Below are positions 1 through 64,000 of a stretch of DNA of 64,000 nucleotides, piece after piece. Both the position numbers and the translations under genes were made by a program. The DNA lies in NCBI GenBank assembly GCA_009911715.1, contig CP047880.1:1364001-1428000 (forward strand). The letters run 5' to 3'. The first letter of the stretch is position 1, and the number at the start of each line of letters is the position of its first letter. Origin of the DNA: Methanomassiliicoccaceae archaeon DOK (GTDB taxonomy: Archaea > Thermoplasmatota > Thermoplasmata > Methanomassiliicoccales > Methanomethylophilaceae). Below the pieces are notes generated by a model. The model was not told where the DNA came from, searched no databases, and saw only the letters and a program-made list of their open reading frames with translations.

Positions 1-2
1 AT

Positions 3-86
3 GATGTGCCAGACGCGTTCCATAAACAGGAGGACTGCAAGAAAAGGGGGATCTTCCAGACCTCTATACCGACACGGAATCGGTAA
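3..86 (+). CDS. Possible 3' end of an upstream gene (partial)
   Basis: Frame 3 is open from the window edge to a TAA at 84-86 and encodes 27 residues ending in SIPTRNR. The composition is protein-like, but no family can be recognised from so short a piece. The neighbouring stretch 87-160 holds nothing I can name. It could equally be non-coding sequence that happens to be open. Confidence 0.2.
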   Translation, partial: DVPDAFHKQEDCKKRGIFQTSIPTRNR

Positions 87-160
87 CGGTTCAAACATCA
101 TATTCAACGATGATGAACAACTGTGAAGAAGACGTACCAGGATCCCGGGGCGAGGAAGGT

Positions 161-186
161 CCCCGCGGGCATGGACGCCCGCGGGG
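161..186 (-). terminator. Hairpin downstream of top6A
   Basis: A perfect 10-bp inverted repeat (CCCCGCGGGC, 6-nt loop ATGGAC, GCCCGCGGGG) starts 9 nt beyond the top6A stop codon. There is no strong T-run after it on the minus strand, so it may be an RNA 3'-end hairpin rather than a classical terminator. Confidence 0.5.
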
Positions 187-194
187 GTTCATAG

Positions 195-1292
195 TCAGAG
201 TATGCCCATGTCCGTGAGCTTCTCCGGCAGGTACGTGTCCGTGACGTAGTCCAGACCGTACTTCGCCAGCGCCTGCTGCTCAGACTTCTTGCCCATGCCG
301 AGCATCGCCTGGATCTCGTTGACCCAGAACTCGTCGGTGAACCTGGGGTCGGAGAGCTCGGCGTTGAGTGCGCCGACGTCCTTGTCGTTGAGCTTGTCGG
401 TCGGCAGGTCGTAGTTCAGGATGTCCGACGCGGTGACGCCGATGAACTGCGCGGTGGGCGTCGCGAGGTACTCGGAGATGTGCGCGGTCTTGATGGCGCC
501 GTACGCGACGGACGCGTAGATCCTGAACGACCAGGGGTCGCCGTCGGTGAAGACCGTGACTGGGAGGTTGTGCTCCTCGTTCATCCTCTTGATGAGGCGC
601 CTGGTGGACCTGGCGGGCTGTCCGGACAGGTGCACGAGCACGCAGTCGTACTTCTCGGGGAACCCGTTCTCGATCAGCCTGGCGTACATACCTCCTGTCT
701 CGATTGCCATGACGAACTTCGCGTTCCCGGGATCGATCTGGAAGGTGTCCTCCTCGACCTTGTACGGGACGGCGAACCCCGCCTCGGACACGTCGTCAAC
801 GCAGTTCATCGTCTTCATGCCCTTCTTCGTCATGGTCGTGAAGTTGACGTCGCCGTAGACGTGGGCACCGGACTCCTCCGGACGGAGCTTGAAGTCCTCC
901 CTCATGCAGTGCGTGATGGTCTCCAGATCCTCCGCGAGCAGGTTGCTCTCGTCCTGGGTGTGGAACTTGGCGTTGTTCCATCCCTCGGAGATGTAGTACA
1001 TCTCCCTCAGGGTGGACGACTTGTTCTCGCGGATCATCTCGTTGATGAAGTCCGCGGTGTAAACGGTCCTGAGCATCATGACCGCCCCGTTGACCGTCTT
1101 GGCGGAACGGGACGTCTTGAGGTCCCCGTACTTCCAGACGTTGTGCTGCGGGTCGAACTCGATGTTCCTCTTGGACCTCAGGGGGAGCTCCATGGTGGGG
1201 ATCTGCCCGCCGTCCAGCTGGTCGTAGATCCTCTCGACCACGCCGGTGAGACTCTCCTGGGCGAGCTGCTGTCTGTTCTCATTCGTCGTCAA
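195..1292 (-). CDS. top6A: DNA topoisomerase VI subunit A
   Basis: This is the 365-aa catalytic subunit of type IIB topoisomerase VI (Spo11/Top6A family), which cuts both DNA strands to relax and decatenate DNA. The CAP-like winged-helix part carries the catalytic tyrosine in [10 protein letters not shown] (residue about 99-100). The Toprim domain follows, with acidic metal ligands in [11 protein letters not shown] (about 196) and [13 protein letters not shown] (about 248). Length fits archaeal Top6A. The start lies inside the 3' end of top6B with a 14-nt overlap, the usual top6BA translational coupling. Identification is firm from motifs and partner. Confidence 0.97.
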
Positions 1293-3309
1293 GGTCTTCA
1301 GCCTCCATCGTCTCTTCCTCCTCGTCCTCGACGTAGTCGCCCTCGTCGGTCTGGATGATCTCCATGCCTTTGATTCCCCAGTCGCCGGGGAGCATGTCGG
1401 CGCCCATGACCATCGCCGGGTTGAGCCCGGAGAAGTAGATGTCCTCGGCGTCGAAGGTGTCCGCCATGTCGCCCTTCAGCTCGAAGACCACGTCGATGTG
1501 CTTCGACGGCTGCAGGTCGGTCACCTCCCAGTTCGCCTTGCCCTCGTCGTTCATGTCGATGAACATCGGATTGGCGAACAGGGTCAGGTTGACGGCCTCC
1601 TTGGGCAGCTGGGCGTGGAGTCTGAAGCTGCGCGGGAGGTTGGTGTAGTTGTAAACCGTGTACGTGACCTCGCGGGTCTTCTTGTCGAGCTTCTTGACCG
1701 AGGGCTCGACCCAGACCACGTTCATGATCCTGGTGATCGTCATGTCCAGGTTGGGGACCGGCCTGTTGAGGTGCGCCGCCGCCTTCTGGGCCATGTCCGG
1801 GAGGATCTCCTGGACGATCTCGAACTTCGCGTGGGTCTTCTTCTTCCTCTCCAGCTTGTTGAGGTGGCTCTTGAGGTTCCTGGCGCAGAGCCTCAGCGCG
1901 AGGCCGATCTCGCTCTGCAGCTCGGGGAAGGACGCGATCGCCTCCTTGCCCTCGGAGGTGAACGGGACCTTTGTCGACGCCACGTGGACCAGGATGATCG
2001 CGGGTCCGAAGGGGATGCCCTTGCCTCCCCTCTGCTCCAGCCCGTACCTCCTCCAGTCCATCTCGGAGATGGCCTTCGTGATGGCGCATGCGCCCTGCTG
2101 GTAAAGCAGCGGGACGCGGTTGGCGAACCTGAGGATCTGGACCTGGCTGTCGGACGGGATGTCCCCGCCGTAGACGATGCCGGCCTCGACGATGAACGGG
2201 TTGCCGTTGACCGCCTTCGGGGAGCGGGTGACCGGCGTGGCGTAGTAGTCGGGCCTGAGCCCGTCCAGCACGTGCATCAGACCCTTCTTGATCAGGGTGT
2301 CCCCGATCGGCGACAGGCAGTCCGTCGGAGGGGCCATGATCTTGACCGTCTTGATGGCGGCCAGCATCGCTATGGCGTCCTCCCTGGTGATCTTCTCCGG
2401 CTTCTTGTCGCCGTCCACCTTGGACTTCTCCAGGATCTCGGTGGCGAGCCTGTCGGTGATCCTCGAGAAGTCGTTCTTGAGGAACGCCCTGACGGACTTC
2501 TGCGCGGAATTCGAGGCGTACTTGAGGAGGTCCCCGATCTCCATGCCCTCGGGATGGGGCTTGATCTCCTTCGGCCTCGGGGGCATGATGTCCGTGGCCC
2601 TCTCGAAAACGTACTTGGTGCCGTCGGGGTCGTGGAAAGTTATCTCGGCGTGGGGGTTCACGATGGCCGTGTCCTTCAGGTACTCGAACACGGACTGCTT
2701 CCCGGTGATGTACCTGCCCTTGATCGTGTACTCGATCTTGGTCCCGTGCTCCTTGCCCTCCCACGTGAACGCCTTGTCGTTGGTCACGATGGGGCGGTTC
2801 GTCTTGGTGTCGATGACGATGTCCATGCCCCAGGCGACCTCGTCGTCGCCCTCGATCTTGGAGATGACGTGGGCCGGCTTGCCGGTGGTGATGTTGCCGT
2901 ACATCACGGTCGCGGATATCCCGATACCCTGCTGTCCCCTGGACTGCCTGAGGGCGTGGAACCTGGACCCGTAGAGCAGGCGCCCGAACACGTTGGGCAT
3001 CATCTTGTGGACGATCCCGGGACCGTTGTCCTCGATGGATATCCTGTAGTCCTCGTCGTTGAGCCGCTCTATGACGACCTGGATGTCGGGCAGGAACCCC
3101 GCCTCCTCGCAGGCGTCCAGGGAGTTGTCCACCGCCTCCTTGATGCCCATGAGCAGGGACTTGGAGCGGGAGTCGAACCCGAGGATCTGCTTGTTCTTCT
3201 CGAAGAACTCGGTGACCGAGATCTCCTGCTGCTTGCTGGCCAGCTTCACAGCCGTCGCCGTCTTCTTCTTGGGAGCGGCGTCTCCGTTAGAAACTTCTTC
3301 CGAGGGCAT
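1279..3309 (-). CDS. top6B: DNA topoisomerase VI subunit B
   Basis: This is the ATPase subunit of topoisomerase VI. The GHKL/Bergerat ATP site is visible in order: [14 protein letters not shown] (N-box), IEDNGPGI (G1), [11 protein letters not shown] (G2). H2TH and transducer regions follow, then an acidic Glu/Asp-rich tail. An upstream in-frame ATG at 3336 lies within an AT-rich TATA-like element (CTTAAAT), so I prefer ATG 3309 (MPSEEV...), about 28 nt downstream, giving a near-leaderless mRNA and 676 aa. With the upstream start it is 685 aa. It forms an operon with top6A. Confidence 0.95.
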
Positions 3310-3458
3310 CCGACCCTCGATATGGGGGAATCGCATTTAAGGATGGCTGGTTGGCGCACGGTTCCGGAGGGCCGCTCCGCGGACGGGGGACCACGGCGTT
3401 CCTCGACGCGGAACCGGCCTGTCCGAGGGCATGTGCCAGATGTCAGATGTCGACCCCG

Positions 3459-4070
3459 TCAGCGTCTGGGCATCCTGCCCTTCGGGAGGACCATCGTCTC
3501 CACGACGTCGCCCTCCTTCAGGCCCCTGAGGGTCTCCAGGTTGGATGAGGCGCGCCTGTCGCCGAGGCCCATGGCCTCGACGAAGAGCCTCTCCGCCTCC
3601 GCCAGGTCCCTCTCCACGCATGTGCCGGTCATGTAGAACGTGCCGAGGGCGTTCAGGGCCTGCGGGTACTTCCTCGCCGCCGCCCCCCGGATGAGCTCCA
3701 GCGCCTTCTCCGGATCCGCCTCGGTGGCGACCCCTCTTAGGTACATCATGCCGAGGGTGTACGTGGAGTACAGGTTCCCGTCCTCCGCGGCCTCGACGTT
3801 GAGCCTGAGCGCCTCCCCTTTGTCCTCGTCGACCCCGAAACCGTAGTAGTACATCTCGGCGAGATGTGCCTTGGCGTCGGACGAGCCCAGCGAGGCGGCG
3901 TACTCCAGATGCGGCAGGGCGTCCCGGTACCTCTTGATCCTGAAGTACCCCGTGCCCACCGCCAGGTTGGCCTCCACGCTGTCACCCGCCAGTTCTGAGA
4001 GTGTGTCTAGGTCGCGCTTCTTGGTCAGGTCGAACTTCCTGACCTGGTAGTCCGGCTGGTTCTTGGGCAT
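3459..4070 (-). CDS. Sel1-repeat (TPR-like) protein
   Basis: This 203-aa soluble protein is made mostly of Sel1-like helical repeats, for example AKAHLAEMYYYGFGVDEDKG followed by YTLGMMYLRGV and ALGTFYMTGTCVERD. Such repeats act as protein-interaction scaffolds, and no enzymatic motif is seen. There is no signal peptide or membrane segment. It is transcribed leftward, divergent from the LysR gene, with about 120 nt to top6B. The specific partner is unknown. A second Sel1-like protein is at 11537-12358. Confidence 0.8.
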   Translation of the reverse strand: MPKNQPDYQVRKFDLTKKRDLDTLSELAGDSVEANLAVGTGYFRIKRYRDALPHLEYAASLGSSDAKAHLAEMYYYGFGVDEDKGEALRLNVEAAEDGNLYSTYTLGMMYLRGVATEADPEKALELIRGAAARKYPQALNALGTFYMTGTCVERDLAEAERLFVEAMGLGDRRASSNLETLRGLKEGDVVETMVLPKGRMPRR

Positions 4071-4196
4071 GCACGGGCCATGGGCTCCTGACTATAACCA
4101 AACTGCGGAGACCGATTGCCGGGTGCTGGCGAAGCATTCGGAAACCGGATTCCACGAAAGTGATAAATCCGCTGTCCGCACGTTACACTCCTTATA

Positions 4197-5159
4197 ATGG
4201 ACACCAACATCCAGAAGTTCCAGGCTTTCGTGAAGACCGTCGACCTTGGAAGTTTCACCAAGGCGGCCGAGGCCCTGTCCTGCTCCCAGTCCGGCATCAG
4301 CCGCATGATAGGCGACCTCGAGAAGGAGTGGGGCGTGATTCTTCTGGAGCGCGGCAGGACGGGGATACGCCTGACCCCGGACGGCGCCAGGCTGCTGCCG
4401 GAGGCCAGGGCGCTCTGCGACTCGTACGACCGGCTGCAGTCCAGCGTGGACGAGATCAACGGCATCCACTCCGGGATCATAAGGATCGGCAGCCTGTCGA
4501 GCGTCGCCACGCACTGGCTACCGAGGATATTCGGGAGGTTCCTGACGGACTACCCCGACGTGAAGTACGAGGTGCTCCTCGGCGACTACGCGGAGATCGA
4601 GAACTGGATCGTCGAGGGCAGGGTGGACTTCGGCTTCCTCCGCATCCCGACCGTCCGCAACCTGGACACGACGTTCCTCTCACGCGATCCGCTGATGGCG
4701 GTCCTCCCCAATGGACATCCGCTGGCGGAGCTCGACGTCGTCCCGATCGAGGATCTCTGCAGGGAGGACTTCATCCTCGTCGAGAAGAAGTCCAGGTCGG
4801 ACGCCGGCGAGCTCCTGAAGCAGCACGGCCTCCAGCCCAACGTCCGCTTCAAGACGTGGGACGACAACACGGTCCTGGCCGTCGTCGAGGCGGGATACGG
4901 CGTCACCATCCTCTCTGATCTGATACTCAGGAGGAACCCGTTCGACGTAGAGATCCGCCCGCTGGACGTCCCGGCTTACAGGGACATCGGGATCGCCATG
5001 CGCGACCACGAGACGATCTCCGCGGCGGTTCGCAGGTTCCTCGGGTACCTTCCTCTGCGGGACGACATGGTGGACAACTTCCTGGCCGGGATGGGTGAGG
5101 CCTTCCGCGCCCGCACGCTTCCGGGGGACATCCCGGGAACCGACGGGAAGGACCTGTGA
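4197..5159 (+). CDS. LysR-family transcriptional regulator
   Basis: This 320-aa regulator has an N-terminal winged HTH (residues about 4-62; FVKTVDLGSFTKAAEALSCS is the classic LysR helix-turn-helix, followed by QSGISRMIGDLEKEWG). A periplasmic-binding-protein-like effector domain spans about 90-300. The family senses small ligands and usually controls a divergent neighbour, here the Sel1 protein. LysR proteins are bacterial in origin and less common in archaea, so old transfer is likely. The start is the ATG at 4197 within TTATAATGGA; a TATA-like TGATAAAT lies about 30 nt upstream, so the leader is very short. Confidence 0.92.
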   Translation: MDTNIQKFQAFVKTVDLGSFTKAAEALSCSQSGISRMIGDLEKEWGVILLERGRTGIRLTPDGARLLPEARALCDSYDRLQSSVDEINGIHSGIIRIGSLSSVATHWLPRIFGRFLTDYPDVKYEVLLGDYAEIENWIVEGRVDFGFLRIPTVRNLDTTFLSRDPLMAVLPNGHPLAELDVVPIEDLCREDFILVEKKSRSDAGELLKQHGLQPNVRFKTWDDNTVLAVVEAGYGVTILSDLILRRNPFDVEIRPLDVPAYRDIGIAMRDHETISAAVRRFLGYLPLRDDMVDNFLAGMGEAFRARTLPGDIPGTDGKDL

Positions 5160-5246
5160 GCCGATTGAAGAGCCGAGGATGACGGTGGCTTGTCCACACT
5201 AAATGGCGTAAACGTTATCAAAGACCAATATATTAGTGTCTATCCG

Positions 5247-6041
5247 ATGACAAGTCTGATGAGGTTCGGGATCTCTGGGAACACATACGCCATCAGCGGG
5301 GCGACCGCGAAGGGCAGACGGGATGAGAACCAGGACTTCTACGCCTGGTCGGTTGTCAGCGACGGACGGATCGAATCCTGCATCGGCGGCGATGTGCTCC
5401 GGTCCTCCGCGGAGAACCGTCCCGAAATGATGCTTGCCCTGGTCTGCGACGGACTCGGCGGGATGCGGGACGGCGCCGCCGCGAGCAGGACCGTGGTGGA
5501 GGACCTGATCAGATGGTTCATGACTGACGGACCGTCCGAGGACGACCCGAACGGTTCCCTGGAGACGGCGATCATCGCATCCGACGCGTGGCTCGGCATC
5601 CGCCACAGCGGCAGCGGGACCACGCTGTCGGCGGTGATGTCGATTGGCGGCAGCTGGGTCTCCGCCCACCTGGGAGACAGCAGATGCTACCGCGTCTCTG
5701 GGAGAGGGGTGTGGCGCACCAGGGACCAGTCCCCCGTGGAGGACCTGTTCAGAGCCGGGATGATCACGGAGGACGAGATGAACACCCACTCGCGGAGCAA
5801 CGTGATGGACTTCTGCATGGGCCTGGGCGAGGCCCGCCGCACCGTGTTCGACGACCTCGGGGACGATTGGGACAGGCTGGTCCTTTGCTCCGACGGTGCG
5901 TTCGGTTACATGGGGGCGGAGGACTTCCGCTCCATCCTGAGGGCATCCGGGAGCGCTGAGGACATCGTTGATGCGGCCTATGAACGCGGCAGCACCGACA
6001 ACATAACCGCGGTCCTGATCGAAAAGTCGCGAAGAGCCTAA
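5247..6041 (+). CDS. PP2C-family serine/threonine protein phosphatase
   Basis: This is a bacterial-type PP2C (Stp1-like) metal-dependent phosphatase of about 264 aa. Motifs in order: GRRDENQDFYAW (motif 1, metal Asp), LVCDGLGGMRDGAAAS (DGxGG), SGTTLSAVMSIGG, HLGDSRCYRV, LVLCSDGAFGYM and STDNITAVLIE (metal-binding DN). The frame opens at 5190, but a TATA-like CAATATATTA at 5226-5235 lies inside that extension, so translation probably begins at ATG 5247 or 5259. No kinase gene is adjacent. AACGTTATCA at 5211-5220 matches a half-site of the 15.4 kb operator. Confidence 0.9.
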   Translation: MTSLMRFGISGNTYAISGATAKGRRDENQDFYAWSVVSDGRIESCIGGDVLRSSAENRPEMMLALVCDGLGGMRDGAAASRTVVEDLIRWFMTDGPSEDDPNGSLETAIIASDAWLGIRHSGSGTTLSAVMSIGGSWVSAHLGDSRCYRVSGRGVWRTRDQSPVEDLFRAGMITEDEMNTHSRSNVMDFCMGLGEARRTVFDDLGDDWDRLVLCSDGAFGYMGAEDFRSILRASGSAEDIVDAAYERGSTDNITAVLIEKSRRA

Positions 6042-6072
6042 TAACAAGATGATATATCCCGCCACGATACAA

Positions 6073-7296
6073 ATGGTCGACGAGAAAGCTATTCAGGTCG
6101 CGCAGGAGAAATTCGGCGCACTCGTCAGAAAGCAGCTCGAGAGGGTCGAGAAACTGAAGGCCGAGGATGGCCCCATCGACTACTCCAAGCTGGACAAGCT
6201 CATCATCGGTGTCTGCGGCGGAGACGGGATCGGACCCTACATCTGCGCTTCGGCCCAGAAGGTCATGGAGTTCCTCCTGGCGGACAAGATCGCCGCCGGG
6301 AAGGTCGAGATCAGGCAGATCGACGGCCTGACTATCGAGAGGAGGGCCGAGGTCATGAAGGCCATCCCCGACGACACCCTCGAGGAGCTCAAGAAATGTC
6401 ACGTCATCCTCAAGGGACCCACCACGACCCCCGCCAAGGGCGACCCCTGGCCGAACATCGAGTCGGCCAACGTCGCGATGAGGAAGGAGCTGGACCTGTT
6501 CGCCAACGTCAGGCCCGTGTCCGTCCCCGAGCTCGGCATCGACTGGACCTTCTTCAGGGAGAACACCGAGGGATCCTACGCCCTGGGAAGCGACGGTTTC
6601 TTCGTGTCCGACGACCTGGCGATGGACTTCTGCGTGGCCACCCACCAGGGTACCGAGAGGATCATCCGCGCCGGATTCGAGCACGCCAAGAAGACCGGCA
6701 AGAACTACGTGTCCATCATCGTCAAGGCCAACATCATCAAGACCACCGACGGACTGTTCGTCGACCTGGCCGACAAGATCGCTAAGGACTACCCCGAGGT
6801 CAAGCACGACGTCTGGTTCGTGGACATCACCACAGCCAAGCTGATCGACCCCGCCAGGAGGAGCGATTTCAAGGTCTTCGTCCTGCCCAACCTGTACGGC
6901 GACATCATCACCGACGAGGCCGCCCAGATCCAGGGAGGAGTCGGAACTGCCGGTTCCGCCAACATCGGAAACAGGTACGCCATGTTCGAGGCCATCCACG
7001 GCTCCGCGCCCAGGATGGTCACCGAGGGACGCGCCCAGTACGCCGACCCCTGCAGCATGATCAAGGCCGTCGCCCTCATGATGAACCACATCGGCGAGTC
7101 CGAGAAGGGAAGGAAGCTCGAGATGGCCCTGGACATCTGTACCCAGTTCGAGAAGAAGCTGGTCATGACCGGAAGGTCCACCGGAGCCACAGGCGACGAG
7201 TTCGCCCAGTACGTCCTCGACACCATCCAGCGCCCCGACCTCGAGCAGGCCTGGCAGGGATACGTCGACGCGGCGATTGCCAAGGCGAAGAACTGA
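6073..7296 (+). CDS. icd: Isocitrate/isopropylmalate dehydrogenase family, probably NADP-isocitrate dehydrogenase
   Basis: This about 407-aa beta-decarboxylating dehydrogenase belongs to the ICDH/IPMDH superfamily and would oxidise isocitrate to 2-oxoglutarate for glutamate synthesis. Recognisable elements are GGDGIGPYI near the N-terminus, KGPTTTPAKGD, FRENTEGSYALG (substrate loop), KANIIKTTDG, YGDIITDEAAQIQGG and EAIHGSAPR (cofactor side). An ATG at 6049 falls within the TATA element GATATATC (6050-6057), so ATG 6073 is the better start, about 20-24 nt downstream. A hairpin follows the stop. Related dehydrogenases (homoisocitrate, isopropylmalate) are less likely given the length and motifs. 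Confidence 0.85.
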   Translation: MVDEKAIQVAQEKFGALVRKQLERVEKLKAEDGPIDYSKLDKLIIGVCGGDGIGPYICASAQKVMEFLLADKIAAGKVEIRQIDGLTIERRAEVMKAIPDDTLEELKKCHVILKGPTTTPAKGDPWPNIESANVAMRKELDLFANVRPVSVPELGIDWTFFRENTEGSYALGSDGFFVSDDLAMDFCVATHQGTERIIRAGFEHAKKTGKNYVSIIVKANIIKTTDGLFVDLADKIAKDYPEVKHDVWFVDITTAKLIDPARRSDFKVFVLPNLYGDIITDEAAQIQGGVGTAGSANIGNRYAMFEAIHGSAPRMVTEGRAQYADPCSMIKAVALMMNHIGESEKGRKLEMALDICTQFEKKLVMTGRSTGATGDEFAQYVLDTIQRPDLEQAWQGYVDAAIAKAKN

Positions 7297-7313
7297 TAAC
7301 AAACTCCGAGGGT

Positions 7314-7337
7314 CTCCCGTCGCGTTTCTGACGGGAG
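7314..7337 (+). terminator. Hairpin after icd
   Basis: An 8-bp stem (CTCCCGTC, 8-nt loop, GACGGGAG) begins 17 nt beyond the icd stop and has a pyrimidine-rich flank. It is likely the transcript 3' end. Confidence 0.5.
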
Positions 7338-7565
7338 GCCCCATCACACATTTCCCGTTCTCGAAGATACGTTGCACAGACGTTCGGCAACAGCACCCTT
7401 CACACAGCCTCCATCTCATCATTTCCACGAATAATGTACAATTGTTCGCTTATTATCGATAATTATATACACCTCCAGGATGAATTCTCATCCCAGTGCT
7501 TGTGCAGGAGGATCACCGATCTGACCTCTCCCTACACAGACACCACTGAAAAGAGGTGTATGGAT

Positions 7566-7661
7566 ATGGCAGAGACAAGCAAGAAGCACGACAGGGAGCT
7601 CAGGAGAAAGGAGAAGAAAGCCGCACGCGAGGCTAGACACAACGCCCGCAACGCGGCCTGA
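7566..7661 (+). CDS. Tiny charged protein, first of a three-member cluster
   Basis: This is a 31-aa basic, helix-prone peptide with an N-terminal Ser/Lys stretch followed by RRKEKKAAREARHNARNAA. The SD AGAGGTG at 7552-7558 selects ATG 7566 (7-nt spacing) over the ATG at 7560, which is too close. A strong TATA (AATTATATAC, 7461-7470) lies upstream, giving a leader of about 70 nt. The C-terminal motif KKAxREARHNAR recurs in the 37-aa protein at 8174. No family is recognised. The lack of any residues other than charged, Ala and few polar suggests a coiled coil or nucleic-acid/ribosome binding peptide (inference). Confidence 0.65.
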   Translation: MAETSKKHDRELRRKEKKAAREARHNARNAA

Positions 7662-7672
7662 TGCCCTCAATC

Positions 7673-7690
7673 GCCCGGCGTAAGCCGGGC
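7673..7690 (+). terminator. Hairpin after the first tiny gene
   Basis: GCCCGGC, loop GTAA, GCCGGGC forms a 7-bp GC stem 11 nt past the stop and is followed by CTCCCTTATTCTT, a T-rich run typical of archaeal/intrinsic 3' ends. Confidence 0.6.
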
Positions 7691-7830
7691 CTCCCTTATT
7701 CTTCCGATTATCATCATGTCCGTCATTTTTTACTGAAATCGTTATAAAAAAAACGAAGTGCTGACAGACTCAGTATATAGTATTTCTTCTTCGATTTATA
7801 TTCTGCGCTGCTTCCATAATTCGGTACGAA

Positions 7831-7887
7831 TGCGGAACCGCAGTCCGTAAATACCGATTCCGCAGACTTCACATCCAAGCGTCTGCG
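7831..7887 (+). promoter_or_regulatory. Structured leader with two mutually exclusive hairpins
   Basis: Upstream of the 64-aa charged protein, TGCGGAA (7831-7837) can pair with TTCCGCA (7858-7864), while CGCAGAC (7861-7867) can pair with GTCTGCG (7881-7887). The two stems share CGCA at 7861-7864, so only one can form at a time. Candidate TATA elements are at 7771-7778 and 7793-7800, which would place this in the 5' UTR. The arrangement resembles an attenuator or riboswitch switch, but no known class is recognised. Confidence 0.4.
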
Positions 7888-7945
7888 GGAAGGAAAGGCC
7901 CGATGAAGACCTCGACGGATCCACGGACACTAAGAGGTGTTTGAA

Positions 7946-8140
7946 ATGACCGACGAGAAGAAAGAGACAAGAGAGGAGAAGAAGGAGGAAAGGAAGGAGG
8001 CCCGCGAGAAGAGACACGAGGAGCGCGAGGCGAAGAGGGAAGAGAGAAAGGAGGAGCGCGAGAAGAAGCACGCCGAGCATGAGGCGGAGAAGGAGAAGAG
8101 ACACGCCGAGAAGGAAGCCAAGAAGGAGCACAAGGCGTAA
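7946..8140 (+). CDS. Small Lys/Glu/Arg-rich coiled-coil protein
   Basis: This 64-aa protein consists almost only of Lys, Glu, Arg, Ala and His, with repeated units such as EERKEAREKRHEEREAKR and EKKHAEHEAEKEKRHAEKE. It has no Gly, Pro or aromatic residue except His, so a single long alpha-helix is expected. An upstream in-frame GTG at 7937 is part of the SD (AGAGGTG, 7933-7939), so ATG 7946 is the start. The purine-rich strand and strong SD argue for real translation. Function unknown; it groups with the 31-aa and 37-aa neighbours. Confidence 0.65.
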   Translation: MTDEKKETREEKKEERKEAREKRHEEREAKREERKEEREKKHAEHEAEKEKRHAEKEAKKEHKA

Positions 8141-8173
8141 CGAGCGTCTTCACCTGACAAGGAGGTATGTAGT

Positions 8174-8287
8174 ATGCACATGAAGGAGCAGAAGCATGAG
8201 AGCAAGCACGACAGAGAGGAGAAAAGGAAGGAGAAGAAAGCGGAGCGCGAGGCGAGACACAACGCCCGCGAGAACCCGACCAACTGA
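8174..8287 (+). CDS. Tiny charged protein, third cluster member
   Basis: This 37-aa protein begins MHMKEQKHES and ends with KKAEREARHNARENPTN. A strong SD, AAGGAGGT at 8159-8166, lies 7 nt before the ATG. It shares the KxKKAxREARHNAR block with the 31-aa protein at 7566 and the KHDRE segment with both neighbours, so these are paralogues. It lies 33 nt downstream of the 64-aa gene, probably in one transcript. No family is recognised. Confidence 0.65.
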   Translation: MHMKEQKHESKHDREEKRKEKKAEREARHNARENPTN

Positions 8288-8418
8288 AAACTCCGACGAG
8301 GGACAGGCACACACCTGCTCCCCGCCTTTTGATTGTATAATTGTTTAGAAACGATCGCTTTGGACGCGTAACAGCCACGGCCCCATAGCTGGCGTCCCAT
8401 CGGAAAACCCGACTGACG

Positions 8419-8592
8419 TCACTTCTTCCTTCTGTCATCCTTCCTGTCCGGAACAGTGCACTGATTAAGAAAGTCCGGAGCCAGCTCGTTCCAGTCATCG
8501 AACAGACTGGCACCCTCGCCGGGCTTGGACATGTACGGCTTGTACTTCTCGTAAAGATCACTCCTCCGCTTCTTCTCCTCTTCGGAACACAT
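8419..8592 (-). CDS. Small hypothetical protein (57 aa)
   Basis: This is a leftward gene encoding a charged peptide with two cysteines (MCSEEEKKRRSDLYEKY... and FLNQCTVPDRKDDRRKK at the end). The SD GGAGGTGA lies 5 nt before ATG 8592; a GTG at 8601 overlaps that SD and is not the start. An AT-rich promoter region (8640-8670, TATA-like ATTATAGTTATTATA on the minus strand) lies upstream. It converges on the tiny-protein cluster. No family recognised; a weakly conserved regulator or stress peptide is possible but unproven. Confidence 0.55.
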   Translation of the reverse strand: MCSEEEKKRRSDLYEKYKPYMSKPGEGASLFDDWNELAPDFLNQCTVPDRKDDRRKK

Positions 8593-8784
8593 CGCTATCA
8601 CCTCCGGGCACCGAAGCCCGATTAAGAGAGGGAGCTGCTGATATAATAACTATAATTTGTAATCTCTGTTATGTATGTTATTCGAACTAAGACGTCGGAA
8701 ATGACATGAGCAAGCACAAGGACACCGCACTGTCCGTTGTCGACATGTTGCCTCGGAAATGATGAGGCCGTAGAAATGGGAAAT

Positions 8785-8802
8785 GCCGGCCTTACGGCCG
8801 GC
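8785..8802 (-). terminator. Hairpin downstream of valS
   Basis: GCCGGCC, loop TTAC, GGCCGGC is a perfect 7-bp stem 12 nt beyond the valS stop codon. Modest T content follows on the minus strand. Confidence 0.55.
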
Positions 8803-8814
8803 TTTAGGGTTTAA

Positions 8815-11424
8815 TCAGAGCTCGATCAGGATCAGCACGTTTCCGACCTGGATGGTCTCGACCGCCTTACCGTCCAGCATGAGGCGCTTGTCCAGCTCGA
8901 AGAACTCGGCTCCGACGGAGACCTTCTCCCCGTCGATGTCGATCTCGACCGCACCGTCAGCCAGAGCCGCGGCGGCGTCCGCGGGTGCCATGGCGGCGAC
9001 GGCGGACACGATGGCCTTGGCCTGGGCCTTGAACGCGGGTCCGAGCTTGGCATGGACCGGCTTGACCCCGACGACCTCCTCGGTCAGCTGTGCCTCGGGG
9101 GCGATGACGACCTCCTTGGCCTTCGTGGTCTCGGCGATGTCGTCCTTGGTGGACCCCAGCATCTCCGCGTCGGCTCCGACCAGCTCGATCATCGCCATCT
9201 CGGCGTTGAGCGGGACCTTCTTCTCGGATTTCCAGGCGCGGACGGCGGCGAGGACGTCGGACAGGAGCTCCCCTGCCCTCTCGGCCTCCTCGTCCTCGAG
9301 GACGGGCTCGGGCCATGATGTGAGATGGATGCTCCTGTTCCCGTCGATGGCCTTGAACCTCTCCTGGTAGACGTCCTCGGTCACGTGGGGCATGAACGGG
9401 GCGAGCATCTTCAGGCTGCCGAGGAACACGGTGTACAGGGTCCACCTGACGGCGTCGTCGCTCCTTCCCTTGACCATCTCGATGTAGTTGTCGGCGAGCT
9501 CGTGCCAGATGAATCCCTCGACCTCCTTCATGGCCTTGTCGAACTGGTAGACCTCGAAGTAGTCTGTGACGGCCCTGACGGTCCTGGAGTACTTGGAGAG
9601 GATCCACCTGTCGGAGGTCCTCAGCTGGGGCATGTCGGCGGGCACGTTCTCGAAGAACCTCCCGACGAACTGGCCGATGTTGAACACCTTGTTGCACAGC
9701 TTCCTGCCGCGGACGACGTCCTTCTCCCTGAAGGCGTGGTCGATTCCGAGGGAGCAGGTGGCCGCGTAGTACCTGAGCGCGTCGGCGCCGTAGTTCTCGA
9801 GGATCGGTATGGGGTCGATGACGTTCCCGATGGACGAGTGCATGGGGGTGCCGTCGGGGGCCATGATGAACCCGTGGATCATGATGTTCTCCCAGGGGAT
9901 CGAATGCTCGATCTGCTCCGCCCTGAGGATGGAGTAGAACGCCCAGGTCCTGATGATGTCGTGGGACTGGGGCCTCAGGGACATGGGGAACAGCTTCTTG
10001 TGGAGCTCGGGGTCCCTCTCCCAGAACGTGTTGTACAGAGACGATCCGGAGGAGTCCATCCAGGTGTCGAAGACGTCGGTGCATCCGACCAGCTTGCCTC
10101 CGCACACGGGGCACTTGTCGACCGGGGGCGCGTCGAGGGTGGGGTCGCAGTAGCACATCTCCTTGGTGGCGCAGACGGCGTGGCCGCACTTCTCGCACTC
10201 CCAGACGGGGATGGGCGTGGCGAAGATCCTCTGCCTGCTCAGGACCCAGTCCCACTCGAGGGAGTTGGTCCAGTCCTCGAGCCTGATCCTCATGAACTCG
10301 GGGAACCAGTTGATCTCCTTCGCCCTCTGCAGGATGACGTCCTTGAAGTCGGTGGTCTTGAGGAACCACTGGGGGACCTGCAGGTACTCGATGGGCGTGT
10401 GGCACCTCCAGCAGATGGAGACCTGCTGGGGGTTGTCCTCCTGCTTGACGAGGATGCCCTGGTCCTTCAGGTCCTGGATCGCCGCCTCCCTGGCCTCGAG
10501 GACGGGCATGCCGGCGTACTTCCCGGCGAGCTCGGTCATCCTGCCGCGCTCGTCGATGCCCTTCTCCATCTCGAAGTGGTACTTCATGACCCACTCGAGG
10601 TCGTCCTTGTCCCCGATGGTGCATATCATGACAGTTCCGGTACCGTAGTCCATCTGGACCTTGGGGTCGGCGATGACCTTGACCCTCTTGCCGAAGAGGG
10701 GCGCGATGAGGGTCTTGCCCACGAGCCCGGCCTTCTCCTTGTCGTCCGGGTGGACGGCGACCGCCTTGCATGTGCAGAGCAGCTCCGGCCTGGTGGTGGC
10801 GATGAGGACGTATCCGTCCTCGCCCTCGATCTGGAACTTGATGTAGTTGAGCTTGTTGACGTTGTCCCTGTACTCGACCTCCGCGTCGGCGAGGGCGGTC
10901 ATGCACCCAGGGCACCAGTTGACGGGGAAGTTCGCCTTGTAGACGAGGCCCCTGTTGAACAGCTCCACGAACGAGAGCTGGGTGATCCTCCTGTAGTAGG
11001 GGGCGTCGGTCTGGTAGTAGATGCTGGGGTCCATGCTCTCCCCCAGGATCTCGAAGTGGTGGGTCATCTCCTCGATGAACCCGTTGGCGTACTCCTCGCA
11101 GAGCCTCCTGTACTCCTGCCTGGGCGTGTCCAGCTTCGTGATGCCGTGCTTCTTCTCGACCTTGACCTCGATCGGCGTCCCGTTGACGTCGAAGCAGAGG
11201 GGGAAGAACACGTTGTACCCGCGCATCCTCTTGTAGCGGGCCGCGAAGTCGATGAGGGAGTACCCGGTGGCGTGCCCCAGGTGGAGCGATCCGGACGTGT
11301 ACCTCGGCGGGTTGTCGATGCTGAAGACTGGCTTGTCGGATTTGGGGTCGAAGCGGTAGATCTCCTCCTTCTTCCACATCTCCTCCCAGCGTTTCTCGAT
11401 GGATGAAGAGTCGTACTGTGCCAT
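8815..11424 (-). CDS. valS: Valyl-tRNA synthetase
   Basis: This 869-aa class I aminoacyl-tRNA synthetase attaches valine to tRNA-Val. The nucleotide-binding HLGH signature is in SGSLHLGHATGYS (about residue 45). The CP1 editing domain and two Cys-rich zinc-like sites follow: WCPGCMTALAD near 170, then CEKCGH with CPVCGGK near 420-450. The anticodon-binding alpha-helical domain is C-terminal. The KMSKS-position segment reads TPMHSSIGNVIDP (about 535), lacking both lysines. Length suits archaeal ValRS. The start ATG follows an AT-rich promoter shared divergently with the next gene. Confidence 0.95.
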   Translation of the reverse strand: MAQYDSSSIEKRWEEMWKKEEIYRFDPKSDKPVFSIDNPPRYTSGSLHLGHATGYSLIDFAARYKRMRGYNVFFPLCFDVNGTPIEVKVEKKHGITKLDTPRQEYRRLCEEYANGFIEEMTHHFEILGESMDPSIYYQTDAPYYRRITQLSFVELFNRGLVYKANFPVNWCPGCMTALADAEVEYRDNVNKLNYIKFQIEGEDGYVLIATTRPELLCTCKAVAVHPDDKEKAGLVGKTLIAPLFGKRVKVIADPKVQMDYGTGTVMICTIGDKDDLEWVMKYHFEMEKGIDERGRMTELAGKYAGMPVLEAREAAIQDLKDQGILVKQEDNPQQVSICWRCHTPIEYLQVPQWFLKTTDFKDVILQRAKEINWFPEFMRIRLEDWTNSLEWDWVLSRQRIFATPIPVWECEKCGHAVCATKEMCYCDPTLDAPPVDKCPVCGGKLVGCTDVFDTWMDSSGSSLYNTFWERDPELHKKLFPMSLRPQSHDIIRTWAFYSILRAEQIEHSIPWENIMIHGFIMAPDGTPMHSSIGNVIDPIPILENYGADALRYYAATCSLGIDHAFREKDVVRGRKLCNKVFNIGQFVGRFFENVPADMPQLRTSDRWILSKYSRTVRAVTDYFEVYQFDKAMKEVEGFIWHELADNYIEMVKGRSDDAVRWTLYTVFLGSLKMLAPFMPHVTEDVYQERFKAIDGNRSIHLTSWPEPVLEDEEAERAGELLSDVLAAVRAWKSEKKVPLNAEMAMIELVGADAEMLGSTKDDIAETTKAKEVVIAPEAQLTEEVVGVKPVHAKLGPAFKAQAKAIVSAVAAMAPADAAAALADGAVEIDIDGEKVSVGAEFFELDKRLMLDGKAVETIQVGNVLILIEL

Positions 11425-11536
11425 GGCTAACGGGACTGCGTAGTCGGGATTACTATAAAATTTATGCGCGCGCGTGAGTTTCCGAGGACAACGCTATAAC
11501 GGAGTTCCGCATAGCGCCCTCCGCAGGGGTGACGAA

Positions 11537-12358
11537 ATGGCCGTACCGCTTCACATCATCAGGCTCACCATGGAGATAGACAAGGGCAACCGCCAGGCGT
11601 ACGACCAGCTCAAGGCCCTGGCCAGGACCAACGAGGACGCCAGGCGCGTCCTGAGGACCGTTAAGGAACCGCCGAAGCCCGCCAAGCCCCCTGTGAAGAC
11701 CGCGCCCGTAAGCAGGCCCGACACCCCCGAGCAGACCGCCGAGAAGGCTAAGGCGGGGGACGCGGCGTCCATCGCGCAGCTCAGGAAGAAGGCCGAGTAC
11801 GAGGACATCAAGGCCCAGAACGCACTGGGTCTGGCACTTCTCAGGACCGACCCCGACGAGGCCAGGAAGTGGCTCATCCGCTCGGCCAAGATGCCCGAGT
11901 CCGTGGAGGCGCTGAGGCGCATGGCGGCCTCCGGAGACGCCGAGGCTAAGAAGTGGCTGGACGCCCAGGGGAAGCCCGCCGAGCCGAAGAGGAAGCCTAT
12001 CGCCCAGGAGATGCCCAAGAGGGACGAGCTCGGATACTACAAGCCGCCGACCAAGCACAGCAAGCCCAGGATCGGCGACGTCTTCAGGCTGAACGACGCC
12101 ATCCTCAACACCGGCCAGAAGAACAGCATGGTTCTGATCAAGGAGATGAAGGGCGACTTCGTCACTGCCTGGACGGTCACCCGCGAGCCGGGGAGGCACA
12201 AGGCCGTGAAGCTCATCGACCCATCCCTGGCAGGGTTCGCCAGCGCCCAGGTCTACGTGCTCACCGACACGGACAGGGTGCTCAGGAAGGACAGCCTCGC
12301 CGAGTACAGGGGCAGCCTCGGACCCAGGGACATCGCGCAGTTCAGGCTCTCGCACTGA
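11537..12358 (+). CDS. Sel1/TPR-like protein with a basic C-terminal domain
   Basis: This is a 273-aa soluble protein. Residues about 10-45 and 75-140 are helical repeats of Sel1/TPR type (AQNALGLALLRTDPDEARKW, then SVEALRRMAASGDAEAKKW). A Pro/Lys linker precedes a C-terminal beta-rich region (GDVFRLNDAILNTGQ..., VYVLTDTDRVLRKDSL) that I cannot assign. The start ATG 11537 is chosen because AGGGGTGA lies 4 nt before it; an upstream in-frame ATG at 11474 has no SD. It is divergent from valS. The role is probably protein-protein interaction; partner unknown. Confidence 0.75.
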   Translation: MAVPLHIIRLTMEIDKGNRQAYDQLKALARTNEDARRVLRTVKEPPKPAKPPVKTAPVSRPDTPEQTAEKAKAGDAASIAQLRKKAEYEDIKAQNALGLALLRTDPDEARKWLIRSAKMPESVEALRRMAASGDAEAKKWLDAQGKPAEPKRKPIAQEMPKRDELGYYKPPTKHSKPRIGDVFRLNDAILNTGQKNSMVLIKEMKGDFVTAWTVTREPGRHKAVKLIDPSLAGFASAQVYVLTDTDRVLRKDSLAEYRGSLGPRDIAQFRLSH

Positions 12359-12510
12359 CGGTCTGGCTCTTATCCAAAAAGCCCATTCCGCAGCTGTCGA
12401 CATGGATCGTGTCCGCCTCCGGCTCCCATGGCCTGCAACCCGGAAACGGGTCCTGACGGGAACCGTCCGTCAAACATCCCTACGAGATCCGACGGCCGTC
12501 ATCCGCCTCT

Positions 12511-12529
12511 AAGGTCCCTTCGGGACCTT
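12511..12529 (+). terminator. Hairpin upstream of the MMPL gene
   Basis: AAGGTCCC, loop TTC, GGGACCTT, followed by GTAAATTTT. This is an 8-bp perfect stem with a T-rich tail at the end of the 240-nt gap after the Sel1-like gene. The gap otherwise holds only short GC hairpins (for example around 12440-12470) and no recognisable gene. Confidence 0.55.
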
Positions 12530-12598
12530 GTAAATTTTGACCGCCAATCATGTTGCTTCTTTTGAACCTTTTTTATACAGCATGTTGTTCGTTGGCTC

Positions 12599-15307
12599 AT
12601 GGCATACGACAGACTCGCCGATGCCATCATCAAACACGCCAAGCTCATCCTGGTCGCCTGGATCGTCATCCTCCTGGTTGCCGCGGTTCCGGCCATCAAC
12701 GCCTTCAGCAACATGAGCTACGACATGAATGAGATGGGCATCGATGAATCGGAATCGATGAAGGGCCTCGAGATCATCGGGACCTACTTCCCCTCGTCGG
12801 ACGCCGACGCCTCGGCATTGCCGATGCTGGTTGTCGGGTATGATGACGCGGAGGAGCACGACCAGGCCCTCGCGATAGTCTCCGCTCTCCAGGAGAAGCG
12901 GGGCGAGTTCTTCGTCTACACCGACGAGGACGGAACGATCCACGAAAAGATATCGTCCATCAGCGCGATGATGGACACCGGCGTCACGAACGATCCGGAG
13001 ACGGGCGAAGAGACCATCGTCCCCGGGATCCTGGTCCTCTCGCTCTCCTACAGCAGCGACTGGACAGGCAACGTTATCGACGACACCCCCGTCCTGAGGG
13101 ACCAGATCGCAGCCGCGCTCGCCGACTACGAGACTGAGAACAACACCGAGTTCACCCTCTCGACCTACCTCACAGGCAACCCCGCCGTGTCCTACGACAT
13201 GGAGAACGGTGCCATGGAGGACATCTCCCACATCGACATCTTCACCGTCCTCATGATCCTCATCCTGGTCGGACTGTTCTTCAGGTCCTTCATCACGTCG
13301 GCCATGCCGCCCGTGACCATGGGTGTGGCGTTCGCCGTCACCATGGGTCTGATTTACGGCCTGATGTACTTCATGGACATCTTCTTCATCACCGAGATCA
13401 TGCTGCTCGTCTCCATGATGGGTGCCGGATGCGACTACTGCATCTTCATCCTGGCCCGTTACAGGGAGGAGAGGCGCGACGGCAAGGACCACCACGCGGC
13501 ACTCCACAGCGCCATCAAGTGGGCCGGGGAGTCCATCACCATCTCCGGAGCCTCCGTCATCATCGGGTTCGGAGCCATGTCGATCTGCTCGTTCAGCATG
13601 ATCTCCACCATGGGAATCTGTCTCGCCCTGGGCATCATCATCGCCCTGCTGGCCGCGCTCACGTTCATACCCTCGCTCCTCGAGGTCGTCGGGGACAGGA
13701 TCTTCTGGCCCACCAAGATGAAGGAGTACGAGGAGGGCGGCAAGGCCACCAGGGGCTGGTTCGCCTGGAGCTCCAGGGTCGGCCACAAGTACTTCGACAT
13801 CTCATCCAAGTTCACACTGAAACACGCCAAGGCGATCGCCATCGTCGCGGTGCTCGTCACCGTCCCGGCGGCGTACGTCGCACTCGAATCGGACACATCG
13901 TACGACATGACGAGCTCCCTGATGACCGGGGACTCGGAGAAGGGAATGGACCTCATCGGGGAGTACGCCGACCAGGGCATGATCTACCCCAACTACGTGC
14001 TCCTCGAGTACGACGAGCCCGTTGCCACCGTCGATATAGCGTACGACATCACAGGTCAGCCAGCAGGATACACCCTGACATGGAATGATAACTGGCTGAA
14101 TAACCAGAAGCAAGCCCTCCAGGAGATGTCGTCCAAGTTCCAGGAAGACGAGAACATTACTAGCGTCCTGACTCCATACGAATGGAGCGACGTGATTGCC
14201 GCTTCTGGACAGAATGTAGACATCTCGATGTCGGATCTAATCGCTTTAGCGTCCACTGACCCCATGGCTGCCCTGTCGTATCTGAACGCAGCACAGGCAG
14301 TCGTTGATTACGCTCAGCAGAACGCTTACGCGACAGTCGCAATTGTATTAGAGAACATGTTCCCCGCCATGGTTCAGGAATATCGCGCGAACCTTGAGGC
14401 TATGCTCGCCATGTCTGGTAGCGATATCACGATTCCCGAGTTCCTGAAGGATCCTATCGCTACTTTCATGCTTGTGACATCTGGCGGTGCGAGCATCGAT
14501 TACATTGTGAACTCGAACCTTGGCTACATCGGAGGCGACTTTGCCAACTCGGAAACTGGCACCGGAAACGTCACGTACGTGAAAGTATCCGCATCCACCC
14601 ACGAAGCCGCCATGTCTCAGAGATCCATGGATTCCATCGCATACATGCAGAATGTCGTTAACGATGTCACCGGATCCATGGTTGGGGTCACAGCGACCTG
14701 GGTCACTGGAACCGCCGTCGTCATGTACGACATCTCCGAGATCATCTCCGGCGAGTTCACGCAGATCGAGATCCTCGTGGTCATCCTGATCATCATCCTG
14801 CTGTTCTTCGTGATGCGCTCGTACACCATCCCGCTCAGGTCGGTCGCGACCATCCTGATGAGCATATGCTGGACGCTGGCAGCCACGCACCTGATCTTCG
14901 GAGACGAGGTCACCTGGCTGATTCCGCTCATCCTGCTTGTGATCTGTCTAGGACTCGGAATGGACTACGACATCCTGCTCACGACGAGGATCAAGGAGAA
15001 CGTCAGGGCGCACGGCATGTCCAACGACGAGGCCATCCACCACGCGGTGGTCCACTCCGGATCGGTCATCACCATCTGCGGACTGATCATGGGAGGGGCG
15101 TTCGGAACCCTGATGCTGTCCTCCATGGGCATGCTCCAGCAGTTCGGGTTCGCCCTCTGCTTCGCCATCCTGTGCGACGCGCTGATCGTCAGGACGTACA
15201 TCGTCCCGGCCGTGATGCACCTGCTCGGCGACTGGAACTGGAAGGGACCCAGGTTCCTCATGACGAAGGCCGAGAGGGAGCAGCTGGACCAGAAGAAGTC
15301 CGAGTGA
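12599..15307 (+). CDS. MMPL/RND-family transporter
   Basis: This 902-aa integral membrane exporter belongs to the MMPL/HAE3 branch of the RND superfamily. It has two repeats of one TM helix, a large extracellular loop and five TM helices. TM1 is LILVAWIVILLVAAV; cluster one is around 205-375 with GAGCDYCIFILARY; TM7 is around 412-430; cluster two is 715-885 with GLGMDYDILLTTRIKE. The paired Asp-Tyr motifs are the proton-relay region. Substrates in this family are lipids, drugs or hopanoids; here unknown. A TATA (TTTTATAC at 12571-12578) lies about 26 nt before the ATG, so the mRNA is leaderless. Codon usage shifts in about 14085-14640. Confidence 0.92.
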   Translation: MAYDRLADAIIKHAKLILVAWIVILLVAAVPAINAFSNMSYDMNEMGIDESESMKGLEIIGTYFPSSDADASALPMLVVGYDDAEEHDQALAIVSALQEKRGEFFVYTDEDGTIHEKISSISAMMDTGVTNDPETGEETIVPGILVLSLSYSSDWTGNVIDDTPVLRDQIAAALADYETENNTEFTLSTYLTGNPAVSYDMENGAMEDISHIDIFTVLMILILVGLFFRSFITSAMPPVTMGVAFAVTMGLIYGLMYFMDIFFITEIMLLVSMMGAGCDYCIFILARYREERRDGKDHHAALHSAIKWAGESITISGASVIIGFGAMSICSFSMISTMGICLALGIIIALLAALTFIPSLLEVVGDRIFWPTKMKEYEEGGKATRGWFAWSSRVGHKYFDISSKFTLKHAKAIAIVAVLVTVPAAYVALESDTSYDMTSSLMTGDSEKGMDLIGEYADQGMIYPNYVLLEYDEPVATVDIAYDITGQPAGYTLTWNDNWLNNQKQALQEMSSKFQEDENITSVLTPYEWSDVIAASGQNVDISMSDLIALASTDPMAALSYLNAAQAVVDYAQQNAYATVAIVLENMFPAMVQEYRANLEAMLAMSGSDITIPEFLKDPIATFMLVTSGGASIDYIVNSNLGYIGGDFANSETGTGNVTYVKVSASTHEAAMSQRSMDSIAYMQNVVNDVTGSMVGVTATWVTGTAVVMYDISEIISGEFTQIEILVVILIIILLFFVMRSYTIPLRSVATILMSICWTLAATHLIFGDEVTWLIPLILLVICLGLGMDYDILLTTRIKENVRAHGMSNDEAIHHAVVHSGSVITICGLIMGGAFGTLMLSSMGMLQQFGFALCFAILCDALIVRTYIVPAVMHLLGDWNWKGPRFLMTKAEREQLDQKKSE

Positions 15308-15325
15308 TCTCCGGAACCTTTCAAA

Positions 15326-15344
15326 GAGGGGCTCGAGGCCCCTC
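15326..15344 (+). terminator. Terminator after the MMPL gene
   Basis: GAGGGGC, loop TCGAG, GCCCCTC, then ACCTTTCCTTTTCG. This is a 7-bp GC stem with a T-rich tail 18 nt after the stop codon. Confidence 0.65.
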
Positions 15345-15409
15345 ACCTTTCCTTTTCGTATCGATTTCCGCCTGCTGCATCCTACGTGTAATAATAGTTT
15401 CCAACTTAG

Positions 15410-15452
15410 AACATTATCAGATTGATAACGTTATATATGGGATAACATTATC
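15410..15452 (+). promoter_or_regulatory. Promoter and operator of the first ArsR-like regulator
   Basis: An inverted repeat AACATTATCA / GAT / TGATAACGTT (15410-15432, 9 of 10 arm positions match) abuts the TATA box TTATATAT (15431-15438). A second near-palindrome, GATAACATTATC (15441-15452), lies between TATA and the ATG at 15461. The TATA-to-ATG distance of about 26 nt implies a leaderless mRNA. Occupancy of either site would block transcription, so autorepression by the encoded regulator is the simplest reading. Confidence 0.65.
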
Positions 15453-15460
15453 ACCCTGAC

Positions 15461-16015
15461 ATGGTGGTGGAGCTTGAGTCCGTCATGGAGTGTCTGGGCA
15501 ACCCGCTCAAGGCCAGGGTCATGATCATGATCAAGGAGCATGGGCCGTTGACCCCCAAGCAGATGCTGTCGTACGACTCCAAGATACCTCAGGCGTCTCT
15601 GTACCGCGCGCTGAAGAGCATGGAGGAGAACCGTATCATCATCACAGTGTCCGAGACCAAGGTCAGGGCCGTGGTCGAGAAGTGCTACTCGCTGAACGAG
15701 GAGCTCAGAGGAAGGATCGACGAGATGGTGGCAAACAACAACGGTGACATCTACTTCAAGCTGTTCATGAGCTTCGCGTTCAACCTCCTAAGAACGTTCG
15801 AAGACTACACCAGGAACCAGAACATCGATCTCAAGAACGACGGGTCGGGGTTCTTCGCTGTCCCGGTGTACGCGACGACCGAGGAGCTGGAGGACATGTA
15901 CAGGAGGATCCTGGACATCATCCGTCCCGCTCAGGTACGCCAGAGCGCCGATCAGGATCTGCACACGCTCGCCTTCATCGCCACACCCCCCAATCGCACG
16001 AAGAGGGAGGCATAA
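15461..16015 (+). CDS. ArsR-like winged-helix transcriptional regulator
   Basis: This 184-aa regulator has an N-terminal winged helix (about 8-70: GNPLKARVMIMIKEHGPLTP, then the recognition helix IPQASLYRALKSMEENRI and wing IITVSETKVRAVVEK). An alpha-helical effector/dimerisation domain follows, ending LHTLAFIATPP. It lacks obvious Cys/His metal-site motifs. It is homologous over its full length to the amber-interrupted gene at 16347. It sits between an MMPL pump and an ABC exporter, so it is probably a drug- or lipid-responsive efflux repressor (inference). The promoter carries matching inverted repeats. A 74-aa gene follows after 3 nt. Confidence 0.85.
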   Translation: MVVELESVMECLGNPLKARVMIMIKEHGPLTPKQMLSYDSKIPQASLYRALKSMEENRIIITVSETKVRAVVEKCYSLNEELRGRIDEMVANNNGDIYFKLFMSFAFNLLRTFEDYTRNQNIDLKNDGSGFFAVPVYATTEELEDMYRRILDIIRPAQVRQSADQDLHTLAFIATPPNRTKREA

Positions 16016-16018
16016 ACA

Positions 16019-16243
16019 ATGGGACTAACTAACTTCCGCATAGTCAGACTCAGACGCAAGGACCTTGAGAAACTCAAGGAGACCGGTGAGAAGAGAGACA
16101 TCGAGGTCGTCGGCATGGTCTACGCAGACGAGGACGTGGACCCGGAACTGGTGAAGGCGACCATCTCCAGCACCAAGATCTATGGCTCGATCCTCGGCAG
16201 GGCCGACACCAGGGCCGCGCTGCTCAACGTGAGCGCAATCTGA
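16019..16243 (+). CDS. Orphan 74-aa protein coupled to the regulator
   Basis: This small soluble protein starts MGLTNFRIVRLRRKDLEKLK and ends RADTRAALLNVSAI. Its ATG lies 3 nt after the TAA of the regulator, so translation is probably coupled. It has no Cys, membrane segment or recognised domain. A basic N-terminus followed by a mixed alpha/beta pattern (IEVVGMVYADEDVDPELVKA) suggests a compact fold. It could modulate the regulator, but nothing in sequence proves it. Confidence 0.6.
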   Translation: MGLTNFRIVRLRRKDLEKLKETGEKRDIEVVGMVYADEDVDPELVKATISSTKIYGSILGRADTRAALLNVSAI

Positions 16244-16295
16244 CGGCGGGGCCATCCCCGCCCAATTCCCTTTCCAGAAACATTCCCTCAAAAGA

Positions 16296-16326
16296 AACGT
16301 TACCATTTTGGAAACATTCATATAAG
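16296..16326 (+). promoter_or_regulatory. Promoter and operator of the second regulator / ABC operon
   Basis: An inverted repeat AACGTTACCA / TTT / TGGAAACATT (16296-16318, 8 of 10 arm positions match) lies directly before the TATA TATAAG (16321-16326); a further half-site GAAACATT is at 16277-16284. The arms and the 3-nt spacer match the operator at 15410. ATG 16347 is about 24-26 nt from the TATA, so the mRNA is leaderless. Confidence 0.6.
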
Positions 16327-16346
16327 CGCGTGACGAACGCTCCGCC

Positions 16347-16946
16347 ATGACTCTGGAACTGGCGGAGATCCATGACTGCGTCGGGAATCCGCTGAAGCTC
16401 AGGATAATGATGCTCATCTCCCGGAACGGTCCGATGACGCCGAAGCAGATGCTGCAGGAGACCGGCGCGTCGCAGACCACTCTGTACAGGACGCTCAACT
16501 CGATGTAGAGCGATGGAATCCTCCGGATTGTGCAGGAGACGAAGGTCCGCGCAATGACGGAGAGGACGTACGACCTCTCCATCGACTTCAAGCACTTCGA
16601 CGTGGACCTGGTGAACAGCAACGACCTCGACGGATACTGCAGCATGTTCAGCTCCTTCTCCCTCGGACTCATCAGGGACTTCCAGGAGTACGCGGACGAC
16701 CCGGACGCGGACCTCGGCAGGGACAGCACCGGGTTCGCATCCGTGGGACTCTACATGACCGACGAGGAGGCCAAGGAGCTATCGTGGAAGATCGCCAAAC
16801 TTGTGGAGCCGTACCTGTCCCGCTCCTCGCCCGAACAGAGCCTCCACACGATGGCGTTCATACTGACCCCTCCGCAGAAGAGGGAAAGCGTGTCCGAGAG
16901 CGGCGCCAACACCCTCGGGGTGAGAATAACAGGAGTGAATGAATGA
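16347..16946 (+). CDS. ArsR-like regulator with an in-frame TAG (pyrrolysine candidate or pseudogene)
   Basis: This frame encodes a full-length paralogue of the 15461 regulator (200 codons). It begins MTLELAEIHDCVGNPLKLRI, has the recognition helix ASQTTLYRTLNSM, then TAG at 16506-16508 (codon 54), then SDGILRIVQETKVRAMTERT and a C-terminal domain ending LHTMAFILTPP. In the paralogue the aligned residue is Glu (GAG), one base from TAG. No frameshift or other lesion exists, the 3' part keeps coding character, and the end overlaps the ABC start by 4 nt (ATGA). Read-through as pyrrolysine, a recent nonsense mutation, or a sequencing error are all possible. Confidence 0.7.
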
Positions 16947-18691
16947 TACTGAAATACCTCAGAGGCCGCGAATGGGCGGCCATAGCGCTGTGCGTGGTGC
17001 TGATCGCGTTCATGGTCTACCTGGAGCTGGAGATCCCCGGCTACATGTCCACGATCACGACCGAGATCGTCAGCCCCGACACGGACATGGACGTCGTCTA
17101 CGAGGACGGCGGAATGATGCTGCTCTGCGCGTTCGGAAGCCTCGTCGTCTCGATCGTCGTGGGCGGACTGGCGGCCTGGATCGCGACGTCGTTCTCCAGA
17201 CGCCTGAGGGACCTGGAGTACTCCAGGGTCCAGTCGTTCTCGCTGGAGGAGATGAACAGGTTCTCGACCTCGAGCCTCATCACCCGCTCCACCAACGACA
17301 TCACGCAGATCCAGATGACCACCGCCATGGGCCTGATGATCATGATCAGGGCCCCCATCATGGCCGTCTGGGCAGTGATGAAGATCCTGGACAAGAACTG
17401 GGAGTGGACCATGGTCACGGCCCTGGCCGTCGTCGCGATAGTCACGATCATCTCGGTGATCATGCTCTACGCCATCCCCAGGTTCAAGAGGATCCAGGGT
17501 TTGACCGACAACGTCAACAGGGTCACGAGGGAGAACCTCGCCGGCATACGCGTGGTCCGCGCCTACAACGCGGAGTCATACCAGGAGGAGAAGTCCGAGA
17601 CCGCCAACAGAGAGCTCACGGACACCAACCTGTCCGCCAACCGCGCCCTGGCCGTGATGTTCCCGACCATGATGCTGGTCATGAACGGGCTCTCTCTGGC
17701 CATCTACTGGATAGGCGCCATGCTGATCGACGCCGCCGGAATGCCGGCGGACAAGATGGTCCTCTTCTCGGACATGATCGTGTTCTCGTCCTACGCGATG
17801 CAGGTGGTCATGTCTTTCATCATGCTGGTCATGATCTTCATGATCCTGCCTCGTGCCATGGTGGCCTCCAAGCGTATCCAGGAGGTCATCAACACGGAGC
17901 CATCCATCAGGGACGGCCACGGCGCCGATGCGCCCCGCGAGGGGTCCGTGGAGTTCAGGAACGTCTCGTTCAGATACCCCGGCACGTCTGGGTACGTCCT
18001 GCACGACGTCAGCTTCACAGCGTCGAAGGGCGAGACAGTGGCGTTCATTGGCGCCACGGGAAGCGGCAAGACCACCATCGTGGACCTGATCCCCAGATTC
18101 TACGACGCCACCGAGGGACAGGTCCTGGTCGACGGAGTCGACGTACGCGAGTACAGGCTCCACGACCTCAGGGACAGGATAGGGTACGTCCCCCAGAAGG
18201 CGTTCATGTTCAAGGGGACCGTCGACTCCAACGTGAGGTACGGGGACGGCTCCGAGGAAGTCACCGAGGAGCAGGTCAGGAGGGCGGTCCGCATAGCCCA
18301 GGCGACGGAGTTCGTGGAGGCCAAGGAGGGCCAGTACGAGTCCGAAGTCGCCCAGGGCGGTTCCAACCTCTCGGGAGGCCAGAAGCAGAGGCTCTCCATC
18401 GCGAGGGCGGTCTGCCGCGACCCCGAGATATACATCTTCGACGACTCGTTCTCGGCCCTGGACTACAGGACCGACAGGGTGCTCAGGGAGACCCTGAGGA
18501 ACGAGATATCCGACGCCACCACGCTGATCGTGGCGCAGAGGATAGGCACGATAATGGAGGCCGACAGGATCGTCGTCGTGGACGACGGCGAGGTCGTCGG
18601 CATAGGGAAGCACGAGGAGCTGCTCCGCAACTGCTCGGTGTACCTGGACATAGCCAGATCGCAGTTCTCCGACGAGGAGTTGGGAATATGA
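16943..18691 (+). CDS. ABC exporter half-transporter A (degenerate ATPase site)
   Basis: This 582-aa type IV (MDR-like) half-transporter has six TM helices in residues about 15-310 and a nucleotide-binding domain about 330-580. NBD motifs are GATGSGKTT (Walker A), LSGGQKQRLSIARAV (signature) and IYIFDDSFSALD (Walker B with Asp at the catalytic Glu position). The non-catalytic Asp is typical of one subunit in heterodimeric exporters. Start ATG overlaps the regulator's stop (ATGA), and the 3' end overlaps the second half-transporter. The pair probably exports a toxic or lipophilic compound under control of the upstream regulator. Confidence 0.93.
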   Translation: MILKYLRGREWAAIALCVVLIAFMVYLELEIPGYMSTITTEIVSPDTDMDVVYEDGGMMLLCAFGSLVVSIVVGGLAAWIATSFSRRLRDLEYSRVQSFSLEEMNRFSTSSLITRSTNDITQIQMTTAMGLMIMIRAPIMAVWAVMKILDKNWEWTMVTALAVVAIVTIISVIMLYAIPRFKRIQGLTDNVNRVTRENLAGIRVVRAYNAESYQEEKSETANRELTDTNLSANRALAVMFPTMMLVMNGLSLAIYWIGAMLIDAAGMPADKMVLFSDMIVFSSYAMQVVMSFIMLVMIFMILPRAMVASKRIQEVINTEPSIRDGHGADAPREGSVEFRNVSFRYPGTSGYVLHDVSFTASKGETVAFIGATGSGKTTIVDLIPRFYDATEGQVLVDGVDVREYRLHDLRDRIGYVPQKAFMFKGTVDSNVRYGDGSEEVTEEQVRRAVRIAQATEFVEAKEGQYESEVAQGGSNLSGGQKQRLSIARAVCRDPEIYIFDDSFSALDYRTDRVLRETLRNEISDATTLIVAQRIGTIMEADRIVVVDDGEVVGIGKHEELLRNCSVYLDIARSQFSDEELGI

Positions 18692-20493
18692 GCCCCGCAC
18701 CTAGGAGAGGGCCCCACGGGCACGGCCCCGCGATGCGCGGGGAAAAGGCGGACGACTTCAGGCTGGCCTGGAGGAGGCTGTTCCAGTACATGGACCGCTA
18801 CAGGGCCCCGTTCATCGCGGCCCTGGTGATCGCATGCGTCGGGACCGTCCTGACACTGGCCGGACCGAACCTGATCAGCGACGTCACCGACCTGATACAG
18901 GAGGGCCTCTACGGCCCGATGGACCTGGACGGAATAGTCTCGATATGCCTGATCCTCGTGGCGCTGTACGCCCTGAGCGCCGTCCTGACGTTCGTCCAGC
19001 AGTACATCATGACCACGATCTCCCAGAGGACGGCGTCCAACTTCCGTCGCGACATATCGACGAAGATCAACAGGCTCCCCCTACGCTACTTCGACTCCAA
19101 CACCACAGGGGACGTCATGAGCCGCGTGACGAACGACGTGGACACCCTGGGGCAGTCCATGAACCAGAGCATCAGCACCATGGCGACGGCCATCACGCTG
19201 CTCGGCGGGTCCGTGATCATGATGCTGTACACCAACGTCACCATGGCCGCGACGGCGATCCTGTCGTCCCTGGTGGGGTTCGCGTTCATGGCGGTGGTCA
19301 TGGGGAGGTCCCAGAAGTACTTCGAGCGCCAGCAGTCCGACCTAGGCGACATGAACGGCCATGTGGAGGAGATGTACTCCGGACACCTGGTCATGAAGGC
19401 CTACGGAGGGGAGGCCGCCGCGAAGAGCGACTTCGACAGGATCAACGACAGCCTGTACAGGTCCGGATTCATGTCCCAGTTCCTCGGCGGAATGATGATG
19501 CCGTTCATGAACTTCATCGGGAACTTCGGCTACGTCATGGTGTGCATCGTCGGTGCCCTGCTGTGCATCGACGGCAGGATCTCCTTCGGGGTCATCGTGG
19601 CGTTCATGATCTACGTCCGCCTGTTCACGCAGCCGCTGACGCAGATCTCCCAGGCAGTGGTCTCGATGCAGTCCGTGGCGGCCGCGGCCGAGAGGGTGTT
19701 CGAGTTCCTCGACGAGCCGGAGATGGAGGACGAGTCCGAGAAGTCGGTGAAGCTGGAGAACGTCCAGGGACACGTCGAGTTCAGGGACGTCCGCTTCGGG
19801 TACTCCCCGGACAAGGAGATCATCCACGGCTTCTCGGCGGAGATCCTGCCCGGGCAGAAGGTGGCCATCGTCGGCCCCACCGGGGCGGGCAAGACCACCA
19901 TGGTGAACCTGCTCATGCGCTTCTACGAGGTGAACGGCGGGGACATCCTGATCGACGGCGTCTCGACGAGGGACATGAGACGCGAGGATGTGCACGACCT
20001 GTTCTGCATGGTCCTCCAGGACACATGGCTGTTCGAGGGCACCATCAGGGAGAACATTGTGTACAGCAAGGAGAGCGTCACCGACGAGAGGCTGGACGAG
20101 GTCTGCAAGGCGGTCGGCCTGTACCACTACATCCAGACCCTGCCGGACAAGTACGACACGGTGCTCGGCGACAACGCCAACCTCTCCGCCGGACAGAGGC
20201 AGCAGGTCACGATCGCCCGCGCGATGGTCGACGGTTCGCCGCTGCTGATCCTGGACGAGGCCACGAGCTCGGTCGACACCAGGACGGAGAGGGTCATCCA
20301 GGAAGCGATGGACCGCCTGACCGAGGGCAGGACGTCGTTCGTCATCGCCCACAGGCTGTCCACCATCAGGAACTCGGACCTGATCCTGGTCATGCGCGAC
20401 GGCAACATCGTCGAGCAGGGCACCCACGACGAGCTCCTGGCCAGAGGAGGCTTCTACGCCGACCTGTACAACAGCCAGTTCGACCCGGAATGA
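18688..20493 (+). CDS. ABC exporter half-transporter B (catalytic ATPase site)
   Basis: This is a 601-aa partner of the preceding gene. A short Arg/His/Pro-rich cytoplasmic N-terminus (PRRGPHGHGPAMRGEKADD) precedes six TM helices (about 45-330). The NBD has GPTGAGKTT, LSAGQRQQVTIARAM and LLILDEATSSVD with the canonical catalytic Glu, plus the switch His in FVIAHRLSTI. The start codon overlaps the stop of the first subunit (ATGA), so the two are translated together, as expected for a heterodimer. The signature Ala (LSAGQ) in place of Gly is a common variant. Confidence 0.93.
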   Translation: MSPAPRRGPHGHGPAMRGEKADDFRLAWRRLFQYMDRYRAPFIAALVIACVGTVLTLAGPNLISDVTDLIQEGLYGPMDLDGIVSICLILVALYALSAVLTFVQQYIMTTISQRTASNFRRDISTKINRLPLRYFDSNTTGDVMSRVTNDVDTLGQSMNQSISTMATAITLLGGSVIMMLYTNVTMAATAILSSLVGFAFMAVVMGRSQKYFERQQSDLGDMNGHVEEMYSGHLVMKAYGGEAAAKSDFDRINDSLYRSGFMSQFLGGMMMPFMNFIGNFGYVMVCIVGALLCIDGRISFGVIVAFMIYVRLFTQPLTQISQAVVSMQSVAAAAERVFEFLDEPEMEDESEKSVKLENVQGHVEFRDVRFGYSPDKEIIHGFSAEILPGQKVAIVGPTGAGKTTMVNLLMRFYEVNGGDILIDGVSTRDMRREDVHDLFCMVLQDTWLFEGTIRENIVYSKESVTDERLDEVCKAVGLYHYIQTLPDKYDTVLGDNANLSAGQRQQVTIARAMVDGSPLLILDEATSSVDTRTERVIQEAMDRLTEGRTSFVIAHRLSTIRNSDLILVMRDGNIVEQGTHDELLARGGFYADLYNSQFDPE

Positions 20494-20594
20494 AACCCTT
20501 TACCCCTTAAACCCCTTTAACGCCGTTTCCCCGAGTTGGATGCAAGGGTCAATGTTTTATGTCCATTACTACGTGCCAGTCCCCGGTACATAGA

Positions 20595-22127
20595 ATGGAC
20601 GCAATGACACTGCTCGCGTTCGTCATCTACTTCATTGCCCTGATCATCATCGGAATCCACTTCTGGAGGACGAAGGACAGGGACAGCATGGAGGACTACA
20701 TCCTCGGGGGTAGATCGTTCGGACCTTATGTAAGCGCCATGTCGGCGCAGGCATCCGACATGAGCGGCTGGCTCCTGATGGGTCTCCCGGGATCCATCGT
20801 CCTCGCTGGTCTTGGACAGGCGTGGATCGGAATCGGCCTTCTGATCGGATCGTACTGCTCCTGGCTCTTCGTGGCCAAGAGACTCAGAAAACACTCAGTC
20901 GTATCGAAGAACTCCCTCACGATGCCCGAGTTCTTCTCCAACCGTTTCGCGGACCACAAGGGCTATCTCAGGATCGTCTGCGCCGTGGTCATCCTGTTCT
21001 TCTTCACGATTTACGTGGGATCCGGATTCCAGAGCTGCGGTATCGTCCTGGACATGCTCCTGGACAACGGCGGATTCGAGGTCGGAATCCTCGTCGGAGG
21101 AATCGTCATCATCCTGTACACCTTCCTCGGAGGGTACAAGGCGCTCTGCTGGACCGACTTCTTCCAGGCCATCCTGATGGTCGTCGTCATCGTTCTCGTC
21201 CCGCTCGTCATCATCGGGCAGACCGGATGGGACACCATCTCCGCCGGATGGGACGAGCTCGCGACATCCCAGGGCCTCGAGGGCTACACCAGCCTGTTCT
21301 ACAACGCTGGCGTCCCGATCAGCGCCGTGGTCATCATATCCGGACTGGTATGGGGACTCGGGTACTTCGGAATGCCCCACATCGTCGTCAGGTACATGTC
21401 CATCAGGAAGGTCTCCGAGATCAAGGTCGCACGCAGGGTCTCCCTCATCTGGGGTATCCTGGCGCTCTCCTTCATCTGCCTCCTGGGAGTCATCGCGGGA
21501 GTATATCTGCCGGACCACGGCATCAACATATTCGACTCGTCGATTTACGACTCCGAATACGTGTTCATGTACACCGCCCAGCAGCTGTTCCAGGACACCG
21601 CGCCGTTCATCCTCGGAGTCGTGTTCGCGGCCATCCTCGCCGCCATCATGTCCACGGCGTCCTCCCAGCTCCTGGTGTCCGCCTCGTCCATCACCAACGA
21701 CATCCTCGCCAAGACCGACAGGGTGCACATCTCCGCGAAGAACCTCATGTGGCTCGCCAGAGGCATCGTCGTCGTGATCTCCATCATCGGCATGTGCCTG
21801 GCGCTGTTCGGCAGCGACAACATCATGGGCCTGGTGTCCTACGCCTGGTCAGGATTCGGATCCGCGTTCTCACCGGTCATGATCCTCGCCCTGTTCTGGA
21901 AGCGCATGAACTGGCAGGGAGCCATGGCAGCCATGATCACCGGATTCGCCGTCGTGGTGTTCTGGGAGACGTTCATGGACTTCACCGGCATGTACTCCCT
22001 GTTCCCCGGATTCGTCCTGGCGTTCATAGTCGCGGTCGTCGTCGCGAAGCTCACCCCGCCCCCGTCGCAGGAGGTCCTGGACGAGTTCGAGGCCGCACAG
22101 AACTACAAGGATCCCGAGGAGGCCTGA
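20595..22127 (+). CDS. putP: Sodium/solute symporter (PutP-like, SSS family)
   Basis: This is an about 510-aa membrane protein with about 13 TM helices, resembling Na+/proline symporters. Diagnostic segments are YILGGRSFGPYVSAMSAQAS with DMSGWLLMGLPG (substrate and Na+ site of TM2-3), FYTFLGGYKALCWTDFFQA-like TM5, and STASSQLLVSASSITNDI (TM8 Na2 site). An upstream in-frame ATG at 20559 would add 12 polar residues, so ATG 20595 (MDAMTLLAF...) is preferred. Proline is the default guess; other solutes are possible. A terminator hairpin follows. Confidence 0.9.
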   Translation: MDAMTLLAFVIYFIALIIIGIHFWRTKDRDSMEDYILGGRSFGPYVSAMSAQASDMSGWLLMGLPGSIVLAGLGQAWIGIGLLIGSYCSWLFVAKRLRKHSVVSKNSLTMPEFFSNRFADHKGYLRIVCAVVILFFFTIYVGSGFQSCGIVLDMLLDNGGFEVGILVGGIVIILYTFLGGYKALCWTDFFQAILMVVVIVLVPLVIIGQTGWDTISAGWDELATSQGLEGYTSLFYNAGVPISAVVIISGLVWGLGYFGMPHIVVRYMSIRKVSEIKVARRVSLIWGILALSFICLLGVIAGVYLPDHGINIFDSSIYDSEYVFMYTAQQLFQDTAPFILGVVFAAILAAIMSTASSQLLVSASSITNDILAKTDRVHISAKNLMWLARGIVVVISIIGMCLALFGSDNIMGLVSYAWSGFGSAFSPVMILALFWKRMNWQGAMAAMITGFAVVVFWETFMDFTGMYSLFPGFVLAFIVAVVVAKLTPPPSQEVLDEFEAAQNYKDPEEA

Positions 22128-22141
22128 AACCCCTGACAACA

Positions 22142-22161
22142 GGGGCCCCAGGAGGGGCCCC
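22142..22161 (+). terminator. Terminator after the symporter gene
   Basis: GGGGCCCC, loop AGGA, GGGGCCCC followed by TTCTTACCACTTCTTTC. This is a perfect 8-bp stem with a T/C-rich tail 14 nt past the stop. Confidence 0.65.
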
Positions 22162-22219
22162 TTCTTACCACTTCTTTCTGACCCCAAAGGTTGAACAACA
22201 CCTCCCGCATGCACCCGTC

Positions 22220-22846
22220 ATGGACCGCATCGCCGACTACGACACGATCTCGGACACAAGAGAGGCGGAGATCACCCTGAAGGGCTCTCGCTTCATCGGG
22301 ATCGTCATGCCCTGCCCGTCGGAGGGCGACATCCAGCCCAACCTCGAGAGGGTTTCCCAGAAGTACAGGGACGCCACCCACTACTGCTGGGCCGCCGTGT
22401 ACGACGGATCGTCCAGGCACGAGAGAAGCAGCGACAACGGGGAGCCGTCCGGCACCGCAGGGAAGCCGATACTGTTCAACCTCAAGGGGTCGGGGCTGTC
22501 GGACATCATGTGCGTGGTCGTCAGGTACTTCGGGGGCACTCTGCTCGGGACCGGCGGACTCGTCCACGCGTACGGCGAGACGTCGAAGCTCGCCCTCGAG
22601 GGTGTGGCGAGACGCACCAGGAGGTCGTGCGCGGTGTACAGGTTCACCCTCGACTACGGCTACTACAGCCAGTTCGAGAACAAGATGCGCGACCTTATGG
22701 CGAAGCGCCCTGATTGCGAGTACTCCGACAAGGTGGACGTGAGGGCATGGATACCCGTGGGCAAGGACGAAGAGTTCGAGCGCAGGATCACCGACCTGAC
22801 GGAGAGGCACGTCAGGCTCTGGAAGATGGACGACGAGTACATCTGA
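22220..22846 (+). CDS. YigZ/IMPACT-family protein
   Basis: This 208-aa protein belongs to the UPF0029/IMPACT family. The N-terminal IMPACT domain has the signature DNGEPSGTAGKPI followed by VVVRYFGGTLLGTGGLVHAY. A C-terminal ferredoxin-like DUF1949 region follows (FTLDYGYYSQFENKMRDL). Bacterial members are of uncertain function, with links to translation or nucleic-acid binding. It stands alone between a terminator and the ABC-F gene. The start at ATG 22220 fits the family N-terminus. The identity is clear, the role is not. Confidence 0.9.
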   Translation: MDRIADYDTISDTREAEITLKGSRFIGIVMPCPSEGDIQPNLERVSQKYRDATHYCWAAVYDGSSRHERSSDNGEPSGTAGKPILFNLKGSGLSDIMCVVVRYFGGTLLGTGGLVHAYGETSKLALEGVARRTRRSCAVYRFTLDYGYYSQFENKMRDLMAKRPDCEYSDKVDVRAWIPVGKDEEFERRITDLTERHVRLWKMDDEYI

Positions 22847-22903
22847 CCCGCGTCTCGCGGCCGTGACGGGGCGCCTCGACGAAATGATATCTACGATGAA
22901 CCC

Positions 22904-24721
22904 ATGGCCCAGACCATGCTCATAAAAGCCCAGTCCATCACGAAGGCGTTCGGACCACACAAGGTCCTGAAGGATGTCAGCCTCCAGATCAACGAGGGGG
23001 ACAGCATCGGCCTCATCGGGGTGAACGGGGCGGGCAAGACGACTTTTCTCAAGATCATGCTGGGCGAGATGAAGCCGGACACCGGCGAGCTCACCCGCAA
23101 CACCGAGAGGATAGGGTACCTCGAACAGTTCGCCGAGGACTCCCCCGACGTCACCGTCCGCGACGTTCTCGGCAGGCCCTACGGCCACATCGAGAACATC
23201 AAACGCAGGATCACGGAGATCGAGGAGCAGATGATGGCCGGCGGCGACATCGACTGGAACGCGCTGGCCGAGGAGAACGCCGCCCTCGAGGCACAGCTCG
23301 CCAAGTCCGACATGGACGACGAGGGCAACAAGATCGCCGCCCTGGAGAAGGTCGGTCTCTCCACCGACCTCATGGACCGTCCGATGTCGACCCTCTCCGG
23401 AGGGGAGAGGACCAAGGTCATGCTCTCCAGGATCGTGGTCCAGGCCAACGACTGCGACATCCTCGTCATGGACGAACCGACCTCGCATCTGGATATCACC
23501 ACCGTGGAGTGGCTGGAGGACTACCTAATCGACTCCCACTGCTCCGTCCTGGTCATCAGCCACGACAGGTACTTCCTCGACAAGATCGCCACACGCATGC
23601 TGGAGATCGACCACGGGAAGTCCCGCGAGTACAAGGGGAACTACTCCGACTTCATCATGAAGAAGATGATCGACCTGGACAGGATGGAGAAGGAGTACAA
23701 GAAGTACGCCACCCAGAAGAAGAAGCAGGAGGAGATCGCCAGGCAGCTCCACGCCGACCAGTGGTACATGACCACCCACAAGACCAGGGAGAAGCTCATC
23801 GCCAAGATGGAGGAGAAGGAGAAGCCCGAGAAGAACAGGGAGATCACCGTCAGGATCCAGGCCGCCCACAAGTCCGGGAAGAACGTCATCACCACCAAGA
23901 ACCTAAGCGTGGAGTACGACGGGAGGACCGTCCTCTCCGGCGTCGACCTGGACATCCAGAAGGGGGACAAGGTCGGAATCTTCGGGGCCAACGGCGAGGG
24001 CAAGTCCACCCTCGTGAAGGCACTCCTGGGCCTGATCCCGTCGAGGGGGGACCTCTGGGTGGCGCCGGGCGCCAAGATCGGCTACTACTCCCAGAACCAC
24101 GAGCGCCTGGACATGAAGCTCACAGCCGAGGAGCAGCTCCTGCAGGTCACCGGCAAGGAGCGCAGGGGTGAGGTCAGGAAGCTCCTGGCGAGGTTCCTGC
24201 TGTTCGGAGAGGAGGTCGAAAGGCCCATCTCCACCCTCTCCGGAGGACAGAGGGCCAGGGTCGCTCTGTGCCTGATGCTCCTCGACGAGACCAACGTCCT
24301 CGTCCTCGACGAGCCCACCAACTACCTTGACATCCCCGCCAAGCACGCAGTCGAGGAGGCCCTGGTGGAGTACGACGGCACGATCATCACGGTCACCCAC
24401 GACAGGTACTTCCTGGACACCGTCTGCACCAGCGTCATCGAGGTCAAGGACGGCACCGCGGTGGAGCATACGGGCACGTACTCGGAGCTGAGGGGGAGGC
24501 CCAACGTCAGAGAGATCGTCATGGACGCGGACGAGTACCGCGTTCTGGCACCTTTCACGAACTGGGTCACCGGCAGGAAGTACGCCAAGGGCGACAGGGT
24601 GCTCGTGACACCTGCGGAGCAGAAGAGCTTCCAATGGGCCCTGGACCAGGGCAAGCTCAAGAAGACGGGCGGCCGCCAGAGGAAGAAGGTGGACGTCAAG
24701 GACGAGCCGAGTCGGAAGTGA
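22904..24721 (+). CDS. ABC-F family ATPase (ribosome-associated type)
   Basis: This 605-aa soluble protein has two ABC domains in tandem and no TM helix, the ABC-F layout. Domain 1: GVNGAGKTTF, signature LSGGERTKVMLSRI, DEPTSHLDITT. A charged linker follows (about 235-320, rich in Lys/Glu, the P-site tRNA-interaction motif region). Domain 2: GANGEGKSTL, LSGGQRARVALCLM, DEPTNYLDIPA. A Lys/Arg-rich C-terminal tail ends the protein. Bacterial relatives (Uup, EttA) act on the ribosome or in resistance; archaeal members are little studied. Confidence 0.9.
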   Translation: MAQTMLIKAQSITKAFGPHKVLKDVSLQINEGDSIGLIGVNGAGKTTFLKIMLGEMKPDTGELTRNTERIGYLEQFAEDSPDVTVRDVLGRPYGHIENIKRRITEIEEQMMAGGDIDWNALAEENAALEAQLAKSDMDDEGNKIAALEKVGLSTDLMDRPMSTLSGGERTKVMLSRIVVQANDCDILVMDEPTSHLDITTVEWLEDYLIDSHCSVLVISHDRYFLDKIATRMLEIDHGKSREYKGNYSDFIMKKMIDLDRMEKEYKKYATQKKKQEEIARQLHADQWYMTTHKTREKLIAKMEEKEKPEKNREITVRIQAAHKSGKNVITTKNLSVEYDGRTVLSGVDLDIQKGDKVGIFGANGEGKSTLVKALLGLIPSRGDLWVAPGAKIGYYSQNHERLDMKLTAEEQLLQVTGKERRGEVRKLLARFLLFGEEVERPISTLSGGQRARVALCLMLLDETNVLVLDEPTNYLDIPAKHAVEEALVEYDGTIITVTHDRYFLDTVCTSVIEVKDGTAVEHTGTYSELRGRPNVREIVMDADEYRVLAPFTNWVTGRKYAKGDRVLVTPAEQKSFQWALDQGKLKKTGGRQRKKVDVKDEPSRK

Positions 24722-24924
24722 GCGTTGGGATCCGTCCCCGGACCGGCCTCCGATGTCAAGGCAACAGATTCTACACTATGCGGTCAGTGCCTCAGTACCT
24801 CTTTTCAGCCCGACGAAGACGTCCAGCTGAAGGCGAGCTCATTCATTTTCAGAATAGATTGCAGATTGAACGTCGTAGACACGAACAGTTGCTTAAAATG
24901 GGTAAGAAGGAAGGAAAGGAGTTT

Positions 24925-24942
24925 GGGTGACCTCGGTCACCC
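24925..24942 (-). terminator. Hairpin between the ABC-F gene and ferredoxin 1
   Basis: GGGTGACC, loop TC, GGTCACCC, with a second small stem GATTCC/GGAATC at 24946-24963. It lies beyond the ferredoxin stop. The rest of 24722-24924 holds no convincing gene. Confidence 0.5.
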
Positions 24943-24961
24943 GATGATTCCCTGTTCGGAA

Positions 24962-25123
24962 TCACTCGATGGCGCTGGAGGGGCACTCGTCGATGCAGGC
25001 ACCGCAGTCGATGCACTTGGCAGCATCGATGACAGCGATGTCGTCGCAGGTGATGGCACCCTCGGGGCACACATCGACGCAAGCTCCACAGCCGACACAC
25101 TCGGACTCTTTGATTGTTACCAT
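24962..25123 (-). CDS. 2[4Fe-4S] ferredoxin
   Basis: This 53-aa ferredoxin has two CxxCxxCxxxCP motifs: CVGCGACVDVCP and CIDCGACIDECP, ending in SSAIE. It is a low-potential electron carrier, likely for Hdr/Fpo-type or biosynthetic redox reactions. The ATG at 25123 is preceded by a weak AGAGGT and, further up, by a minus-strand TATA (TTTTTATA around 25158-25165). A perfect TTAGG-N4-CCTAA box lies at 25211-25226. A near-identical partner (54 aa) is at 59273-59437 beside the iron-uptake locus. Confidence 0.93.
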   Translation of the reverse strand: MVTIKESECVGCGACVDVCPEGAITCDDIAVIDAAKCIDCGACIDECPSSAIE

Positions 25124-25210
25124 CTTGATAACCTCTAATCATGGGACGGCAAGACCCTATAAAAAGGCATCGTAACGACGTTAAGGGATGGCTAAAAATT
25201 ATGCGAATCC

Positions 25211-25226
25211 GTTAGGACATCCTAAC
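25211..25226. promoter_or_regulatory. Iron-box-like inverted repeat upstream of ferredoxin 1
   Basis: GTTAGG, ACAT, CCTAAC is a perfect 6-bp inverted repeat with a 4-nt spacer, about 50 bp upstream of the ferredoxin TATA. The core TTAGG-N4-CCTAA recurs at 55274-55287 and, with one mismatch, at 55536 and 55559. It resembles the DtxR/IdeR consensus half-site. Confidence 0.5.
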
Positions 25227-25308
25227 AGTTCTAGACACAGATTTCGGATGTCTGGCACATCCGACGGAAGACGACACACGACACTGTCGAGAATCAGCCG
25301 TTCCGAAA

Positions 25309-26505
25309 TCATGTGACTGAAGTGCCACGGCCCTCAGCCCGGCAGAGACGGCACACCGCGAACGTCATGGCGCTCGCCATCAGGATGCACACGCAGCCCG
25401 CGTAGCCAAGGTAGTTTATGCCCACGGTGTCGTAGATCACACCTCCGAGCAGGGAGGCGAAGGTTATCCCGATGTTGAAGGACGTGGGGTTGAGTGACGA
25501 CGCCAGGGTGATGGCCTCCGGATAGTCGCGGTTGGCGATCTCCATCAGATGCATCTGCACCGACGAGTTGAACAGGTACATGAACAGGCCCATGATGAGG
25601 AGGTCTGCCATCCCGAGCACGACGCTGGCGACTGCCGTGGGCAGCAGGAACATGATCGCCGCCTCCGCGATGTATGTGAGACGGACCGTCCTGAGACCGC
25701 CCTTCTCCGAAGCTATCTTCCCCGAGACCAGGTTGCTGACGAGCATGACGATGCCCATCGCCATCAGGCCCACGCTCACATAGGCTTCAGGGAACCCGAT
25801 CTCCTCCTCGAGTATCGGTGTGATGTAGGTGTAGATCACGTACATCCCCATGGCGCCGAAGACGGTGACGCAGGCTCCGAGCAGAACGCGCGGATCGCGA
25901 AGCATGCGGCCGGCACCGCCGATGCCGCCCCTAGCCTCAGGAGCGCCCAGTCTCGGTAGCGTCCTGAGGGCGAGAAGCGTCGCGCCCACGCCCATGACGA
26001 GGATCAGGACGAACACGCTCCTCCATCCGAGGAGGTGCGACATCGCCGTTCCCAGCGGGACCCCGATGACCGATGAGATGCTGAACCCGGCGAATATCCA
26101 GGAGACGGCCTTGGCCCGGTACCTGGGTGTGACCAGGTCCATGACGAACGTCATGCCTACCGCCAGCAGAGAGCCTGACGAGGCCGCCGTGACCACACGG
26201 GACAGCGCCAAAGACCAGTAGTCCCATGACACCAGGGTGAGGACGTCGGACAGGAGGAACACGCACATCAGGATGAGAAGAATCCTGAAACGCCTGAACC
26301 TCCCTGTGACGGCCGTTATCAGTGGCGTGCATACGGCGTAGCTGAGAGCGAAAACGGACACCAGACCGCCCACGAGGCTGTATCTGACCCCGAGGCCCTC
26401 GGAGATGTCCGGAAGGATGCCCATCACGATGAACTCGCTGGTGCCCATGACGAAGCTCAGGAGTATGAGCGTGACGACAGCGGGCGTGAAGAGCCGGTCC
26501 TCCAT
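25309..26505 (-). CDS. MFS transporter, AraJ/DHA1-like
   Basis: This is a 12-TM major facilitator of about 398 aa (409 if the ATG at 26538 is used). The N-terminal motif FVMGTSEFIVMGILPDIS is characteristic of the DHA1 sugar/drug efflux group (AraJ, YdhP). The motif-A-like loop TAVTGRFRRFRIL follows TM2. The first ATG would place MFIGSFTFPGL before the natural start MEDRLFTPA, so I prefer 26505. It is single-gene, and its direction is away from NfeD. Substrate unknown; export of sugars or drugs is typical. Confidence 0.88.
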   Translation of the reverse strand: MEDRLFTPAVVTLILLSFVMGTSEFIVMGILPDISEGLGVRYSLVGGLVSVFALSYAVCTPLITAVTGRFRRFRILLILMCVFLLSDVLTLVSWDYWSLALSRVVTAASSGSLLAVGMTFVMDLVTPRYRAKAVSWIFAGFSISSVIGVPLGTAMSHLLGWRSVFVLILVMGVGATLLALRTLPRLGAPEARGGIGGAGRMLRDPRVLLGACVTVFGAMGMYVIYTYITPILEEEIGFPEAYVSVGLMAMGIVMLVSNLVSGKIASEKGGLRTVRLTYIAEAAIMFLLPTAVASVVLGMADLLIMGLFMYLFNSSVQMHLMEIANRDYPEAITLASSLNPTSFNIGITFASLLGGVIYDTVGINYLGYAGCVCILMASAMTFAVCRLCRAEGRGTSVT

Positions 26506-26627
26506 GAGACCGGGGAATGTGAAACTGCCGATAAACATGTCTCCCCGACGGCTCTCTGGTAAGGACCGATGAGTGTTTCGGTGAGCCTTCGGTCACCCAT
26601 TATCTACATAGAGGTCGATACGGTAGC

Positions 26628-27071
26628 ATGGATCCGTTCACCGTGGCGATAGCCCTGATAATCGTCGGGGCGATACTCCTCATCATAGAGGCTTTCAGCC
26701 CGGGCGCCTTCATGGTCATCCCAGGGACCGTCCTGGTCATCCTGGGTCTGATAGGGGCAGCCTTCCCAGACATCCTGTACTCATGGTGGTCGCCAGTCAT
26801 CGCGCTGGTTGTCGCCGTACCCGTCACACTGCTCACCATCAAGGGCTATCAGCGCCTGGCGAAGCCGGAGCCGCCCACAACGACGGTGGTCGAGTCCCTC
26901 ATAGGGAAGACGGGCACAGTGACCGTGGCGACGGAGGTCGGCAGCATGAGGGGCAAGGTGAGGATCGGATCCGACACGTGGTCGGCGACCTCCGACGAGC
27001 CCATAGAGGCCGGAGAGACGGTGGTCGTTGAGAGCAGCGAGGGCGTGCACGTTCACGTCCGCAGGCCGTGA
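26628..27071 (+). CDS. NfeD-family membrane protein
   Basis: This 147-aa protein has three to four hydrophobic segments within residues 1-80 (VAIALIIVGAILLIIEAF, FMVIPGTVLVILGLIG, WSPVIALVVAVPVTLLTI). A C-terminal OB-fold domain follows (IGKTGTVTVATEVGSMRGKVRIGSDTW is its core, listed in part). This is the short NfeD form that pairs with a stomatin-like protein, encoded next. The partners are thought to organise membrane microdomains. Confidence 0.9.
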   Translation: MDPFTVAIALIIVGAILLIIEAFSPGAFMVIPGTVLVILGLIGAAFPDILYSWWSPVIALVVAVPVTLLTIKGYQRLAKPEPPTTTVVESLIGKTGTVTVATEVGSMRGKVRIGSDTWSATSDEPIEAGETVVVESSEGVHVHVRRP

Positions 27072-27090
27072 CCGCGGAGGTGCTTTTCCA

Positions 27091-28167
27091 ATGGACAGTA
27101 TACTGCTAACGCTAGTCATAATCGTGATAGTAGCGGCAATCGTGGTCATCACGAGCGGTGTCAAGATCGTCCAGCCGTACGAACAGGCCATCTACATGAG
27201 GCTCGGTAAGTTCGTGAGGGTGCTGAACCAGGGTCTGAACATCGTGTGCCCGCTGATCAACCAGGTGGTGAAGCTGGACCTCCGCACCGAGGTCCTGGAC
27301 GTCCCCAAGCAGGAGGTCATCACCAAGGACAATTCCCCCGTCGAGGTCGACGCGGTCATCTACATCAAGGTCACCGACCCGAAGAACGCTTTCTTCGAGG
27401 TCACGGACTACCGCTGGGCCACGGTCAACCTGGCCCAGACCACGCTGAGGTCGATCATCGGAGAGATGGAGCTGGACCAGATCCTGTCCTCCAGGGAGAG
27501 GATCAACGTCAGCCTCAGGGACATCCTCGACGAGAACACCGACAAGTGGGGTGTCAAGATCGAGGCCGTCGAGATCAGGGAGGTCGACCCCGCGAGGAAG
27601 GTCAAGGACTCCATGGAGGAGCAGACCTCCGCCGAGAGGAAGAGACGCGCCGCCATCCTGGAGGCGGACGGTCAGAAGAGGGCGGCAATCCTGGAGGCCG
27701 AGGGTAAGAAGAAGTCGATGATCCTCGAAGCCGAGGGTAAGAGGCAGTCCATGATCCTGGAGGCCGAGGGAGAGAGGATCGCCACCATCCTGCAGGGTCA
27801 GGGAGAGGCGCAGAAGCTCAGGATAATGTCCGTCGGAGCGGCCTCCATGGACTCCAAGGCCATGTCCGTCCTCTCCATGCAGACCCTGCAGGAGGTCGGA
27901 AAGGGCGAGTCGTCTAAGTTCTTCTTCCCCATGGAGCTGACGAAGCTCGTCGAGGGCGTGTCCGAGTACATAGGTTCGGCCAATAAGGTCCCCGACAGGG
28001 AGGTCTCCGACACCGAGAGCATCAGACAGGCCGTGGGCGACCCGGAGGACATCCTCGGGCCCATCCCCTCCGCAGAGGAGATAAAGATGGAGACCGAGAG
28101 CGTCAAGGACCTCAAGAAGGAGATCGAGGAGGTCGACGAGATCGTCTCCGAGACCCCCAAGGCCTGA
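27091..28167 (+). CDS. SPFH/Band 7 (stomatin-like) protein
   Basis: This is a 358-aa membrane-anchored scaffold. One N-terminal TM helix (LLTLVIIVIVAAIVVIT) precedes the SPFH domain (about 25-185; PYEQAIYMRLGKF, WGVKIEAVEIREVDP) and a coiled coil. About 185-245 is built of 11-residue repeats (AAILEAEGKKK, SMILEAEGKRQ, SMILEAEGERI). The SD GCGGAGGTG at 27073-27081 selects ATG 27091 over upstream in-frame codons that overlap nfeD. It forms an operon with NfeD. The function is oligomeric membrane organisation. Confidence 0.93.
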   Translation: MDSILLTLVIIVIVAAIVVITSGVKIVQPYEQAIYMRLGKFVRVLNQGLNIVCPLINQVVKLDLRTEVLDVPKQEVITKDNSPVEVDAVIYIKVTDPKNAFFEVTDYRWATVNLAQTTLRSIIGEMELDQILSSRERINVSLRDILDENTDKWGVKIEAVEIREVDPARKVKDSMEEQTSAERKRRAAILEADGQKRAAILEAEGKKKSMILEAEGKRQSMILEAEGERIATILQGQGEAQKLRIMSVGAASMDSKAMSVLSMQTLQEVGKGESSKFFFPMELTKLVEGVSEYIGSANKVPDREVSDTESIRQAVGDPEDILGPIPSAEEIKMETESVKDLKKEIEEVDEIVSETPKA

Positions 28168-28179
28168 GAACGGTCACAA

Positions 28180-28205
28180 GAGGGGCGGTCGCTCGTCCGC
28201 CCCTC
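28180..28205. terminator. Bidirectional terminator between convergent genes
   Basis: GAGGGGCGG, 8-nt loop, CCGCCCCTC (9-bp perfect stem), then ACTTTCAGTTT. It lies between the SPFH stop (28167) and the CDGSH stop (28216) and can serve both strands. Confidence 0.7.
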
Positions 28206-28215
28206 ACTTTCAGTT

Positions 28216-28908
28216 TCACCTCTTCTTGAAAATCGATCCGCCGCGCGAATCCTTGAACATGCTGTTGATGTGCGTGGCGTCGCAGAACGGCTTGTCCCTC
28301 GAGTTCCCGCATCTGCAGAGGAGGACCCTGTTCCTGACCTCGTAAGGTTCCCCGTCAGCGGACGTGATCGGTATCCCGCCCATTACGTATATCCCGCTGC
28401 TGACGCCCCTGTCCTCATCCTGGACTATGTAGATGGACGGTTCTAGGACGTCCTCATGGACGGTCCCGTCCTTGTCCACCGCGACCGTCCTGCCGGTGGG
28501 GCACTCGCACGCCGCGCGGATGAGCTCGTTCCTCACCTCCGGATCGTCGGAGTCCTTCAGCATGTCCCATGTGGACCTCCCGCGGCGGTGGCAGAACATC
28601 GCCTTCCCGCAGCGGACGTCGTCCAGGAGATCGATCCCCTGTCCCTCCAGCCTCTCGGCCCTCTCGGCGTAGGGGCGCTTGTCCGCGGTCTCCTGGCCCT
28701 TGAACCTCTTGTGGGACCTGCCGTCGCAGAAGGGGGCATCGTCGGACCTCCCGCACCTGCACAGTGCGTAGGTCTCCGACTGGGGGAGCTCCCTGCCGTC
28801 CTCCCAGACGTACAGACCGTCCCTCCGGACTATCCTCTTCTCGTAGATGGGGACGCCACCTGTGACTATGTACGGCCCGTCCTTCGTTATCCTGATGGCC
28901 TTCTCCAT
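28216..28908 (-). CDS. CDGSH iron-sulfur protein with two CDGSH sites and a divergent Fe-S domain
   Basis: This 230-aa protein has a CDGSH motif near residues 50-66 (CRCGRSDDAPFCDGRSH) and a second near 198-214 (CRCGNSRDKPFCDATH). Between them is a region with CGKAMFCHRRG and CECPTGRTVAVDKDG that resembles the divergent 4Fe-4S (Fer4_19/DUF1271) domain. CDGSH sites bind 2Fe-2S clusters through 3 Cys and 1 His. The combination is found in archaeal and bacterial Fe-S proteins of unknown electron partner. It is leftward, with its own promoter near 28920. Confidence 0.88.
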   Translation of the reverse strand: MEKAIRITKDGPYIVTGGVPIYEKRIVRRDGLYVWEDGRELPQSETYALCRCGRSDDAPFCDGRSHKRFKGQETADKRPYAERAERLEGQGIDLLDDVRCGKAMFCHRRGRSTWDMLKDSDDPEVRNELIRAACECPTGRTVAVDKDGTVHEDVLEPSIYIVQDEDRGVSSGIYVMGGIPITSADGEPYEVRNRVLLCRCGNSRDKPFCDATHINSMFKDSRGGSIFKKR

Positions 28909-28973
28909 GCTATCGGATACGAATCGACGGGTGAATCAAAAAAGGAATCGTCCCGGATGGGACGGAAGACGTT

Positions 28974-29285
28974 TCAGATGAACTTGACCGCGGTCCCGTA
29001 CGCGAAGACCTCGGCGGCGGCCGCTGCGATGGCGGATGTCCCGTACCTGATGGCGACGATGGCGTCGGCGCCCTGACTCTCGGCCTCCTCGACCATCCTC
29101 TTAGTGGCGACGGCACGGGACTCGTTCATCATCAGGGTGTAGTCCTTGAGCTCGCCGCCAACGACGGACTTCAGGCTCTGACCGATGTCGCGTCCGATGT
29201 TCTTCGACTGGATCATGCTGCCCTTCACGAGGCCTATGATCTCGTAGTTCCTTCCAGGTATCAGATCAGTAGTAGTCAACAGCAT
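28974..29285 (-). CDS. YbjQ/UPF0145 family protein
   Basis: This is a 103-aa protein of the YbjQ (putative heavy-metal-binding, COG0393) family. The N-terminus LTTTDLIPGRNYEIIGLVKG, then GRDIGQSLKSVVGGELKDY, and ESQGADAIVAIRYGTSAI are the family hallmarks; the fold forms pentameric dodecin-like rings. It starts at ATG 29285, overlapping the 3' end of the upstream membrane-protein gene by 20 nt, so the two are co-translated. Metal binding has not been shown for most members. Confidence 0.9.
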   Translation of the reverse strand: MLLTTTDLIPGRNYEIIGLVKGSMIQSKNIGRDIGQSLKSVVGGELKDYTLMMNESRAVATKRMVEEAESQGADAIVAIRYGTSAIAAAAAEVFAYGTAVKFI

Positions 29286-29493
29286 CGTCCAATCCCTCGT
29301 CAATTTCCCTGAACCTCTCCAGAGCGTAATACACCATGAGAACCGCCAGAGCTATGTAGATAATCGCGGCGATCGCGACAGCGAACAGCGGCATCTCTAT
29401 CACGAAGTAGAATACAGGAAGCGTCATGAAGAGCGCCACTATGACGACGGTGGTGGCGACCACTCCGAGCTTCTTGATCGAATTCTTCTCCAT
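29266..29493 (-). CDS. Small two-TM membrane protein
   Basis: This is a 75-aa protein with two hydrophobic helices: LGVVATTVVIVALFMTLPVF, then a segment around LFAVAIAAIIYIALAVLMVYY. The tail is acidic (EIDEGLDDAVDYY). ATG 29493 is preferred over 29514 because a TATA-like element (around 29520-29530 on the minus strand) leaves about 30 nt. It precedes and overlaps the YbjQ gene, a frequent YbjQ-membrane protein pairing. No specific family assigned. Confidence 0.7.
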   Translation of the reverse strand: MEKNSIKKLGVVATTVVIVALFMTLPVFYFVIEMPLFAVAIAAIIYIALAVLMVYYALERFREIDEGLDDAVDYY

Positions 29494-29539
29494 GATACAG
29501 GTGATGGATGACATGGATTTAATGTTTATCGATAAATCC

Positions 29540-29893
29540 TCAGATCCTCCGACCCTTCTCCATGGCTTCCGGCGTGCCCATGGTGACCGGCCCCATCTTC
29601 CTGTATATGCCGGGGGACAGCATCCCGCACTCCATCCAAGCCGCCTGGTACACGGCGATCGGGGCGGCGCATATCATCGACATGTTGCCGCGGACGGATT
29701 CCCTGTTGATCACGCTGGTCTCGAAACTGGTGATGTCATCCATCGAGATGACCCTGAGGCTCTCGGCGTAGTGGGCGAGCGCGGGACAGTCCGAGACTAT
29801 CTCGACATCCATGTCCCCGTCGTCCCTGGATGTCACCCTGACCTTGATCCTCCTGTCGCAGATCGGCATGTCCACATCGATTTCGGAAGTCAT
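29540..29893 (-). CDS. Small Cys-containing methanogen protein (SDCP-type), copy 1
   Basis: This 117-aa protein has three conserved-looking cysteine sites: CDRRIKVRV, VEIVSDCPAL and MICAAPIAVYQAAWMECGM. The order C ... SDCP ... CxxP is shared with the 115-aa protein at 44117 beside the marker operon, so the two are distant paralogues. I recall similar methanogen-restricted families of unknown function but cannot name one confidently. ATG 29893 (MTSEIDVDM) is preferred to 29923. The proximity to rnpB and ycaO is noted but unexplained. Confidence 0.65.
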   Translation of the reverse strand: MTSEIDVDMPICDRRIKVRVTSRDDGDMDVEIVSDCPALAHYAESLRVISMDDITSFETSVINRESVRGNMSMICAAPIAVYQAAWMECGMLSPGIYRKMGPVTMGTPEAMEKGRRI

Positions 29894-29974
29894 GGACTTC
29901 CATCTGTCTGCGGATGTTTTCAAGATGTCGTTGTAAACACGACGTCCCGCCGTCGACCCTTTTCCATCGGATGC

Positions 29975-30048
29975 GATGGAGGGTGACCGACGCTGTTATA
30001 ACCGCGTTCGCTTTCACTCGTGAGGCTGAGAGATGGAGGGTGACCGAC
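29975..30048 (+). repeat. 17-bp direct repeat flanking the rnpB promoter
   Basis: GATGGAGGGTGACCGAC occurs perfectly at 29975-29991 and 30032-30048, 57 nt apart. The second copy is the 5' part of the RNase P RNA. The TATA GTTATAACC (29994-30002) lies between the copies. Confidence 0.8.
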
Positions 30049-30318
30049 GGTAGCCGCAGGGCAGCTGAGGAAGTTCCCCTCTCCAAGGGCAAGGTGGACG
30101 GACGCAAGTCCGTGCGGCGAGAGCCGTGGCAAGGGCACAGAAACGACACAGACCCGGTCCAAGGATGATCCGCTAGGCGGTGACGTTCCCGGGGATTTGG
30201 TGAAACGGCGACTCCCCACCGGAGCAAGTCCGCACAGCGGGGCAGACCGGCCCGGGACCCGCGGGTAGGACGCTTAGTTGAATGTCACCTGAAACAGAAA
30301 GGGGGCTACTACCATCAC
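30026..30318 (+). ncRNA. rnpB: RNase P RNA (archaeal type A)
   Basis: This is the catalytic RNA that matures tRNA 5' ends. Conserved blocks seen: TGAGGAAGTTCCCC (30066-30079, CR-I region), CACAGAAACGACA (30136-30148), GGGTAGGACGCTTAG (30263-30277) and the universal 3' block ACAGAAAGGGGGCTAC (30294-30309). GGTAGCC at 30049-30055 can pair with GGCTAC..C near 30304-30313, closing the P1/P4-side ends. A TATA at 29994-30002 predicts a start around 30024. Ends are approximate. Length of about 290 nt suits type A RNA. Confidence 0.88.
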
Positions 30319-30350
30319 TCGGCTCTTCATATCCACACGAGGGACCACAC

Positions 30351-31565
30351 ATGATGCTGAACCGCTGTCCGAAGTGCTCGCCAGAAACCGGGATCAGGAC
30401 CGTCCCGCCCGAGGAGACCCTCGAGAAGGTCCTGCCGCTGCTGAAGACGGCCGGCCTCGGCGAGCCCGAGGACATCACGGGCAAGGACGACGTGGGGATC
30501 CCCGTGTTCTCCGTGGACAGGCAGGAGACCGCCCTGGGCGTCCCCAAGTACTACAACGGCAAGGGCGTGACCAGGGACCAGGCGCTCGCATCCGCCGTCA
30601 TGGAGTCCCTCGAGAGGTACAGCGCCGAGATGCGCGACTCGGACGAGGTCGTCTACGGCACGTACGAGCAGGCCTGCGACGTCATGATGACCGTGGACCC
30701 CAAGGACCTCATCCTCCCGATCCCCATCCTGGACAGGTACATGAACGACACCATCGCCTGGACCGAGGGGTGGGAGATGTTCAGGGGATGCCCCATATGG
30801 GTCCCTGCATGCGCGGTGTACTATCCGTACTATCCGGACGGCGACCTGCAGCTCTTCAGGTTCCACACCAACGGCATAGCGTCCGGGAACACCCTCGAGG
30901 AGGCCATCCTCCACGCCCTGTTCGAGGACATCGAGAGGGACGCCTGGTCCATATGCGAGTACATGGACATGACGAAGGGCGATGTCATCGTCGACGATGA
31001 CGACTCCGTCCCCGCGCAGCTGATCGCCAAGTTCGCGGACCAGGGCATCGAGATCCACCTCAAGGACCTGACCAGCGACATCGGGATACCGACCATCGGC
31101 GCGGCTGCCGACGACGTCCGCACCAAGGACCCTGAGATGCTCACCATCGGTGTCGGGACGCACCTCAACCCCGAGATAGCGGCCATCAGGGCGATCACCG
31201 AGGTCGCACAGAGCAGGGCCACCCACAAGCACGGGGCCAAGATCAACGCCCAGCTCCAGAAGGTCACGCAGGACATGGGGTACGAGCGCATCAAAGAGGT
31301 CAACCGCATGTGGTTCGGGGAGAGCAGGAGGAAGATCAGGCTCAGCGAGATCCCCGACAGATCGACCCCTTACGTCCTGGACGACATCGAGGTTGTCCTG
31401 GGCAGCCTCATGAACGCCGGATTCGAGAGCGTCATCGCCGTGGACCTCACGAGGCCAGAGCTGAACGTCCCCGTGGTCAGGATGATCGTCCCGGGACTCG
31501 AGGTCAGCACCATGGACCCCGAGAGGGAAGGCGGCAGGCTGAGGGGCATGTGGCCCCCTCAGTGA
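30351..31565 (+). CDS. ycaO: YcaO-family methanogenesis marker protein 1 (McrA thioglycine formation)
   Basis: This 404-aa YcaO-fold enzyme would activate a peptide backbone amide with ATP. In methanogens this family (marker 1) forms the thioglycine in the McrA active site. Visible ATP-site residues are in SAVMESLERYSAE, HALFEDIERDAWS and AITEVAQSRATHKHG. The N-terminus has CPKC. The open frame extends into rnpB, so ATG 30351 (or 30354), preceded by GAGGGA, is the start. No tfuA gene is adjacent. The presence of the target McrA at 47-48 kb in the same window supports the assignment. Confidence 0.88.
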   Translation: MMLNRCPKCSPETGIRTVPPEETLEKVLPLLKTAGLGEPEDITGKDDVGIPVFSVDRQETALGVPKYYNGKGVTRDQALASAVMESLERYSAEMRDSDEVVYGTYEQACDVMMTVDPKDLILPIPILDRYMNDTIAWTEGWEMFRGCPIWVPACAVYYPYYPDGDLQLFRFHTNGIASGNTLEEAILHALFEDIERDAWSICEYMDMTKGDVIVDDDDSVPAQLIAKFADQGIEIHLKDLTSDIGIPTIGAAADDVRTKDPEMLTIGVGTHLNPEIAAIRAITEVAQSRATHKHGAKINAQLQKVTQDMGYERIKEVNRMWFGESRRKIRLSEIPDRSTPYVLDDIEVVLGSLMNAGFESVIAVDLTRPELNVPVVRMIVPGLEVSTMDPEREGGRLRGMWPPQ

Positions 31566-31595
31566 GCCTTAATAGGACGTCGACGATTACCGTAC

Positions 31596-32261
31596 ATGGA
31601 CGGGATTAAGGCGGTCGGATTCGACCTTGACGGCACCTTCATGAGGACGCGCGTGGACTACGCGAGGCTCAACGCCGCCGACCGCGAGGTCTGTCTGGAC
31701 CACGGCATCCCGTTCGACGACATCGATTTCGGGGATTCCCCCAAACGCCCACGCGCACCCATAAGGGCGTGGCTCGAGGAGCACAGCCGCGGCGACGAGT
31801 TCTGTCAGGTGAGCAGGGACATCGACACGGCGTTCACGGAGTGCGAGTGCGAGTTCGTATCGGAGGCCGTCCCCTTCCCGGGATCGGCCGAGTGCCTCCC
31901 GGTTCTGAAATCGATGGGGTACAGGGTCGGGATCCTCACCCGCGGGAGCCTGGAGTACGCCACCAGAGCGCTCGGTCCGCTCTTCGACGAATTCGACGTC
32001 GTCATGGGCAGGGACCATTCCGAGTACGACAACGCCAAGCCGTCCCCGAGGGCGATGGTCGAGTTCGCGGAGGAGCTCGGCGTCGAACCGTCCGAGATCC
32101 TCTACGTCGGTGACAACTCCACGGACTGGATGTCGGCTCACGGTGCCGGGGCAAGATTCGTCGGAGTGAGGACCGGTTCCGGATCGGACGACCTGTGGGC
32201 GTCCGTCGACCCATCCATCCCGGTGATAGACCGCGCGGGGGATGTCGTCCGCCTTCTTTGA
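31596..32261 (+). CDS. HAD-superfamily hydrolase
   Basis: This 221-aa phosphatase-like protein has motif I GFDLDGTFM (DxDGT), motif II GILTRGS (Thr), and motifs III/IV NAKPSPRAMVEF and YVGDNSTDWMSAHGAG. The length and cap insertion (about 20-95) fit the phosphoglycolate phosphatase-like subfamily. The substrate cannot be told. It lies 30 nt after ycaO and is probably co-transcribed. Confidence 0.88.
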   Translation: MDGIKAVGFDLDGTFMRTRVDYARLNAADREVCLDHGIPFDDIDFGDSPKRPRAPIRAWLEEHSRGDEFCQVSRDIDTAFTECECEFVSEAVPFPGSAECLPVLKSMGYRVGILTRGSLEYATRALGPLFDEFDVVMGRDHSEYDNAKPSPRAMVEFAEELGVEPSEILYVGDNSTDWMSAHGAGARFVGVRTGSGSDDLWASVDPSIPVIDRAGDVVRLL

Positions 32262-32425
32262 GCACACGTCTGGCCGTCCCTCTTCCTTTCTGTGACCGCG
32301 GACCCGGATGTCGGCGACACCCACGGTTCAAATGACACGATAATCCTCAGATGGGGGGACATCGGTCGGGTCTGGATTACGGTCGGTGAGAAACCGACGG
32401 AGAAATCGTGTGTGGGAAGGGGTTT

Positions 32426-32449
32426 GCCCGGCGGCCGATGCCGCCGGGC
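32426..32449 (-). terminator. Terminator downstream of the GlcD-like gene
   Basis: GCCCGGCGGC, loop CGAT, GCCGCCGGGC is a perfect 10-bp stem, 10 nt past the GlcD-like stop codon. T-richness after it on the minus strand is weak. Confidence 0.6.
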
Positions 32450-32459
32450 CTGGAATTGT

Positions 32460-35210
32460 TTACTCTGTTCCGTCTCCGAGCTTGTGGACACGGTCCAGGG
32501 TCTTCATGTGCTCGAGGTCGTCGTACCTGAACCTCTCGAGGTTGTAGGCGAAGGTCCTGTCAGCGGGCATGATCTTCTTGACGACCTGGATGAGGGTGCT
32601 TCCCATGGACATCAGGCCCTTGTTCATGTCGACTCCGAACCTGGTCATTCCGCAGACCACGTGTCCGGGGCTGACGACGTCGTGGGGGTCCAGGACGGTC
32701 TTGATCTCCCTCTCCATGGAAGCGGTGGCGGCGTTGTGGATGACGTCGGTGTTCCAGGCGAAGAAGACTCCGAATCCGGTGGTCCTTCCTCCGTACTTCA
32801 TGGCGACGTCGCCGAGGTAGAAGTTGAATCCGAAGGACAGCATTCCGGTGAGCATCTCGTCGTCCTTGAAGTAGTAGGGCATGAACAGGGTGGTGTTCCT
32901 GTCGACGAGGACTCCGATGACTCCTCCGGCCTCCATCTTCATGTTGACGAATCCCTGGTAGCACTCGTCGGTGAACGCTCCCCAGTGGACGGTGGGCACG
33001 ATGACCTCGGCGGGGATCTCTCCGACTCCGACCCTCCTGGCCCTGAACTCGTAGCACCTCTCCTCCCACTCGTGCTCGGCGATCTCTCCGGCGATCTTCC
33101 TTCCGCCGGCCTTCTCGGCCATGGCGTCGACGGCGGCCTCCTCGAGGTCGTTGTGCTTCTCGTCTCCCTGGAGGGTGACGAGCCAGAGGTTCTTCACGTC
33201 GGGGGCGTGGCAGCCGGCCCTCTTCTGGTTCTCGAAGTGCTTGTAGTCGGACCAGGCAACGTGCAGGGGCCTGACGGACGGGTGGTGGACGAGCTCCTGC
33301 ATGGGTCCGTCCATGTCCTTGAGGTTGTCGAACTCGTAGGCGAGGCACCTGATCTGTCCCATGGGGTGCAGCCTGAAGGTCATCGTACCGATGACTCCGA
33401 GGGTTCCCTCCGCTCCGGAGAAGAACTGGTTCAGGTTGAAGGACGCCCTGTAGGACCCGGTGTCGGGGAATCCGGTGTTGACGACGGATCCGTCGTCCAC
33501 GATGATCTCCGCGTTGACGACGTTCTCCCTGGCGCTTCCGTACTTGTAGGAACCGATACCCATTCCGTTGGTGGAGTACCAGGCGCCGATGGTTCCCGAG
33601 GGGAACGAGGAGGGGTAGGATCCGATGATGTAGCCCTCCTTCATGCAGGCCTCGAGGAGGTTCTTCCATGTGCATCCTCCCTGGACCTTGACGGTGAGGT
33701 TCTCCTTGTCGATCTCGACGACGTGCTTCATCTTGGAGGACATGTCGAGGAGGATTCCGGCGTTGGTGGGCATGCATCCGCCCAGTCCCCAGGAGGCGTT
33801 GCCTCTGGGTGTGACGGCGATTCCGTGCTCGTAGGCGAGGGCCATGACCTGGGAGATCTGCTCCACGGTCTCGGGCCTGACGATGACGTCGGGGATGTTC
33901 TTGAAGGCGAGTCCGGCCTCCTTCGGGAGGGGGGCCATGTCGTGGCTGTAGAGGACCTTGTCCATGCCGCTGACGGAGACGTTGACGGCTCCGACGATGG
34001 CCTTGAGCCTCTCGATGATGGCGGGGGTGACCTGCCTGGAGAGCTTGACGTCCTCCACGGGCCTTCCCATGTAGGCGTCCTCGATCCTCCTGATGAACTT
34101 GTTGGTGGCCTCGTCGCGGTACTTGCTGGGGCACCTGGTGCTGGACCTTCCTCCGAGCTCCTCGGCCTTGTCCGCGGCGGCGTCGTAGTCCGCGTCGGAG
34201 ACCTCTCCGGTCAGCTTGATGGCGACGGTGCTCTTGTCGGGGACGTTTCCGGCGATGTCGAACCCGGCGACTCCATTGAAGGCGTCGATGGCCGTGGCCA
34301 TGTTCCTCAGGGGGACGTACATGGTGGCCGCCTCGGGGTTGACGCAGGCGCCGACTCCGATGTTGCCGAACTTGTCGTCCGCGACGGACTGCTCGGCCTT
34401 CACCGCTCCGGCCTCGGCCATGATGGCGTCGAGGGCCTCGAGGTCCGCGTCGACGAACTCCTCGGCACCCTGGAAGGCGATGATGCTCAGCATGCCGTTG
34501 AAGGAGATTTGCAGGGGCTTGAGCGAGGGGCTCTGCCCGATTGCCTGGAAGACCTCCTGCATCTTCTCCACGGAGGGGAACTCGTATCCGACGGCCTTGG
34601 TCACTCCCATGGGGTGGATCTTGAAGGTGGCCTCGGTGACGATGGCGAGCCTTCCGGAGGACGCGGCGAGGGTCTGGATCATGTTGTATCCGGACATGTA
34701 GTAGCCGATCTCGTCGTATCCGGTCTCCAGGAGCTTGCCGGCGGCGTCGACGGCGCGGATGTTGATGACGGAGTCCTTGACGGTGCCGTACTTGTAGGAT
34801 CCGATGCCCTCGGACTCGGTGTAGATCCAGTCCTCGACGGTGGGGTCCGCTCCTGCGGGGCGGACGCCGATGGTGTATCCCTCGGCCTCGACGGCCTTGA
34901 TGATGGCGCTGAACTTGCATCCCGCCTGGGCCCTGACGACCTGGGCGTCGGTGTCGACGTCGATGAGGGCGTTCATCTCGGACATGTCGACGAGGACGTC
35001 GCCCTCGGTGTGGCTGCCCTTCCTGCTGAGGGGGGAGATGGATCCTCCGGCGGCCATGACCGCGGAGACGACCTTGGAGAGCTCGTCGGCGTTGGCGGGC
35101 TTGACGACAGTCTTGCCCTCGCACTCGGAGACCTTCGAGTTGCCGATCAGGGAGCACACGTGCTCGAGTGTGTCGGCGGACACTTTGGTGCATTCTGCGT
35201 TGCTTTTCAT
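32460..35210 (-). CDS. Duplicated GlcD/D-lactate dehydrogenase-like flavoprotein
   Basis: This is a 916-aa soluble FAD-linked oxidase. Residues about 1-375 and 430-900 are two GlcD/PCMH-type halves; both contain GIGSYKYG and a following FKIHPMG / FRLHPMG segment. The second half has the typical FAD loop TPRGNASWGLGG and a C-terminal FAD-oxidase region; in the first half the loop reads SPLSRKGSHTEGD and is probably degenerate. The SD GGAGGTCA sits 5 nt before ATG 35210. Similar proteins are proposed partners of HdrD in Methanomassiliicoccales energy metabolism; here no hdr gene is adjacent. Substrate unknown. Confidence 0.88.
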   Translation of the reverse strand: MKSNAECTKVSADTLEHVCSLIGNSKVSECEGKTVVKPANADELSKVVSAVMAAGGSISPLSRKGSHTEGDVLVDMSEMNALIDVDTDAQVVRAQAGCKFSAIIKAVEAEGYTIGVRPAGADPTVEDWIYTESEGIGSYKYGTVKDSVINIRAVDAAGKLLETGYDEIGYYMSGYNMIQTLAASSGRLAIVTEATFKIHPMGVTKAVGYEFPSVEKMQEVFQAIGQSPSLKPLQISFNGMLSIIAFQGAEEFVDADLEALDAIMAEAGAVKAEQSVADDKFGNIGVGACVNPEAATMYVPLRNMATAIDAFNGVAGFDIAGNVPDKSTVAIKLTGEVSDADYDAAADKAEELGGRSSTRCPSKYRDEATNKFIRRIEDAYMGRPVEDVKLSRQVTPAIIERLKAIVGAVNVSVSGMDKVLYSHDMAPLPKEAGLAFKNIPDVIVRPETVEQISQVMALAYEHGIAVTPRGNASWGLGGCMPTNAGILLDMSSKMKHVVEIDKENLTVKVQGGCTWKNLLEACMKEGYIIGSYPSSFPSGTIGAWYSTNGMGIGSYKYGSARENVVNAEIIVDDGSVVNTGFPDTGSYRASFNLNQFFSGAEGTLGVIGTMTFRLHPMGQIRCLAYEFDNLKDMDGPMQELVHHPSVRPLHVAWSDYKHFENQKRAGCHAPDVKNLWLVTLQGDEKHNDLEEAAVDAMAEKAGGRKIAGEIAEHEWEERCYEFRARRVGVGEIPAEVIVPTVHWGAFTDECYQGFVNMKMEAGGVIGVLVDRNTTLFMPYYFKDDEMLTGMLSFGFNFYLGDVAMKYGGRTTGFGVFFAWNTDVIHNAATASMEREIKTVLDPHDVVSPGHVVCGMTRFGVDMNKGLMSMGSTLIQVVKKIMPADRTFAYNLERFRYDDLEHMKTLDRVHKLGDGTE

Positions 35211-35272
35211 GATCTTGACCTCCACTGTTCGGCGCAGTGGCTGTATCTGAGAAAAGGGTACCGACTGATGCG

Positions 35273-35710
35273 TTATAAGGGTTTCCCGCTCGGAAAAGAA
35301 ATGAGAGAAAATGAGATAAGCCCGGCCTCCCGGATGAGTCTGGCTATGGAGTCGGGGTCGGCTCTGAACAGGTGCGTGCGGCACCTGCAGTCGGAGCATC
35401 CGAAACCGTCCGCGAAGGGGACCATCCCGCAGGCCTCGGCCATGGACGCCAGGGTGCACTCCCCGATGAAGTCCGGGTACGAGACGTACGCATCGACGGA
35501 GTCGGCGGCCAGGGTGAGACGGTCTATGTGCCAGCGCACCTTCTTCTCGCGGGAGATGTGCCTCGAGACCCTCTGGTCGAGACCCCCCATGGCGCTGCCG
35601 ACGTAGCAGTATGTGCCGCGGGGGAAGTTTATCTCGCCCAGGGCCCCGACCTCCAGTACGGTGTCGGAGCCGAGGGCGATAAGAAGTATGTAGGTTCCGG
35701 GGCGCTTCAT
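35273..35710 (-). CDS. GIY-YIG/DUF123-like protein
   Basis: This 145-aa protein opens TYILLIALGSDTVLEVGALG and GTYCYVGSAMGGLDQRVSRH, which match archaeal DUF123, a GIY-YIG nuclease-like family. WHIDRLTLAADSV and CSDCRCRTHLF follow. Members are small nucleases or structural relatives linked to DNA repair. ATG 35710 overlaps the mmp7 stop (ATGA), so it is the last gene of the marker operon. Its place there may reflect read-through rather than function. Confidence 0.85.
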   Translation of the reverse strand: MKRPGTYILLIALGSDTVLEVGALGEINFPRGTYCYVGSAMGGLDQRVSRHISREKKVRWHIDRLTLAADSVDAYVSYPDFIGECTLASMAEACGMVPFADGFGCSDCRCRTHLFRADPDSIARLIREAGLISFSLISFPSGKPL

Positions 35711-36642
35711 GCGCTTGCGCGACGGCGGTCCTCGTCCTCGACCTGCGAGCGGGTCTTGATGCGGACGATGATGCTGCTGTCGTCGATCTTCGACGGGCTG
35801 ATGTCGGCGATCTCGCCGAGCTTCCTGCCGTAGATCTCCACGTTCTCGAGGTACTCCCTGTGCTCCTTGTACGGGATCTTGATCCTGATCCCGTCCAGGT
35901 GCAGGACCATCGGTGACGGCCTGAGGCACATGTTGATCGGCTCGTACTCCTCCAGGACGGTCTTGACCTCCGCGGGGTGAACGAACAGCGGATCCTCCTC
36001 CAGGCTGCGCTTCTTCTCCTTCAGGACCGCCTCCATGGTGTCGGCGATCTCCTCCAGCTTGGCCCTCTCCGGCGGCGTCCTCATCCTGGCGGCCTTGCGG
36101 CCGACACCCGTGACGATGGCGTCGCATGTGTCCTCGATGCCCTCCGGGACGGGTCCCGACACGAGCACGGTGGGGGCGTGGATGTCCCTCATGAGCTCGG
36201 CCTTTGTCTCGACGCAGCTCTTGAAGTTGCCCATCATGAAGATGACCCCGTCGTACTCGTCGAGCGTGAGCCTCTCGGTCATCGAGATCTGCGACGTGGC
36301 CTTGCCGCGTCCCCTGGCCATACCCATGACCACTGTCACGGCGCCGTACCTCCTCAGCTCCTCCGCGATGTCGCAGATGGGGTGGGGCATGTGGTGCCTT
36401 CCCAGCGTGGGTCCGACCACGGCGATCTCCGTCCCGGCGAGCGGGACGCTCTTGACGACTCCGCCGATGTCGTTGCAGACCTTCTCGATGGCCTCCCTGT
36501 CCTCCTCGGGCACCGACATGATGACCGTGAGCATCTGGGAGCTCCTGTTCTTCTGGAGGACGACGCCTCCGACATCCTCGATGAGCTCGTAGAGCTCCTC
36601 GGAGCGGTAAACACCGCCGTCGTACATCATGACCTCAAACAT
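35707..36642 (-). CDS. mmp7: Methanogenesis marker protein 7
   Basis: This is a 311-aa protein of the methanogen-restricted marker 7 family (TIGR03274-type; usual length about 300). It is soluble, with segments such as MFEVMMYDGGVYR, HPICDIAEELRRYGAV and IFMMGNFKSCVETK. Function is unproven; the conserved cluster with AtwA and McrC ties it to MCR assembly or activation. It overlaps the mmp17 stop by 8 nt and the GIY-YIG start by 4 nt. Assignment is by length, order and sequence recollection. Confidence 0.85.
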   Translation of the reverse strand: MFEVMMYDGGVYRSEELYELIEDVGGVVLQKNRSSQMLTVIMSVPEEDREAIEKVCNDIGGVVKSVPLAGTEIAVVGPTLGRHHMPHPICDIAEELRRYGAVTVVMGMARGRGKATSQISMTERLTLDEYDGVIFMMGNFKSCVETKAELMRDIHAPTVLVSGPVPEGIEDTCDAIVTGVGRKAARMRTPPERAKLEEIADTMEAVLKEKKRSLEEDPLFVHPAEVKTVLEEYEPINMCLRPSPMVLHLDGIRIKIPYKEHREYLENVEIYGRKLGEIADISPSKIDDSSIIVRIKTRSQVEDEDRRRASA

Positions 36643-37201
36643 CGTCGGAACCTCCCATCGCCTTGTGGACCTGCATCCCCCTCTCGATCATCTCGGGCAG
36701 GAGGACCTCCTCCGTGGCCACGACCGTTATCACGTTGCCACTGATCAGGGTCTTCCTGTTCTTGATTCCCTCTGGCATCGTCCTCCAGATGGCTCCCATG
36801 ATCTCGCGCCTGTCGTCCTCTCCGGAGGCGACGACGATCGCGCTCACGTCCTCCTCCTTGGCGCCCTGGACGTCCATGTCGAACCTGGTCTGCTGGTACA
36901 CGGCCTTCCTGCCGTACCTGGCCCAGAGCTCCTTCAGGATGTCCGGAGCGTAGCGCTCCTGGGTGATCGTTATGTGCACGCCGCCGACGTCCGTCCTGAC
37001 GGTGGCGACGTCCCCGATGGTCTTGGCGGACGGGGCCGCCCTGAGGACTATCGAGAAGATGAACAGGGGCGTGGCCGGCTCCAGCGTCAGCTGGACCTTG
37101 TCGATCAGCACCGCCTTGTTCAGGTCGCTCATGATGTCGTCGAAGAGCTTGACGTAGGCTTCGTTGCCGTACGGGTCGCCTCCGATTATCTCTATGTCCA
37201 T
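36635..37201 (-). CDS. mmp17: Methanogenesis marker protein 17
   Basis: This 188-aa protein starts MDIEIIGGDPYGNEAY and includes DVGGVHITITQERYAPDIL. Length and cluster position match marker 17 (about 185 aa). No catalytic motif is evident and there is no membrane segment. It lies 9 nt downstream of mmp15 and overlaps mmp7. In other methanogens these small markers copurify with or neighbour the MCR activation complex (established as association, function open). Confidence 0.85.
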   Translation of the reverse strand: MDIEIIGGDPYGNEAYVKLFDDIMSDLNKAVLIDKVQLTLEPATPLFIFSIVLRAAPSAKTIGDVATVRTDVGGVHITITQERYAPDILKELWARYGRKAVYQQTRFDMDVQGAKEEDVSAIVVASGEDDRREIMGAIWRTMPEGIKNRKTLISGNVITVVATEEVLLPEMIERGMQVHKAMGGSDDV

Positions 37202-37210
37202 GAGACCGCC

Positions 37211-38434
37211 TCACAGGAACCCGGAGCTCAGCAGCGCGCCGCCGACCGCACCGATGTACTGGGAGTCCGGCGGGACGATGGGCTTCTCCCCGAGGACCTC
37301 GCCGACCTGGGTCACCAGACCGGAGATCAGGGACGTTCCGCCCACCTGGATGATGGGGTGCCTGACGTCGATCTCCTGGAGCTGCTGCTCGTAGACCTGC
37401 TCGGCGACGGAGTGGCATGCGGCTGCCGCCACGTCCTCGAAGCTCTTCCCCTCTCCGAGGGTGGTGACCAGGTCCTGGATTCCGAAGACGGAGCAGTAGG
37501 AGTTCATCTTGGCGTTCCTCCAGTCGCCCTTGTCGGCGAGCGCTCCGAGCTCGGTGACGTCGATCTTCATCCTCCTGGAGGTCATCTCCAGGAACCTTCC
37601 GGAGGCTCCAGCGCAGATTCCTCCCATGGTGAAGTTGTCGGGGACCCCGTCCCTGACGGTGATGGCCTTGTTGTCCATACCGCCGATGTCGATGATGGTG
37701 GCCTCCCCCCTCTGCCTGTCGGCGAGCCAGACCGCTCCCTTGGAGTTGACGGTCAGCTCCTCCTGGACCAGCTTCGCGTTGAAGTGGTCGCCGAGGGTGA
37801 ACCTTCCGTACCCGGTGGTTCCGATGGCCTCGATGTCCTTCAGCTCGACGCCCGCCATCTTCATGGCATTCTCGAGGACCTGGGTGGCGGACTTGACGAC
37901 GTCGCCCGACGGGGTCCAGTCCTTTCCGATGATCTTGTTGTCCTGCATGATGACCGCTTTCGTGGTCGAGGAGCCGGAGTCGAGTCCGGCGGTGAGACCG
38001 GTCTGCCTCTCCCTGGCCAGGAGCTCCTTCCTGGTGACGATGGTGACGAGGGCCTCCATCCTCGTGAGCAGCTGGGACGCCTTGAGCCTCTCCGTGAAGG
38101 AGTAGGTGACAACGGGCAGCCTGGTGTGCTCCTGGATGAACCTCCTCAGCTCGTTCCTTACGAGGGCGGCCTCGGCGCACCTGAAGCAGGTGGTGATGAA
38201 CACGGCGTCGGCGTCGTACTTCTCGTCCGCGAGCTGGACGGCCCTGGCGATCATCAGCTTGAGCTGGGGGGAGCGGGGGTTGAACCCGAACCTCTTGACA
38301 GCCTCGTCGATGTCCGCGGCCGACACGTCGGGGTAGACGATCTTGGCTCCGACCGACCTGGCGGCCTTCTCTATCTCGTACTGTACGCTGCTGTACTCGG
38401 TACCGCATGAAAGCTGTGCGATCTTGATTGTCAC
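37211..38434 (-). CDS. mmp15: Methanogenesis marker protein 15 (BadF/HgdC-type ASKHA ATPase)
   Basis: This 407-aa protein has a BadF/BadG/HgdC-type ATPase domain: [16 protein letters not shown] (phosphate 1) near 150, [35 protein letters not shown] and [10 protein letters not shown]. The N-terminal part (about 1-140) contains [12 protein letters not shown]. Such ATPases drive electron transfer from Fe-S clusters, which suits reductive activation of Ni-F430 in MCR. The start is GTG 38434, preceded by GGAGGGA at 5 nt and overlapping the mmp5 stop (GTGA). Confidence 0.88.
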
Positions 38435-38865
38435 TGCAGTCCCTCCAGGAACTCTTTGGTCTGAGCGACGAAGTTGACGGCCTGCTCGTCGTCCTCGGGG
38501 TAGCTCACGTGCAGCGCGGGGATTCCGCGCCTCTTGATCAGGTACTTCACCATGAGGTTGGACCTCTCGCACCCGACGCATCCGAAGCTGTAGGGGCAGT
38601 CGTCCATGATGATGGCGGCGTCCGCCTCATCGATCATCGGCCCCCACAGGGCGAGCCTTCCCCTGATTCCGGAGGGGACCTCGACTCCCGCGTACTTCAG
38701 ACCCTTGACGACGTCGTCGAGGGTAACGTTCATGGGTGGCATGTCCACTTCAAGGTTGTCGACCCTCTCCTGGATGGCCGCCATCGCGCTGAGGGGCTCA
38801 TGCCCGAACCTCTCAACCAGATCGAACAGCACCAGGCTGTTCGGCGGATCTATGAAGACCTTCAT
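38431..38865 (-). CDS. mmp5: Methanogenesis marker protein 5
   Basis: This 144-aa protein begins [20 protein letters not shown] and contains a Cys cluster [14 protein letters not shown], followed by [19 protein letters not shown]. The length matches marker 5. The cysteine pattern suggests Fe-S or thiol chemistry. ATG 38865 follows GAGGTG and overlaps the mmp6 stop by one base. It is a member of the MCR activation gene cluster; biochemical role unknown. Confidence 0.87.
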
Positions 38866-39284
38866 CACTGCACCTCGCAAATCTTCTTGAAATCGTTTAC
38901 AGGAATGCGTTTCTTCTCCGCGGGGGGCACGTACTTGGCGCCCTCCTCGACCCTGTCAAGGGCGTACTGGATGTGTGCGAGCAGCGCCCACTCCTCCTCC
39001 AGCTGCGCGTATCCGGGCCTGGTCCCGTGCTGGGCCCTGCACCTGCGGGGGTCGCTGCACGGGTATGCCCTGACCTTCGAGAAGACCTCGTGCGGGTACT
39101 TCTCCCTGACCTTGGCCAGGATGCGCAGCACGGTCTCCCTGGGGGCCTCCACGAGGCACCCGTAGCATGTCTCCTTGATGATCGCCGCCTCGCCGTAGGA
39201 ATGCACCATGCGGGACAGCTGGTCCGGCGTGAGCATGGACCTGGGCGATATCATGAACAGTCTCGTCTCCCTCTCCTCGCTCAT
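38865..39284 (-). CDS. mmp6: Methanogenesis marker protein 6
   Basis: This 139-aa protein starts [18 protein letters not shown] and has cysteines in KETCYGCLVEAP and PCSDPRRCRAQHG. Its C-terminus has GYAQLEEEWALLAHIQYALD. The length fits marker 6 (about 132-140). The ATG overlaps the stop of mmp3 (ATGA). The role is unproven beyond its constant linkage to the AtwA/McrC cluster. Confidence 0.87.
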   Translation of the reverse strand: MSEERETRLFMISPRSMLTPDQLSRMVHSYGEAAIIKETCYGCLVEAPRETVLRILAKVREKYPHEVFSKVRAYPCSDPRRCRAQHGTRPGYAQLEEEWALLAHIQYALDRVEEGAKYVPPAEKKRIPVNDFKKICEVQ

Positions 39285-40798
39285 AGTTCCTCCTCCGTGA
39301 TGTAGACGACGTCCTCCTCCTTCAGGTCCTTCATTAGCCTGTCGAGGTCGTCGACGAACTTTCCGACGATGTTGGTTCCGTAGGGCTCCTCGCCGGTGGG
39401 TCCGAAGTCCTTGCTGTCCTCCAGCCTGATACCGATGAGCCCGTGGTGGGGCCTCGCCTGGTTGGTGAGGCCGATGTCGCCGCGTTTGATCTTCTTGAAC
39501 GGGTCCTGCGGGTACAGGTTCTTCCCCCTGACCTCGTCCCCGTAGAAAGTAACCATCGGGAGTCCCTCGAAGGTGAACTGGACCTTCAGTATCCCGATGG
39601 GCTTGTGGCTGAGCCCGGTGACCTTCTTGAAGTAGTGCTCGCTGATGGGGTCCTTCTTGGATATCTGCACCCTGAAGACCCTGTCCTTCGGCACCCCGAA
39701 GGTCTCGACCTCGCCCTTCTTCAGGGCCTCGATGGTGTTCTCCGGACCCTGCTCCGCTATGATGGCGTCGTCCGACGTGTCTCCGGTCCTGACCTGCTTT
39801 ATGCCCCTGGACTCCAGGAACTTGGCGCCCTCCGCCTGGGTCATCCCGACCGAGAGCGCCCTGGCGGGCTCCGTGACGACGGTCATCCTGCTGCCTGCCG
39901 GGGCGTGGGCGACGATCGCGCGCCCCATGGCGACCTGTCCGGCGGCGTTGTGCGAGAGCGAGACCTGCCTCCTCTCCTTGTACATGTAGAGGCGGCCGCC
40001 TCCGACGCCGTCGTACCTGACCGTTACCGCTCCGACATCCCTTACCTTGCTGTCCTCCTGCGGGATGTCGACATCCATGTCCTCCGAGCATGCCAGGAAG
40101 CTTCCGGTGGCCTCGGTGACCCCCATGGTCCCCTCGGACGAGAGGATGAGGAGGTGCTCGGCGGACTCCGGGGACTCCTGGTCCAGGACGATCTTGACGT
40201 TGGTCTCCACCCTGTAGCCGTCCTCGAGCTTCATGCTCAGGTCGTCGGTGACCTTCACGTTCTCCGTGCTGGTCTCGGACATCAGCGGGTGGACGGACAG
40301 GATTTTGTCGCCCTCCCTGATGTCGTCCAGGATGTGCCTGCCGACGGTGATCCTCCCTATTACGCCCTGGCCGGCACCGTAGCTGCCGGAGTGGTTGTCG
40401 CGGGCGATCATCAGGTAGGTGGTGTGGTTGTCGAATCCTCCGAGCGAGAGGAAGCAGTCGTAGGTCCTGTAGGAGTACGTGCCGCGGTCGGTCTCCAGCT
40501 CCGTGGGGAACGATCCGAAGGCGACGATCTCGTGGGTGACCCACCTGGTGTTGACGCTGGACATCCTGTCGATGAGCTGCGTCCTCCACATCTCGGCCTC
40601 GGGGGTGTCGTTCAGATGCATGACGAACGACCCGCGCTCGGTCTCGAACTCGAAGTCCCTGGTCTCGGAAACCACCCTCTCCTCTGAGAGATGGACCGCG
40701 ATCAGGGTGCCCTTGACGTAGGGCTCGCCGGCGATGGCGGTCTTGAGGGTCGATCCGGCCCTGAGCTTCTTCTCCACGCCGTTGACTGTTACGATCAT
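39281..40798 (-). CDS. mmp3: Methanogenesis marker protein 3 (UPF0288)
   Basis: This is a 505-aa protein of the UPF0288/marker 3 family, length exactly typical. An N-terminal ubiquitin-like segment ([20 protein letters not shown]) is followed by cyclophilin-like beta domains ([20 protein letters not shown], then [14 protein letters not shown]) and a C-terminal region with [20 protein letters not shown]. It may act as a folding helper in MCR maturation (inference from the cyclophilin resemblance). It overlaps both mcrC and mmp6 by 4 nt. Confidence 0.9.
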
Positions 40799-41421
40799 CT
40801 GTGCTCACCCTCCGGCAGCATGGACTGCACCTTGGAGACGATCTCGTCCAGCTTATCCTGCGGGGTCGTTACCCCCCTGACGACGCCGGTGACGATCTCC
40901 ACGATCTCGCCCTTGGTCTGGATCTTGTCCTCGGGGGGCATGACGTACTTCGTCTTGCACCCGATCGCTGCGAAGTCCTCATAGTCCACGGGGCACTGCG
41001 CGACGATGATGGCGGGGACGTCCACGTTCCTGAGGATCAGCCTCGCCTTGTACACTATGTGGTTGCGGACGTTTCCCAGGTGGATCAGGGCGACCTTGTA
41101 CTGCTGGATCCTGTCGGCCTCGATGGGATCCAGTCCGAAGCAGGACCCGGTGGTGACGTCGGGGGCGTCCGCGGGCACGCCGGATCCGGCGTTGACGACG
41201 AGGACGCTCGTGTCGATCCCCTCCTCCCTGAGGGCGTACGTGATCTCGCAGACGGGTTTGGTGATGTGCCTGCGGCCGGGGCCCATGGCTATGGCCACGA
41301 CGTCCCTGCCGGACTCGGAGATGGTCGCCCTCTGGGCGAGCCCCCCTCCGACACCGAGACCCATCGACTCCCTGCACTCCACGAAGCTGAGATGCCTTCC
41401 CATCTTCTGCTTCATGGTCAT
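40795..41421 (-). CDS. mcrC: Methyl-coenzyme M reductase protein C (McrC)
   Basis: This 208-aa protein of the McrC family contains [40 protein letters not shown] and [15 protein letters not shown], with [12 protein letters not shown] downstream. McrC is part of the MCR activation complex with AtwA. In many methanogens it lies inside mcrBDCGA; here it sits between atwA and mmp3. ATG 41421 overlaps the atwA stop (ATGA), with an alternative ATG at 41415. Confidence 0.92.
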
Positions 41422-43025
41422 TCACCTTCTGGGACCGGCTCCATTGCGAACTCTTCGAGGACCTCGTCGGGCTTACCGATGGCGACGACCTTGCCACCCT
41501 TCATGAAGGCCGCGCGGTCGCTGCAGTTGAGGACGAAGTCCATGTCGTGACTGACCACGATGAACGTCTCGCCGAGGGTCTCCCTCGCGCGGATGACGGA
41601 CTTGGCGATGATCGTCTTGGTGATGGGGTCCATGGTTCCGGTGGGCTCGTCCAGGATGATGATACGGGGCTCCTTGATGAGGACCTGCGCGAAGGCGATC
41701 CTCTGGCACTCTCCCACGGAGAGCGAGTCGGGATAGGTGTACAGGAGCTTCTCGATGTGCTCCTTCTCGAACCCGACGCTCATCAGGACCTGGATGGCCT
41801 TGACCTTGGCGAGCTCGGCGGGCATCTTCATGCCGATGCATGTGGACAGGTTCTGGAGGACGGTGTCGAAGGGGTACAGTGTGTACTCCTGGTGCAGGAA
41901 CCCGATGTAAGGGGTGGCTCTCCCCTTCCCGGCGAACCCGGACTCGGACATGTCGACCCAGTCGTCTCCGATCCTGATCTTGACGGACCCGGATGTGGCG
42001 GGGGTCATCCCGGCGATCATCCTGGATGTCGTGGTCTTCCCCGCTCCGGAGTACCCGACCAGGGCGAAGACCTCCCTCTCCTTGATGTCGAAGGACACTC
42101 CGTCCACGGCCTTGACGACTCCCCTGACGACAGAGAAGTAGTGCTTGGCGGCGTTGTCGAGGACGATGAGCGGGTCTCCGAGGTCCCCGTGCTGGGTCTT
42201 CTCGAAGTGGTAGTCCTTCATGAACTCGGTGGTGACCTCCTTGGGCTCGCCCTGCTTGACGACGTTTCCGGCGTCCAGCAGGATCGCCTCGTCGGCCATC
42301 CTCTCGATGGCCTCGGGCCAGTGGGAGGCGAAGACCATGCAGATGTTCTTCTCCCTGACGTAGTCGATGAGTCCCTTGTGGACGATCTCGGCTGTGGTGG
42401 GGTCGAGGGTTCCGGTGGGCTCGTCAGCCAGGAAGAACAGGGGCTCCTTGGCGAGCTGCCTGGCCATGACGACCCTCTGCTTCTCCCCTCCCGACAGGTC
42501 CCTGGCTATATGGGTCGTCCTGTGGGTCATGTTGACGAGCTTGAGCATGTCGATGGCCCTGTTGATGCGGTCGTCCCCCTGGACGTCCGCGGGGATGGCC
42601 TCCATGACGTTCTCGACGACGGTCATGTCGCCGAAGAGCGCGAAGGTCCTCTGGAGCATGATGGCTATGTGTCCCTTGACGGCCTGTCTGAGGGGGTCGT
42701 CGACCTTGAGGGACCAGAAGTCCACGGCGAGGGTCTCCGTCTCCCCTCCGCACTTGCAGCATTTCGCTCCCTTAATGGGGAGGTCGAGGTCGCCGCATTT
42801 CTTGCAGCGGTTGACGTTGTAGATCACGCGTCCGCTGTCGGGAGCGTACTCCTCGCTCCCCCTGAGCATGTGAATGAGAACACTCTTACCGGCGGCGCTC
42901 TTTCCGATGAGACCGAGGATCTTCCCGGTGGAGAGCTTGGCGCTGACGTCCTTGAGCACACAGCGCCCGTCGAACGACTTGGAGACGTTCTCGATAACCA
43001 GTAGGTCTACCGACTCTTGAGCCAT
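41418..43025 (-). CDS. atwA: AtwA (component A2), ATPase for MCR activation
   Basis: This 535-aa soluble ABC ATPase has two nucleotide-binding domains. NBD1: [16 protein letters not shown], signature [25 protein letters not shown] Cys-rich insertion ([20 protein letters not shown]) lies near residue 75. NBD2: [40 protein letters not shown]. Component A2 supplies ATP-dependent activation of MCR. A minus-strand TATA (AGTTTATATCGG, about 43047-43058) lies about 26 nt before ATG 43025, so the operon starts leaderless. It is the first gene of the marker operon. Confidence 0.94.
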
Positions 43026-43164
43026 GTTTCTCCGAACGGTTACACCGATATAAACTATCGCGGATTTTCCCTGAAAGAAATAACCGTTAACGTCGTGAAA
43101 TAAGGATGGGTTACTATTTATATAGAGTACATATCTTTATTTATTGGATGAATGATACATCCAT

Positions 43165-44124
43165 ATGCTTTCCCGCCCATCGAACCTAGGCGGTCCCGTG
43201 CCGAAGTTCAACGACTACCACATTTGGAAGGCCTTCCAGTGCCTCGATGAGACGAACCCCGTCGGAAGGAAGAGACTGTCCCAGCTCCTCAGGATTGGAG
43301 AGGGCAGCACCAGGACCATCCTCTCCATGATGCAGGATCAGAACATGATCACCATCGGGAAGAGCGGGATACTTCTGACGGAGACCGGCGCCGAGTTCAA
43401 GAAGACTGTGCAGATGGACGTCGCCGACGTTTCGATAAGCGACCTGACGATCGGGGACAGGGACTGCGCGGTCCGCGTCCCGAAGATGGCCAGGAACGTC
43501 AAGTACGGATGCGAGGAGAGGGACGCCGCGATCAAGTCCGGGGCCACGGGTGCCACCACGCTCATCTACAGCAACGGGAAGCTCATCTTCCCCGGATCGG
43601 ACTACCCGGTCGACCCCGACGTGGAGTCGAAGATAAGATCCGTGTTCTCGCTCAAGAACGACGACGTGGTCATCATCGGCACCGGACCCACCGAGGAGTC
43701 CGCGGAGGTGGGCGCGGTCATCGCCGGGCTCACGATAATGGGCGGCCTCCAGTTCAACAGGGAGCTAAAGGACATCCTCACCCAGAGGAGCACCGGGAAC
43801 GAGCTCCTGTCCCTGGCGTTCGCCATACACGACCTGGTCGGGGGACTGCCGGTATGCGCGAAGAGCAGGGACAACCTCGGGATAAGGATCGAGAACGGGG
43901 CGGTCATCGACAACGCCTACAGCGGACCCGTGCTCGAAGAGGTAATAAATGCGGGTACCACAATCAGGAAGATCGCAACAGCCGGCCCCTACAAGGGTAT
44001 CAGGGTCATAGTCACACCCATCGAACTGGACAACCGCATCATCGCGGCCATCGGGGTGGTGGACATCCGCTCCATGGCGGGGATCAACAACCTGATTAGG
44101 CTTAGGAGTGATGACAATGAGTGA
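43165..44124 (+). CDS. Methanogen-type HTH regulator with a C-terminal DUF2111-like domain
   Basis: This 319-aa protein has an N-terminal winged helix (about 15-75: LDETNPVGRKRLSQLLRIG and STRTILSMMQDQNMITIGK). A middle sensor part follows (EERDAAIKSGATGATTLIY, KLIFPGSDYPVDPD), then a C-terminal half with NELLSLAFAIHDLVGGLPV and AGPYKGIRVIVTPI, resembling the methanogen DUF2111 domain. It is divergent from atwA, suggesting control of the marker operon (inference). AT-rich promoter TATTTATATAG lies at 43117-43127. Confidence 0.75.
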   Translation: MLSRPSNLGGPVPKFNDYHIWKAFQCLDETNPVGRKRLSQLLRIGEGSTRTILSMMQDQNMITIGKSGILLTETGAEFKKTVQMDVADVSISDLTIGDRDCAVRVPKMARNVKYGCEERDAAIKSGATGATTLIYSNGKLIFPGSDYPVDPDVESKIRSVFSLKNDDVVIIGTGPTEESAEVGAVIAGLTIMGGLQFNRELKDILTQRSTGNELLSLAFAIHDLVGGLPVCAKSRDNLGIRIENGAVIDNAYSGPVLEEVINAGTTIRKIATAGPYKGIRVIVTPIELDNRIIAAIGVVDIRSMAGINNLIRLRSDDNE

Positions 44125-44464
44125 ACCGTGCATGGTCTGCGTCGACGCAGGCGTCTGCAAGATGAAGACCCTCATCATAGCCAAGGAGAACGACATGGGC
44201 ATGGTGGAGATCGAGATAAAGAGCGACTGCCCCAACATCCTGAAGATGTCCTGGAGGCTGGAACCCATGAGCCCCTACGCCGAGGTGGAGGCGGAGTTCC
44301 ACAAGTCCGAGGTCTACAAGCTGGCGAACGACGCCATCCCCCACACCGCATGCCCCGTCCCCGCCGGGATCGTGAAGGCCCTCGAGGTCGCCGGAGGACT
44401 TGGCCTCAAACGCGACAGCTCCATCAGCTTCGTCAACGACGAGAGCGAAGCGGGCCTGAAGTGA
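44117..44464 (+). CDS. Small Cys-rich methanogen protein (SDCP-type), copy 2
   Basis: This 115-aa protein begins MSEPCMVCVDAGVCKMKTL (three cysteines) and continues VEIEIKSDCPNILK and HTACPVPAGIVKALEVAGG. The C ... SDCP ... CPxP order matches the protein at 29540-29893. The ATG 44117 is chosen because the SD GGAGTGA (44105-44111) lies 5 nt upstream; it overlaps the stop of the HTH gene by 8 nt. A thiol or Fe-S role is possible from the cysteines. The family is not named with confidence. Confidence 0.7.
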   Translation: MSEPCMVCVDAGVCKMKTLIIAKENDMGMVEIEIKSDCPNILKMSWRLEPMSPYAEVEAEFHKSEVYKLANDAIPHTACPVPAGIVKALEVAGGLGLKRDSSISFVNDESEAGLK

Positions 44465-44525
44465 GCCGGGCATACATCCAGCTTTAACAAACCCTTTTAT
44501 ACAACTTCAGACTAATTCTACCTTC

Positions 44526-45089
44526 ATGACTACCGATGTAGACGCCCCCGGCGACAAGCAGCTGGAGATAATCAGAGGATTGAGGGGGGTCGTCCATGCG
44601 TTCTACCTTGACAGGACGATCCTGGAGCAGGTTAAGGAAGAGGAGGCCAAGGTACGTGCGATGGGAAACATCGCCGTCGACAACCAGGGTTTCACCGAGG
44701 CCCTGAAGCGCGAGAGCGTGATATGCATCGTCAAGGACCCCAGGTTCAGACCGCCACCGGAACCCACCGTCGTGCTGGACGCCGGAGACGGGCAGCGCCT
44801 CGGAGAGGAGGTGTTCCCGTTCACCATGCACAAGTACGAGAACAGGCAGGATGTCGTGTGGCTGTCCGACGGCTTCGTGCTGTTCCCCACTGTCCACGCG
44901 GACGGCGGAGAGCAGTTCATCATGCCCCCTGTTTCCTTCCCCGAGCTCAATGAGAGCAACGGATGCAAGGATGTCATATCCTGCAGCCCCGCACCCACCT
45001 GCGATCTCATGATCAGGAAGTACTACGGACTGAAGGACGACCCCAAGCTGGCATCCGTGCTGGTCGCATTCAACAGGATCAAGGAGTGA
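44526..45089 (+). CDS. Hypothetical protein (187 aa)
   Basis: This soluble protein is not recognised. It has LEIIRGLRGVVHAFYLDRT, a Pro-rich PRFRPPPEPTVVLDAGDG, then VVWLSDGFVLFPTVHADGG and a C-terminal CSPAPTCDLMIRKYYGLK with two Cys. A TATA TTTTATAC (44495-44502) about 26 nt upstream of the ATG predicts a leaderless mRNA. It stands alone between the HTH/SDCP pair and a GC hairpin (45110-45126). The 45127-45296 stretch is otherwise featureless. Methanogen specificity is suspected only from its position. Confidence 0.7.
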   Translation: MTTDVDAPGDKQLEIIRGLRGVVHAFYLDRTILEQVKEEEAKVRAMGNIAVDNQGFTEALKRESVICIVKDPRFRPPPEPTVVLDAGDGQRLGEEVFPFTMHKYENRQDVVWLSDGFVLFPTVHADGGEQFIMPPVSFPELNESNGCKDVISCSPAPTCDLMIRKYYGLKDDPKLASVLVAFNRIKE

Positions 45090-45296
45090 TCCACTTTTAA
45101 TCCCGGCCCGGGCGCTGTCCCGGGTCGGACATTCCAGTATCTTTTCAGAACTATGATCTGTCGGGTCACCTTCAAGTAGACTTCGTAATTCGTCCCTCCG
45201 AGCCCTTCAGGGCTACACCGGCGCTCACGCGTAAAACAGAAGGTGAGATTCCATCGTCCACCGGAAACAGCGTGTCGTCCGAATCGGAGGAAAACG

Positions 45297-45818
45297 ATGG
45301 AGGAACTTAGATTTCCATGGAACGACAGGGAGGGTCTGCTCTACGGCGGCATCATCGCCGGGATCACCGCCTATCTGATGGTCCTCTTCAACATGAGCAG
45401 GGCCATCGGGGACTTCAAGCCCGAATACCTGTATCAGACGATCCCGACGTACATCGTCGCCTGGGTCGTGGTCATGCTACTCATGACGTTCGTGGTCGGG
45501 AGGATCTCGGACCGTGCGATAGGCAGGTACCTCCTGCCGTCCGACAGCGCCAACGCGAGGATCCTGGCGAACATCGTCGTCTGCGTGTTCTGCATGTCGA
45601 TGATCATGTCTGCACTCGGGCCCGTCATCGGGACCGTGGTGGGAGGGAACCTGAACTTCGATCAGGTCCTCAGATGGCCCTACAACTGGCCGTACAACTT
45701 CTGCGTGGCGTTCATGATCGGGCTCATAATCGCCCAGCCTGCGGCCAGGGCCGTGATGAAGAGGATCCACATCCGCAGACTTGAGGCGACGAGATCCGGA
45801 GGTGCCACCGATGAGTGA
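45297..45818 (+). CDS. Four-TM membrane protein
   Basis: This 173-aa integral membrane protein has hydrophobic segments GGIIAGITAYLMVLFNM, TYIVAWVVVMLLMTFVVG, NIVVCVFCMSMIMSALGPV and NFCVAFMIGLIIAQPAARAV, and an Arg-rich cytoplasmic C-terminus. It loosely resembles DUF2798-like proteins. GGAGG at 45286-45290 with 6-nt spacing selects ATG 45297. The 3' end overlaps the kinase-like gene by 8 nt, so the two are translationally coupled. Role unknown. Confidence 0.75.
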   Translation: MEELRFPWNDREGLLYGGIIAGITAYLMVLFNMSRAIGDFKPEYLYQTIPTYIVAWVVVMLLMTFVVGRISDRAIGRYLLPSDSANARILANIVVCVFCMSMIMSALGPVIGTVVGGNLNFDQVLRWPYNWPYNFCVAFMIGLIIAQPAARAVMKRIHIRRLEATRSGGATDE

Positions 45819-46389
45819 CCTGATAATCACGATAGGCAGGGAGAACGGCAGCGGAGGCCGCGAGGTCGGCCGCATAGTCGCGGACATGCTGGGAGTGAAG
45901 TGCTACGACCGCGAGATCGTGGAGGCCACAGCAAGGAACGCCGGGGTCAGCGTGGAGGAGGTCGAGAGGTCCGAGGAGAGCAGACGCCGCTCCCCGCTAT
46001 ACTTCGGCGGGATACCCTCATCCAATCCCATGTTCGAGGAGCAGTCCGAGACGATCAGATCGCTCGCATCGAACGGACCGTGCGTGTTCGTGGGGAGATG
46101 CGCCGACTACGTCCTCCGGGACAAGAACAATGTCATCAACGTCTTCGTCACCGCACCGATGCCCGACCGCATCAGACGCTCGACGTCGAGAAACGGGATA
46201 TCCGAGGCGGATGCCGAGGAGAGGGTGAGGAGGAAGGACGCGGAGCGCGCGGAGTACTACCGCCGCTACACCGGCCGCATCTGGGGGTCCGTATCGAACT
46301 ACGACATCTCCGTCAACACAGGCAGGATCGGCACCGAGAACAGCGCGAGGCTCATCGTCGAGTACATCGACATGTGCAGAATGGACTGA
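45811..46389 (+). CDS. Cytidylate kinase-like protein
   Basis: This 192-aa P-loop kinase is of the cytidylate-kinase-like (PF13189-type) family. Near the N-terminus it has IITIGRENGSGGREVGRIVA (P-loop variant) and CYDREIVEATARNAGVS; CVFVGRCADYVLRDKNNVIN follows in the middle. SD CGGAGGTG at 45797-45804 selects ATG 45811. The canonical CMP kinase of archaea is different, so its substrate is uncertain. Overlap with the upstream membrane protein suggests a functional pair. Confidence 0.85.
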   Translation: MSDLIITIGRENGSGGREVGRIVADMLGVKCYDREIVEATARNAGVSVEEVERSEESRRRSPLYFGGIPSSNPMFEEQSETIRSLASNGPCVFVGRCADYVLRDKNNVINVFVTAPMPDRIRRSTSRNGISEADAEERVRRKDAERAEYYRRYTGRIWGSVSNYDISVNTGRIGTENSARLIVEYIDMCRMD

Positions 46390-46410
46390 GGTCCATCGAA
46401 CAACCGCCCT

Positions 46411-46428
46411 CGGCACCTATACGTGCCG
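46411..46428 (+). terminator. Terminator after the kinase-like gene
   Basis: CGGCAC, loop CTATAC, GTGCCG with extra G/C pairing outside, then CATCATTCTTTTCCC. It lies 22 nt past the stop. The stretch to 46622 holds no gene I can support. Confidence 0.55.
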
Positions 46429-46602
46429 GGGGCCCCATCATTCTTTTCCCAGACCCCGGAACGGCCGGGACACATTCTCTTTCACTCCCCTCATCGACGC
46501 GGTTACATCCTGCCCACATGACCGCGGGAAACCGTAGAGGACCACACGTGCACCTGTGGATCGGATGACGGCGTTATGGAAGCGGAGAGGGTCGAAGGGA
46601 AA

Positions 46603-46643
46603 CAAAACAAAAAAACTGAGACCACAGGGGGATCACCCCTGTG
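46603..46643 (-). terminator. Terminator of the mcr operon
   Basis: On the minus strand CACAGGGG, 5-nt loop, CCCCTGTG (46623-46643) is followed by CAGTTTTTTTGTTTTG (about 46606-46618). The 8-bp stem with a long T-run begins 20 nt past the last operon gene and is the best terminator in the window. Confidence 0.85.
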
Positions 46644-46663
46644 TAAGAGGTTTGAGTTAGCGT

Positions 46664-46951
46664 TTATCCGCCTCCAGAGGGCATCATCTCGGAGATGTCG
46701 ACTTCCTGTGTCTCCCGCTTGATGTCCTCGATGGACTTCATCTGTCCACGCTCGGACACCTTGCGTTCCTTGAAGGAGACCTCGATGTACTCCGACGGAT
46801 CCGCGGGGATCAGGGTCGTGGCGTCGTAGTAGAGGTCGGTGAAGTCCAGTTTGACCCAGACCCTCCCGTCCTTCTCCTGGACGTCAGTCACCTTGCCCAC
46901 AGTGGAAGTGGGGGTGTACTTCAGCAGGTCGCCAACCTTCAACGAGATCAT
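46664..46951 (-). CDS. DUF2098 protein, last gene of the mcr operon
   Basis: This 95-aa protein begins [20 protein letters not shown] and contains [20 protein letters not shown], an SH3-like barrel pattern typical of the methanogen DUF2098 family. The acidic C-terminal tail ends MMPSGGG. Its ATG overlaps the mcrA stop (ATGA), so it is translated with McrA. A binding or assembly role for MCR is plausible from this coupling, but the family is uncharacterised. Confidence 0.8.
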
Positions 46952-48606
46952 CCCTTGATGACTGCGCTTCTCTCTCCGGCGGGCTGGAACTCCCTGAGAG
47001 CTCCACGTCCGATCTCCTTCGTCACGTTGGCGAAGTCGAAGACCAGAGCGGGGTCAGCGAAGGCGACCCTCACGAACGGGTTGGCGGTGAAGGCGTCTCC
47101 GCGAGCGACGTGGGCCGCCTTGGGGATACCGGTGTATCCGGACAGGTGACCGACGTTCATGGCGTAGTTGGGGTAGTTGGGTCCACGGACCTCCATGGGG
47201 AGACCCTCATCAGACCTGTAGGCGAACGAGTTGGCGGAACCGCACTGGTCCTGGAGGTCGAATCCGTAGAATCCGAGCCTTCCGGTCCTCTCTTTGTGCT
47301 GGAGCATGGAGAGGTACCAGCAGTTCAGACCGCAGTCGGCAACTCCAGTGGCCATAGCTCCGGCGATACCGGTGGCGGCAGCGGAGACGGTGGCCCTCTG
47401 GGATCCTCCGAAGTGGGTCTCCATGACGGCGGGGTAGCGCTCGTACATCTCGAGGGCGTAGGCGTTGACATCGTCACCGAGTTTGATGAGCTCATCCATG
47501 TTGGTGGGGTCCAGTTTGCAGAATCCTCCGTACCTGGATTTGATCTGGTCGATGGCGTAGTAGACGTAGTCCTCGAGGATGTTGTCGGTGTACGCAGCGG
47601 TGGCGTACTGGGTGAATCCGACTCCACCGGACATGTATCCACCGAGGTAGACCTGGTCGAAGACAGCGGCTCCGAGGGCGACAGCCTCGAGGGCGGCGCG
47701 TCCGGGGTCGTCGGGGTAGACACGGTCGGACTGAGCGATATCAGCCATGTATCCGAAGGGAATTCCTCCGGGCTCGTTGGGTCCCCTTGCACGCCTGGCG
47801 GGCATCATGGTTCCCATGGCGAGGGACTGGTGTTTGGCGGAGTACGCGAAGTCAGCGATGGCGGCCTCTCCGGCTGCGAGTTTGTAGGCGGAGATGAAAG
47901 CCATGGAGATCTGCATGGCGGCATGCCTGGAGACGGTAGCTCCATCCATGAGCCTTCCGACGATGGTGGGCACACGGACAGCCTGCATGAGGGTCTTTCC
48001 GATTGCTTTCTTCAGCTGCTCGGCCTGCTCGGCGGGGAACAGTTTGTTGATGTCGATGACGAACCTGGGGTCGATCTCGTCGATGAGCTCGTCGTCTCCG
48101 GAGTAGACTTTGACGTAGGAGTCCCAGACGAGGGCAGGGTTGACCTCGGCCATGTGCTCCTGAACGACAGCTCCACCGGGCATGGTGTGGTTGACGGTCT
48201 CGAGGTAGGTGTTGATGGTCTCAGGTGTGACCTCTTTTCCGAGCCTCCTCTCGATTGTCTGGTGAGGGGAGTCCAGTCCGACGAGGATGGTCCTCCTGAT
48301 GTCGTCCCAGGCCTGCTGGATAGCGCAGTTGTTGACGCAGTGCAGGTCATCGGCCTCGGCGAAGATGTCGGTGTGGGACAGCTGGTAGGGCATCCAGCTC
48401 CTCTGTCCGAGAGGAACTCCGATGTCCTCGTTCATCATGGGGATGCCACGTTTCTTGGCGATCTCCATGGCGGAGTTCTGGAACTCTACCTTGGACTTCG
48501 ACTGTTTCCATCCACCATAGCAGTAGTACTTGGTGGTCATGTCGGTGGGCTCTTCTTTGAACTTCTTTTTGCATGCTTCCATGAACAGCTTCTCTTTTCC
48601 TGCCAT
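46948..48606 (-). CDS. mcrA: Methyl-coenzyme M reductase subunit alpha
   Basis: This is a 552-aa subunit with the F430/substrate channel; MCR reduces methyl-CoM with CoB to methane. Recognisable regions are [29 protein letters not shown] (the methyl-His site), [18 protein letters not shown], and [20 protein letters not shown], which contains the Gly converted to thioglycine. ATG 48606 ([11 protein letters not shown]) is chosen with GGGAGAGTG about 8 nt upstream; an in-frame GTG at 48615 overlaps that SD. Order in the operon is mcrB-D-G-A. Confidence 0.97.
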
Positions 48607-48611
48607 GGTAA

Positions 48612-49388
48612 TCACTCTCCCTTAACCTTCCAGGGCTGGTATCCGCCCAGGGTCCTCAGCTTGTGGATCCTGAGTCCGTACATGGTGACCTCTTTGTCGT
48701 CCCTCATGTCGACACCATCGGCTCTGAAAATGGTGGTCCTCTTCTTCAGGTCGGACATTGCGGCGGGCTTGCCGACGGAGATCCTCCTGTCGAGGGGGAT
48801 GGCGACCTGGTCTTTCACATAGACGACCTCTTTCTTCTGGTCGTCCCAAACGTACCTCTGCCAGCCGTCGAACATCAGTCCGTGCTCGTCGAGACGGCAG
48901 GCGTGTCCGTGAACGGTTGCTCCCCTGATTCCGGTGAGGGCGGGGTCGAAGGTCTCGTTGTCGATCATCTCTTTGGCCATGACCTCAAGGTCCCTCTCAC
49001 GGACCTCGATGATCTGCCTTCCGGAGAGAGTTCCGGTGTCGACTCCCCTGTACCTGGAGAGGTACATCCAAGCCCTCTGGTAGGGCGAGATGGGGGCGAA
49101 GTAGACGGAGTCGGTGAACTGGATGTACCTGACACGGTCTCCGTGCTTGGCTCCCTCGATGGGGACGACGAGTTTCCTGATGGGGCAGTCGGGCTCCTTT
49201 CCCTCCTCGATTGGGGGGTGGATGGACTTGTAGTCCTCTCCAGGGTTCCTGTGTCCCATGATCCTGACGACGTCATCCATGGCGACGTCGCGAAGTTTCT
49301 TCAGTTTGACTTTCGGGTCCATGTATCTGCGCCTGTTTTTAGCAGGTGTAGTGGTTCCCGGATAGAACTGCCTCTTGTAAGCTGCCAT
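48612..49388 (-). CDS. mcrG: Methyl-coenzyme M reductase subunit gamma
   Basis: This is a 258-aa gamma subunit. It contains [57 protein letters not shown] and [19 protein letters not shown], all typical of McrG. AGGAGTGAAT a few nt upstream supports ATG 49388. It ends 5 nt before the mcrA start. Length matches the family. Confidence 0.97.
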
Positions 49389-49389
49389 T

Positions 49390-49830
49390 TTATTCACTCC
49401 TGTAATCATGAAGCGTGGGCTTGTATTTCGAGTACCTTCCAACCTGAAGCGTGTAACCGTGCTCTATGGTCGCGTTGCACGCCTCTTTGATCTCCTCCAG
49501 CCTCTTGTCCAGAGTCTCCTCGTCCTCGACATCCAGCTCAATGTAGAACCCTCCGACCAGGTAGCGGAGCTCGACCTCCTGACCTCCAACGTGGATCACC
49601 TTGCGCTCTGAGTGATTGTTGGGAAGGCCCTTGCCAGGTCCGCTGTTGATCGTCTTGGGAAGGCTCTCGCCGGTCATGTTGATCTGCCTGATGTTCGGGA
49701 TGATGTCCAGTGCGTTGAGCACCTTCTCGGTCGTCTCCGCGCTGAGCAGGCGGTTCGTGAGGATCTGGACCTCCGGGAGCGGTACCCCGGCGTAGTCGGC
49801 TGCGGGAGCGGATTTACTCGTCATACTCAT
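49390..49830 (-). CDS. mcrD: Methyl-coenzyme M reductase operon protein D
   Basis: This is a 146-aa McrD family member, an assembly factor that binds apo-MCR rather than a catalytic subunit. Segments seen: QILTNRLLSAETTEKVLNAL, GPGKGLPNNHSERKVIHV, LRYLVGGFYIELDVEDEET. It may start at ATG 49830 or 49824; GTGAGG is placed better for 49824. It lies between mcrB and mcrG with spacings of 1-3 nt. Confidence 0.94.
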   Translation of the reverse strand: MSMTSKSAPAADYAGVPLPEVQILTNRLLSAETTEKVLNALDIIPNIRQINMTGESLPKTINSGPGKGLPNNHSERKVIHVGGQEVELRYLVGGFYIELDVEDEETLDKRLEEIKEACNATIEHGYTLQVGRYSKYKPTLHDYRSE

Positions 49831-49833
49831 GCC

Positions 49834-51168
49834 TCACAGTTTCTTCTTCACCTTCTTGGCCTCGGCAGCGACGTACTGCATGGGCTTGCTGAACTCTTCG
49901 ATGTCTCCGAAGACCTCTTTGAAGAGACCGGATGTAGCCTCAGCGGAGAAGGTCTGGGTTCCGCCGTCCAGGCAGTTTCCTGCGGTGATGGCGGGAATCA
50001 CGACGCCCTTGGCGTGCCTGGTAACGACGTGGTTTCCGTGGAACAGACCGGGTCCGCCTCCACCGTAGATGGAGTGGGAGAAGAAGGACATTCCAACTCC
50101 GACACCCTCGGCCCTTCCGTAGTCGACACCGGGAAGTCCGGACTCGTGCTCGAGAAGATCGTTGTAGTACAGGATGGTACTGGGAACACCCTGGGCAGCC
50201 CTGGCGGCTCCGACGTTGACCATAACGGCGGCAACCATTCCGGCGGCGGCGTAGGCGTTCCATTTCGGAAGGTCGTCGGTGGTGTAGACCTTGTATCCGC
50301 TGGGCAGGGTCTCTTTCACGCGGATGACTCCGTCGTCGATGGCCCTTCCCATCAGAGACTCGATAACGGTTCCGACGGTTCCGGTCTTTCCGTTCTTTTT
50401 GACGAGGGAGTAGACCATGTTGTTGGCGTTGAGTCCCTCGTAGGCGAGAGAGAGCAGAGCGCCCCTCTCGAAGTTGCCGATGGTGTCTCCCATCTCGTAG
50501 GATCCGCACTGCTCGAAGATGGCGGAGAGGGCGGTTCCCTGCATGGCGTTCCTGTTGACAAGAGAGACAACGTGGTTGGCCATGATGTTCCTCAGGGCGA
50601 ATCCGGCTCCCTCGTTGTTCTGGGGGACCTCGAGGATGGATTTGACGTTGGCGCCCTGGAATGTGATGGTCTGGGGGTACCTTCCCCAAACGGCGGCTTT
50701 GACCATGTTGGCTTTGTACATCGGAACGTCGAAGGTGTCGATGATGGCCTCGGTGGTCGCGGCGGCGGTGACGGTGAATCCGGTTGTGTACTCGACACCG
50801 GCGTTCATCCTGTCCTCGGGGACGATGACGACCAGGTTCTTTCCGCCAGATTTCACTTTGACGACAGTGTCGTCTCCGTCGTAGACCTGAACTGCGTTCT
50901 TGACGATCTCGGCGATCTTGTCCGCGTTCTCGACGAGAGGGATGTCGATCTCCTTTCCCTTGATGACAACTCCGCCTCCGGTCATGGAGCCGGTCTTGAG
51001 GGCTTTCTCGATGCCGGCCAGGTTGACGGCGACGGTCCTCTTTGTCAGGGACACGATCTTCTTGATCGCGTTGTTGCGCAGCGGACTGATGGCTTCGAGC
51101 GGAACGTCTTTAGCGATGCGTTTGCCGCAGTCGTCATACAAGTCAACTACGTCCTCGTATTTTGGCAT
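49834..51168 (-). CDS. mcrB: Methyl-coenzyme M reductase subunit beta
   Basis: This is the 444-aa beta subunit. It starts [18 protein letters not shown] and contains [40 protein letters not shown] and [20 protein letters not shown], typical McrB. A very strong SD AAGGAGGT is 5 nt before ATG 51168. It is first in the operon, with a hairpin-bearing leader of about 50-55 nt upstream. Confidence 0.97.
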
Positions 51169-51190
51169 TTCATACCTCCTTGTTCATTTT

Positions 51191-51252
51191 GCCGGCCCTT
51201 TCGGACCGGGCATCCCCTTGCAGTCGGTATAACCTGCTTTCTGAATATAAAA
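51191..51252 (-). promoter_or_regulatory. mcrB: mcr promoter and hairpin leader
   Basis: The minus strand has TATA GTTTTATATTC (about 51243-51253), a predicted start near 51222 and an imperfect GC hairpin (GCCCGGTCC, AAAG-type loop, GGGCCGGC) at 51191-51212 in the leader, then the SD at 51174-51181. More AT-rich TATA-like elements lie upstream near 51284-51293 and 51345-51356, so several promoters are possible. Confidence 0.6.
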
Positions 51253-51373
51253 CAATGGGAAAAACGGTGTCAAATTGAAGAAAAACGTTATAAATCGGGT
51301 CTCCGGCGGACCCGCGTGTTACCGGATTCCGGTGCTCCGCTTTTAGTTATATTATTTAAAAGTGGGGATGAGC

Positions 51374-51411
51374 CAGCACCATCGCATAACAAAGACACTG
51401 CGATGGTGCTG
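51374..51411 (-). terminator. 13-bp perfect hairpin between DUF169 and mcr
   Basis: CAGCACCATCGCA, 12-nt loop, TGCGATGGTGCTG is the longest perfect stem in the window, about 40 nt past the DUF169 stop. CTTTTAAATAATATAAC follows on the minus strand, so it can terminate DUF169 and insulate the mcr promoter. Confidence 0.6.
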
Positions 51412-51447
51412 TAAGTGATACCAATATGTTTGTGAGTGTTACTGGAC

Positions 51448-52158
51448 TCAGTCGCGCTTGGCCTTGGTCATCACACCAGTCTCGTACTTCCTGAGGTGCT
51501 CGACGAAGTCGGGGATCATGTCGTAGGGGATGCCGGCGGCCATCTCGTCTGCGGCCATCGGTGTCTTCTTCCTGCATCCGAAGCATCCGAGGGAGATGTT
51601 GGGCTTCCCGGTGCATATCGGGACGGCGACGATGTCCTCGCAGGCGCACTGGAACGGGGAAGTGGAGAACTGGACCCTTCCGCCCTCCCTTGCGGTGGCG
51701 AGGGGCACGATCCAGTAGACCCTCTCGGGGATGTCCTCTATGGTGACGACGTCCGGCACGAAGTCCGCGTCCTTGAGGGGGCAGACGACCTCTCCCTCGC
51801 TCTCGAACGGGGGGACCATGCGGTCTCCGATCATCTTGCCGGCGGCTGCGGGGGAGTCGTGCATGCCGATGCCCGCGTGGAACTCCCCGCTGGCGACCTT
51901 CTCGGGGGTGGCGGTCATGTTGAGGGCGGAGCATCCGACCATGCAGTTCTCGGCCTTCAGGGGGAGCTTGAAGGAGGCGCCCTCCCTGGCCTTGAAGATG
52001 GCCTGGCAGTGGCTCATCTGGGCCTCGGGCTCGGTGTATCCCTCGGGCCACGCCTCGCCCCTGCGGACGAGTTTGACGGCGACCGGCTCGCCCCTGAGCT
52101 TCATGATGGTCTTCATGGCCTCAGCGTACTCTCTGTTCTTCTGGAGAATTTCCGACAT
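51448..52158 (-). CDS. DUF169 family protein
   Basis: This 236-aa protein is of the DUF169 family common in methanogens. Cysteines cluster in ENCMVGCSALNMT, SPFQCACEDIV and LGCFGCRKKTPMA, and MSHCQAIFKAREG occurs near residue 48. A TATA (ATATATAG, 52181-52188 on the minus strand) lies about 27 nt before ATG 52158, so the mRNA is leaderless. It stands between the mcr operon and the iron-type importer. Function unproven; Fe-S or corrinoid/metal handling is a guess from the cysteines. Confidence 0.85.
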   Translation of the reverse strand: MSEILQKNREYAEAMKTIMKLRGEPVAVKLVRRGEAWPEGYTEPEAQMSHCQAIFKAREGASFKLPLKAENCMVGCSALNMTATPEKVASGEFHAGIGMHDSPAAAGKMIGDRMVPPFESEGEVVCPLKDADFVPDVVTIEDIPERVYWIVPLATAREGGRVQFSTSPFQCACEDIVAVPICTGKPNISLGCFGCRKKTPMAADEMAAGIPYDMIPDFVEHLRKYETGVMTKAKRD

Positions 52159-52232
52159 GGATGATGGATTCAGGTCCCATCTATATATTGGTTCTAAAGA
52201 AGGTAAGAAGTTTAATGGCGTTAGACCCAGCA

Positions 52233-53003
52233 TCACCAGCGGGCCATGGGACGGATGGGGTCCACGCGGACGTTGCCCGAGCTGACGACCTTCACCTCTG
52301 CCTCCACCCCGTAGACGTCGCGGATCATCTCTTGGGTCAGGACGTCCCGGGGAGCGCCGTGGTCGTACACCTCCCCGTCCCTTATGACGGCTATGCTGTC
52401 CGCGTAGCGGGCGGCGAAGTTGATATCGTGGAGAACCGCCACGATCGTGAGGCCGCGCTCGCGGGTGATCCCGCAGACGGTTTCGAACATCTCCAGCTCC
52501 CTGCGCAGGTCCAGGTTGTTCATAGGCTCGTCGAGCAGCATCAGCTCCGGGTCGGCCACCAGGCACTGGGCTACCATGACCATCTGGCACTGCCCTCCGC
52601 TGAGCTCCCCGAGGTCCCTCGGCGCCAGATCCTCCAGGTGCAGCAGCTCGAGTGCCCCGTAGCACTTCTCGATGTCCTCCTCCGTGACCGAGATGGAGAG
52701 GGTCCTGACACGTCCCAGCAGCATCACCTCCAGCACCGTCGCCCCGACGGTGCGCGGGAGCTCCTGTGACAGATATGCCAGGCTAGGCCCGTCCCTCCTG
52801 CCGGAGAGCAGGTCTTGCCCGTCGAACCTGATCGTCCCGCTGTCCGGCCTGTGCACCCCGGCGACGCACTTGACCAGGGTCGACTTGCCGGCACCGTTCG
52901 GGCCCAGAATCGCCGTGACCCCCTTCCCCATCTCCAGGTCCAGACCGTCCAGCACCCTGCGGTCGCCGTAGGAGAATCCCAGCCCCTCTATCTCCAGGGT
53001 CAT
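52233..53003 (-). CDS. Iron/siderophore-type ABC importer, ATP-binding subunit
   Basis: This 256-aa ATPase of the FepC/BtuD group has LGPNGAGKSTLVKCVAGV (Walker A), GELSGGQCQMVMVAQCLVA (signature), LMLLDEPMNNLDLR (Walker B) and IVAVLHDINFAARYADSIA (switch His). The ATG overlaps the permease stop (ATGA). It works with the permease and binding protein in the same operon. The ligand may be Fe3+-siderophore, heme or cobamide; TTAGG boxes favour iron. Confidence 0.92.
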   Translation of the reverse strand: MTLEIEGLGFSYGDRRVLDGLDLEMGKGVTAILGPNGAGKSTLVKCVAGVHRPDSGTIRFDGQDLLSGRRDGPSLAYLSQELPRTVGATVLEVMLLGRVRTLSISVTEEDIEKCYGALELLHLEDLAPRDLGELSGGQCQMVMVAQCLVADPELMLLDEPMNNLDLRRELEMFETVCGITRERGLTIVAVLHDINFAARYADSIAVIRDGEVYDHGAPRDVLTQEMIRDVYGVEAEVKVVSSGNVRVDPIRPMARW

Positions 53004-54037
53004 ACCGGCGCCCTCCTCTTCGACAGTATCAGGTACAGGAAGAACGGCACGCCCACCAGGGATGTGATGACCCCTATCGGCATCGAGATCCCCGCACCCT
53101 TGATTATCACAGCTGCGGCGAGCAGGAAGACCGCCCCGCATAGGGCGGACATCGGCAGGAGGAACCTCTGGTCGTCCCCCACCAGTATCCTGGCCACGTG
53201 GGGTCCGACGAGACCGACGAACCCTATCGTCCCCGTGAAGCTCACGGCGGTCGCCGTGAGGACCGAGATCCCCAGGATCATGTTCCTCCTCAGCTTGGAC
53301 ACGTCTATGCCGAGACTGTAGACCTTGGCGTCGCCCAGCTTGAGCGCGGAGAGCTTCCAGAGGTTCGACGCGAAGAGGGCGCCGACCAGGAGGACCACCA
53401 GCAGCATGACGAGGACGTAGTCCATGTTGACGTACCTAGAGACGCTGCCGAACATCCAGAACGAGATCGATGCGGATGCGTCGCTTCCCGCCAGCACCTG
53501 CACCGCGTTCACCAGCGCCTGGAACAGGAACAGCAGGGCCACACCCGTGAGCACGATCGTGGTCCTGCTGGAGGACCGCCTCATCGCGACGCCGTATATC
53601 ATCATGCACGCGGCCATAGCGCACACGAAGGCGCACACTATCGTGGCGTACCCGCCGAGGATCTCGGAACCCCAGCCGAACCCTATCACCAGGGACGCAC
53701 CGAAGGCCGCCGACATCGATATTCCCAGGGTGTACGGCTCCGCCAGGGGGTTGTTCAGGATGGTCTGCATCTCCGCCCCGGCCATGCCCAGGGCGACACC
53801 CGTGAGAAGCGCGAAGCAGCTCTCCGGCACGCGGTAGCTCCACACCGTGTTCCTCAGACCGGTGGTCGCCGAACCGGGGTCGAAAAGCGTTTGGAGGGCC
53901 TCAGACGGGCTCCATCTCATGAAGAACGTTGTGTTCACAATGAAGAGGACGACGGCCGCCGCTACCATGGCCAGAACTATGGCCTTCCTGCGGCGGACCA
54001 TTCCCCTGTATATCGACTGCCCGACCGAGGCCCCCAT
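53000..54037 (-). CDS. Iron/siderophore-type ABC importer, permease (FecCD)
   Basis: This 345-aa permease of the FecCD/BtuC family has 9-10 TM helices. Key segments are GVALGMAGAEMQTILNNPLA and EPYTLGISMSAAFGASLVIG (hallmark of the family), with the coupling region GFVGLVGPHVARILVGDDQR near 260. It lies 4 nt from the binding-protein gene and overlaps the ATPase. One permease subunit is encoded, so it should work as a homodimer. Confidence 0.94.
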   Translation of the reverse strand: MGASVGQSIYRGMVRRRKAIVLAMVAAAVVLFIVNTTFFMRWSPSEALQTLFDPGSATTGLRNTVWSYRVPESCFALLTGVALGMAGAEMQTILNNPLAEPYTLGISMSAAFGASLVIGFGWGSEILGGYATIVCAFVCAMAACMMIYGVAMRRSSSRTTIVLTGVALLFLFQALVNAVQVLAGSDASASISFWMFGSVSRYVNMDYVLVMLLVVLLVGALFASNLWKLSALKLGDAKVYSLGIDVSKLRRNMILGISVLTATAVSFTGTIGFVGLVGPHVARILVGDDQRFLLPMSALCGAVFLLAAAVIIKGAGISMPIGVITSLVGVPFFLYLILSKRRAPV

Positions 54038-54041
54038 CGTC

Positions 54042-55202
54042 TCATGCTCCGACGAGATAGGACCAGGTGCCCTCGAAGCCGAAGGGCGAGAGCTCGTCCA
54101 GACCGGCGATTACGCCGTCCAGGTCCTCCTGGGTGACCAGGTCGGGGTAGATCATCATAGCGACGCTGTACAGGTCCACCAGGCCGAAGACGCTGTTCCT
54201 AAGCTCCCCGTAGCAGAGCAGGACGTTCCCGTCCTTCACCGCACCCAGGTCGCTCCAGCCGGGACGGTCGAGGTACCCCGAGACGGCGTCCGCCAGCTCC
54301 CCGTCGGTTGGCGACGCCCCGTAACCGAGCGTAGACAATCCCCCGTAGTACGGCGTGCAGACGAGCACTATGTAGTCTGGGCCGTCGCCGTCCGGCTCCA
54401 GCATCTTCTCCAGGTTCCAGTCCGTGTCCACGCCTGCCGCGCTGTCGCAGATGTTGTTCCCTCCCAGGACGTTGAACTCGGGACATCCCATGGCGACGAC
54501 GTTCCCGTAGACGGACTGGTCTGAACCGGGAAGCTCCACGTAGTACGAGAACTCCCTGGATTCACCGGCGATGGCGCCCATGACATAGTCGAGCTTCTCG
54601 TTGTAGAAGTCCACGACCTTGTCCGCGGTCTCGGAGGTGCCCATTATATCCCCGAGGATGCCGTAGTTGCTCTCGGCGATGCCGTCCGTGAACGACTTGT
54701 CGTAGAACTCCAGGTACACGACGGAGATTCCGTCGCCGAGCGCCTCTATCTGCTCCTCCATGCCTGGCATGTAGTTGACCGTCGCCCCCGCGAGGAGGAC
54801 CAGGTCGGCCTCGGTCTCGTAGATGAGCTGCGCCGGGATCGCTCCGGTGCTGAAGACGTCCCCGCACATGGGGACGTCGGCGAGCTCCGGATAGCTCTCC
54901 AACAGAAGATCCCATTTCGCGGGCTCCCTGGTCTTGATGTCCTCCGGCAGAAGGCAGACGTAGTCCTCCCACCCCTCGCCGACGGACATCGCGAAGATCT
55001 CAACGATCGTCGGGTCGCATATCGCAACCCTCTCAACCGGCAGGGAGACCTCGATCGTCCTGCCGGAACTATCTGTAACCGTTATCGAATCGCCCTTGGG
55101 CTCATCGCTTCCACCGTCATCACCTGCAAGCTGCCATACGGCGACCGCCGCGACGATGACCACTGCCACGATTGCTATCGCGGCCACTGCTTTGCTGTTC
55201 AC
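54042..55202 (-). CDS. Iron/siderophore-type substrate-binding lipoprotein or anchored protein
   Basis: This is a 386-aa FepB/BtuF-type periplasmic-binding protein. An N-terminal membrane anchor (AVAAIAIVAVVIVAAVAV) is followed by an acidic linker and the class III binding fold: TVTDSSGRTIEVSLPVERVA, then VLLAGATVNYMPGMEEQI. It captures the ligand outside the membrane. There is no lipobox Cys, so the hydrophobic helix is the anchor. The promoter region carries TTAGG-TATT-CCTAA at 55274-55287 over the TATA. Confidence 0.92.
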   Translation of the reverse strand: MNSKAVAAIAIVAVVIVAAVAVWQLAGDDGGSDEPKGDSITVTDSSGRTIEVSLPVERVAICDPTIVEIFAMSVGEGWEDYVCLLPEDIKTREPAKWDLLLESYPELADVPMCGDVFSTGAIPAQLIYETEADLVLLAGATVNYMPGMEEQIEALGDGISVVYLEFYDKSFTDGIAESNYGILGDIMGTSETADKVVDFYNEKLDYVMGAIAGESREFSYYVELPGSDQSVYGNVVAMGCPEFNVLGGNNICDSAAGVDTDWNLEKMLEPDGDGPDYIVLVCTPYYGGLSTLGYGASPTDGELADAVSGYLDRPGWSDLGAVKDGNVLLCYGELRNSVFGLVDLYSVAMMIYPDLVTQEDLDGVIAGLDELSPFGFEGTWSYLVGA

Positions 55203-55273
55203 GTGATTCCTCCTTCAGAGGAGCCACTCCGAACCTTCCGACACCGACACCATCGATGGATTCGTATTTAATA

Positions 55274-55287
55274 TTAGGTATTCCTAA
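55274..55287. promoter_or_regulatory. Iron-box-like operator over the binding-protein promoter
   Basis: TTAGG, TATT, CCTAA is a perfect 5-bp inverted repeat with a 4-nt spacer. It overlaps the minus-strand TATA (CTAATATTAAATAC). A repressor bound here would block transcription of the importer operon. It resembles DtxR-family boxes. Confidence 0.6.
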
Positions 55288-55378
55288 AAACTATTTGGCC
55301 GCCCGGAACGCGATGCCGTCCCAGTAATCTGTTTAAAGGGTTTAGAAAGGGTTTCTGATGCCTACCGCAACCGGCGCC

Positions 55379-55471
55379 TCATGCCGCCACATTGACGTAG
55401 ATGAACGCGGCGAGCAGGATCACGATGACGGCACCGATGAAGGTGACGTCCATGATTTCCCTCTTGTTCAT
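55379..55471 (-). CDS. 30-residue single-TM membrane peptide
   Basis: This short gene begins MNKREIMDVTFIGAVIV and continues to ILLAAFIYVNVAA, a basic N-terminus followed by one TM helix. CGGAGG lies 5 nt before the ATG and TATA-like ATTTATATC about 25 nt further up, so expression is well supported. The region between it and the ABC gene carries three TTAGG-type boxes, so it is probably co-regulated by iron. It may be a small partner of the ABC transporters; no family recognised. Confidence 0.6.
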   Translation of the reverse strand: MNKREIMDVTFIGAVIVILLAAFIYVNVAA

Positions 55472-55510
55472 ATTAGCCTCCGATAGGTTTGCATCGGTCT
55501 CTGAAACGAG

Positions 55511-55574
55511 TTAGGTTAGGCGTGATATAAATATTTTAGGAGTACCGAAAAATTAAATTTAGGAATAACTAAAT
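55511..55574. promoter_or_regulatory. Cluster of TTAGG boxes between divergent promoters
   Basis: TTAGGTTAGG (55511-55520), TTTTAGG-AGTA-CCGAAAA (55534-55551, one arm mismatch) and ATTTAGG-AATA-ACTAAAT (55557-55574, one mismatch) lie between the 30-aa peptide and the ABC pair, mixed with TATA-like AT-rich elements. They are likely metal-repressor sites for both directions. Confidence 0.55.
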
Positions 55575-55581
55575 CACCCTC

Positions 55582-57374
<1,793 letters not shown>

Positions 57375-57378
<4 letters not shown>

Positions 57379-59123
57379 GCCTGCGCGTCTCCGTGATGCG
57401 CAGGTTCGCCCTGTCCGAGGACGGGTACAGATACCTTTGCAGGAGCTCCCTCGCCTGCATACTCAAGGACCTGGCGCTGATGTTCCCGGTGATGGTCCTC
57501 TTCATGTTCGTCTGTGACATCATGGGAGGCCCCGGCAACCCCTACGACCTGGACCTCGGCGCATGGGCGTACATCGCGATGATCGTCGTGTCCGCGGCCC
57601 TGATCGCCGTCACATACGTTTTCGAGTACAACGAGACATACTTCAACACCTACAAGGAGAGCTCCGCGAAGCGCATCGCCCTGGCGGAGAAGCTGAGGAG
57701 GCTGCCCATGTCCTACTTCGGCAGGAAGGACCCCACCGACCTGACCGTGAGGATCATGGGGGACTGCACGATGCAGGAGCAGTCCATGTCCCACTGGTTC
57801 CCCGAGCTCATCGGTTCGATGATCTGCATCTCCATGCTCGGGATCATGATCCTGGCGTTCGACCCCGTCATGGGTGCGGCATCCCTCTGGCCCATACCGG
57901 TGTCGTTCGCCATCGTGATCCTGTCGAAGAGGTTCCAGGACAAGTACAACAGGTACAAGTTCGACAGGACCCTGGAGGCCACCGAGGGTGTCCAGGAATT
58001 CCTGGAGACCTCGAGGGACCTCAGGGTCAACGATGCGGGCCGCAGGTACCTCGACGGCCTGTTTGGGAAGCTCGACAGGGTGGAGGGCGCTGAGTTCAAG
58101 GCGGAGTACATGGTGGCGATCTTCGTGGTGTCCGCCCAGCTGGTGCTGAAGTTCGGCATCGTCACCACCGCCCTCGCCGGAGGCTACATGATGGTCTCCG
58201 GAAGCCTCGACATCTTCGTGTTCATCGCCTTCCTCATCGTCATATCCAGACTGTACGACCCCCTGAACAACGCGCTCCAGAACCTGGCCGCCATGATAAA
58301 CGCCGAGTACAACATGGAGCGCCTCCAGGAGATCGCGGACCAGCCCGTCCAAGGCGGCTCCTCCGAGTTCAGGCCGGACGGATACGACATCGTGTTCGAC
58401 CACGTCCGGTTCTCCTACGACGGGGAGAGGGACGTCCTCAGGGACGTCTCGTTCACCGCCAGACAGGGCGAGGTGACGGCCATCATCGGGCCGTCGGGAG
58501 AGGGCAAGACGACTGCTGCTAAGCTCGCGGCAAGGTTCTGGGACCTCGACAGCGGGAGGATCACCGTCGGCGGCGTCGACATCTCCGGGATCGACCCCGA
58601 GACCCTCCTGTCCTGCTACTCCATCGTGTTCCAGGACGTGACGCTGTTCAACACCACCGTGATGGACAACATCCGCATCGGCAGGAGGGGAGCCACCGAC
58701 GAGGAGGTCATGGTCGCCGCGAGGGCGGCAAAGTGCGACGACTTCGTGTCGAGGATGCCCGAGGGCTACATGACCGTCATCGGGGAGAACGGGGCGAAAC
58801 TCTCCGGCGGGGAGAGACAGAGGATCTCCATCGCCAGGGCCCTGCTCAAGGACGCGCCGATCATCCTGCTTGACGAGGCCACGGCATCCCTGGACACGGA
58901 ATGCGAGACCCAGGTCCAGCAGGCGATCTCGGAACTTGTCAGGGACAAGACCGTCCTCATAGTGGCGCACAGGATGCGCACGATCGAGGGTGCGGACAGG
59001 ATCGTCGTGCTCAGGGACGGCACCGTGGAGGAGGACGGCAGCCCGGACCAGCTCATGGCCGAGGGCGGGACGTTCTCGAACATGGTGCGCCTGCAGAGCA
59101 GCTCCGAGGGCTGGACGCTCTGA
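57375..59123 (+). CDS. ABC half-transporter B of iron locus (YbtQ/IrtB-like)
   Basis: This 582-aa partner starts at GTG 57375, overlapping the first gene's stop (GTGA), with GGGGTGG upstream; ATG 57396 is an alternative. The TM domain is about 20-310. NBD motifs: GPSGEGKTTAAKL, LSGGERQRISIARALL, IILLDEATASLD and IVAHRMRTIEGAD. Both half-transporters have a catalytic Glu after the Walker B Asp. It forms a heterodimer with the preceding gene for a metallophore or related compound; direction is not certain from sequence. Confidence 0.88.
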
Positions 59124-59131
59124 GACCAAAC

Positions 59132-59147
59132 GGCGGGGCGACCCGCC
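59132..59147 (+). terminator. Terminator after the ABC pair
   Basis: GGCGGG, loop GCGA, CCCGCC followed by AACTTCCATTTTTCACAC. A second stem (CCGGCCC/GGGCCGG) lies at 59170-59187. Both lie between the ABC pair and ferredoxin 2. Confidence 0.65.
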
Positions 59148-59272
59148 AACTTCCATTTTTCACACAAGGTCCGGCCCCGGAGGGCCGGTGATAGAACGAA
59201 GACTTTTTGCAAGGAGGTTTCCACGCGGTTCAAGGGTGCCGCGCGGTCATGACGCCCGCATCGCGGACGGTC

Positions 59273-59437
59273 TCATGCCGAGATGCAGCTGGAGGGGCAC
59301 TCGTCGATGCAGGCTCCGCAGTTGCTGCACTTGGAGGTGTCGATCACGGCGACGTCCTCGCAGGTGATGGCGTTCTCGGGGCAGACATCGACGCATGCAC
59401 CGCATGCGACGCACTCGGAAGCGTTGATTGTTGTCAT
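59273..59437 (-). CDS. 2[4Fe-4S] ferredoxin
   Basis: This 54-aa ferredoxin has CVACGACVDVCP and CSNCGACIDECP and ends SSCISA with an extra Cys. It is close in sequence to the ferredoxin at 24962-25123. The SD-like AGAGGTAG is 5-6 nt before ATG 59437. The promoter has a minus-strand TATA (TTATATACTC, 59471-59480) and a perfect 10-bp palindrome at the predicted start. It is adjacent to the iron locus, so it is probably an iron-responsive electron carrier. Confidence 0.93.
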   Translation of the reverse strand: MTTINASECVACGACVDVCPENAITCEDVAVIDTSKCSNCGACIDECPSSCISA

Positions 59438-59445
59438 TTGGACTA

Positions 59446-59502
59446 CCTCTGAAATAGTGATTTCAGAGGAGAGTATATAAATCTACCTAATTATGAGTTA
59501 GG
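59446..59502. promoter_or_regulatory. Operator palindrome and TTAGG elements of ferredoxin 2
   Basis: CCTCTGAAAT, AGTG, ATTTCAGAGG (59446-59469) is a perfect 10-bp inverted repeat located where transcription should start. Upstream of the TATA is CCTAA-N7-TTAGG (59486-59502). Both fit repressor sites. A related CCCTAA/TTAGGG pair lies at 59631-59653. The rest of 59503-59677 holds no gene. Confidence 0.55.
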
Positions 59503-59677
59503 AATCTCTGAAAATACCGATTTTTTATTAGCCGCTCCTAACTGCGATTTCATACGTTTCAGGAACGTCTGGCCATGCTTCCACATAACTGCTGAACAGC
59601 AATTGTATCGGGGCGTATATGATTAACCAACCCTAAATTCAGTAGAGTTAGGGAGTCCTCATCCGCCGGCGGAGACC

Positions 59678-61090
59678 TCACTCCACCTGCGAGGACACGA
59701 GGTCCTCCACGATGTCGAGGAACTCCTCCTTCTTGTCAGGAGGTATCGTGGCCCCGGCGGCGACGGTGTGCCCGCCCCCGTATCCCCCCACCAGCCCCGA
59801 GGCGGTCTTCATGACCTGCGACAGGTCGAGCCCCTTGTCCACGAGGCTCCTGTTCGCCCTCGCAGACACCTTGACCCCGTCGTCCGAGTCGGCGAACGCT
59901 ATTATTGGGATGTTCCTGGAGCACTCGCCAGAGCTGAGGACCATCCCCGCGACTATGCCGACGACGGTCTCCTTGATCTCCGACCCTGCGTCGAACCACT
60001 GGATGAACCTCCTCTCCCTCAGGAGGTGGTTGTCGCGGATGTACGACATCGCCGACGAGATGTGCTTCCTGTGCTCGGCGCGGTTCCTCTCGGCGTCCTT
60101 GAGGGCCGTCATGTCGCCGCGGCAGATCCTCAGGCCCGTCTCGGCGTCGTCGTAGCGCCCGCAGGAGTTCAGGACGGTGGCGAACTCCTTAGCGTCCCTC
60201 AGGCCCGTGCCCTCTGGCTCGTTGGGGAACCTGTACATCTCCCCGAAGGCGCGCTCCCTGTCGCCCTCCGGCATCATGTCCAGGATGGCCTCGGTGGCCC
60301 TCTCCCTCTCCTCCTGCGAGAGGTCGTCCCAGTGCCTCCACCTGCCGCCCTCCTTTCCCTTTATCCCCATCCTGTCCAGGAACTGGAGGCAGGCCGCCGC
60401 GTTGTCGCTCAGTCCGGGGATCTGGGGGTCGCTGCTGAACTGGAGGTACTGGTTGATGGCACGGGTCTCCCTGCCGAAGAACCTCAGGTCCTGGTCCACG
60501 ACCAGGTCCCCGTTGGCCTGGGCGTCCGCCATGACCGTGCGGTTCATGCTGACCAGGGCCGAGTGCCCGGAGTCCTGGAAGTCCCCGACCGCCCCGACGA
60601 CCGCGAGGTATGCCAGGTCGACGTTGGCCGGATCCACGGCCTTGGACAGCAGGTAGGTCATGCCCGCGCCGCAGATCTCGTAGGAGCCGTCCATTCCGTA
60701 GGAGTGGGGGTTGAGATGGGTTATTCCCGAGAAGCTGTCCAGGACGGTCTGCTTCCTCCTCCACCTCGGGTCCGGGACGTGGTGGTCGGTGACGATAATC
60801 CCGTCCCGGGAAAACTCGGACAGGTAGCCGCTGCCCAGGTCGCATATCCAGACGACGTCCTCCGAGCTGGAGTTGATCGTCTCCAAAGTCTCCTCGGAGA
60901 TCTTCTTCTCGAACCTCACGGTGTGGTCCTTGCCGAGCCTCTCCGCGGTGATGTCCGCTATGGCCCCGGCCGATATCCCGTCCGCGTCGATGTGGGACAC
61001 GATCAGCACCGTCCCGGCGTCGCGCAGGGTCCGCGCCGCGGCGTCCAGGTCCCTCTGCATCCTGCGGAGGTCACCAGCGGTAGCCGGCAT
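59678..61090 (-). CDS. RecJ-like DHH phosphoesterase
   Basis: This 470-aa protein is of the DHH superfamily, archaeal RecJ/GAN type. Motifs: VSHIDADGISAGAI (motif I), WICDLGSGY (II), IIVTDHHVPDP (III, DHH) and a C-terminal DHHA1 region with GGYGGGHTVAAGATIP. Such enzymes degrade single-stranded DNA or RNA 5' to 3' and bind the CMG replisome in archaea. The start overlaps the 3' end of the exonuclease gene by 20 nt, so the pair is co-translated. No GINS gene is adjacent. Confidence 0.92.
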   Translation of the reverse strand: MPATAGDLRRMQRDLDAAARTLRDAGTVLIVSHIDADGISAGAIADITAERLGKDHTVRFEKKISEETLETINSSSEDVVWICDLGSGYLSEFSRDGIIVTDHHVPDPRWRRKQTVLDSFSGITHLNPHSYGMDGSYEICGAGMTYLLSKAVDPANVDLAYLAVVGAVGDFQDSGHSALVSMNRTVMADAQANGDLVVDQDLRFFGRETRAINQYLQFSSDPQIPGLSDNAAACLQFLDRMGIKGKEGGRWRHWDDLSQEERERATEAILDMMPEGDRERAFGEMYRFPNEPEGTGLRDAKEFATVLNSCGRYDDAETGLRICRGDMTALKDAERNRAEHRKHISSAMSYIRDNHLLRERRFIQWFDAGSEIKETVVGIVAGMVLSSGECSRNIPIIAFADSDDGVKVSARANRSLVDKGLDLSQVMKTASGLVGGYGGGHTVAAGATIPPDKKEEFLDIVEDLVSSQVE

Positions 61091-61841
61091 GCTCCCTCAC
61101 CAGCCTGTCGTAGATGATGTCTGCGATCCGCTCGAGGTTCACGGTGTCCGCGCGGTTGTACTCGGTGAGGATGTCCAGCGCGTCCCTGTCGCCGTTGTCG
61201 CCGTGCTTCTCCCAGAACTTCCACAGGCGCACGGCCTCGGCGCCGTCCACGCCCTCTATCTCCTCGGCGCGGGTGATGCCCAGCTCGATCTCCAGGGGCT
61301 TGAGCCCTCCCCTGTACCCGACCTTCCTGGAGGCGAAGCGCAGGTCGAACTGCGGTATGTCCCAGTCGACCTCGGGGAAGCTGTTCCTGAGAACGGGCAC
61401 GTCGAAGCAGCTTCCGTTGAACGTCACGAGGACGGCTGCCCCGTCGAGGGCGTCCGTCAGCGCCTGGGGTGTCAGGTCGATGCCCTCCGTGAGGGTCACC
61501 GTGTCCCCGGGCCTGTGGACCGTCACGACGGTCACCAGGGCGTCCCTGGAGAGTCCGTCCGTCTCGATGTCCAGATAGGCCGCCCTGTCCCTGAAGTGGC
61601 GGTACATCCTCCACACCTCCCCCTTCGGCATCATGTCGGCCAGCGACCGGGCGTCGCCGTCGTCCAGGAGCTCGGAGGCCTGGGTCAGCAGGACATCGCC
61701 CCGCTCCTTTGCATCCGGCCTCATGGCCTTCACGGTCTCGGAGGACAGGAAATCGTCCCAGCTGCGGACGCCGTCCTCCCAGATGGCCCTCTCCTTCTTG
61801 GAACCGACCGACGGAAGTATCTGGAATGTGTGGGTTATCAT
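61071..61841 (-). CDS. RNase H-fold exonuclease (YprB-like)
   Basis: This 256-aa DEDD-type exonuclease domain protein has AYLDIETDGLSRD (DxE), VLVTFNGSCFDVPVL (Exo II) and LTEYNRADTVNLERIAD (Exo III) in order, as in YprB/RNase_H_2 proteins. The N-terminal ~80 residues include a helix-hairpin-like region (GSKKERAIWEDGVRSWDDF). It starts at ATG 61841, not the GTG 61845-61847 upstream. It forms an operon with the RecJ-like gene, pointing to DNA repair or RNA processing. Confidence 0.88.
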   Translation of the reverse strand: MITHTFQILPSVGSKKERAIWEDGVRSWDDFLSSETVKAMRPDAKERGDVLLTQASELLDDGDARSLADMMPKGEVWRMYRHFRDRAAYLDIETDGLSRDALVTVVTVHRPGDTVTLTEGIDLTPQALTDALDGAAVLVTFNGSCFDVPVLRNSFPEVDWDIPQFDLRFASRKVGYRGGLKPLEIELGITRAEEIEGVDGAEAVRLWKFWEKHGDNGDRDALDILTEYNRADTVNLERIADIIYDRLVREHAGYRW

Positions 61842-62032
61842 GGACACGGGGTGTAGATTCTACTCGGTGATAAGCTTGTCCAGAACCTCCCGTGACCAAC
61901 TCGGAAACAGGTAGTTCCTATCCGAAGTGCCAGACCTCCGGGGGACCATCCATCCAACAACGTTCCGTGGTTGTTTATGCCCGAACGGGTAGCAGGGAAC
62001 CCCTTTTAACCGCCGCCCGGGATTGAAGATTC

Positions 62033-62137
62033 ATGAGATGCACCTACTGCGGACATGAAATCCCTGCGCTCTACCCGTTCTCGATGTGCCCCACATGCGG
62101 ACAGCCTGTGGACAGGCCCGTCGCCTCCGGGAACTGA
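62033..62137 (+). CDS. Mini zinc-ribbon protein (34 aa)
   Basis: This very short gene encodes a 34-residue peptide with CTYCGHE and CPTCGQP, the two CxxC pairs of a zinc ribbon (Cys 3, 6, 19, 22). A TATA-like CTTTTAAC lies about 28 nt upstream of the ATG, so expression may be leaderless. Most archaea carry many such mini zinc ribbons of unknown role. It is followed by a GC hairpin region and then the phosphoesterase gene. Confidence 0.6.
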   Translation: MRCTYCGHEIPALYPFSMCPTCGQPVDRPVASGN

Positions 62138-62217
62138 GACGAGCGCCCGGCCCCTCCGCTTGCCATGAGGGGGCCGGGAAGCATCTTTCTTATTGTGATT
62201 CGCTCTTCACCGCCATC

Positions 62218-62940
62218 ATGAGGTACAAGGAGATCCTGCCGGGAGTACGCATCACCAGCGACAGGTGCCTCATCCTGGAGGAGGGGCCGACCGTCGTCAT
62301 GGGCGACCTCCATCTCGGCTACGAGCGCGCCCTCGAGCAGGAGGGCATGTACATACCCAGGATCAACACGGAGTCCATCCGCGACGCCCTGAACGACATC
62401 CTGTGCAGGTACGAGCCGGAGCGCGTCGTCCTGCTGGGGGACATAAAGCACGACTTCAAGCGCGCCGGGTTCGAGGAGAAGCGCGAGGTGCGCAGGATCA
62501 TAGGGCTGCTCGCCGAGGCCGCGGAGACCGTGGTCATCAAGGGGAACCACGACAACTACATCCAGAACATCATCGGCGACATGGGGATACTGGCCGTCGA
62601 CAACATAGACATCATGGGCTACCGCCTGGAGCACGGGCACGTGGACTCGGGGGTGAGGCCGGTCATCATCGGCCACGAGCACCCGTCCGTCAGGATCCCC
62701 GGCGCCGTCGGCGGCGGGATGAAGATCCAGTGCTTCGTCCACGCCAGGAGGGACGGCGTGATCGTGCTCCCCCCGTTCAGCCCGTTCTCGTCCGGGAACG
62801 ACCTGGTCCTGGACAAGGAGTGCGTCATGGCACCCGCCCTCAGGGACTCCGACTTCGCCTCTGCGGAGATCTACGGCGTGACTGACATGGGGCTCATGGA
62901 CCTCGGGACGCTCAGGGACCTGTCCGACGTCGTCATATGA
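62218..62940 (+). CDS. Metallophosphoesterase (archaeal MJ0037-like)
   Basis: This 240-aa calcineurin-like phosphoesterase has MGDLHLGYERALEQEG (DxH), VVLLGDIKHDFK (GDxxH), VIKGNHDNYIQNI (GNHD) and IIGHEHPSVRIP (GHxH), all metal ligands in order. The family is the archaeal DEAD-helicase-associated or stand-alone phosphoesterase type, substrate unknown. TATA-like CTTTCTTATTG lies upstream of ATG 62218. It is single-gene in context. Confidence 0.92.
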   Translation: MRYKEILPGVRITSDRCLILEEGPTVVMGDLHLGYERALEQEGMYIPRINTESIRDALNDILCRYEPERVVLLGDIKHDFKRAGFEEKREVRRIIGLLAEAAETVVIKGNHDNYIQNIIGDMGILAVDNIDIMGYRLEHGHVDSGVRPVIIGHEHPSVRIPGAVGGGMKIQCFVHARRDGVIVLPPFSPFSSGNDLVLDKECVMAPALRDSDFASAEIYGVTDMGLMDLGTLRDLSDVVI

Positions 62941-63045
62941 CCCGTGAGTGATTCCTTAGAACGCGCGCGTAATAAAGAGCCGCAACCGATGTCCCCTTTG
63001 TTTTAATATGAGAAAGACATTGCTTCAACCAAGGAGATATTCAAA

Positions 63046-64000
63046 ATGACAATGACTCCTAAAGAGAGAGTACTCGCTGCAATGAAACAGGAATCTCTGG
63101 ACAGGCCCCCCGTGGCCATCTTCACCCAGTCCGCCACCCTCGGACAGATGGAGAAGACCGGAGCCGCCTGGCCCGAGGCCCACAAGAACGCTGAGCTCAT
63201 GGCCAAACTCGGAGCCGCTCAGGCCGACATCTTCGGCTACGAGTGCTGCAGGGCACCTTTCTGCCTGACCGCTGAGTCCGAGAGGCTCGGCGCCACCGTC
63301 CAGGTCGAGAAGAAGGACGCCGCCCCCATGATCAAGGCCCACCCCTTCAAATTCGACCCCATGACCAGCGAGTACGACGACCCCGCCAACCTGATGTCCC
63401 CCGAGGAGTTCATCCAGGGCGGCAGGCCCGCCATCGCCATCCAGGCGATCGAGCTCCTCGCCAAGTCCCACGGAGAGAACTACGCCATCGTCGCTGGAAA
63501 CACCGGACCCTTCACCCTGACCGGAAACCTCGTCAACACCGAGAACCTGGTCTTCGGAATGATGATGTGCCCCGAGGAGGTCGACAAATGGGTCGACGCC
63601 GTCAACCCCATCGTCACCGCCTACACCCACGCCCTGATGGACGCCGGTGCAGATGTCGTCCAGTGCTCCGAGCCCTCCGGATCCACCGACATGCTCGCTC
63701 CCGACATGTTCGACGAGGCCGCCGGACACCACGTCAAGACCGCCCTGAAGCCCAAGGATGGAAAGTACACCGTCCTCCACATCTGCGGAGACACCTACCC
63801 CATCCTCGACCAGATGGCCGCCACCGGAGTCACCGGAATCTCCATCGAGGAGAAGGTCGACCCCTTCAAGGCTGTCGAGAAGGTCGGCGGAAAGACCGTC
63901 CTGGTCGGAAACGTCGGATCCGTCAGGCCCCTGTTCCAGGGAACCGTTGAGGAGACCATCGAGGGAACCAAGAAGTCCGTCGATGCCGGATTCAACGTCA
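63046..64000 (+). CDS. Methylcobamide:CoM methyltransferase (MtaA/MtbA type), truncated by window
   Basis: This uroporphyrinogen-decarboxylase-fold enzyme transfers a methyl group from a corrinoid protein to coenzyme M, making the MCR substrate. 318 residues are visible. It starts MTMTPKERVLAAMKQES, with FTLTGNLVNTENLVFGM and the zinc ligands in VLHICGDTYPIL (HxC). The third ligand Cys is expected beyond the window edge. SD AAGGAGA (63031-63037) and TATA TTTTAATATG (63001-63010) precede it. Which methyl donor it serves (methanol, methylamines, thiols) cannot be told. Confidence 0.92.
   Translation, partial: MTMTPKERVLAAMKQESLDRPPVAIFTQSATLGQMEKTGAAWPEAHKNAELMAKLGAAQADIFGYECCRAPFCLTAESERLGATVQVEKKDAAPMIKAHPFKFDPMTSEYDDPANLMSPEEFIQGGRPAIAIQAIELLAKSHGENYAIVAGNTGPFTLTGNLVNTENLVFGMMMCPEEVDKWVDAVNPIVTAYTHALMDAGADVVQCSEPSGSTDMLAPDMFDEAAGHHVKTALKPKDGKYTVLHICGDTYPILDQMAATGVTGISIEEKVDPFKAVEKVGGKTVLVGNVGSVRPLFQGTVEETIEGTKKSVDAGFNV

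Follow-up and report, generated by a model that had tools for sequence, protein, structure and literature searches.

Conserved charged micro-proteins with predicted two-faced helices and leader hairpins, encoded between IDH and valS in a Methanomethylophilaceae archaeon

SAH (ER/K) domains combine a high content of E, K and R with one continuous helix that has no hydrophobic seam, and they rest on opposite charges spaced at i,i+3/i,i+4; ideal SAH repeats place only or mostly opposite pairs at i+4. The SERF/4F5 small EDRK-rich factors, which are known from eukaryotes, are tiny and highly charged but partly disordered, and SERF2 binds RNA (PMC11565804). Group 3 LEA proteins, including Deinococcus DosH, are hydrophilic and helical with an 11-residue periodicity, and they carry an apolar stripe; their 11-mer motif has apolar positions 1, 2, 5 and 9 (PMC8123400). 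The archaeal nucleoid proteins (Alba, HU, MC1, histones and a 74-aa Methanomassiliicoccales candidate) are small and basic, and for Methanomethylophilaceae a lack of any known nucleoid-associated protein has been reported (PMC7613761). Finally, autogenously regulated ribosomal protein mRNAs encode small basic proteins behind rRNA-like leaders that hide the SD.

Here, we compare with these systems a set of three ORFs in a 64-kb window (the whole stretch of DNA that was analyzed, 64,000 nucleotides) of the genome of a gut-type methanogenic archaeon, which consists of a single 1.89-Mb contig. ORF1, ORF2 and ORF3 (Table 1) all lie on the + strand between two genes named by reading their sequences, one that we take to be of the isocitrate/isopropylmalate dehydrogenase type (IDH; 6049-7296, + strand) and one that is presumably valS (8815-11424, - strand). 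A further ATG at 7560 is too near the SD, and the start of ORF1 was taken as the ATG at 7566. The preliminary description of this locus reported three tiny, extremely charged proteins with strong SDs, and comparison with a sample of the genome confirms how unusual they are. When the 483 small ATG ORFs with an SD in 464 kb (the 64-kb window and a further 400 kb of the same genome, taken as 20 pieces of 20 kb each) are ordered by charged-residue content, the three hold ranks 1, 2 and 3, with 84, 68 and 58%. The next ORF in rank (54% charged, R-rich) overlaps a long ORF. The first and third proteins were said to share KKAxREARHNAR; the common motif is in fact longer, KHDREx(R/K)RKEKKAxREARHNAR, and the DNA of the two ORFs is 83% identical across 66 nt. 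ORF2 lacks this motif and has its own leader. Sequence comparison thus places ORF1 and ORF3 together in one family and ORF2 in a second, separate subfamily. Between ORF3 and valS is another small ORF (8419-8592, - strand; 57 aa, MCSEEEKKRRSDLYEKYKPYMSKPGEG...; SD CGGAGGTGAT), which has one homologue within the genus (G020, 63% identity) and no family match. Elsewhere, the window contains an archaeal RNase P RNA (30028-30320, + strand; Rfam RF00373, 201.8 bits) and, at 46948-51168 on the - strand, ORFs that we take from reading to resemble the methyl-coenzyme M reductase genes mcrA, mcrG and mcrB.

Table 1. Features of the charged mini-gene locus (window coordinates; promoters, hairpins, terminators and helices are predicted).
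Feature	Position	Strand	Remarks
TATA box of ORF1	7463-7470	+	TTATATAC; 25 nt before conserved leader block
Conserved 5' leader of ORF1	7496-7565	+	70 nt; resemblance to pre-16S rRNA 3' end suggestive
Leader hairpin 1	7500-7539	+	Same stem in four sequences, with covarying pairs; few sequences
Leader hairpin 2, over SD	7540-7559	+	ACACC (7540-7544) pairs with GGTGT (7555-7559)
SD of ORF1	7552-7558	+	AGAGGTG
ORF1	7566-7661	+	31 aa, MAETSKKHDRELRRKEKKAAREARHNARNAA; net charge +6; predicted helix
Terminator hairpin of ORF1	7673-7690	+	GC-rich, then T-rich stretch; relatives have different hairpins in the same place
TATA box of ORF2-ORF3 unit	7847-7854	+	GTAAATAC; 24 nt before leader
Leader of ORF2	7879-7945	+	67 nt; related to G023 leader
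SD of ORF2	7933-7939	+	AGAGGTG
ORF2	7946-8140	+	64 aa; net charge +1; predicted two-faced charged helix built of 54-nt (18-codon) repeat
SD of ORF3	8159-8166	+	AAGGAGGT
ORF3	8174-8287	+	37 aa; net charge +3; ORF1 paralogue
Terminator hairpin after ORF3	8300-8322	+	GC-rich, then CGCCTTTT

Each ORF is preceded by an SD, and the separate TATA box and terminator previously ascribed to ORF1 are both present. All seven units compared have a TATA-like box and, 23-25 nt downstream of it, a conserved block (GTGCTTGYG for the ORF1 type, GCGTCTGCRG for the ORF2 type), and the constancy of this gap suggests that the block is probably the mRNA 5' end, 60-74 nt before the ATG. Identity among the ORF1 leaders is 63-80%, compared to 47-61% for the DNA upstream of them. 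Downstream of each unit is a GC hairpin, often followed by T's, the sequence of which differs by genome. A sigma-70 promoter scan was given no weight, having no meaning for an archaeon. Read from these signals, the locus is two tandem transcription units, and the charged micro-proteins that they encode form a family that is young and restricted to one lineage.

Orthologues of ORF1 are present in three further genomes, lying directly downstream of IDH in the first (G027, L004), on the same strand as IDH but 6.5 kb further downstream, beyond a transporter block, in the second (G015, L003/L039), and in an unrelated context in the third, which belongs to another genus (G046, L005/L040). No sign of recent horizontal transfer to this last genome is seen, the synonymous divergence of ORF1 (0.77) not being below that of IDH (0.33). 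Near the same copy (L040 6447-9628, - strand), a gene read as a subtilisin-like protease adjoins one read as an AAA ATPase; such pairs resemble defence-type modules. ORF2 and ORF3 are found together in a syntenic arrangement, IDH - ORF2 - ORF3 - valS, in G023, and G016 has a diverged ORF3-like ORF (MGKVADAKAKRKERKAAREQRREAREKAGSA) in the same place with similar upstream DNA. In addition, two genomes (G004 C129:3086-3202, L148; G021 C145:1938-2054, L149) carry a charged 39-aa mini-ORF, MGYFDEKERAERKAKREAKKAEREQQKAAKKAEKEKAKA, which occupies the position of ORF3 beside valS in the same orientation, is unrelated-looking and is found in those two genomes only. Charged mini-genes may thus arise or settle preferentially at this valS-side site. 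The contig of the closest relative by valS (G014) ends at this place. Altogether, the genes occur in 5 of 147 genomes of the order, with positional analogues in 3 more (G016, G004 and G021), and nothing was found outside those genomes among 390 genomes of the phylum, absence being weak evidence for sequences this short. REARHNAR-type peptides, for which a wider search among methanogens had been suggested, are not general in that group, being confined to a few Methanomethylophilaceae.

The way in which these sequences vary points to selection on the encoded proteins. Pairs of ORF1 orthologues show 0-5 non-synonymous versus 5-8 synonymous differences (dN/dS 0-0.1), and the chance probability of so few amino-acid changes is at most 0.0006 in five of the six pairs, the remaining pair giving 0.055. 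ORF3 and its G023 counterpart differ by 5 amino-acid changes when 13.5 are expected (P<1/5000 for synonymous bias), and 1 change is seen in the first 24 codons of ORF2 compared to an expected 4.2. Conservation of the peptides in close relatives, one of the two points on which the preliminary description was open to refutation, is thus found for all three genes. On this comparative evidence, ORF1-ORF3 are genuine, selectively maintained genes. Their description as an undescribed family is also borne out as far as tested, since there is no match in Pfam at E<=1 (LEA and SERF/4F5 families included) and none in NCBIfam, PHROGs or the PDB, where a PHROG hit (E 0.03) and a PDB hit (E 4.3) carry no weight. 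Nor did the Pfam, NCBIfam and PDB searches yield any profile or sequence match between the ORFs and ribosomal proteins (eL41 among them) or known archaeal nucleoid proteins. Viral or mobile relatives are absent from IMG/VR and from phage and plasmid collections, on which ground a virus or plasmid origin was rejected.

The preliminary description proposed that the proteins may be single alpha-helices, and the helical part of this proposal agrees with structure prediction. AlphaFold2 models ORF2, with one sequence as input, as a single helix spanning residues 3-63 (pLDDT 95) and ORF1 as a helix spanning residues 3-30 (pLDDT 86), models that are support and not proof because charged sequences are readily predicted to be helical. 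The proteins are almost without hydrophobic residues, the only one in ORF2 being the initiator Met, and 48 of the 64 residues in ORF2 (75%) are E, K or R. In its composition, in the absence of a hydrophobic seam and in its one continuous predicted helix, ORF2 therefore resembles SAH domains. It fails, however, the i,i+4 salt-bridge test on which these domains rest: opposite charge pairs at i,i+4 are under-represented (12 versus 25 like pairs), and the opposite-pair score at i,i+3/i,i+4 is at or below that of about 99% of shuffles. Like charges are instead gathered on one face of the modeled helix, the basic half having 26 positive and 3 negative residues and the acidic half 4 positive and 21 negative. 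The resulting charge moment of 0.425, for which the best angle is 100 degrees, as for an alpha-helix, is matched by none of 3000 shuffles and by none of 20,726 segments in the genome background (maximum 0.188), and the G023 copy has a moment of 0.445. The moment is also significant for ORF3 (P 0.001), marginal for ORF1 and the G016 ORF (P about 0.04-0.05), and not significant for the G004/G021 mini-ORF (P about 0.08). Within ORF2, segregation is clearest in the first 18-residue stretch (0/5000 shuffles), weaker in the second (P 0.014) and not significant in the third (P 0.33). Provided that the helices form, charges are segregated on opposite faces in ORF2 and less so in ORF3. Moreover, the 54-nt tandem repeat of ORF2 corresponds to 18 codons, or exactly five helical turns, and the ORF2 proteins of the window and G023 differ in length by 18 residues, which suggests that gain or loss of repeats would keep the two faces in register.

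The leader of ORF1 appears to be structured. RNAalifold, run unguided on the four leaders, gives two hairpins, in the second of which ACACC pairs with the SD (GGUGU), and reports four covarying pairs with both sides changed. This second hairpin is kept in 4/4 ORF1 leaders bar one end pair, with loops of varying length. A hand-drawn fold pairs 95.8% of cells compared to 27-58% when it is slid along the alignment, and its covariation across the four leaders is not significant against shuffles (126/500), a control that cannot separate the fold from chance because most pairs are invariant. When 147 genomes were searched with a covariance model of the leader, the four ORF1 copies were recovered with E-values between 1e-16 and 1e-20, and no other hit was convincing; the other candidates inspected (in G124, G123, G147 and others) are unrelated sequence, mostly in coding frames, and were set aside as chance. 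No Rfam element was found in the leader, even at E<=5.

The same leader also shows some likeness to pre-16S rRNA of this organism, at its 3' end. The 16S rRNA 3' end, with the mature terminus placed by the conserved CCTCCT, reads ...CCTGCAGATGGATCACCTCCT, then ACGCAGGGTGGGG. Directly downstream of the mature end (L152) is ACGCA, and then a strong hairpin, GGGTGGGGTTCAAACCCCACCC. In a comparison made post hoc, with four related leaders and this organism's 16S only, the G015 leader, GCAGAAGGATCACC-(about 10 nt)-CTCCTACGCAG, matches the pre-16S 3' end at 13/15 and 11/11 positions, in order, and its gapped score of 18.15 exceeds those of all 37,036 background windows (best 17.75). In the same comparison, the ORF1 leader at our locus matches at 13/15 positions, reached by 0.2% of background windows (gapped, 0.5%; 191/37,036), the G046 leader at 11/11 (0.02%; gapped, 1%) and the G027 leader at 10/11 (1.9%; gapped, 5%). 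ORF2-type leaders show no likeness to pre-16S. The pre-16S end and the ORF1 leader fold alike, with a weak hairpin followed by another hairpin. The resemblance of the ORF1 leaders to the pre-16S 3' end is suggestive, being strong in G015 and weak to modest at the locus studied here.

Of the mechanisms considered, the best supported is that the proteins are RNA- or ribosome-binding charged helices with self-controlled translation, a possibility that we favor tentatively on the basis of the sequences and helix models. The basic face would lie along RNA, most likely small-subunit rRNA, and the acidic face would point outward or engage the basic faces of neighboring helices. With the SD of the ORF1 mRNA predicted to be held in a hairpin behind a leader resembling the pre-16S 3' end, protein in excess of its target could attach to the leader of its own message and lower translation, as happens with ribosomal proteins. 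ORF1 differs from the autogenously regulated systems in that it is not a recognized ribosomal protein and its rRNA likeness is suggestive only, and a core ribosomal role is hard to reconcile with so patchy a distribution. The preliminary description had already proposed that the proteins may act on nucleic acid or ribosomes, and the pre-16S-like leader lends this suggestive support. A more specific and decidedly improbable version would make the ORF1 family a small-subunit factor new to archaea, its 31-aa helix sitting on the (pre-)16S 3' end, including the anti-SD, with a part in maturation or dormancy; the leader would mimic this site for self-control, and ORF2, a two-faced polyelectrolyte helix that assembles with ORF1, would be a protein of new design.

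It is also conceivable, although unlikely, that these proteins protect the cell under stress in the manner of LEA, Hero or SERF proteins, as hydrophilic helices that have no defined binding site and that either shield other proteins or form condensates with RNA. Group 3 LEA proteins are brought to mind by their composition, by the lack of hydrophobic residues and by the 11-residue periodicity of ORF2 (charge autocorrelation at lag 11, 0.56), and SERF2 is a tiny charged protein able to drive RNA condensates (PMC11565804). ORF2 has, however, almost no apolar residues when set against the LEA_4 11-mer, so that the apolar positions of the motif (PMC8123400) are missing; ORF1-ORF3, at 31-64 aa only, are without an apolar stripe and match no LEA or SERF/4F5 profile, and ORF1 is kept residue by residue (24/31 invariant among four orthologues), beyond what a need for composition alone would impose. 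Rather less likely is a role as miniature nucleoid-associated proteins, with basic faces binding DNA and acidic faces linking neighbors, a reading made attractive by the absence of known nucleoid-associated proteins in this lineage (PMC7613761) and by the basic character of ORF1 and ORF3. Genes present in so few genomes of the order are not a general substitute, the net charge of ORF2 is close to neutral, the ORFs are much shorter than archaeal nucleoid proteins and patchily distributed, and a proteomic screen named another, widespread candidate of 74 aa (PMC7613761). That the function resides in the leader as a regulatory RNA, with the peptide secondary to it, is very improbable given the strong protein-level selection, even though the leader appears structured and its conservation begins at the presumed start site. 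Two other readings, that the ORFs arose by chance in repeat DNA rich in G and A (an idea suggested by the tandem repeat in ORF2) or that they are leader peptides or attenuators of the neighboring enzymes, are scarcely credible in view of the substitution pattern, the syntenic orthologues and the promoters and terminators of their own, and also because valS converges on the ORFs and IDH lies upstream and ends before them.

The ORF1-ORF3 genes are real, unusual in design and, as far as our tools show, undescribed. Charged proteins of such small size are missed by annotation and by proteomics alike, and the comparative evidence indicates that one such set is real and strongly selected in a lineage reported to be without known nucleoid proteins. 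As a helix design, the two-faced charge pattern is unusual, and from the likeness of the leader to rRNA follows a specific hypothesis, that the protein may bind the 16S 3' end and control its own synthesis, which is directly testable.

Follow-up and report, generated by a model that had tools for sequence, protein, structure and literature searches.

A fused worn-out and working GlcD-type pair in Methanomassiliicoccales, suggested to act with an HdrD-like protein near methane formation

Introduction

The wiring of HdrD-like proteins in the HdrE-less Methanomassiliicoccales is an open point of energy metabolism. Absence of HdrE from the order is stated in the available text of PMC4153887 and PMC10804542; the former, in the same available text, lists the core methanogenesis genes of the order together with its HdrD copies, glcD not being among them. 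In the accessible portion of PMC7374477, the scheme is that HdrD, for which WP_019178460 of M. luminyensis is named, would dock directly on an Fpo-like complex in the order. The window analyzed here, i.e., a stretch of 64,000 nucleotides from the Methanomassiliicoccaceae archaeon DOK (contig CP047880.1, positions 1,364,001 to 1,428,000), codes for a GlcD-type flavoprotein with an internal duplication.

The gene joins a worn-out copy to a working one; the control signal, the relatives and the position of the gene suggest that the product works with an HdrD-like iron-sulfur protein near methane formation. The original prediction, made from the letters of the window, is partly supported by these observations: the protein emerges as a variant of the GlcD/HdrD type, with an unexpected link to its partner and a conserved place by the genes for activation of methyl-coenzyme M reductase (MCR).

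Results and Discussion

Architecture of the flavoprotein and decay of its first FAD site

A duplicated GlcD-type flavoprotein of 916 residues is confirmed by the open reading frame, the Pfam matches and the D-lactate dehydrogenase (D-LDH)-like models of both halves (Table 1). An alternative frame of 999 residues, opened by a GTG, is less likely because the Shine-Dalgarno sequence and the TATA-like element both fit the ATG. Pfam recognizes two FAD_binding_4 domains and, in half 2, a single FAD-oxidase_C domain, with scores that pass the gathering thresholds (197 vs 26.4 bits and 28.9 vs 21.2 bits, respectively). GIGSYKYG is present in both halves, FKIHPMG and FRLHPMG are both found, and TPRGNASWGLGG occurs in half 2 only, just as had been predicted. 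Thus, the FAD pyrophosphate loop that characterizes GlcD/D-LDH-type FAD-linked oxidases is intact in half 2 and missing from half 1. The similarity of the two halves in BLASTP (136 bits, 26.7% identity over 273 aa) exceeds what chance would give and marks them as homologs.

Table 1. Coordinates of the flavoprotein gene, its parts, its neighbors and the candidate partner gene
Feature	Position	Strand	Basis or remark
GlcD-type flavoprotein gene (glcD), 916 aa, internal duplication	32460..35210	-	ATG start at 35210
Half 1, residues 1-385, folded like D-LDH but lacking the FAD pyrophosphate loop	34056..35210	-	alignment and model
Half 2, residues 386-916, FAD-competent half with C-terminal tail, counterpart of the order's single-copy form	32463..34055	-	Pfam, homologue alignment, structure comparison
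FAD pyrophosphate loop TPRGNASWGLGG of half 2, residues 467-478	33777..33812	-	sequence
Degenerate counterpart SPLSRKGSHTEG in half 1, residues 59-70	35001..35036	-	sequence
GIGSYKYG of half 1, residues 135-142	34785..34808	-	sequence
GIGSYKYG of half 2, residues 551-558	33537..33560	-	sequence
Shine-Dalgarno GGAGGT of glcD, 7 nt ahead of the ATG	35218..35223	-	read from sequence
TATA-like TTATAA, putative own promoter of glcD, overlapping the DUF123 stop codon	35273..35278	-	read from sequence
Putative operator TCTCATTTTCTCTCATTTC before glcD, common to D1 (site G000:97992-98010)	35298..35316	-	pattern search
DUF123 gene (PF01986), next upstream of glcD	35273..35707	-	Pfam, synteny
Methanogenesis marker 7 (mmp7), MCR activation complex	35707..36642	-	TIGR03274, 306 bits, below cut-off 349
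Methanogenesis marker 17 (mmp17)	36635..37201	-	TIGR03291, over cut-off
Methanogenesis marker 15 (mmp15), activase-like ATPase	37211..38434	-	TIGR03286, over cut-off
Methanogenesis marker 5 (mmp5)	38431..38880	-	TIGR03271, over cut-off
Mmp3	39281..40798	-	TIGR03268, over cut-off
McrC	40795..41421	-	TIGR03264, over cut-off
Double ABC ATPase, which we take to be AtwA (component A2)	41418..43025	-	synteny
McrA	46948..48615	-	TIGR03256, over cut-off
McrB	49834..51168	-	TIGR03257, over cut-off
D1, orphan HdrD-like gene in the genome of the window	G000:C1:96690-97817		two CCG domains and Fer4

The structure predictions that had been proposed as a check bear out this division: both halves fold like D-LDHs, whether half 1 is modeled by AlphaFold within the full-length chain (pLDDT 88.7, pTM 0.88) or alone (pLDDT 87.9, pTM 0.85). 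The match of the half 1 model with mLDHD (8jdc) covers residues 27-476 at Z 31.0, with 360 residues superimposed and internal deletions, and its best 12 matches to D-LDH structures lie at Z 30.4-31.7 over 360-362 residues with 19-23% identity. Since these extend nearly end to end, half 1 can be seen as a complete but slimmed copy rather than a truncated fragment. For half 2, the best 15 matches (Z 27.0-28.8) are to structures of LctD, D-2-hydroxyglutarate dehydrogenase and D-LDH. Among viral proteins, the good Foldseek matches were all generic FAD oxidases.

Conservation across the order, likewise proposed as a check, supports the predicted fusion of an inactive and an active copy: within the FAD pyrophosphate loop, PRG is kept in 47/47 second halves or single copies and in 0/23 first halves, even as the fold of half 1 is retained. 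The loss came about by substitution in the genera g6 and g9 and with deletion in g1 and g7. In L065, PRG is present and the loop is altered beyond it. The stem of the first halves of g1 in the tree is 0.96 long versus 0.17 for the second halves; half 1 evolves much faster than half 2 and yet retains the fold. Eight of its 20 invariant columns fall within residues 162-179, the GYDxIGYYMSGYN region, for which the block-mean confidence reaches 88 and 84 in the full-length model as against 58 and 63 in half 1 modeled alone, the alignments behind the two models being different. We infer from these models that the segment is an interface with half 2, which fits better than a ligand site because the predicted confidence rises in the full-length model.

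Distribution and origin of the fusion

A match to glcD was recovered in 144 of 147 Methanomassiliicoccales genomes, and the form of the gene was classed in the 137 with a strong match, seven genomes with weak matches being left out. Of these, 51 have a long frame, i.e., one of 780 aa or more (23 in g1, 16 in g9, 3 in g6 and 9 in g7), 72 have a single-copy frame of about 530 aa (two of which start at a contig end, making their form uncertain), and 14 are partial or unclear. The recurrence of the long frame in 51 genomes from four genera rules out an assembly artefact, the concern attached to the original prediction. Among the 40 genomes from families other than the one with the fusion, 38 are single-copy, 2 are partial and none has a long frame. 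This suggests that the single copy is most likely ancestral, with the fusion derived within four genera of one family. A search of 102 genomes with a half-1 profile yielded no separate half-1 gene in single-copy genomes among the matches listed. One genome (G137) without McrA and without glcD was not counted as a joint absence, as both genes could sit on one missing contig.

In the tree, the first halves nest inside the one family, on long branches. All 23 group together with support of 80/99, and the 22 other than that of G040 with 94/86; in a smaller set, 13 group at 80/99 and 12 at 98/88. In another tree, the first half of G040 instead falls with the second half of the same chain and with G034 (97/94), and the AU test gives no ground for rejecting this alternative (lnL higher by 0.96, p-AU 0.524). 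The segment CKNTVLVV is common to half 1 of G040 and G034, and half 2 of G040 reads CKNTLLLV. Thus, the trees point to at least one and perhaps two origins of the fusion within the family, the long branches making the count unsure.

A candidate HdrD-like partner

The original prediction linked such flavoproteins to HdrD. In the archaea for which the available texts propose hdrD-glcD complexes, namely Verstraetearchaeota (PMC6783470) and an Archaeoglobi genome, with Methanomethyliaceae and Bathyarchaeota cited alongside (PMC6474303), the combination is similarly one of a flavoprotein and an HdrD-like protein; those of the Archaeoglobi genome are co-located genes, whereas here they are unlinked, have an operator in common and include a dead fused half. 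As these proposals concern other archaea, they do not carry the predicted link over to this order; what sustains it is the adjacency of an HdrD-like ortholog in relatives and the common operator. In the literature searched, mostly outside subscription papers, no work linking glcD to HdrD or to MCR activation in the order was found.

The gene in question, D1, whose ATG is read at about 97865, lies 1.3 Mb from glcD in the genome of the window (0.6 Mb the other way round). Its product combines two CCG domains with a 4Fe-4S dicluster, i.e., the layout of HdrD, TfrB and GlcF, and reaches no NCBIfam cut-off, the best match being TfrB (201.6 bits vs 385), with no HdrD model among the matches. Outside the order, the gene directly after that of the flavoprotein codes for a CCG/4Fe-4S protein of 391-444 aa at six of ten loci (L159, L160 and the four loci with fusions, L165-L168, discussed at the end) and no CCG gene adjoins at the other four (L154, L155, L156, L162); McrA was matched in 0/13 genomes of these relatives. 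The best match of the GlcD-adjacent CCG protein is D1 in 9/9 Methanomassiliicoccales genomes, at 42-51% identity. A tree of 21 sequences likewise unites D1 from these nine genomes with the GlcD-adjacent proteins in one clade (100/99), apart from D2, a second HdrD-like protein, and two others.

By high identity, D1 is present in 28/31 genomes of the genus of the window, two of the remainder (G093, G097) having no match and G101 only a 38%-identical paralog, and in 18/18 further genomes surveyed, with some overlap among the sets of 9, 31 and 18. Thus, the genome of the window has an ortholog of the partner, set apart from glcD rather than adjacent to it. From the sequence comparisons, a partnership of D1 with the flavoprotein appears well supported, short of proof, for genes that are unlinked in the order. 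At six loci where the gene was picked, D1 is near a helicase-like gene, named so from the start of its sequence.

A control element common to glcD and D1

Upstream of glcD in the genus of the window, TCTCAT-N4-TCTCATTTY is followed by the TATA-like element and then by the Shine-Dalgarno sequence; the repeat is missing in three of 13 upstreams (L011, L012, L013). Within the window, one site was found at up to 2 mismatches against 0.22 expected, with no second one before the mmp or mcr genes. The whole genome has exactly two perfect sites, one before glcD and the other before D1. Since the pattern was built from upstreams of glcD, the sites before D1 constitute independent evidence. Across 31 genomes of the genus, 48 sites were recovered at up to one mismatch. 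The 26 perfect ones are divided between glcD (14) and D1 (12), with none elsewhere, and the 22 with one mismatch comprise 3 at glcD, 11 at D1, 1 at glcD on the opposite strand and 7 elsewhere. The shorter core TCTCATN4TCTCAT has 56 perfect sites in the same genomes (28 at D1, 17 at glcD plus 1 on its opposite strand, and 10 elsewhere), such that it precedes D1 in 28/28 genomes with a placed D1 start and glcD in 18/26, leaving 8/26 without it. The reversed pattern, used as a control, had one match in each of two surveys.

The element appears confined to this genus: it was found before glcD or D1 in 0/24 genomes outside g1. In these, the longest word common to the two upstreams of one genome does not, for the most part, exceed that between mispaired genomes. 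Three of the 10 core sites elsewhere (G000, G099, G100) occupy a single homologous position, ahead of two ORFs, one small and Cys-rich and the other radical-SAM-like.

A conserved place beside the MCR-activation genes

The gene had been predicted to be expressed alone with a strong Shine-Dalgarno sequence. A promoter, operator and Shine-Dalgarno sequence of its own, all read from the letters, agree with this, but its isolation is belied by a conserved, order-wide place downstream of MCR-activation genes. On the same strand and within 4.3 kb, mmp7 is found upstream of the glcD match at 38/40 loci taken by place and at 68/80 loci of named contigs, the two sets sharing genomes. Twelve of the 14 misses have no more than 172 bp of upstream sequence, the others having 1608 bp (L067) and 3347 bp (L103); the last is a possible true exception. 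In the family with the fusion, glcD and mmp7 mostly lie some 0.5 kb apart; in the others the distance is 0.5-4.2 kb, which may leave room for further genes in between. Over six families, glcD is held beside mmp7, mmp17, mmp3 and mcrC.

The MCR activation complex from M. maripaludis, as described in the available text of PMC12176620, contained McrC, Mmp7, Mmp17, Mmp3, A2 and DUF2098 as well as the MCR subunits. The likeness of the present locus to it is one of gene neighborhood, and the difference is that no flavoprotein is named in that account of the purified complex.

Proposed function and rival explanations

On balance, we lean towards a one-flavin electron-transfer complex of the GlcD/HdrD type, with the glcD product as flavin subunit, half 1 as its dead part and D1 as partner, serving methanogenesis. 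The last element of this reading is suggested by the order-wide retention of the flavoprotein gene next to the MCR-activation genes, a tie that is weakened in that the co-regulation points to D1 and not to the mmp operon. In such a complex, half 2 would hold the sole FAD, one per chain. Half 1 would be a pseudo-subunit, i.e., a decayed tandem copy with its fold kept that probably stands where an ancestral homodimer had its second protomer. D1, with its two CCG domains and 4Fe-4S dicluster, would bind physically to this chain. Electrons may move among the FAD of half 2, the clusters of D1 and a thiol/disulfide couple, probably CoM-SH/CoB-SH and CoM-S-S-CoB. A specific flavoprotein partner for D1, as indicated by orthology, the common operator and the place by the MCR-activation genes, makes the question of how HdrD-like proteins are wired testable.

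The closest solved relatives being D-LDHs, the protein could alternatively be an ordinary 2-hydroxyacid dehydrogenase, acting on D-lactate or glycolate, that feeds D1, has a purely structural N-terminal half and lies near the mmp genes incidentally. In favor of this, W715 and R718 align with a W..R motif of D-LDH. This explanation is nevertheless quite improbable on several counts. The histidine motifs for metal binding and catalysis (GHxGDGN, FH, GEHG) of metal-dependent D-2-hydroxyacid dehydrogenases are absent from half 2: aligned with mLDHD, it has GVLVDRN against GHVGDGN, Thr against the following His, and Phe against the His of TGEHG. As read from alignments, the single copies of the order and most of the distant relatives also lack these histidines, which makes an ordinary metal-dependent 2-hydroxyacid reaction unlikely. 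Further, the score against the GlcD equivalog TIGR00387 is 201.4 with a cut-off of 567.9, and the place beside the mmp genes is kept order-wide. Since the FAD loop is kept and the metal-site histidines are not, electron transfer with D1 is likelier than oxidation of this kind. A second rival concerns half 1, which might bind FAD by other means, or some other nucleotide or ligand, and serve as a further redox or sensing site. Its retained fold and the invariant columns in residues 162-179 speak for this, but the PRG is missing from 23/23 first halves, from some by deletion of the loop, and the gain in confidence of the conserved segment suits an interface better; a live half 1 is accordingly doubtful.

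The neighborhood invites readings that tie the protein to MCR itself. With or without D1, it might be the physiological donor to the MCR activation complex, passing electrons from the FAD of half 2 to the clusters of Mmp7, Mmp17 and McrC for the reduction of Ni(II)-F430 to Ni(I). Conservation of glcD beside mmp7, mmp17, mmp3 and mcrC over six families favors this. However, a flavin couple is usually too high in potential for such a task, and the MCR link is weakened because co-regulation points to D1 and not to the mmp operon, the operator of glcD being common to the former alone of the two. On the side of this rival, the cryo-EM study, in the available text of PMC12176620, traces a cluster path to F430 and puts ferredoxin forward as no more than a possible physiological donor; against it, no flavoprotein is named there for the complex purified from M. 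maripaludis. This role is therefore rather unlikely. A more specific version, in which the GlcD fusion and D1 form a dedicated complex that reactivates MCR, with either the thiol pool or some reduced carrier as the source of the electrons passed to the same clusters and half 1 acting as the docking surface, is speculative and less likely still; if true, it would supply the missing physiological donor. Finally, the presence of glcD among the MCR-activation genes, with the gene for McrA thioamidation nearby, could be read as pointing to an MCR maturation enzyme, e.g., a flavin-dependent desaturase making the didehydroaspartate in McrA. It leaves the HdrD-like partner and the common operator unexplained and is very hard to credit.

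Relation to known systems

The GlcD/HdrD-type complex favored here can be placed against several known systems. With the D-LDH/GlcD family (mLDHD 8jdb-8jdy, LctD 7qh2_C), the flavoprotein has in common the FAD_binding_4 and FAD-oxidase_C fold (Z 27.5-28.8 for half 2 and 29.7-31.0 for half 1 alone); unlike its members, it is tandemly duplicated, has lost the first FAD loop, lacks the metal-site His motifs in half 2 and stays below the GlcD cut-off. A parallel can also be drawn with the glycolate oxidase GlcDEF, in which one active GlcD is combined with a shorter GlcD-like subunit, GlcE, and a CCG/4Fe-4S subunit, GlcF, which D1 resembles. The GlcE model matches residues 65-262 of the flavoprotein, albeit with 76 bits versus a cut-off of 284. 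The differences are that the GlcE-like half is fused here and nests within the order in the tree, D1 is unlinked, and the substrate is probably another. As for TfrAB and HdrDE, the likeness lies in TfrB being the best NCBIfam match of D1, which is nonetheless below the cut-off, and the flavin subunit, as exemplified by TfrA, belongs to a different fold family from GlcD.

The same architecture outside the order

At four loci outside the order (L165-L168, L165 and L166 being near copies), frames of 816-940 aa from the same family join an intact second half to a first half that is degenerate and, on a reading of the alignment, lacks PRG. Their second halves form a clade of their own (100/98). Their first halves group with half 1 of the order in the tree, a placement flagged as long-branch joining. 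We take this to be an independent, convergent fusion, given that the tree places the second halves elsewhere and that the first halves do not have the same extent. Dead-plus-active fusions that emerged more than once, within the order and, seemingly, outside it, would provide a natural case of a homodimer turning into a one-site pseudo-heterodimer. At L156, another of the loci outside the order, cytochrome b561 and multihaem cytochrome genes lie upstream.

Fusions and broken reading frames of GlcD-type proteins

Fusions of a degenerate to an active GlcD unit, the architecture of the 916-aa flavoprotein, are also present in relatives that lack McrA (L165–L168; Table), and in each of these an HdrD-like gene follows the fusion. 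These apparently represent a second fusion, independent of that in Methanomassiliicoccales. At another locus (L041), the long form of the flavoprotein is broken across two frames. In a 96% complete genome of the order's family f6 (G137), neither an McrA match nor the flavoprotein gene was found, and a missing contig could explain both absences.

The genome of the archaeon DOK itself codes for a second GlcD homolog (L002), an ordinary D-LDH type with His motifs. Its coding sequence is broken across two overlapping frames, and it is therefore frameshifted or affected by a sequencing error; a full-length homolog is found in G137 (L173).

Table. Coordinates of GlcD fusions and homologs, the third repeat copy and window neighbors
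Feature	Location	Strand	Remarks
Degenerate/active GlcD fusion	L165 7308-10127		no McrA
Degenerate/active GlcD fusion	L166 5152-7971		no McrA
Degenerate/active GlcD fusion	L167 8640-11384		no McrA
Degenerate/active GlcD fusion	L168 6013-8460		no McrA
Split long-form flavoprotein	L041 (G036:C26) 1516-4289		
Second GlcD homolog	L002 1486-2927 (G000:C1 about 298186-299627)		
Third TCTCAT core copy	L258 1501-1516 (G000:C1:684931-684946)		
YcaO gene for McrA thioamidation	window 30282-31565	+	convergent to flavoprotein gene
HAD phosphatase	window 31596-32261	+	convergent to flavoprotein gene
Regulator-like protein	window 43165-44124	+	winged-helix-type N-terminus, DUF4443, DUF2111

Gene neighborhoods and candidate regulation

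Within the family of the archaeon DOK, 22 of 26 flavoprotein loci examined have an HAD match. The regulator-like gene is divergent from the mmp operon (MCR activation) and close to the mcr genes, its product being a candidate regulator of methanogenesis genes. The TCTCAT repeat, the putative operator of the flavoprotein gene and the orphan HdrD-like D1, has a third copy of its core in the genome. It precedes two ORFs, one small and Cys-rich, the other radical-SAM-like by motif, and the homologous place is also occupied in two close relatives (L269, L270). This pair may constitute a RiPP locus controlled like the flavoprotein gene and D1.

Outside the order, a single-copy relative of the flavoprotein at L156 (5627-8935) is preceded by genes for two cytochromes, a b561 type and a multihaem c type. 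In two relatives a gene for a GcvH-like lipoyl protein, assigned by PF01597 in one (L160 10225-10656) and by sequence likeness in the other (L162 10265-10693), is directly 5' of the GlcD homolog. D2, the order's second HdrD-like protein, is encoded (L186 15121-16170; also L195 and L196) downstream of a lactate-racemase-like gene, which we take to be a LarA/DUF2088 homolog.
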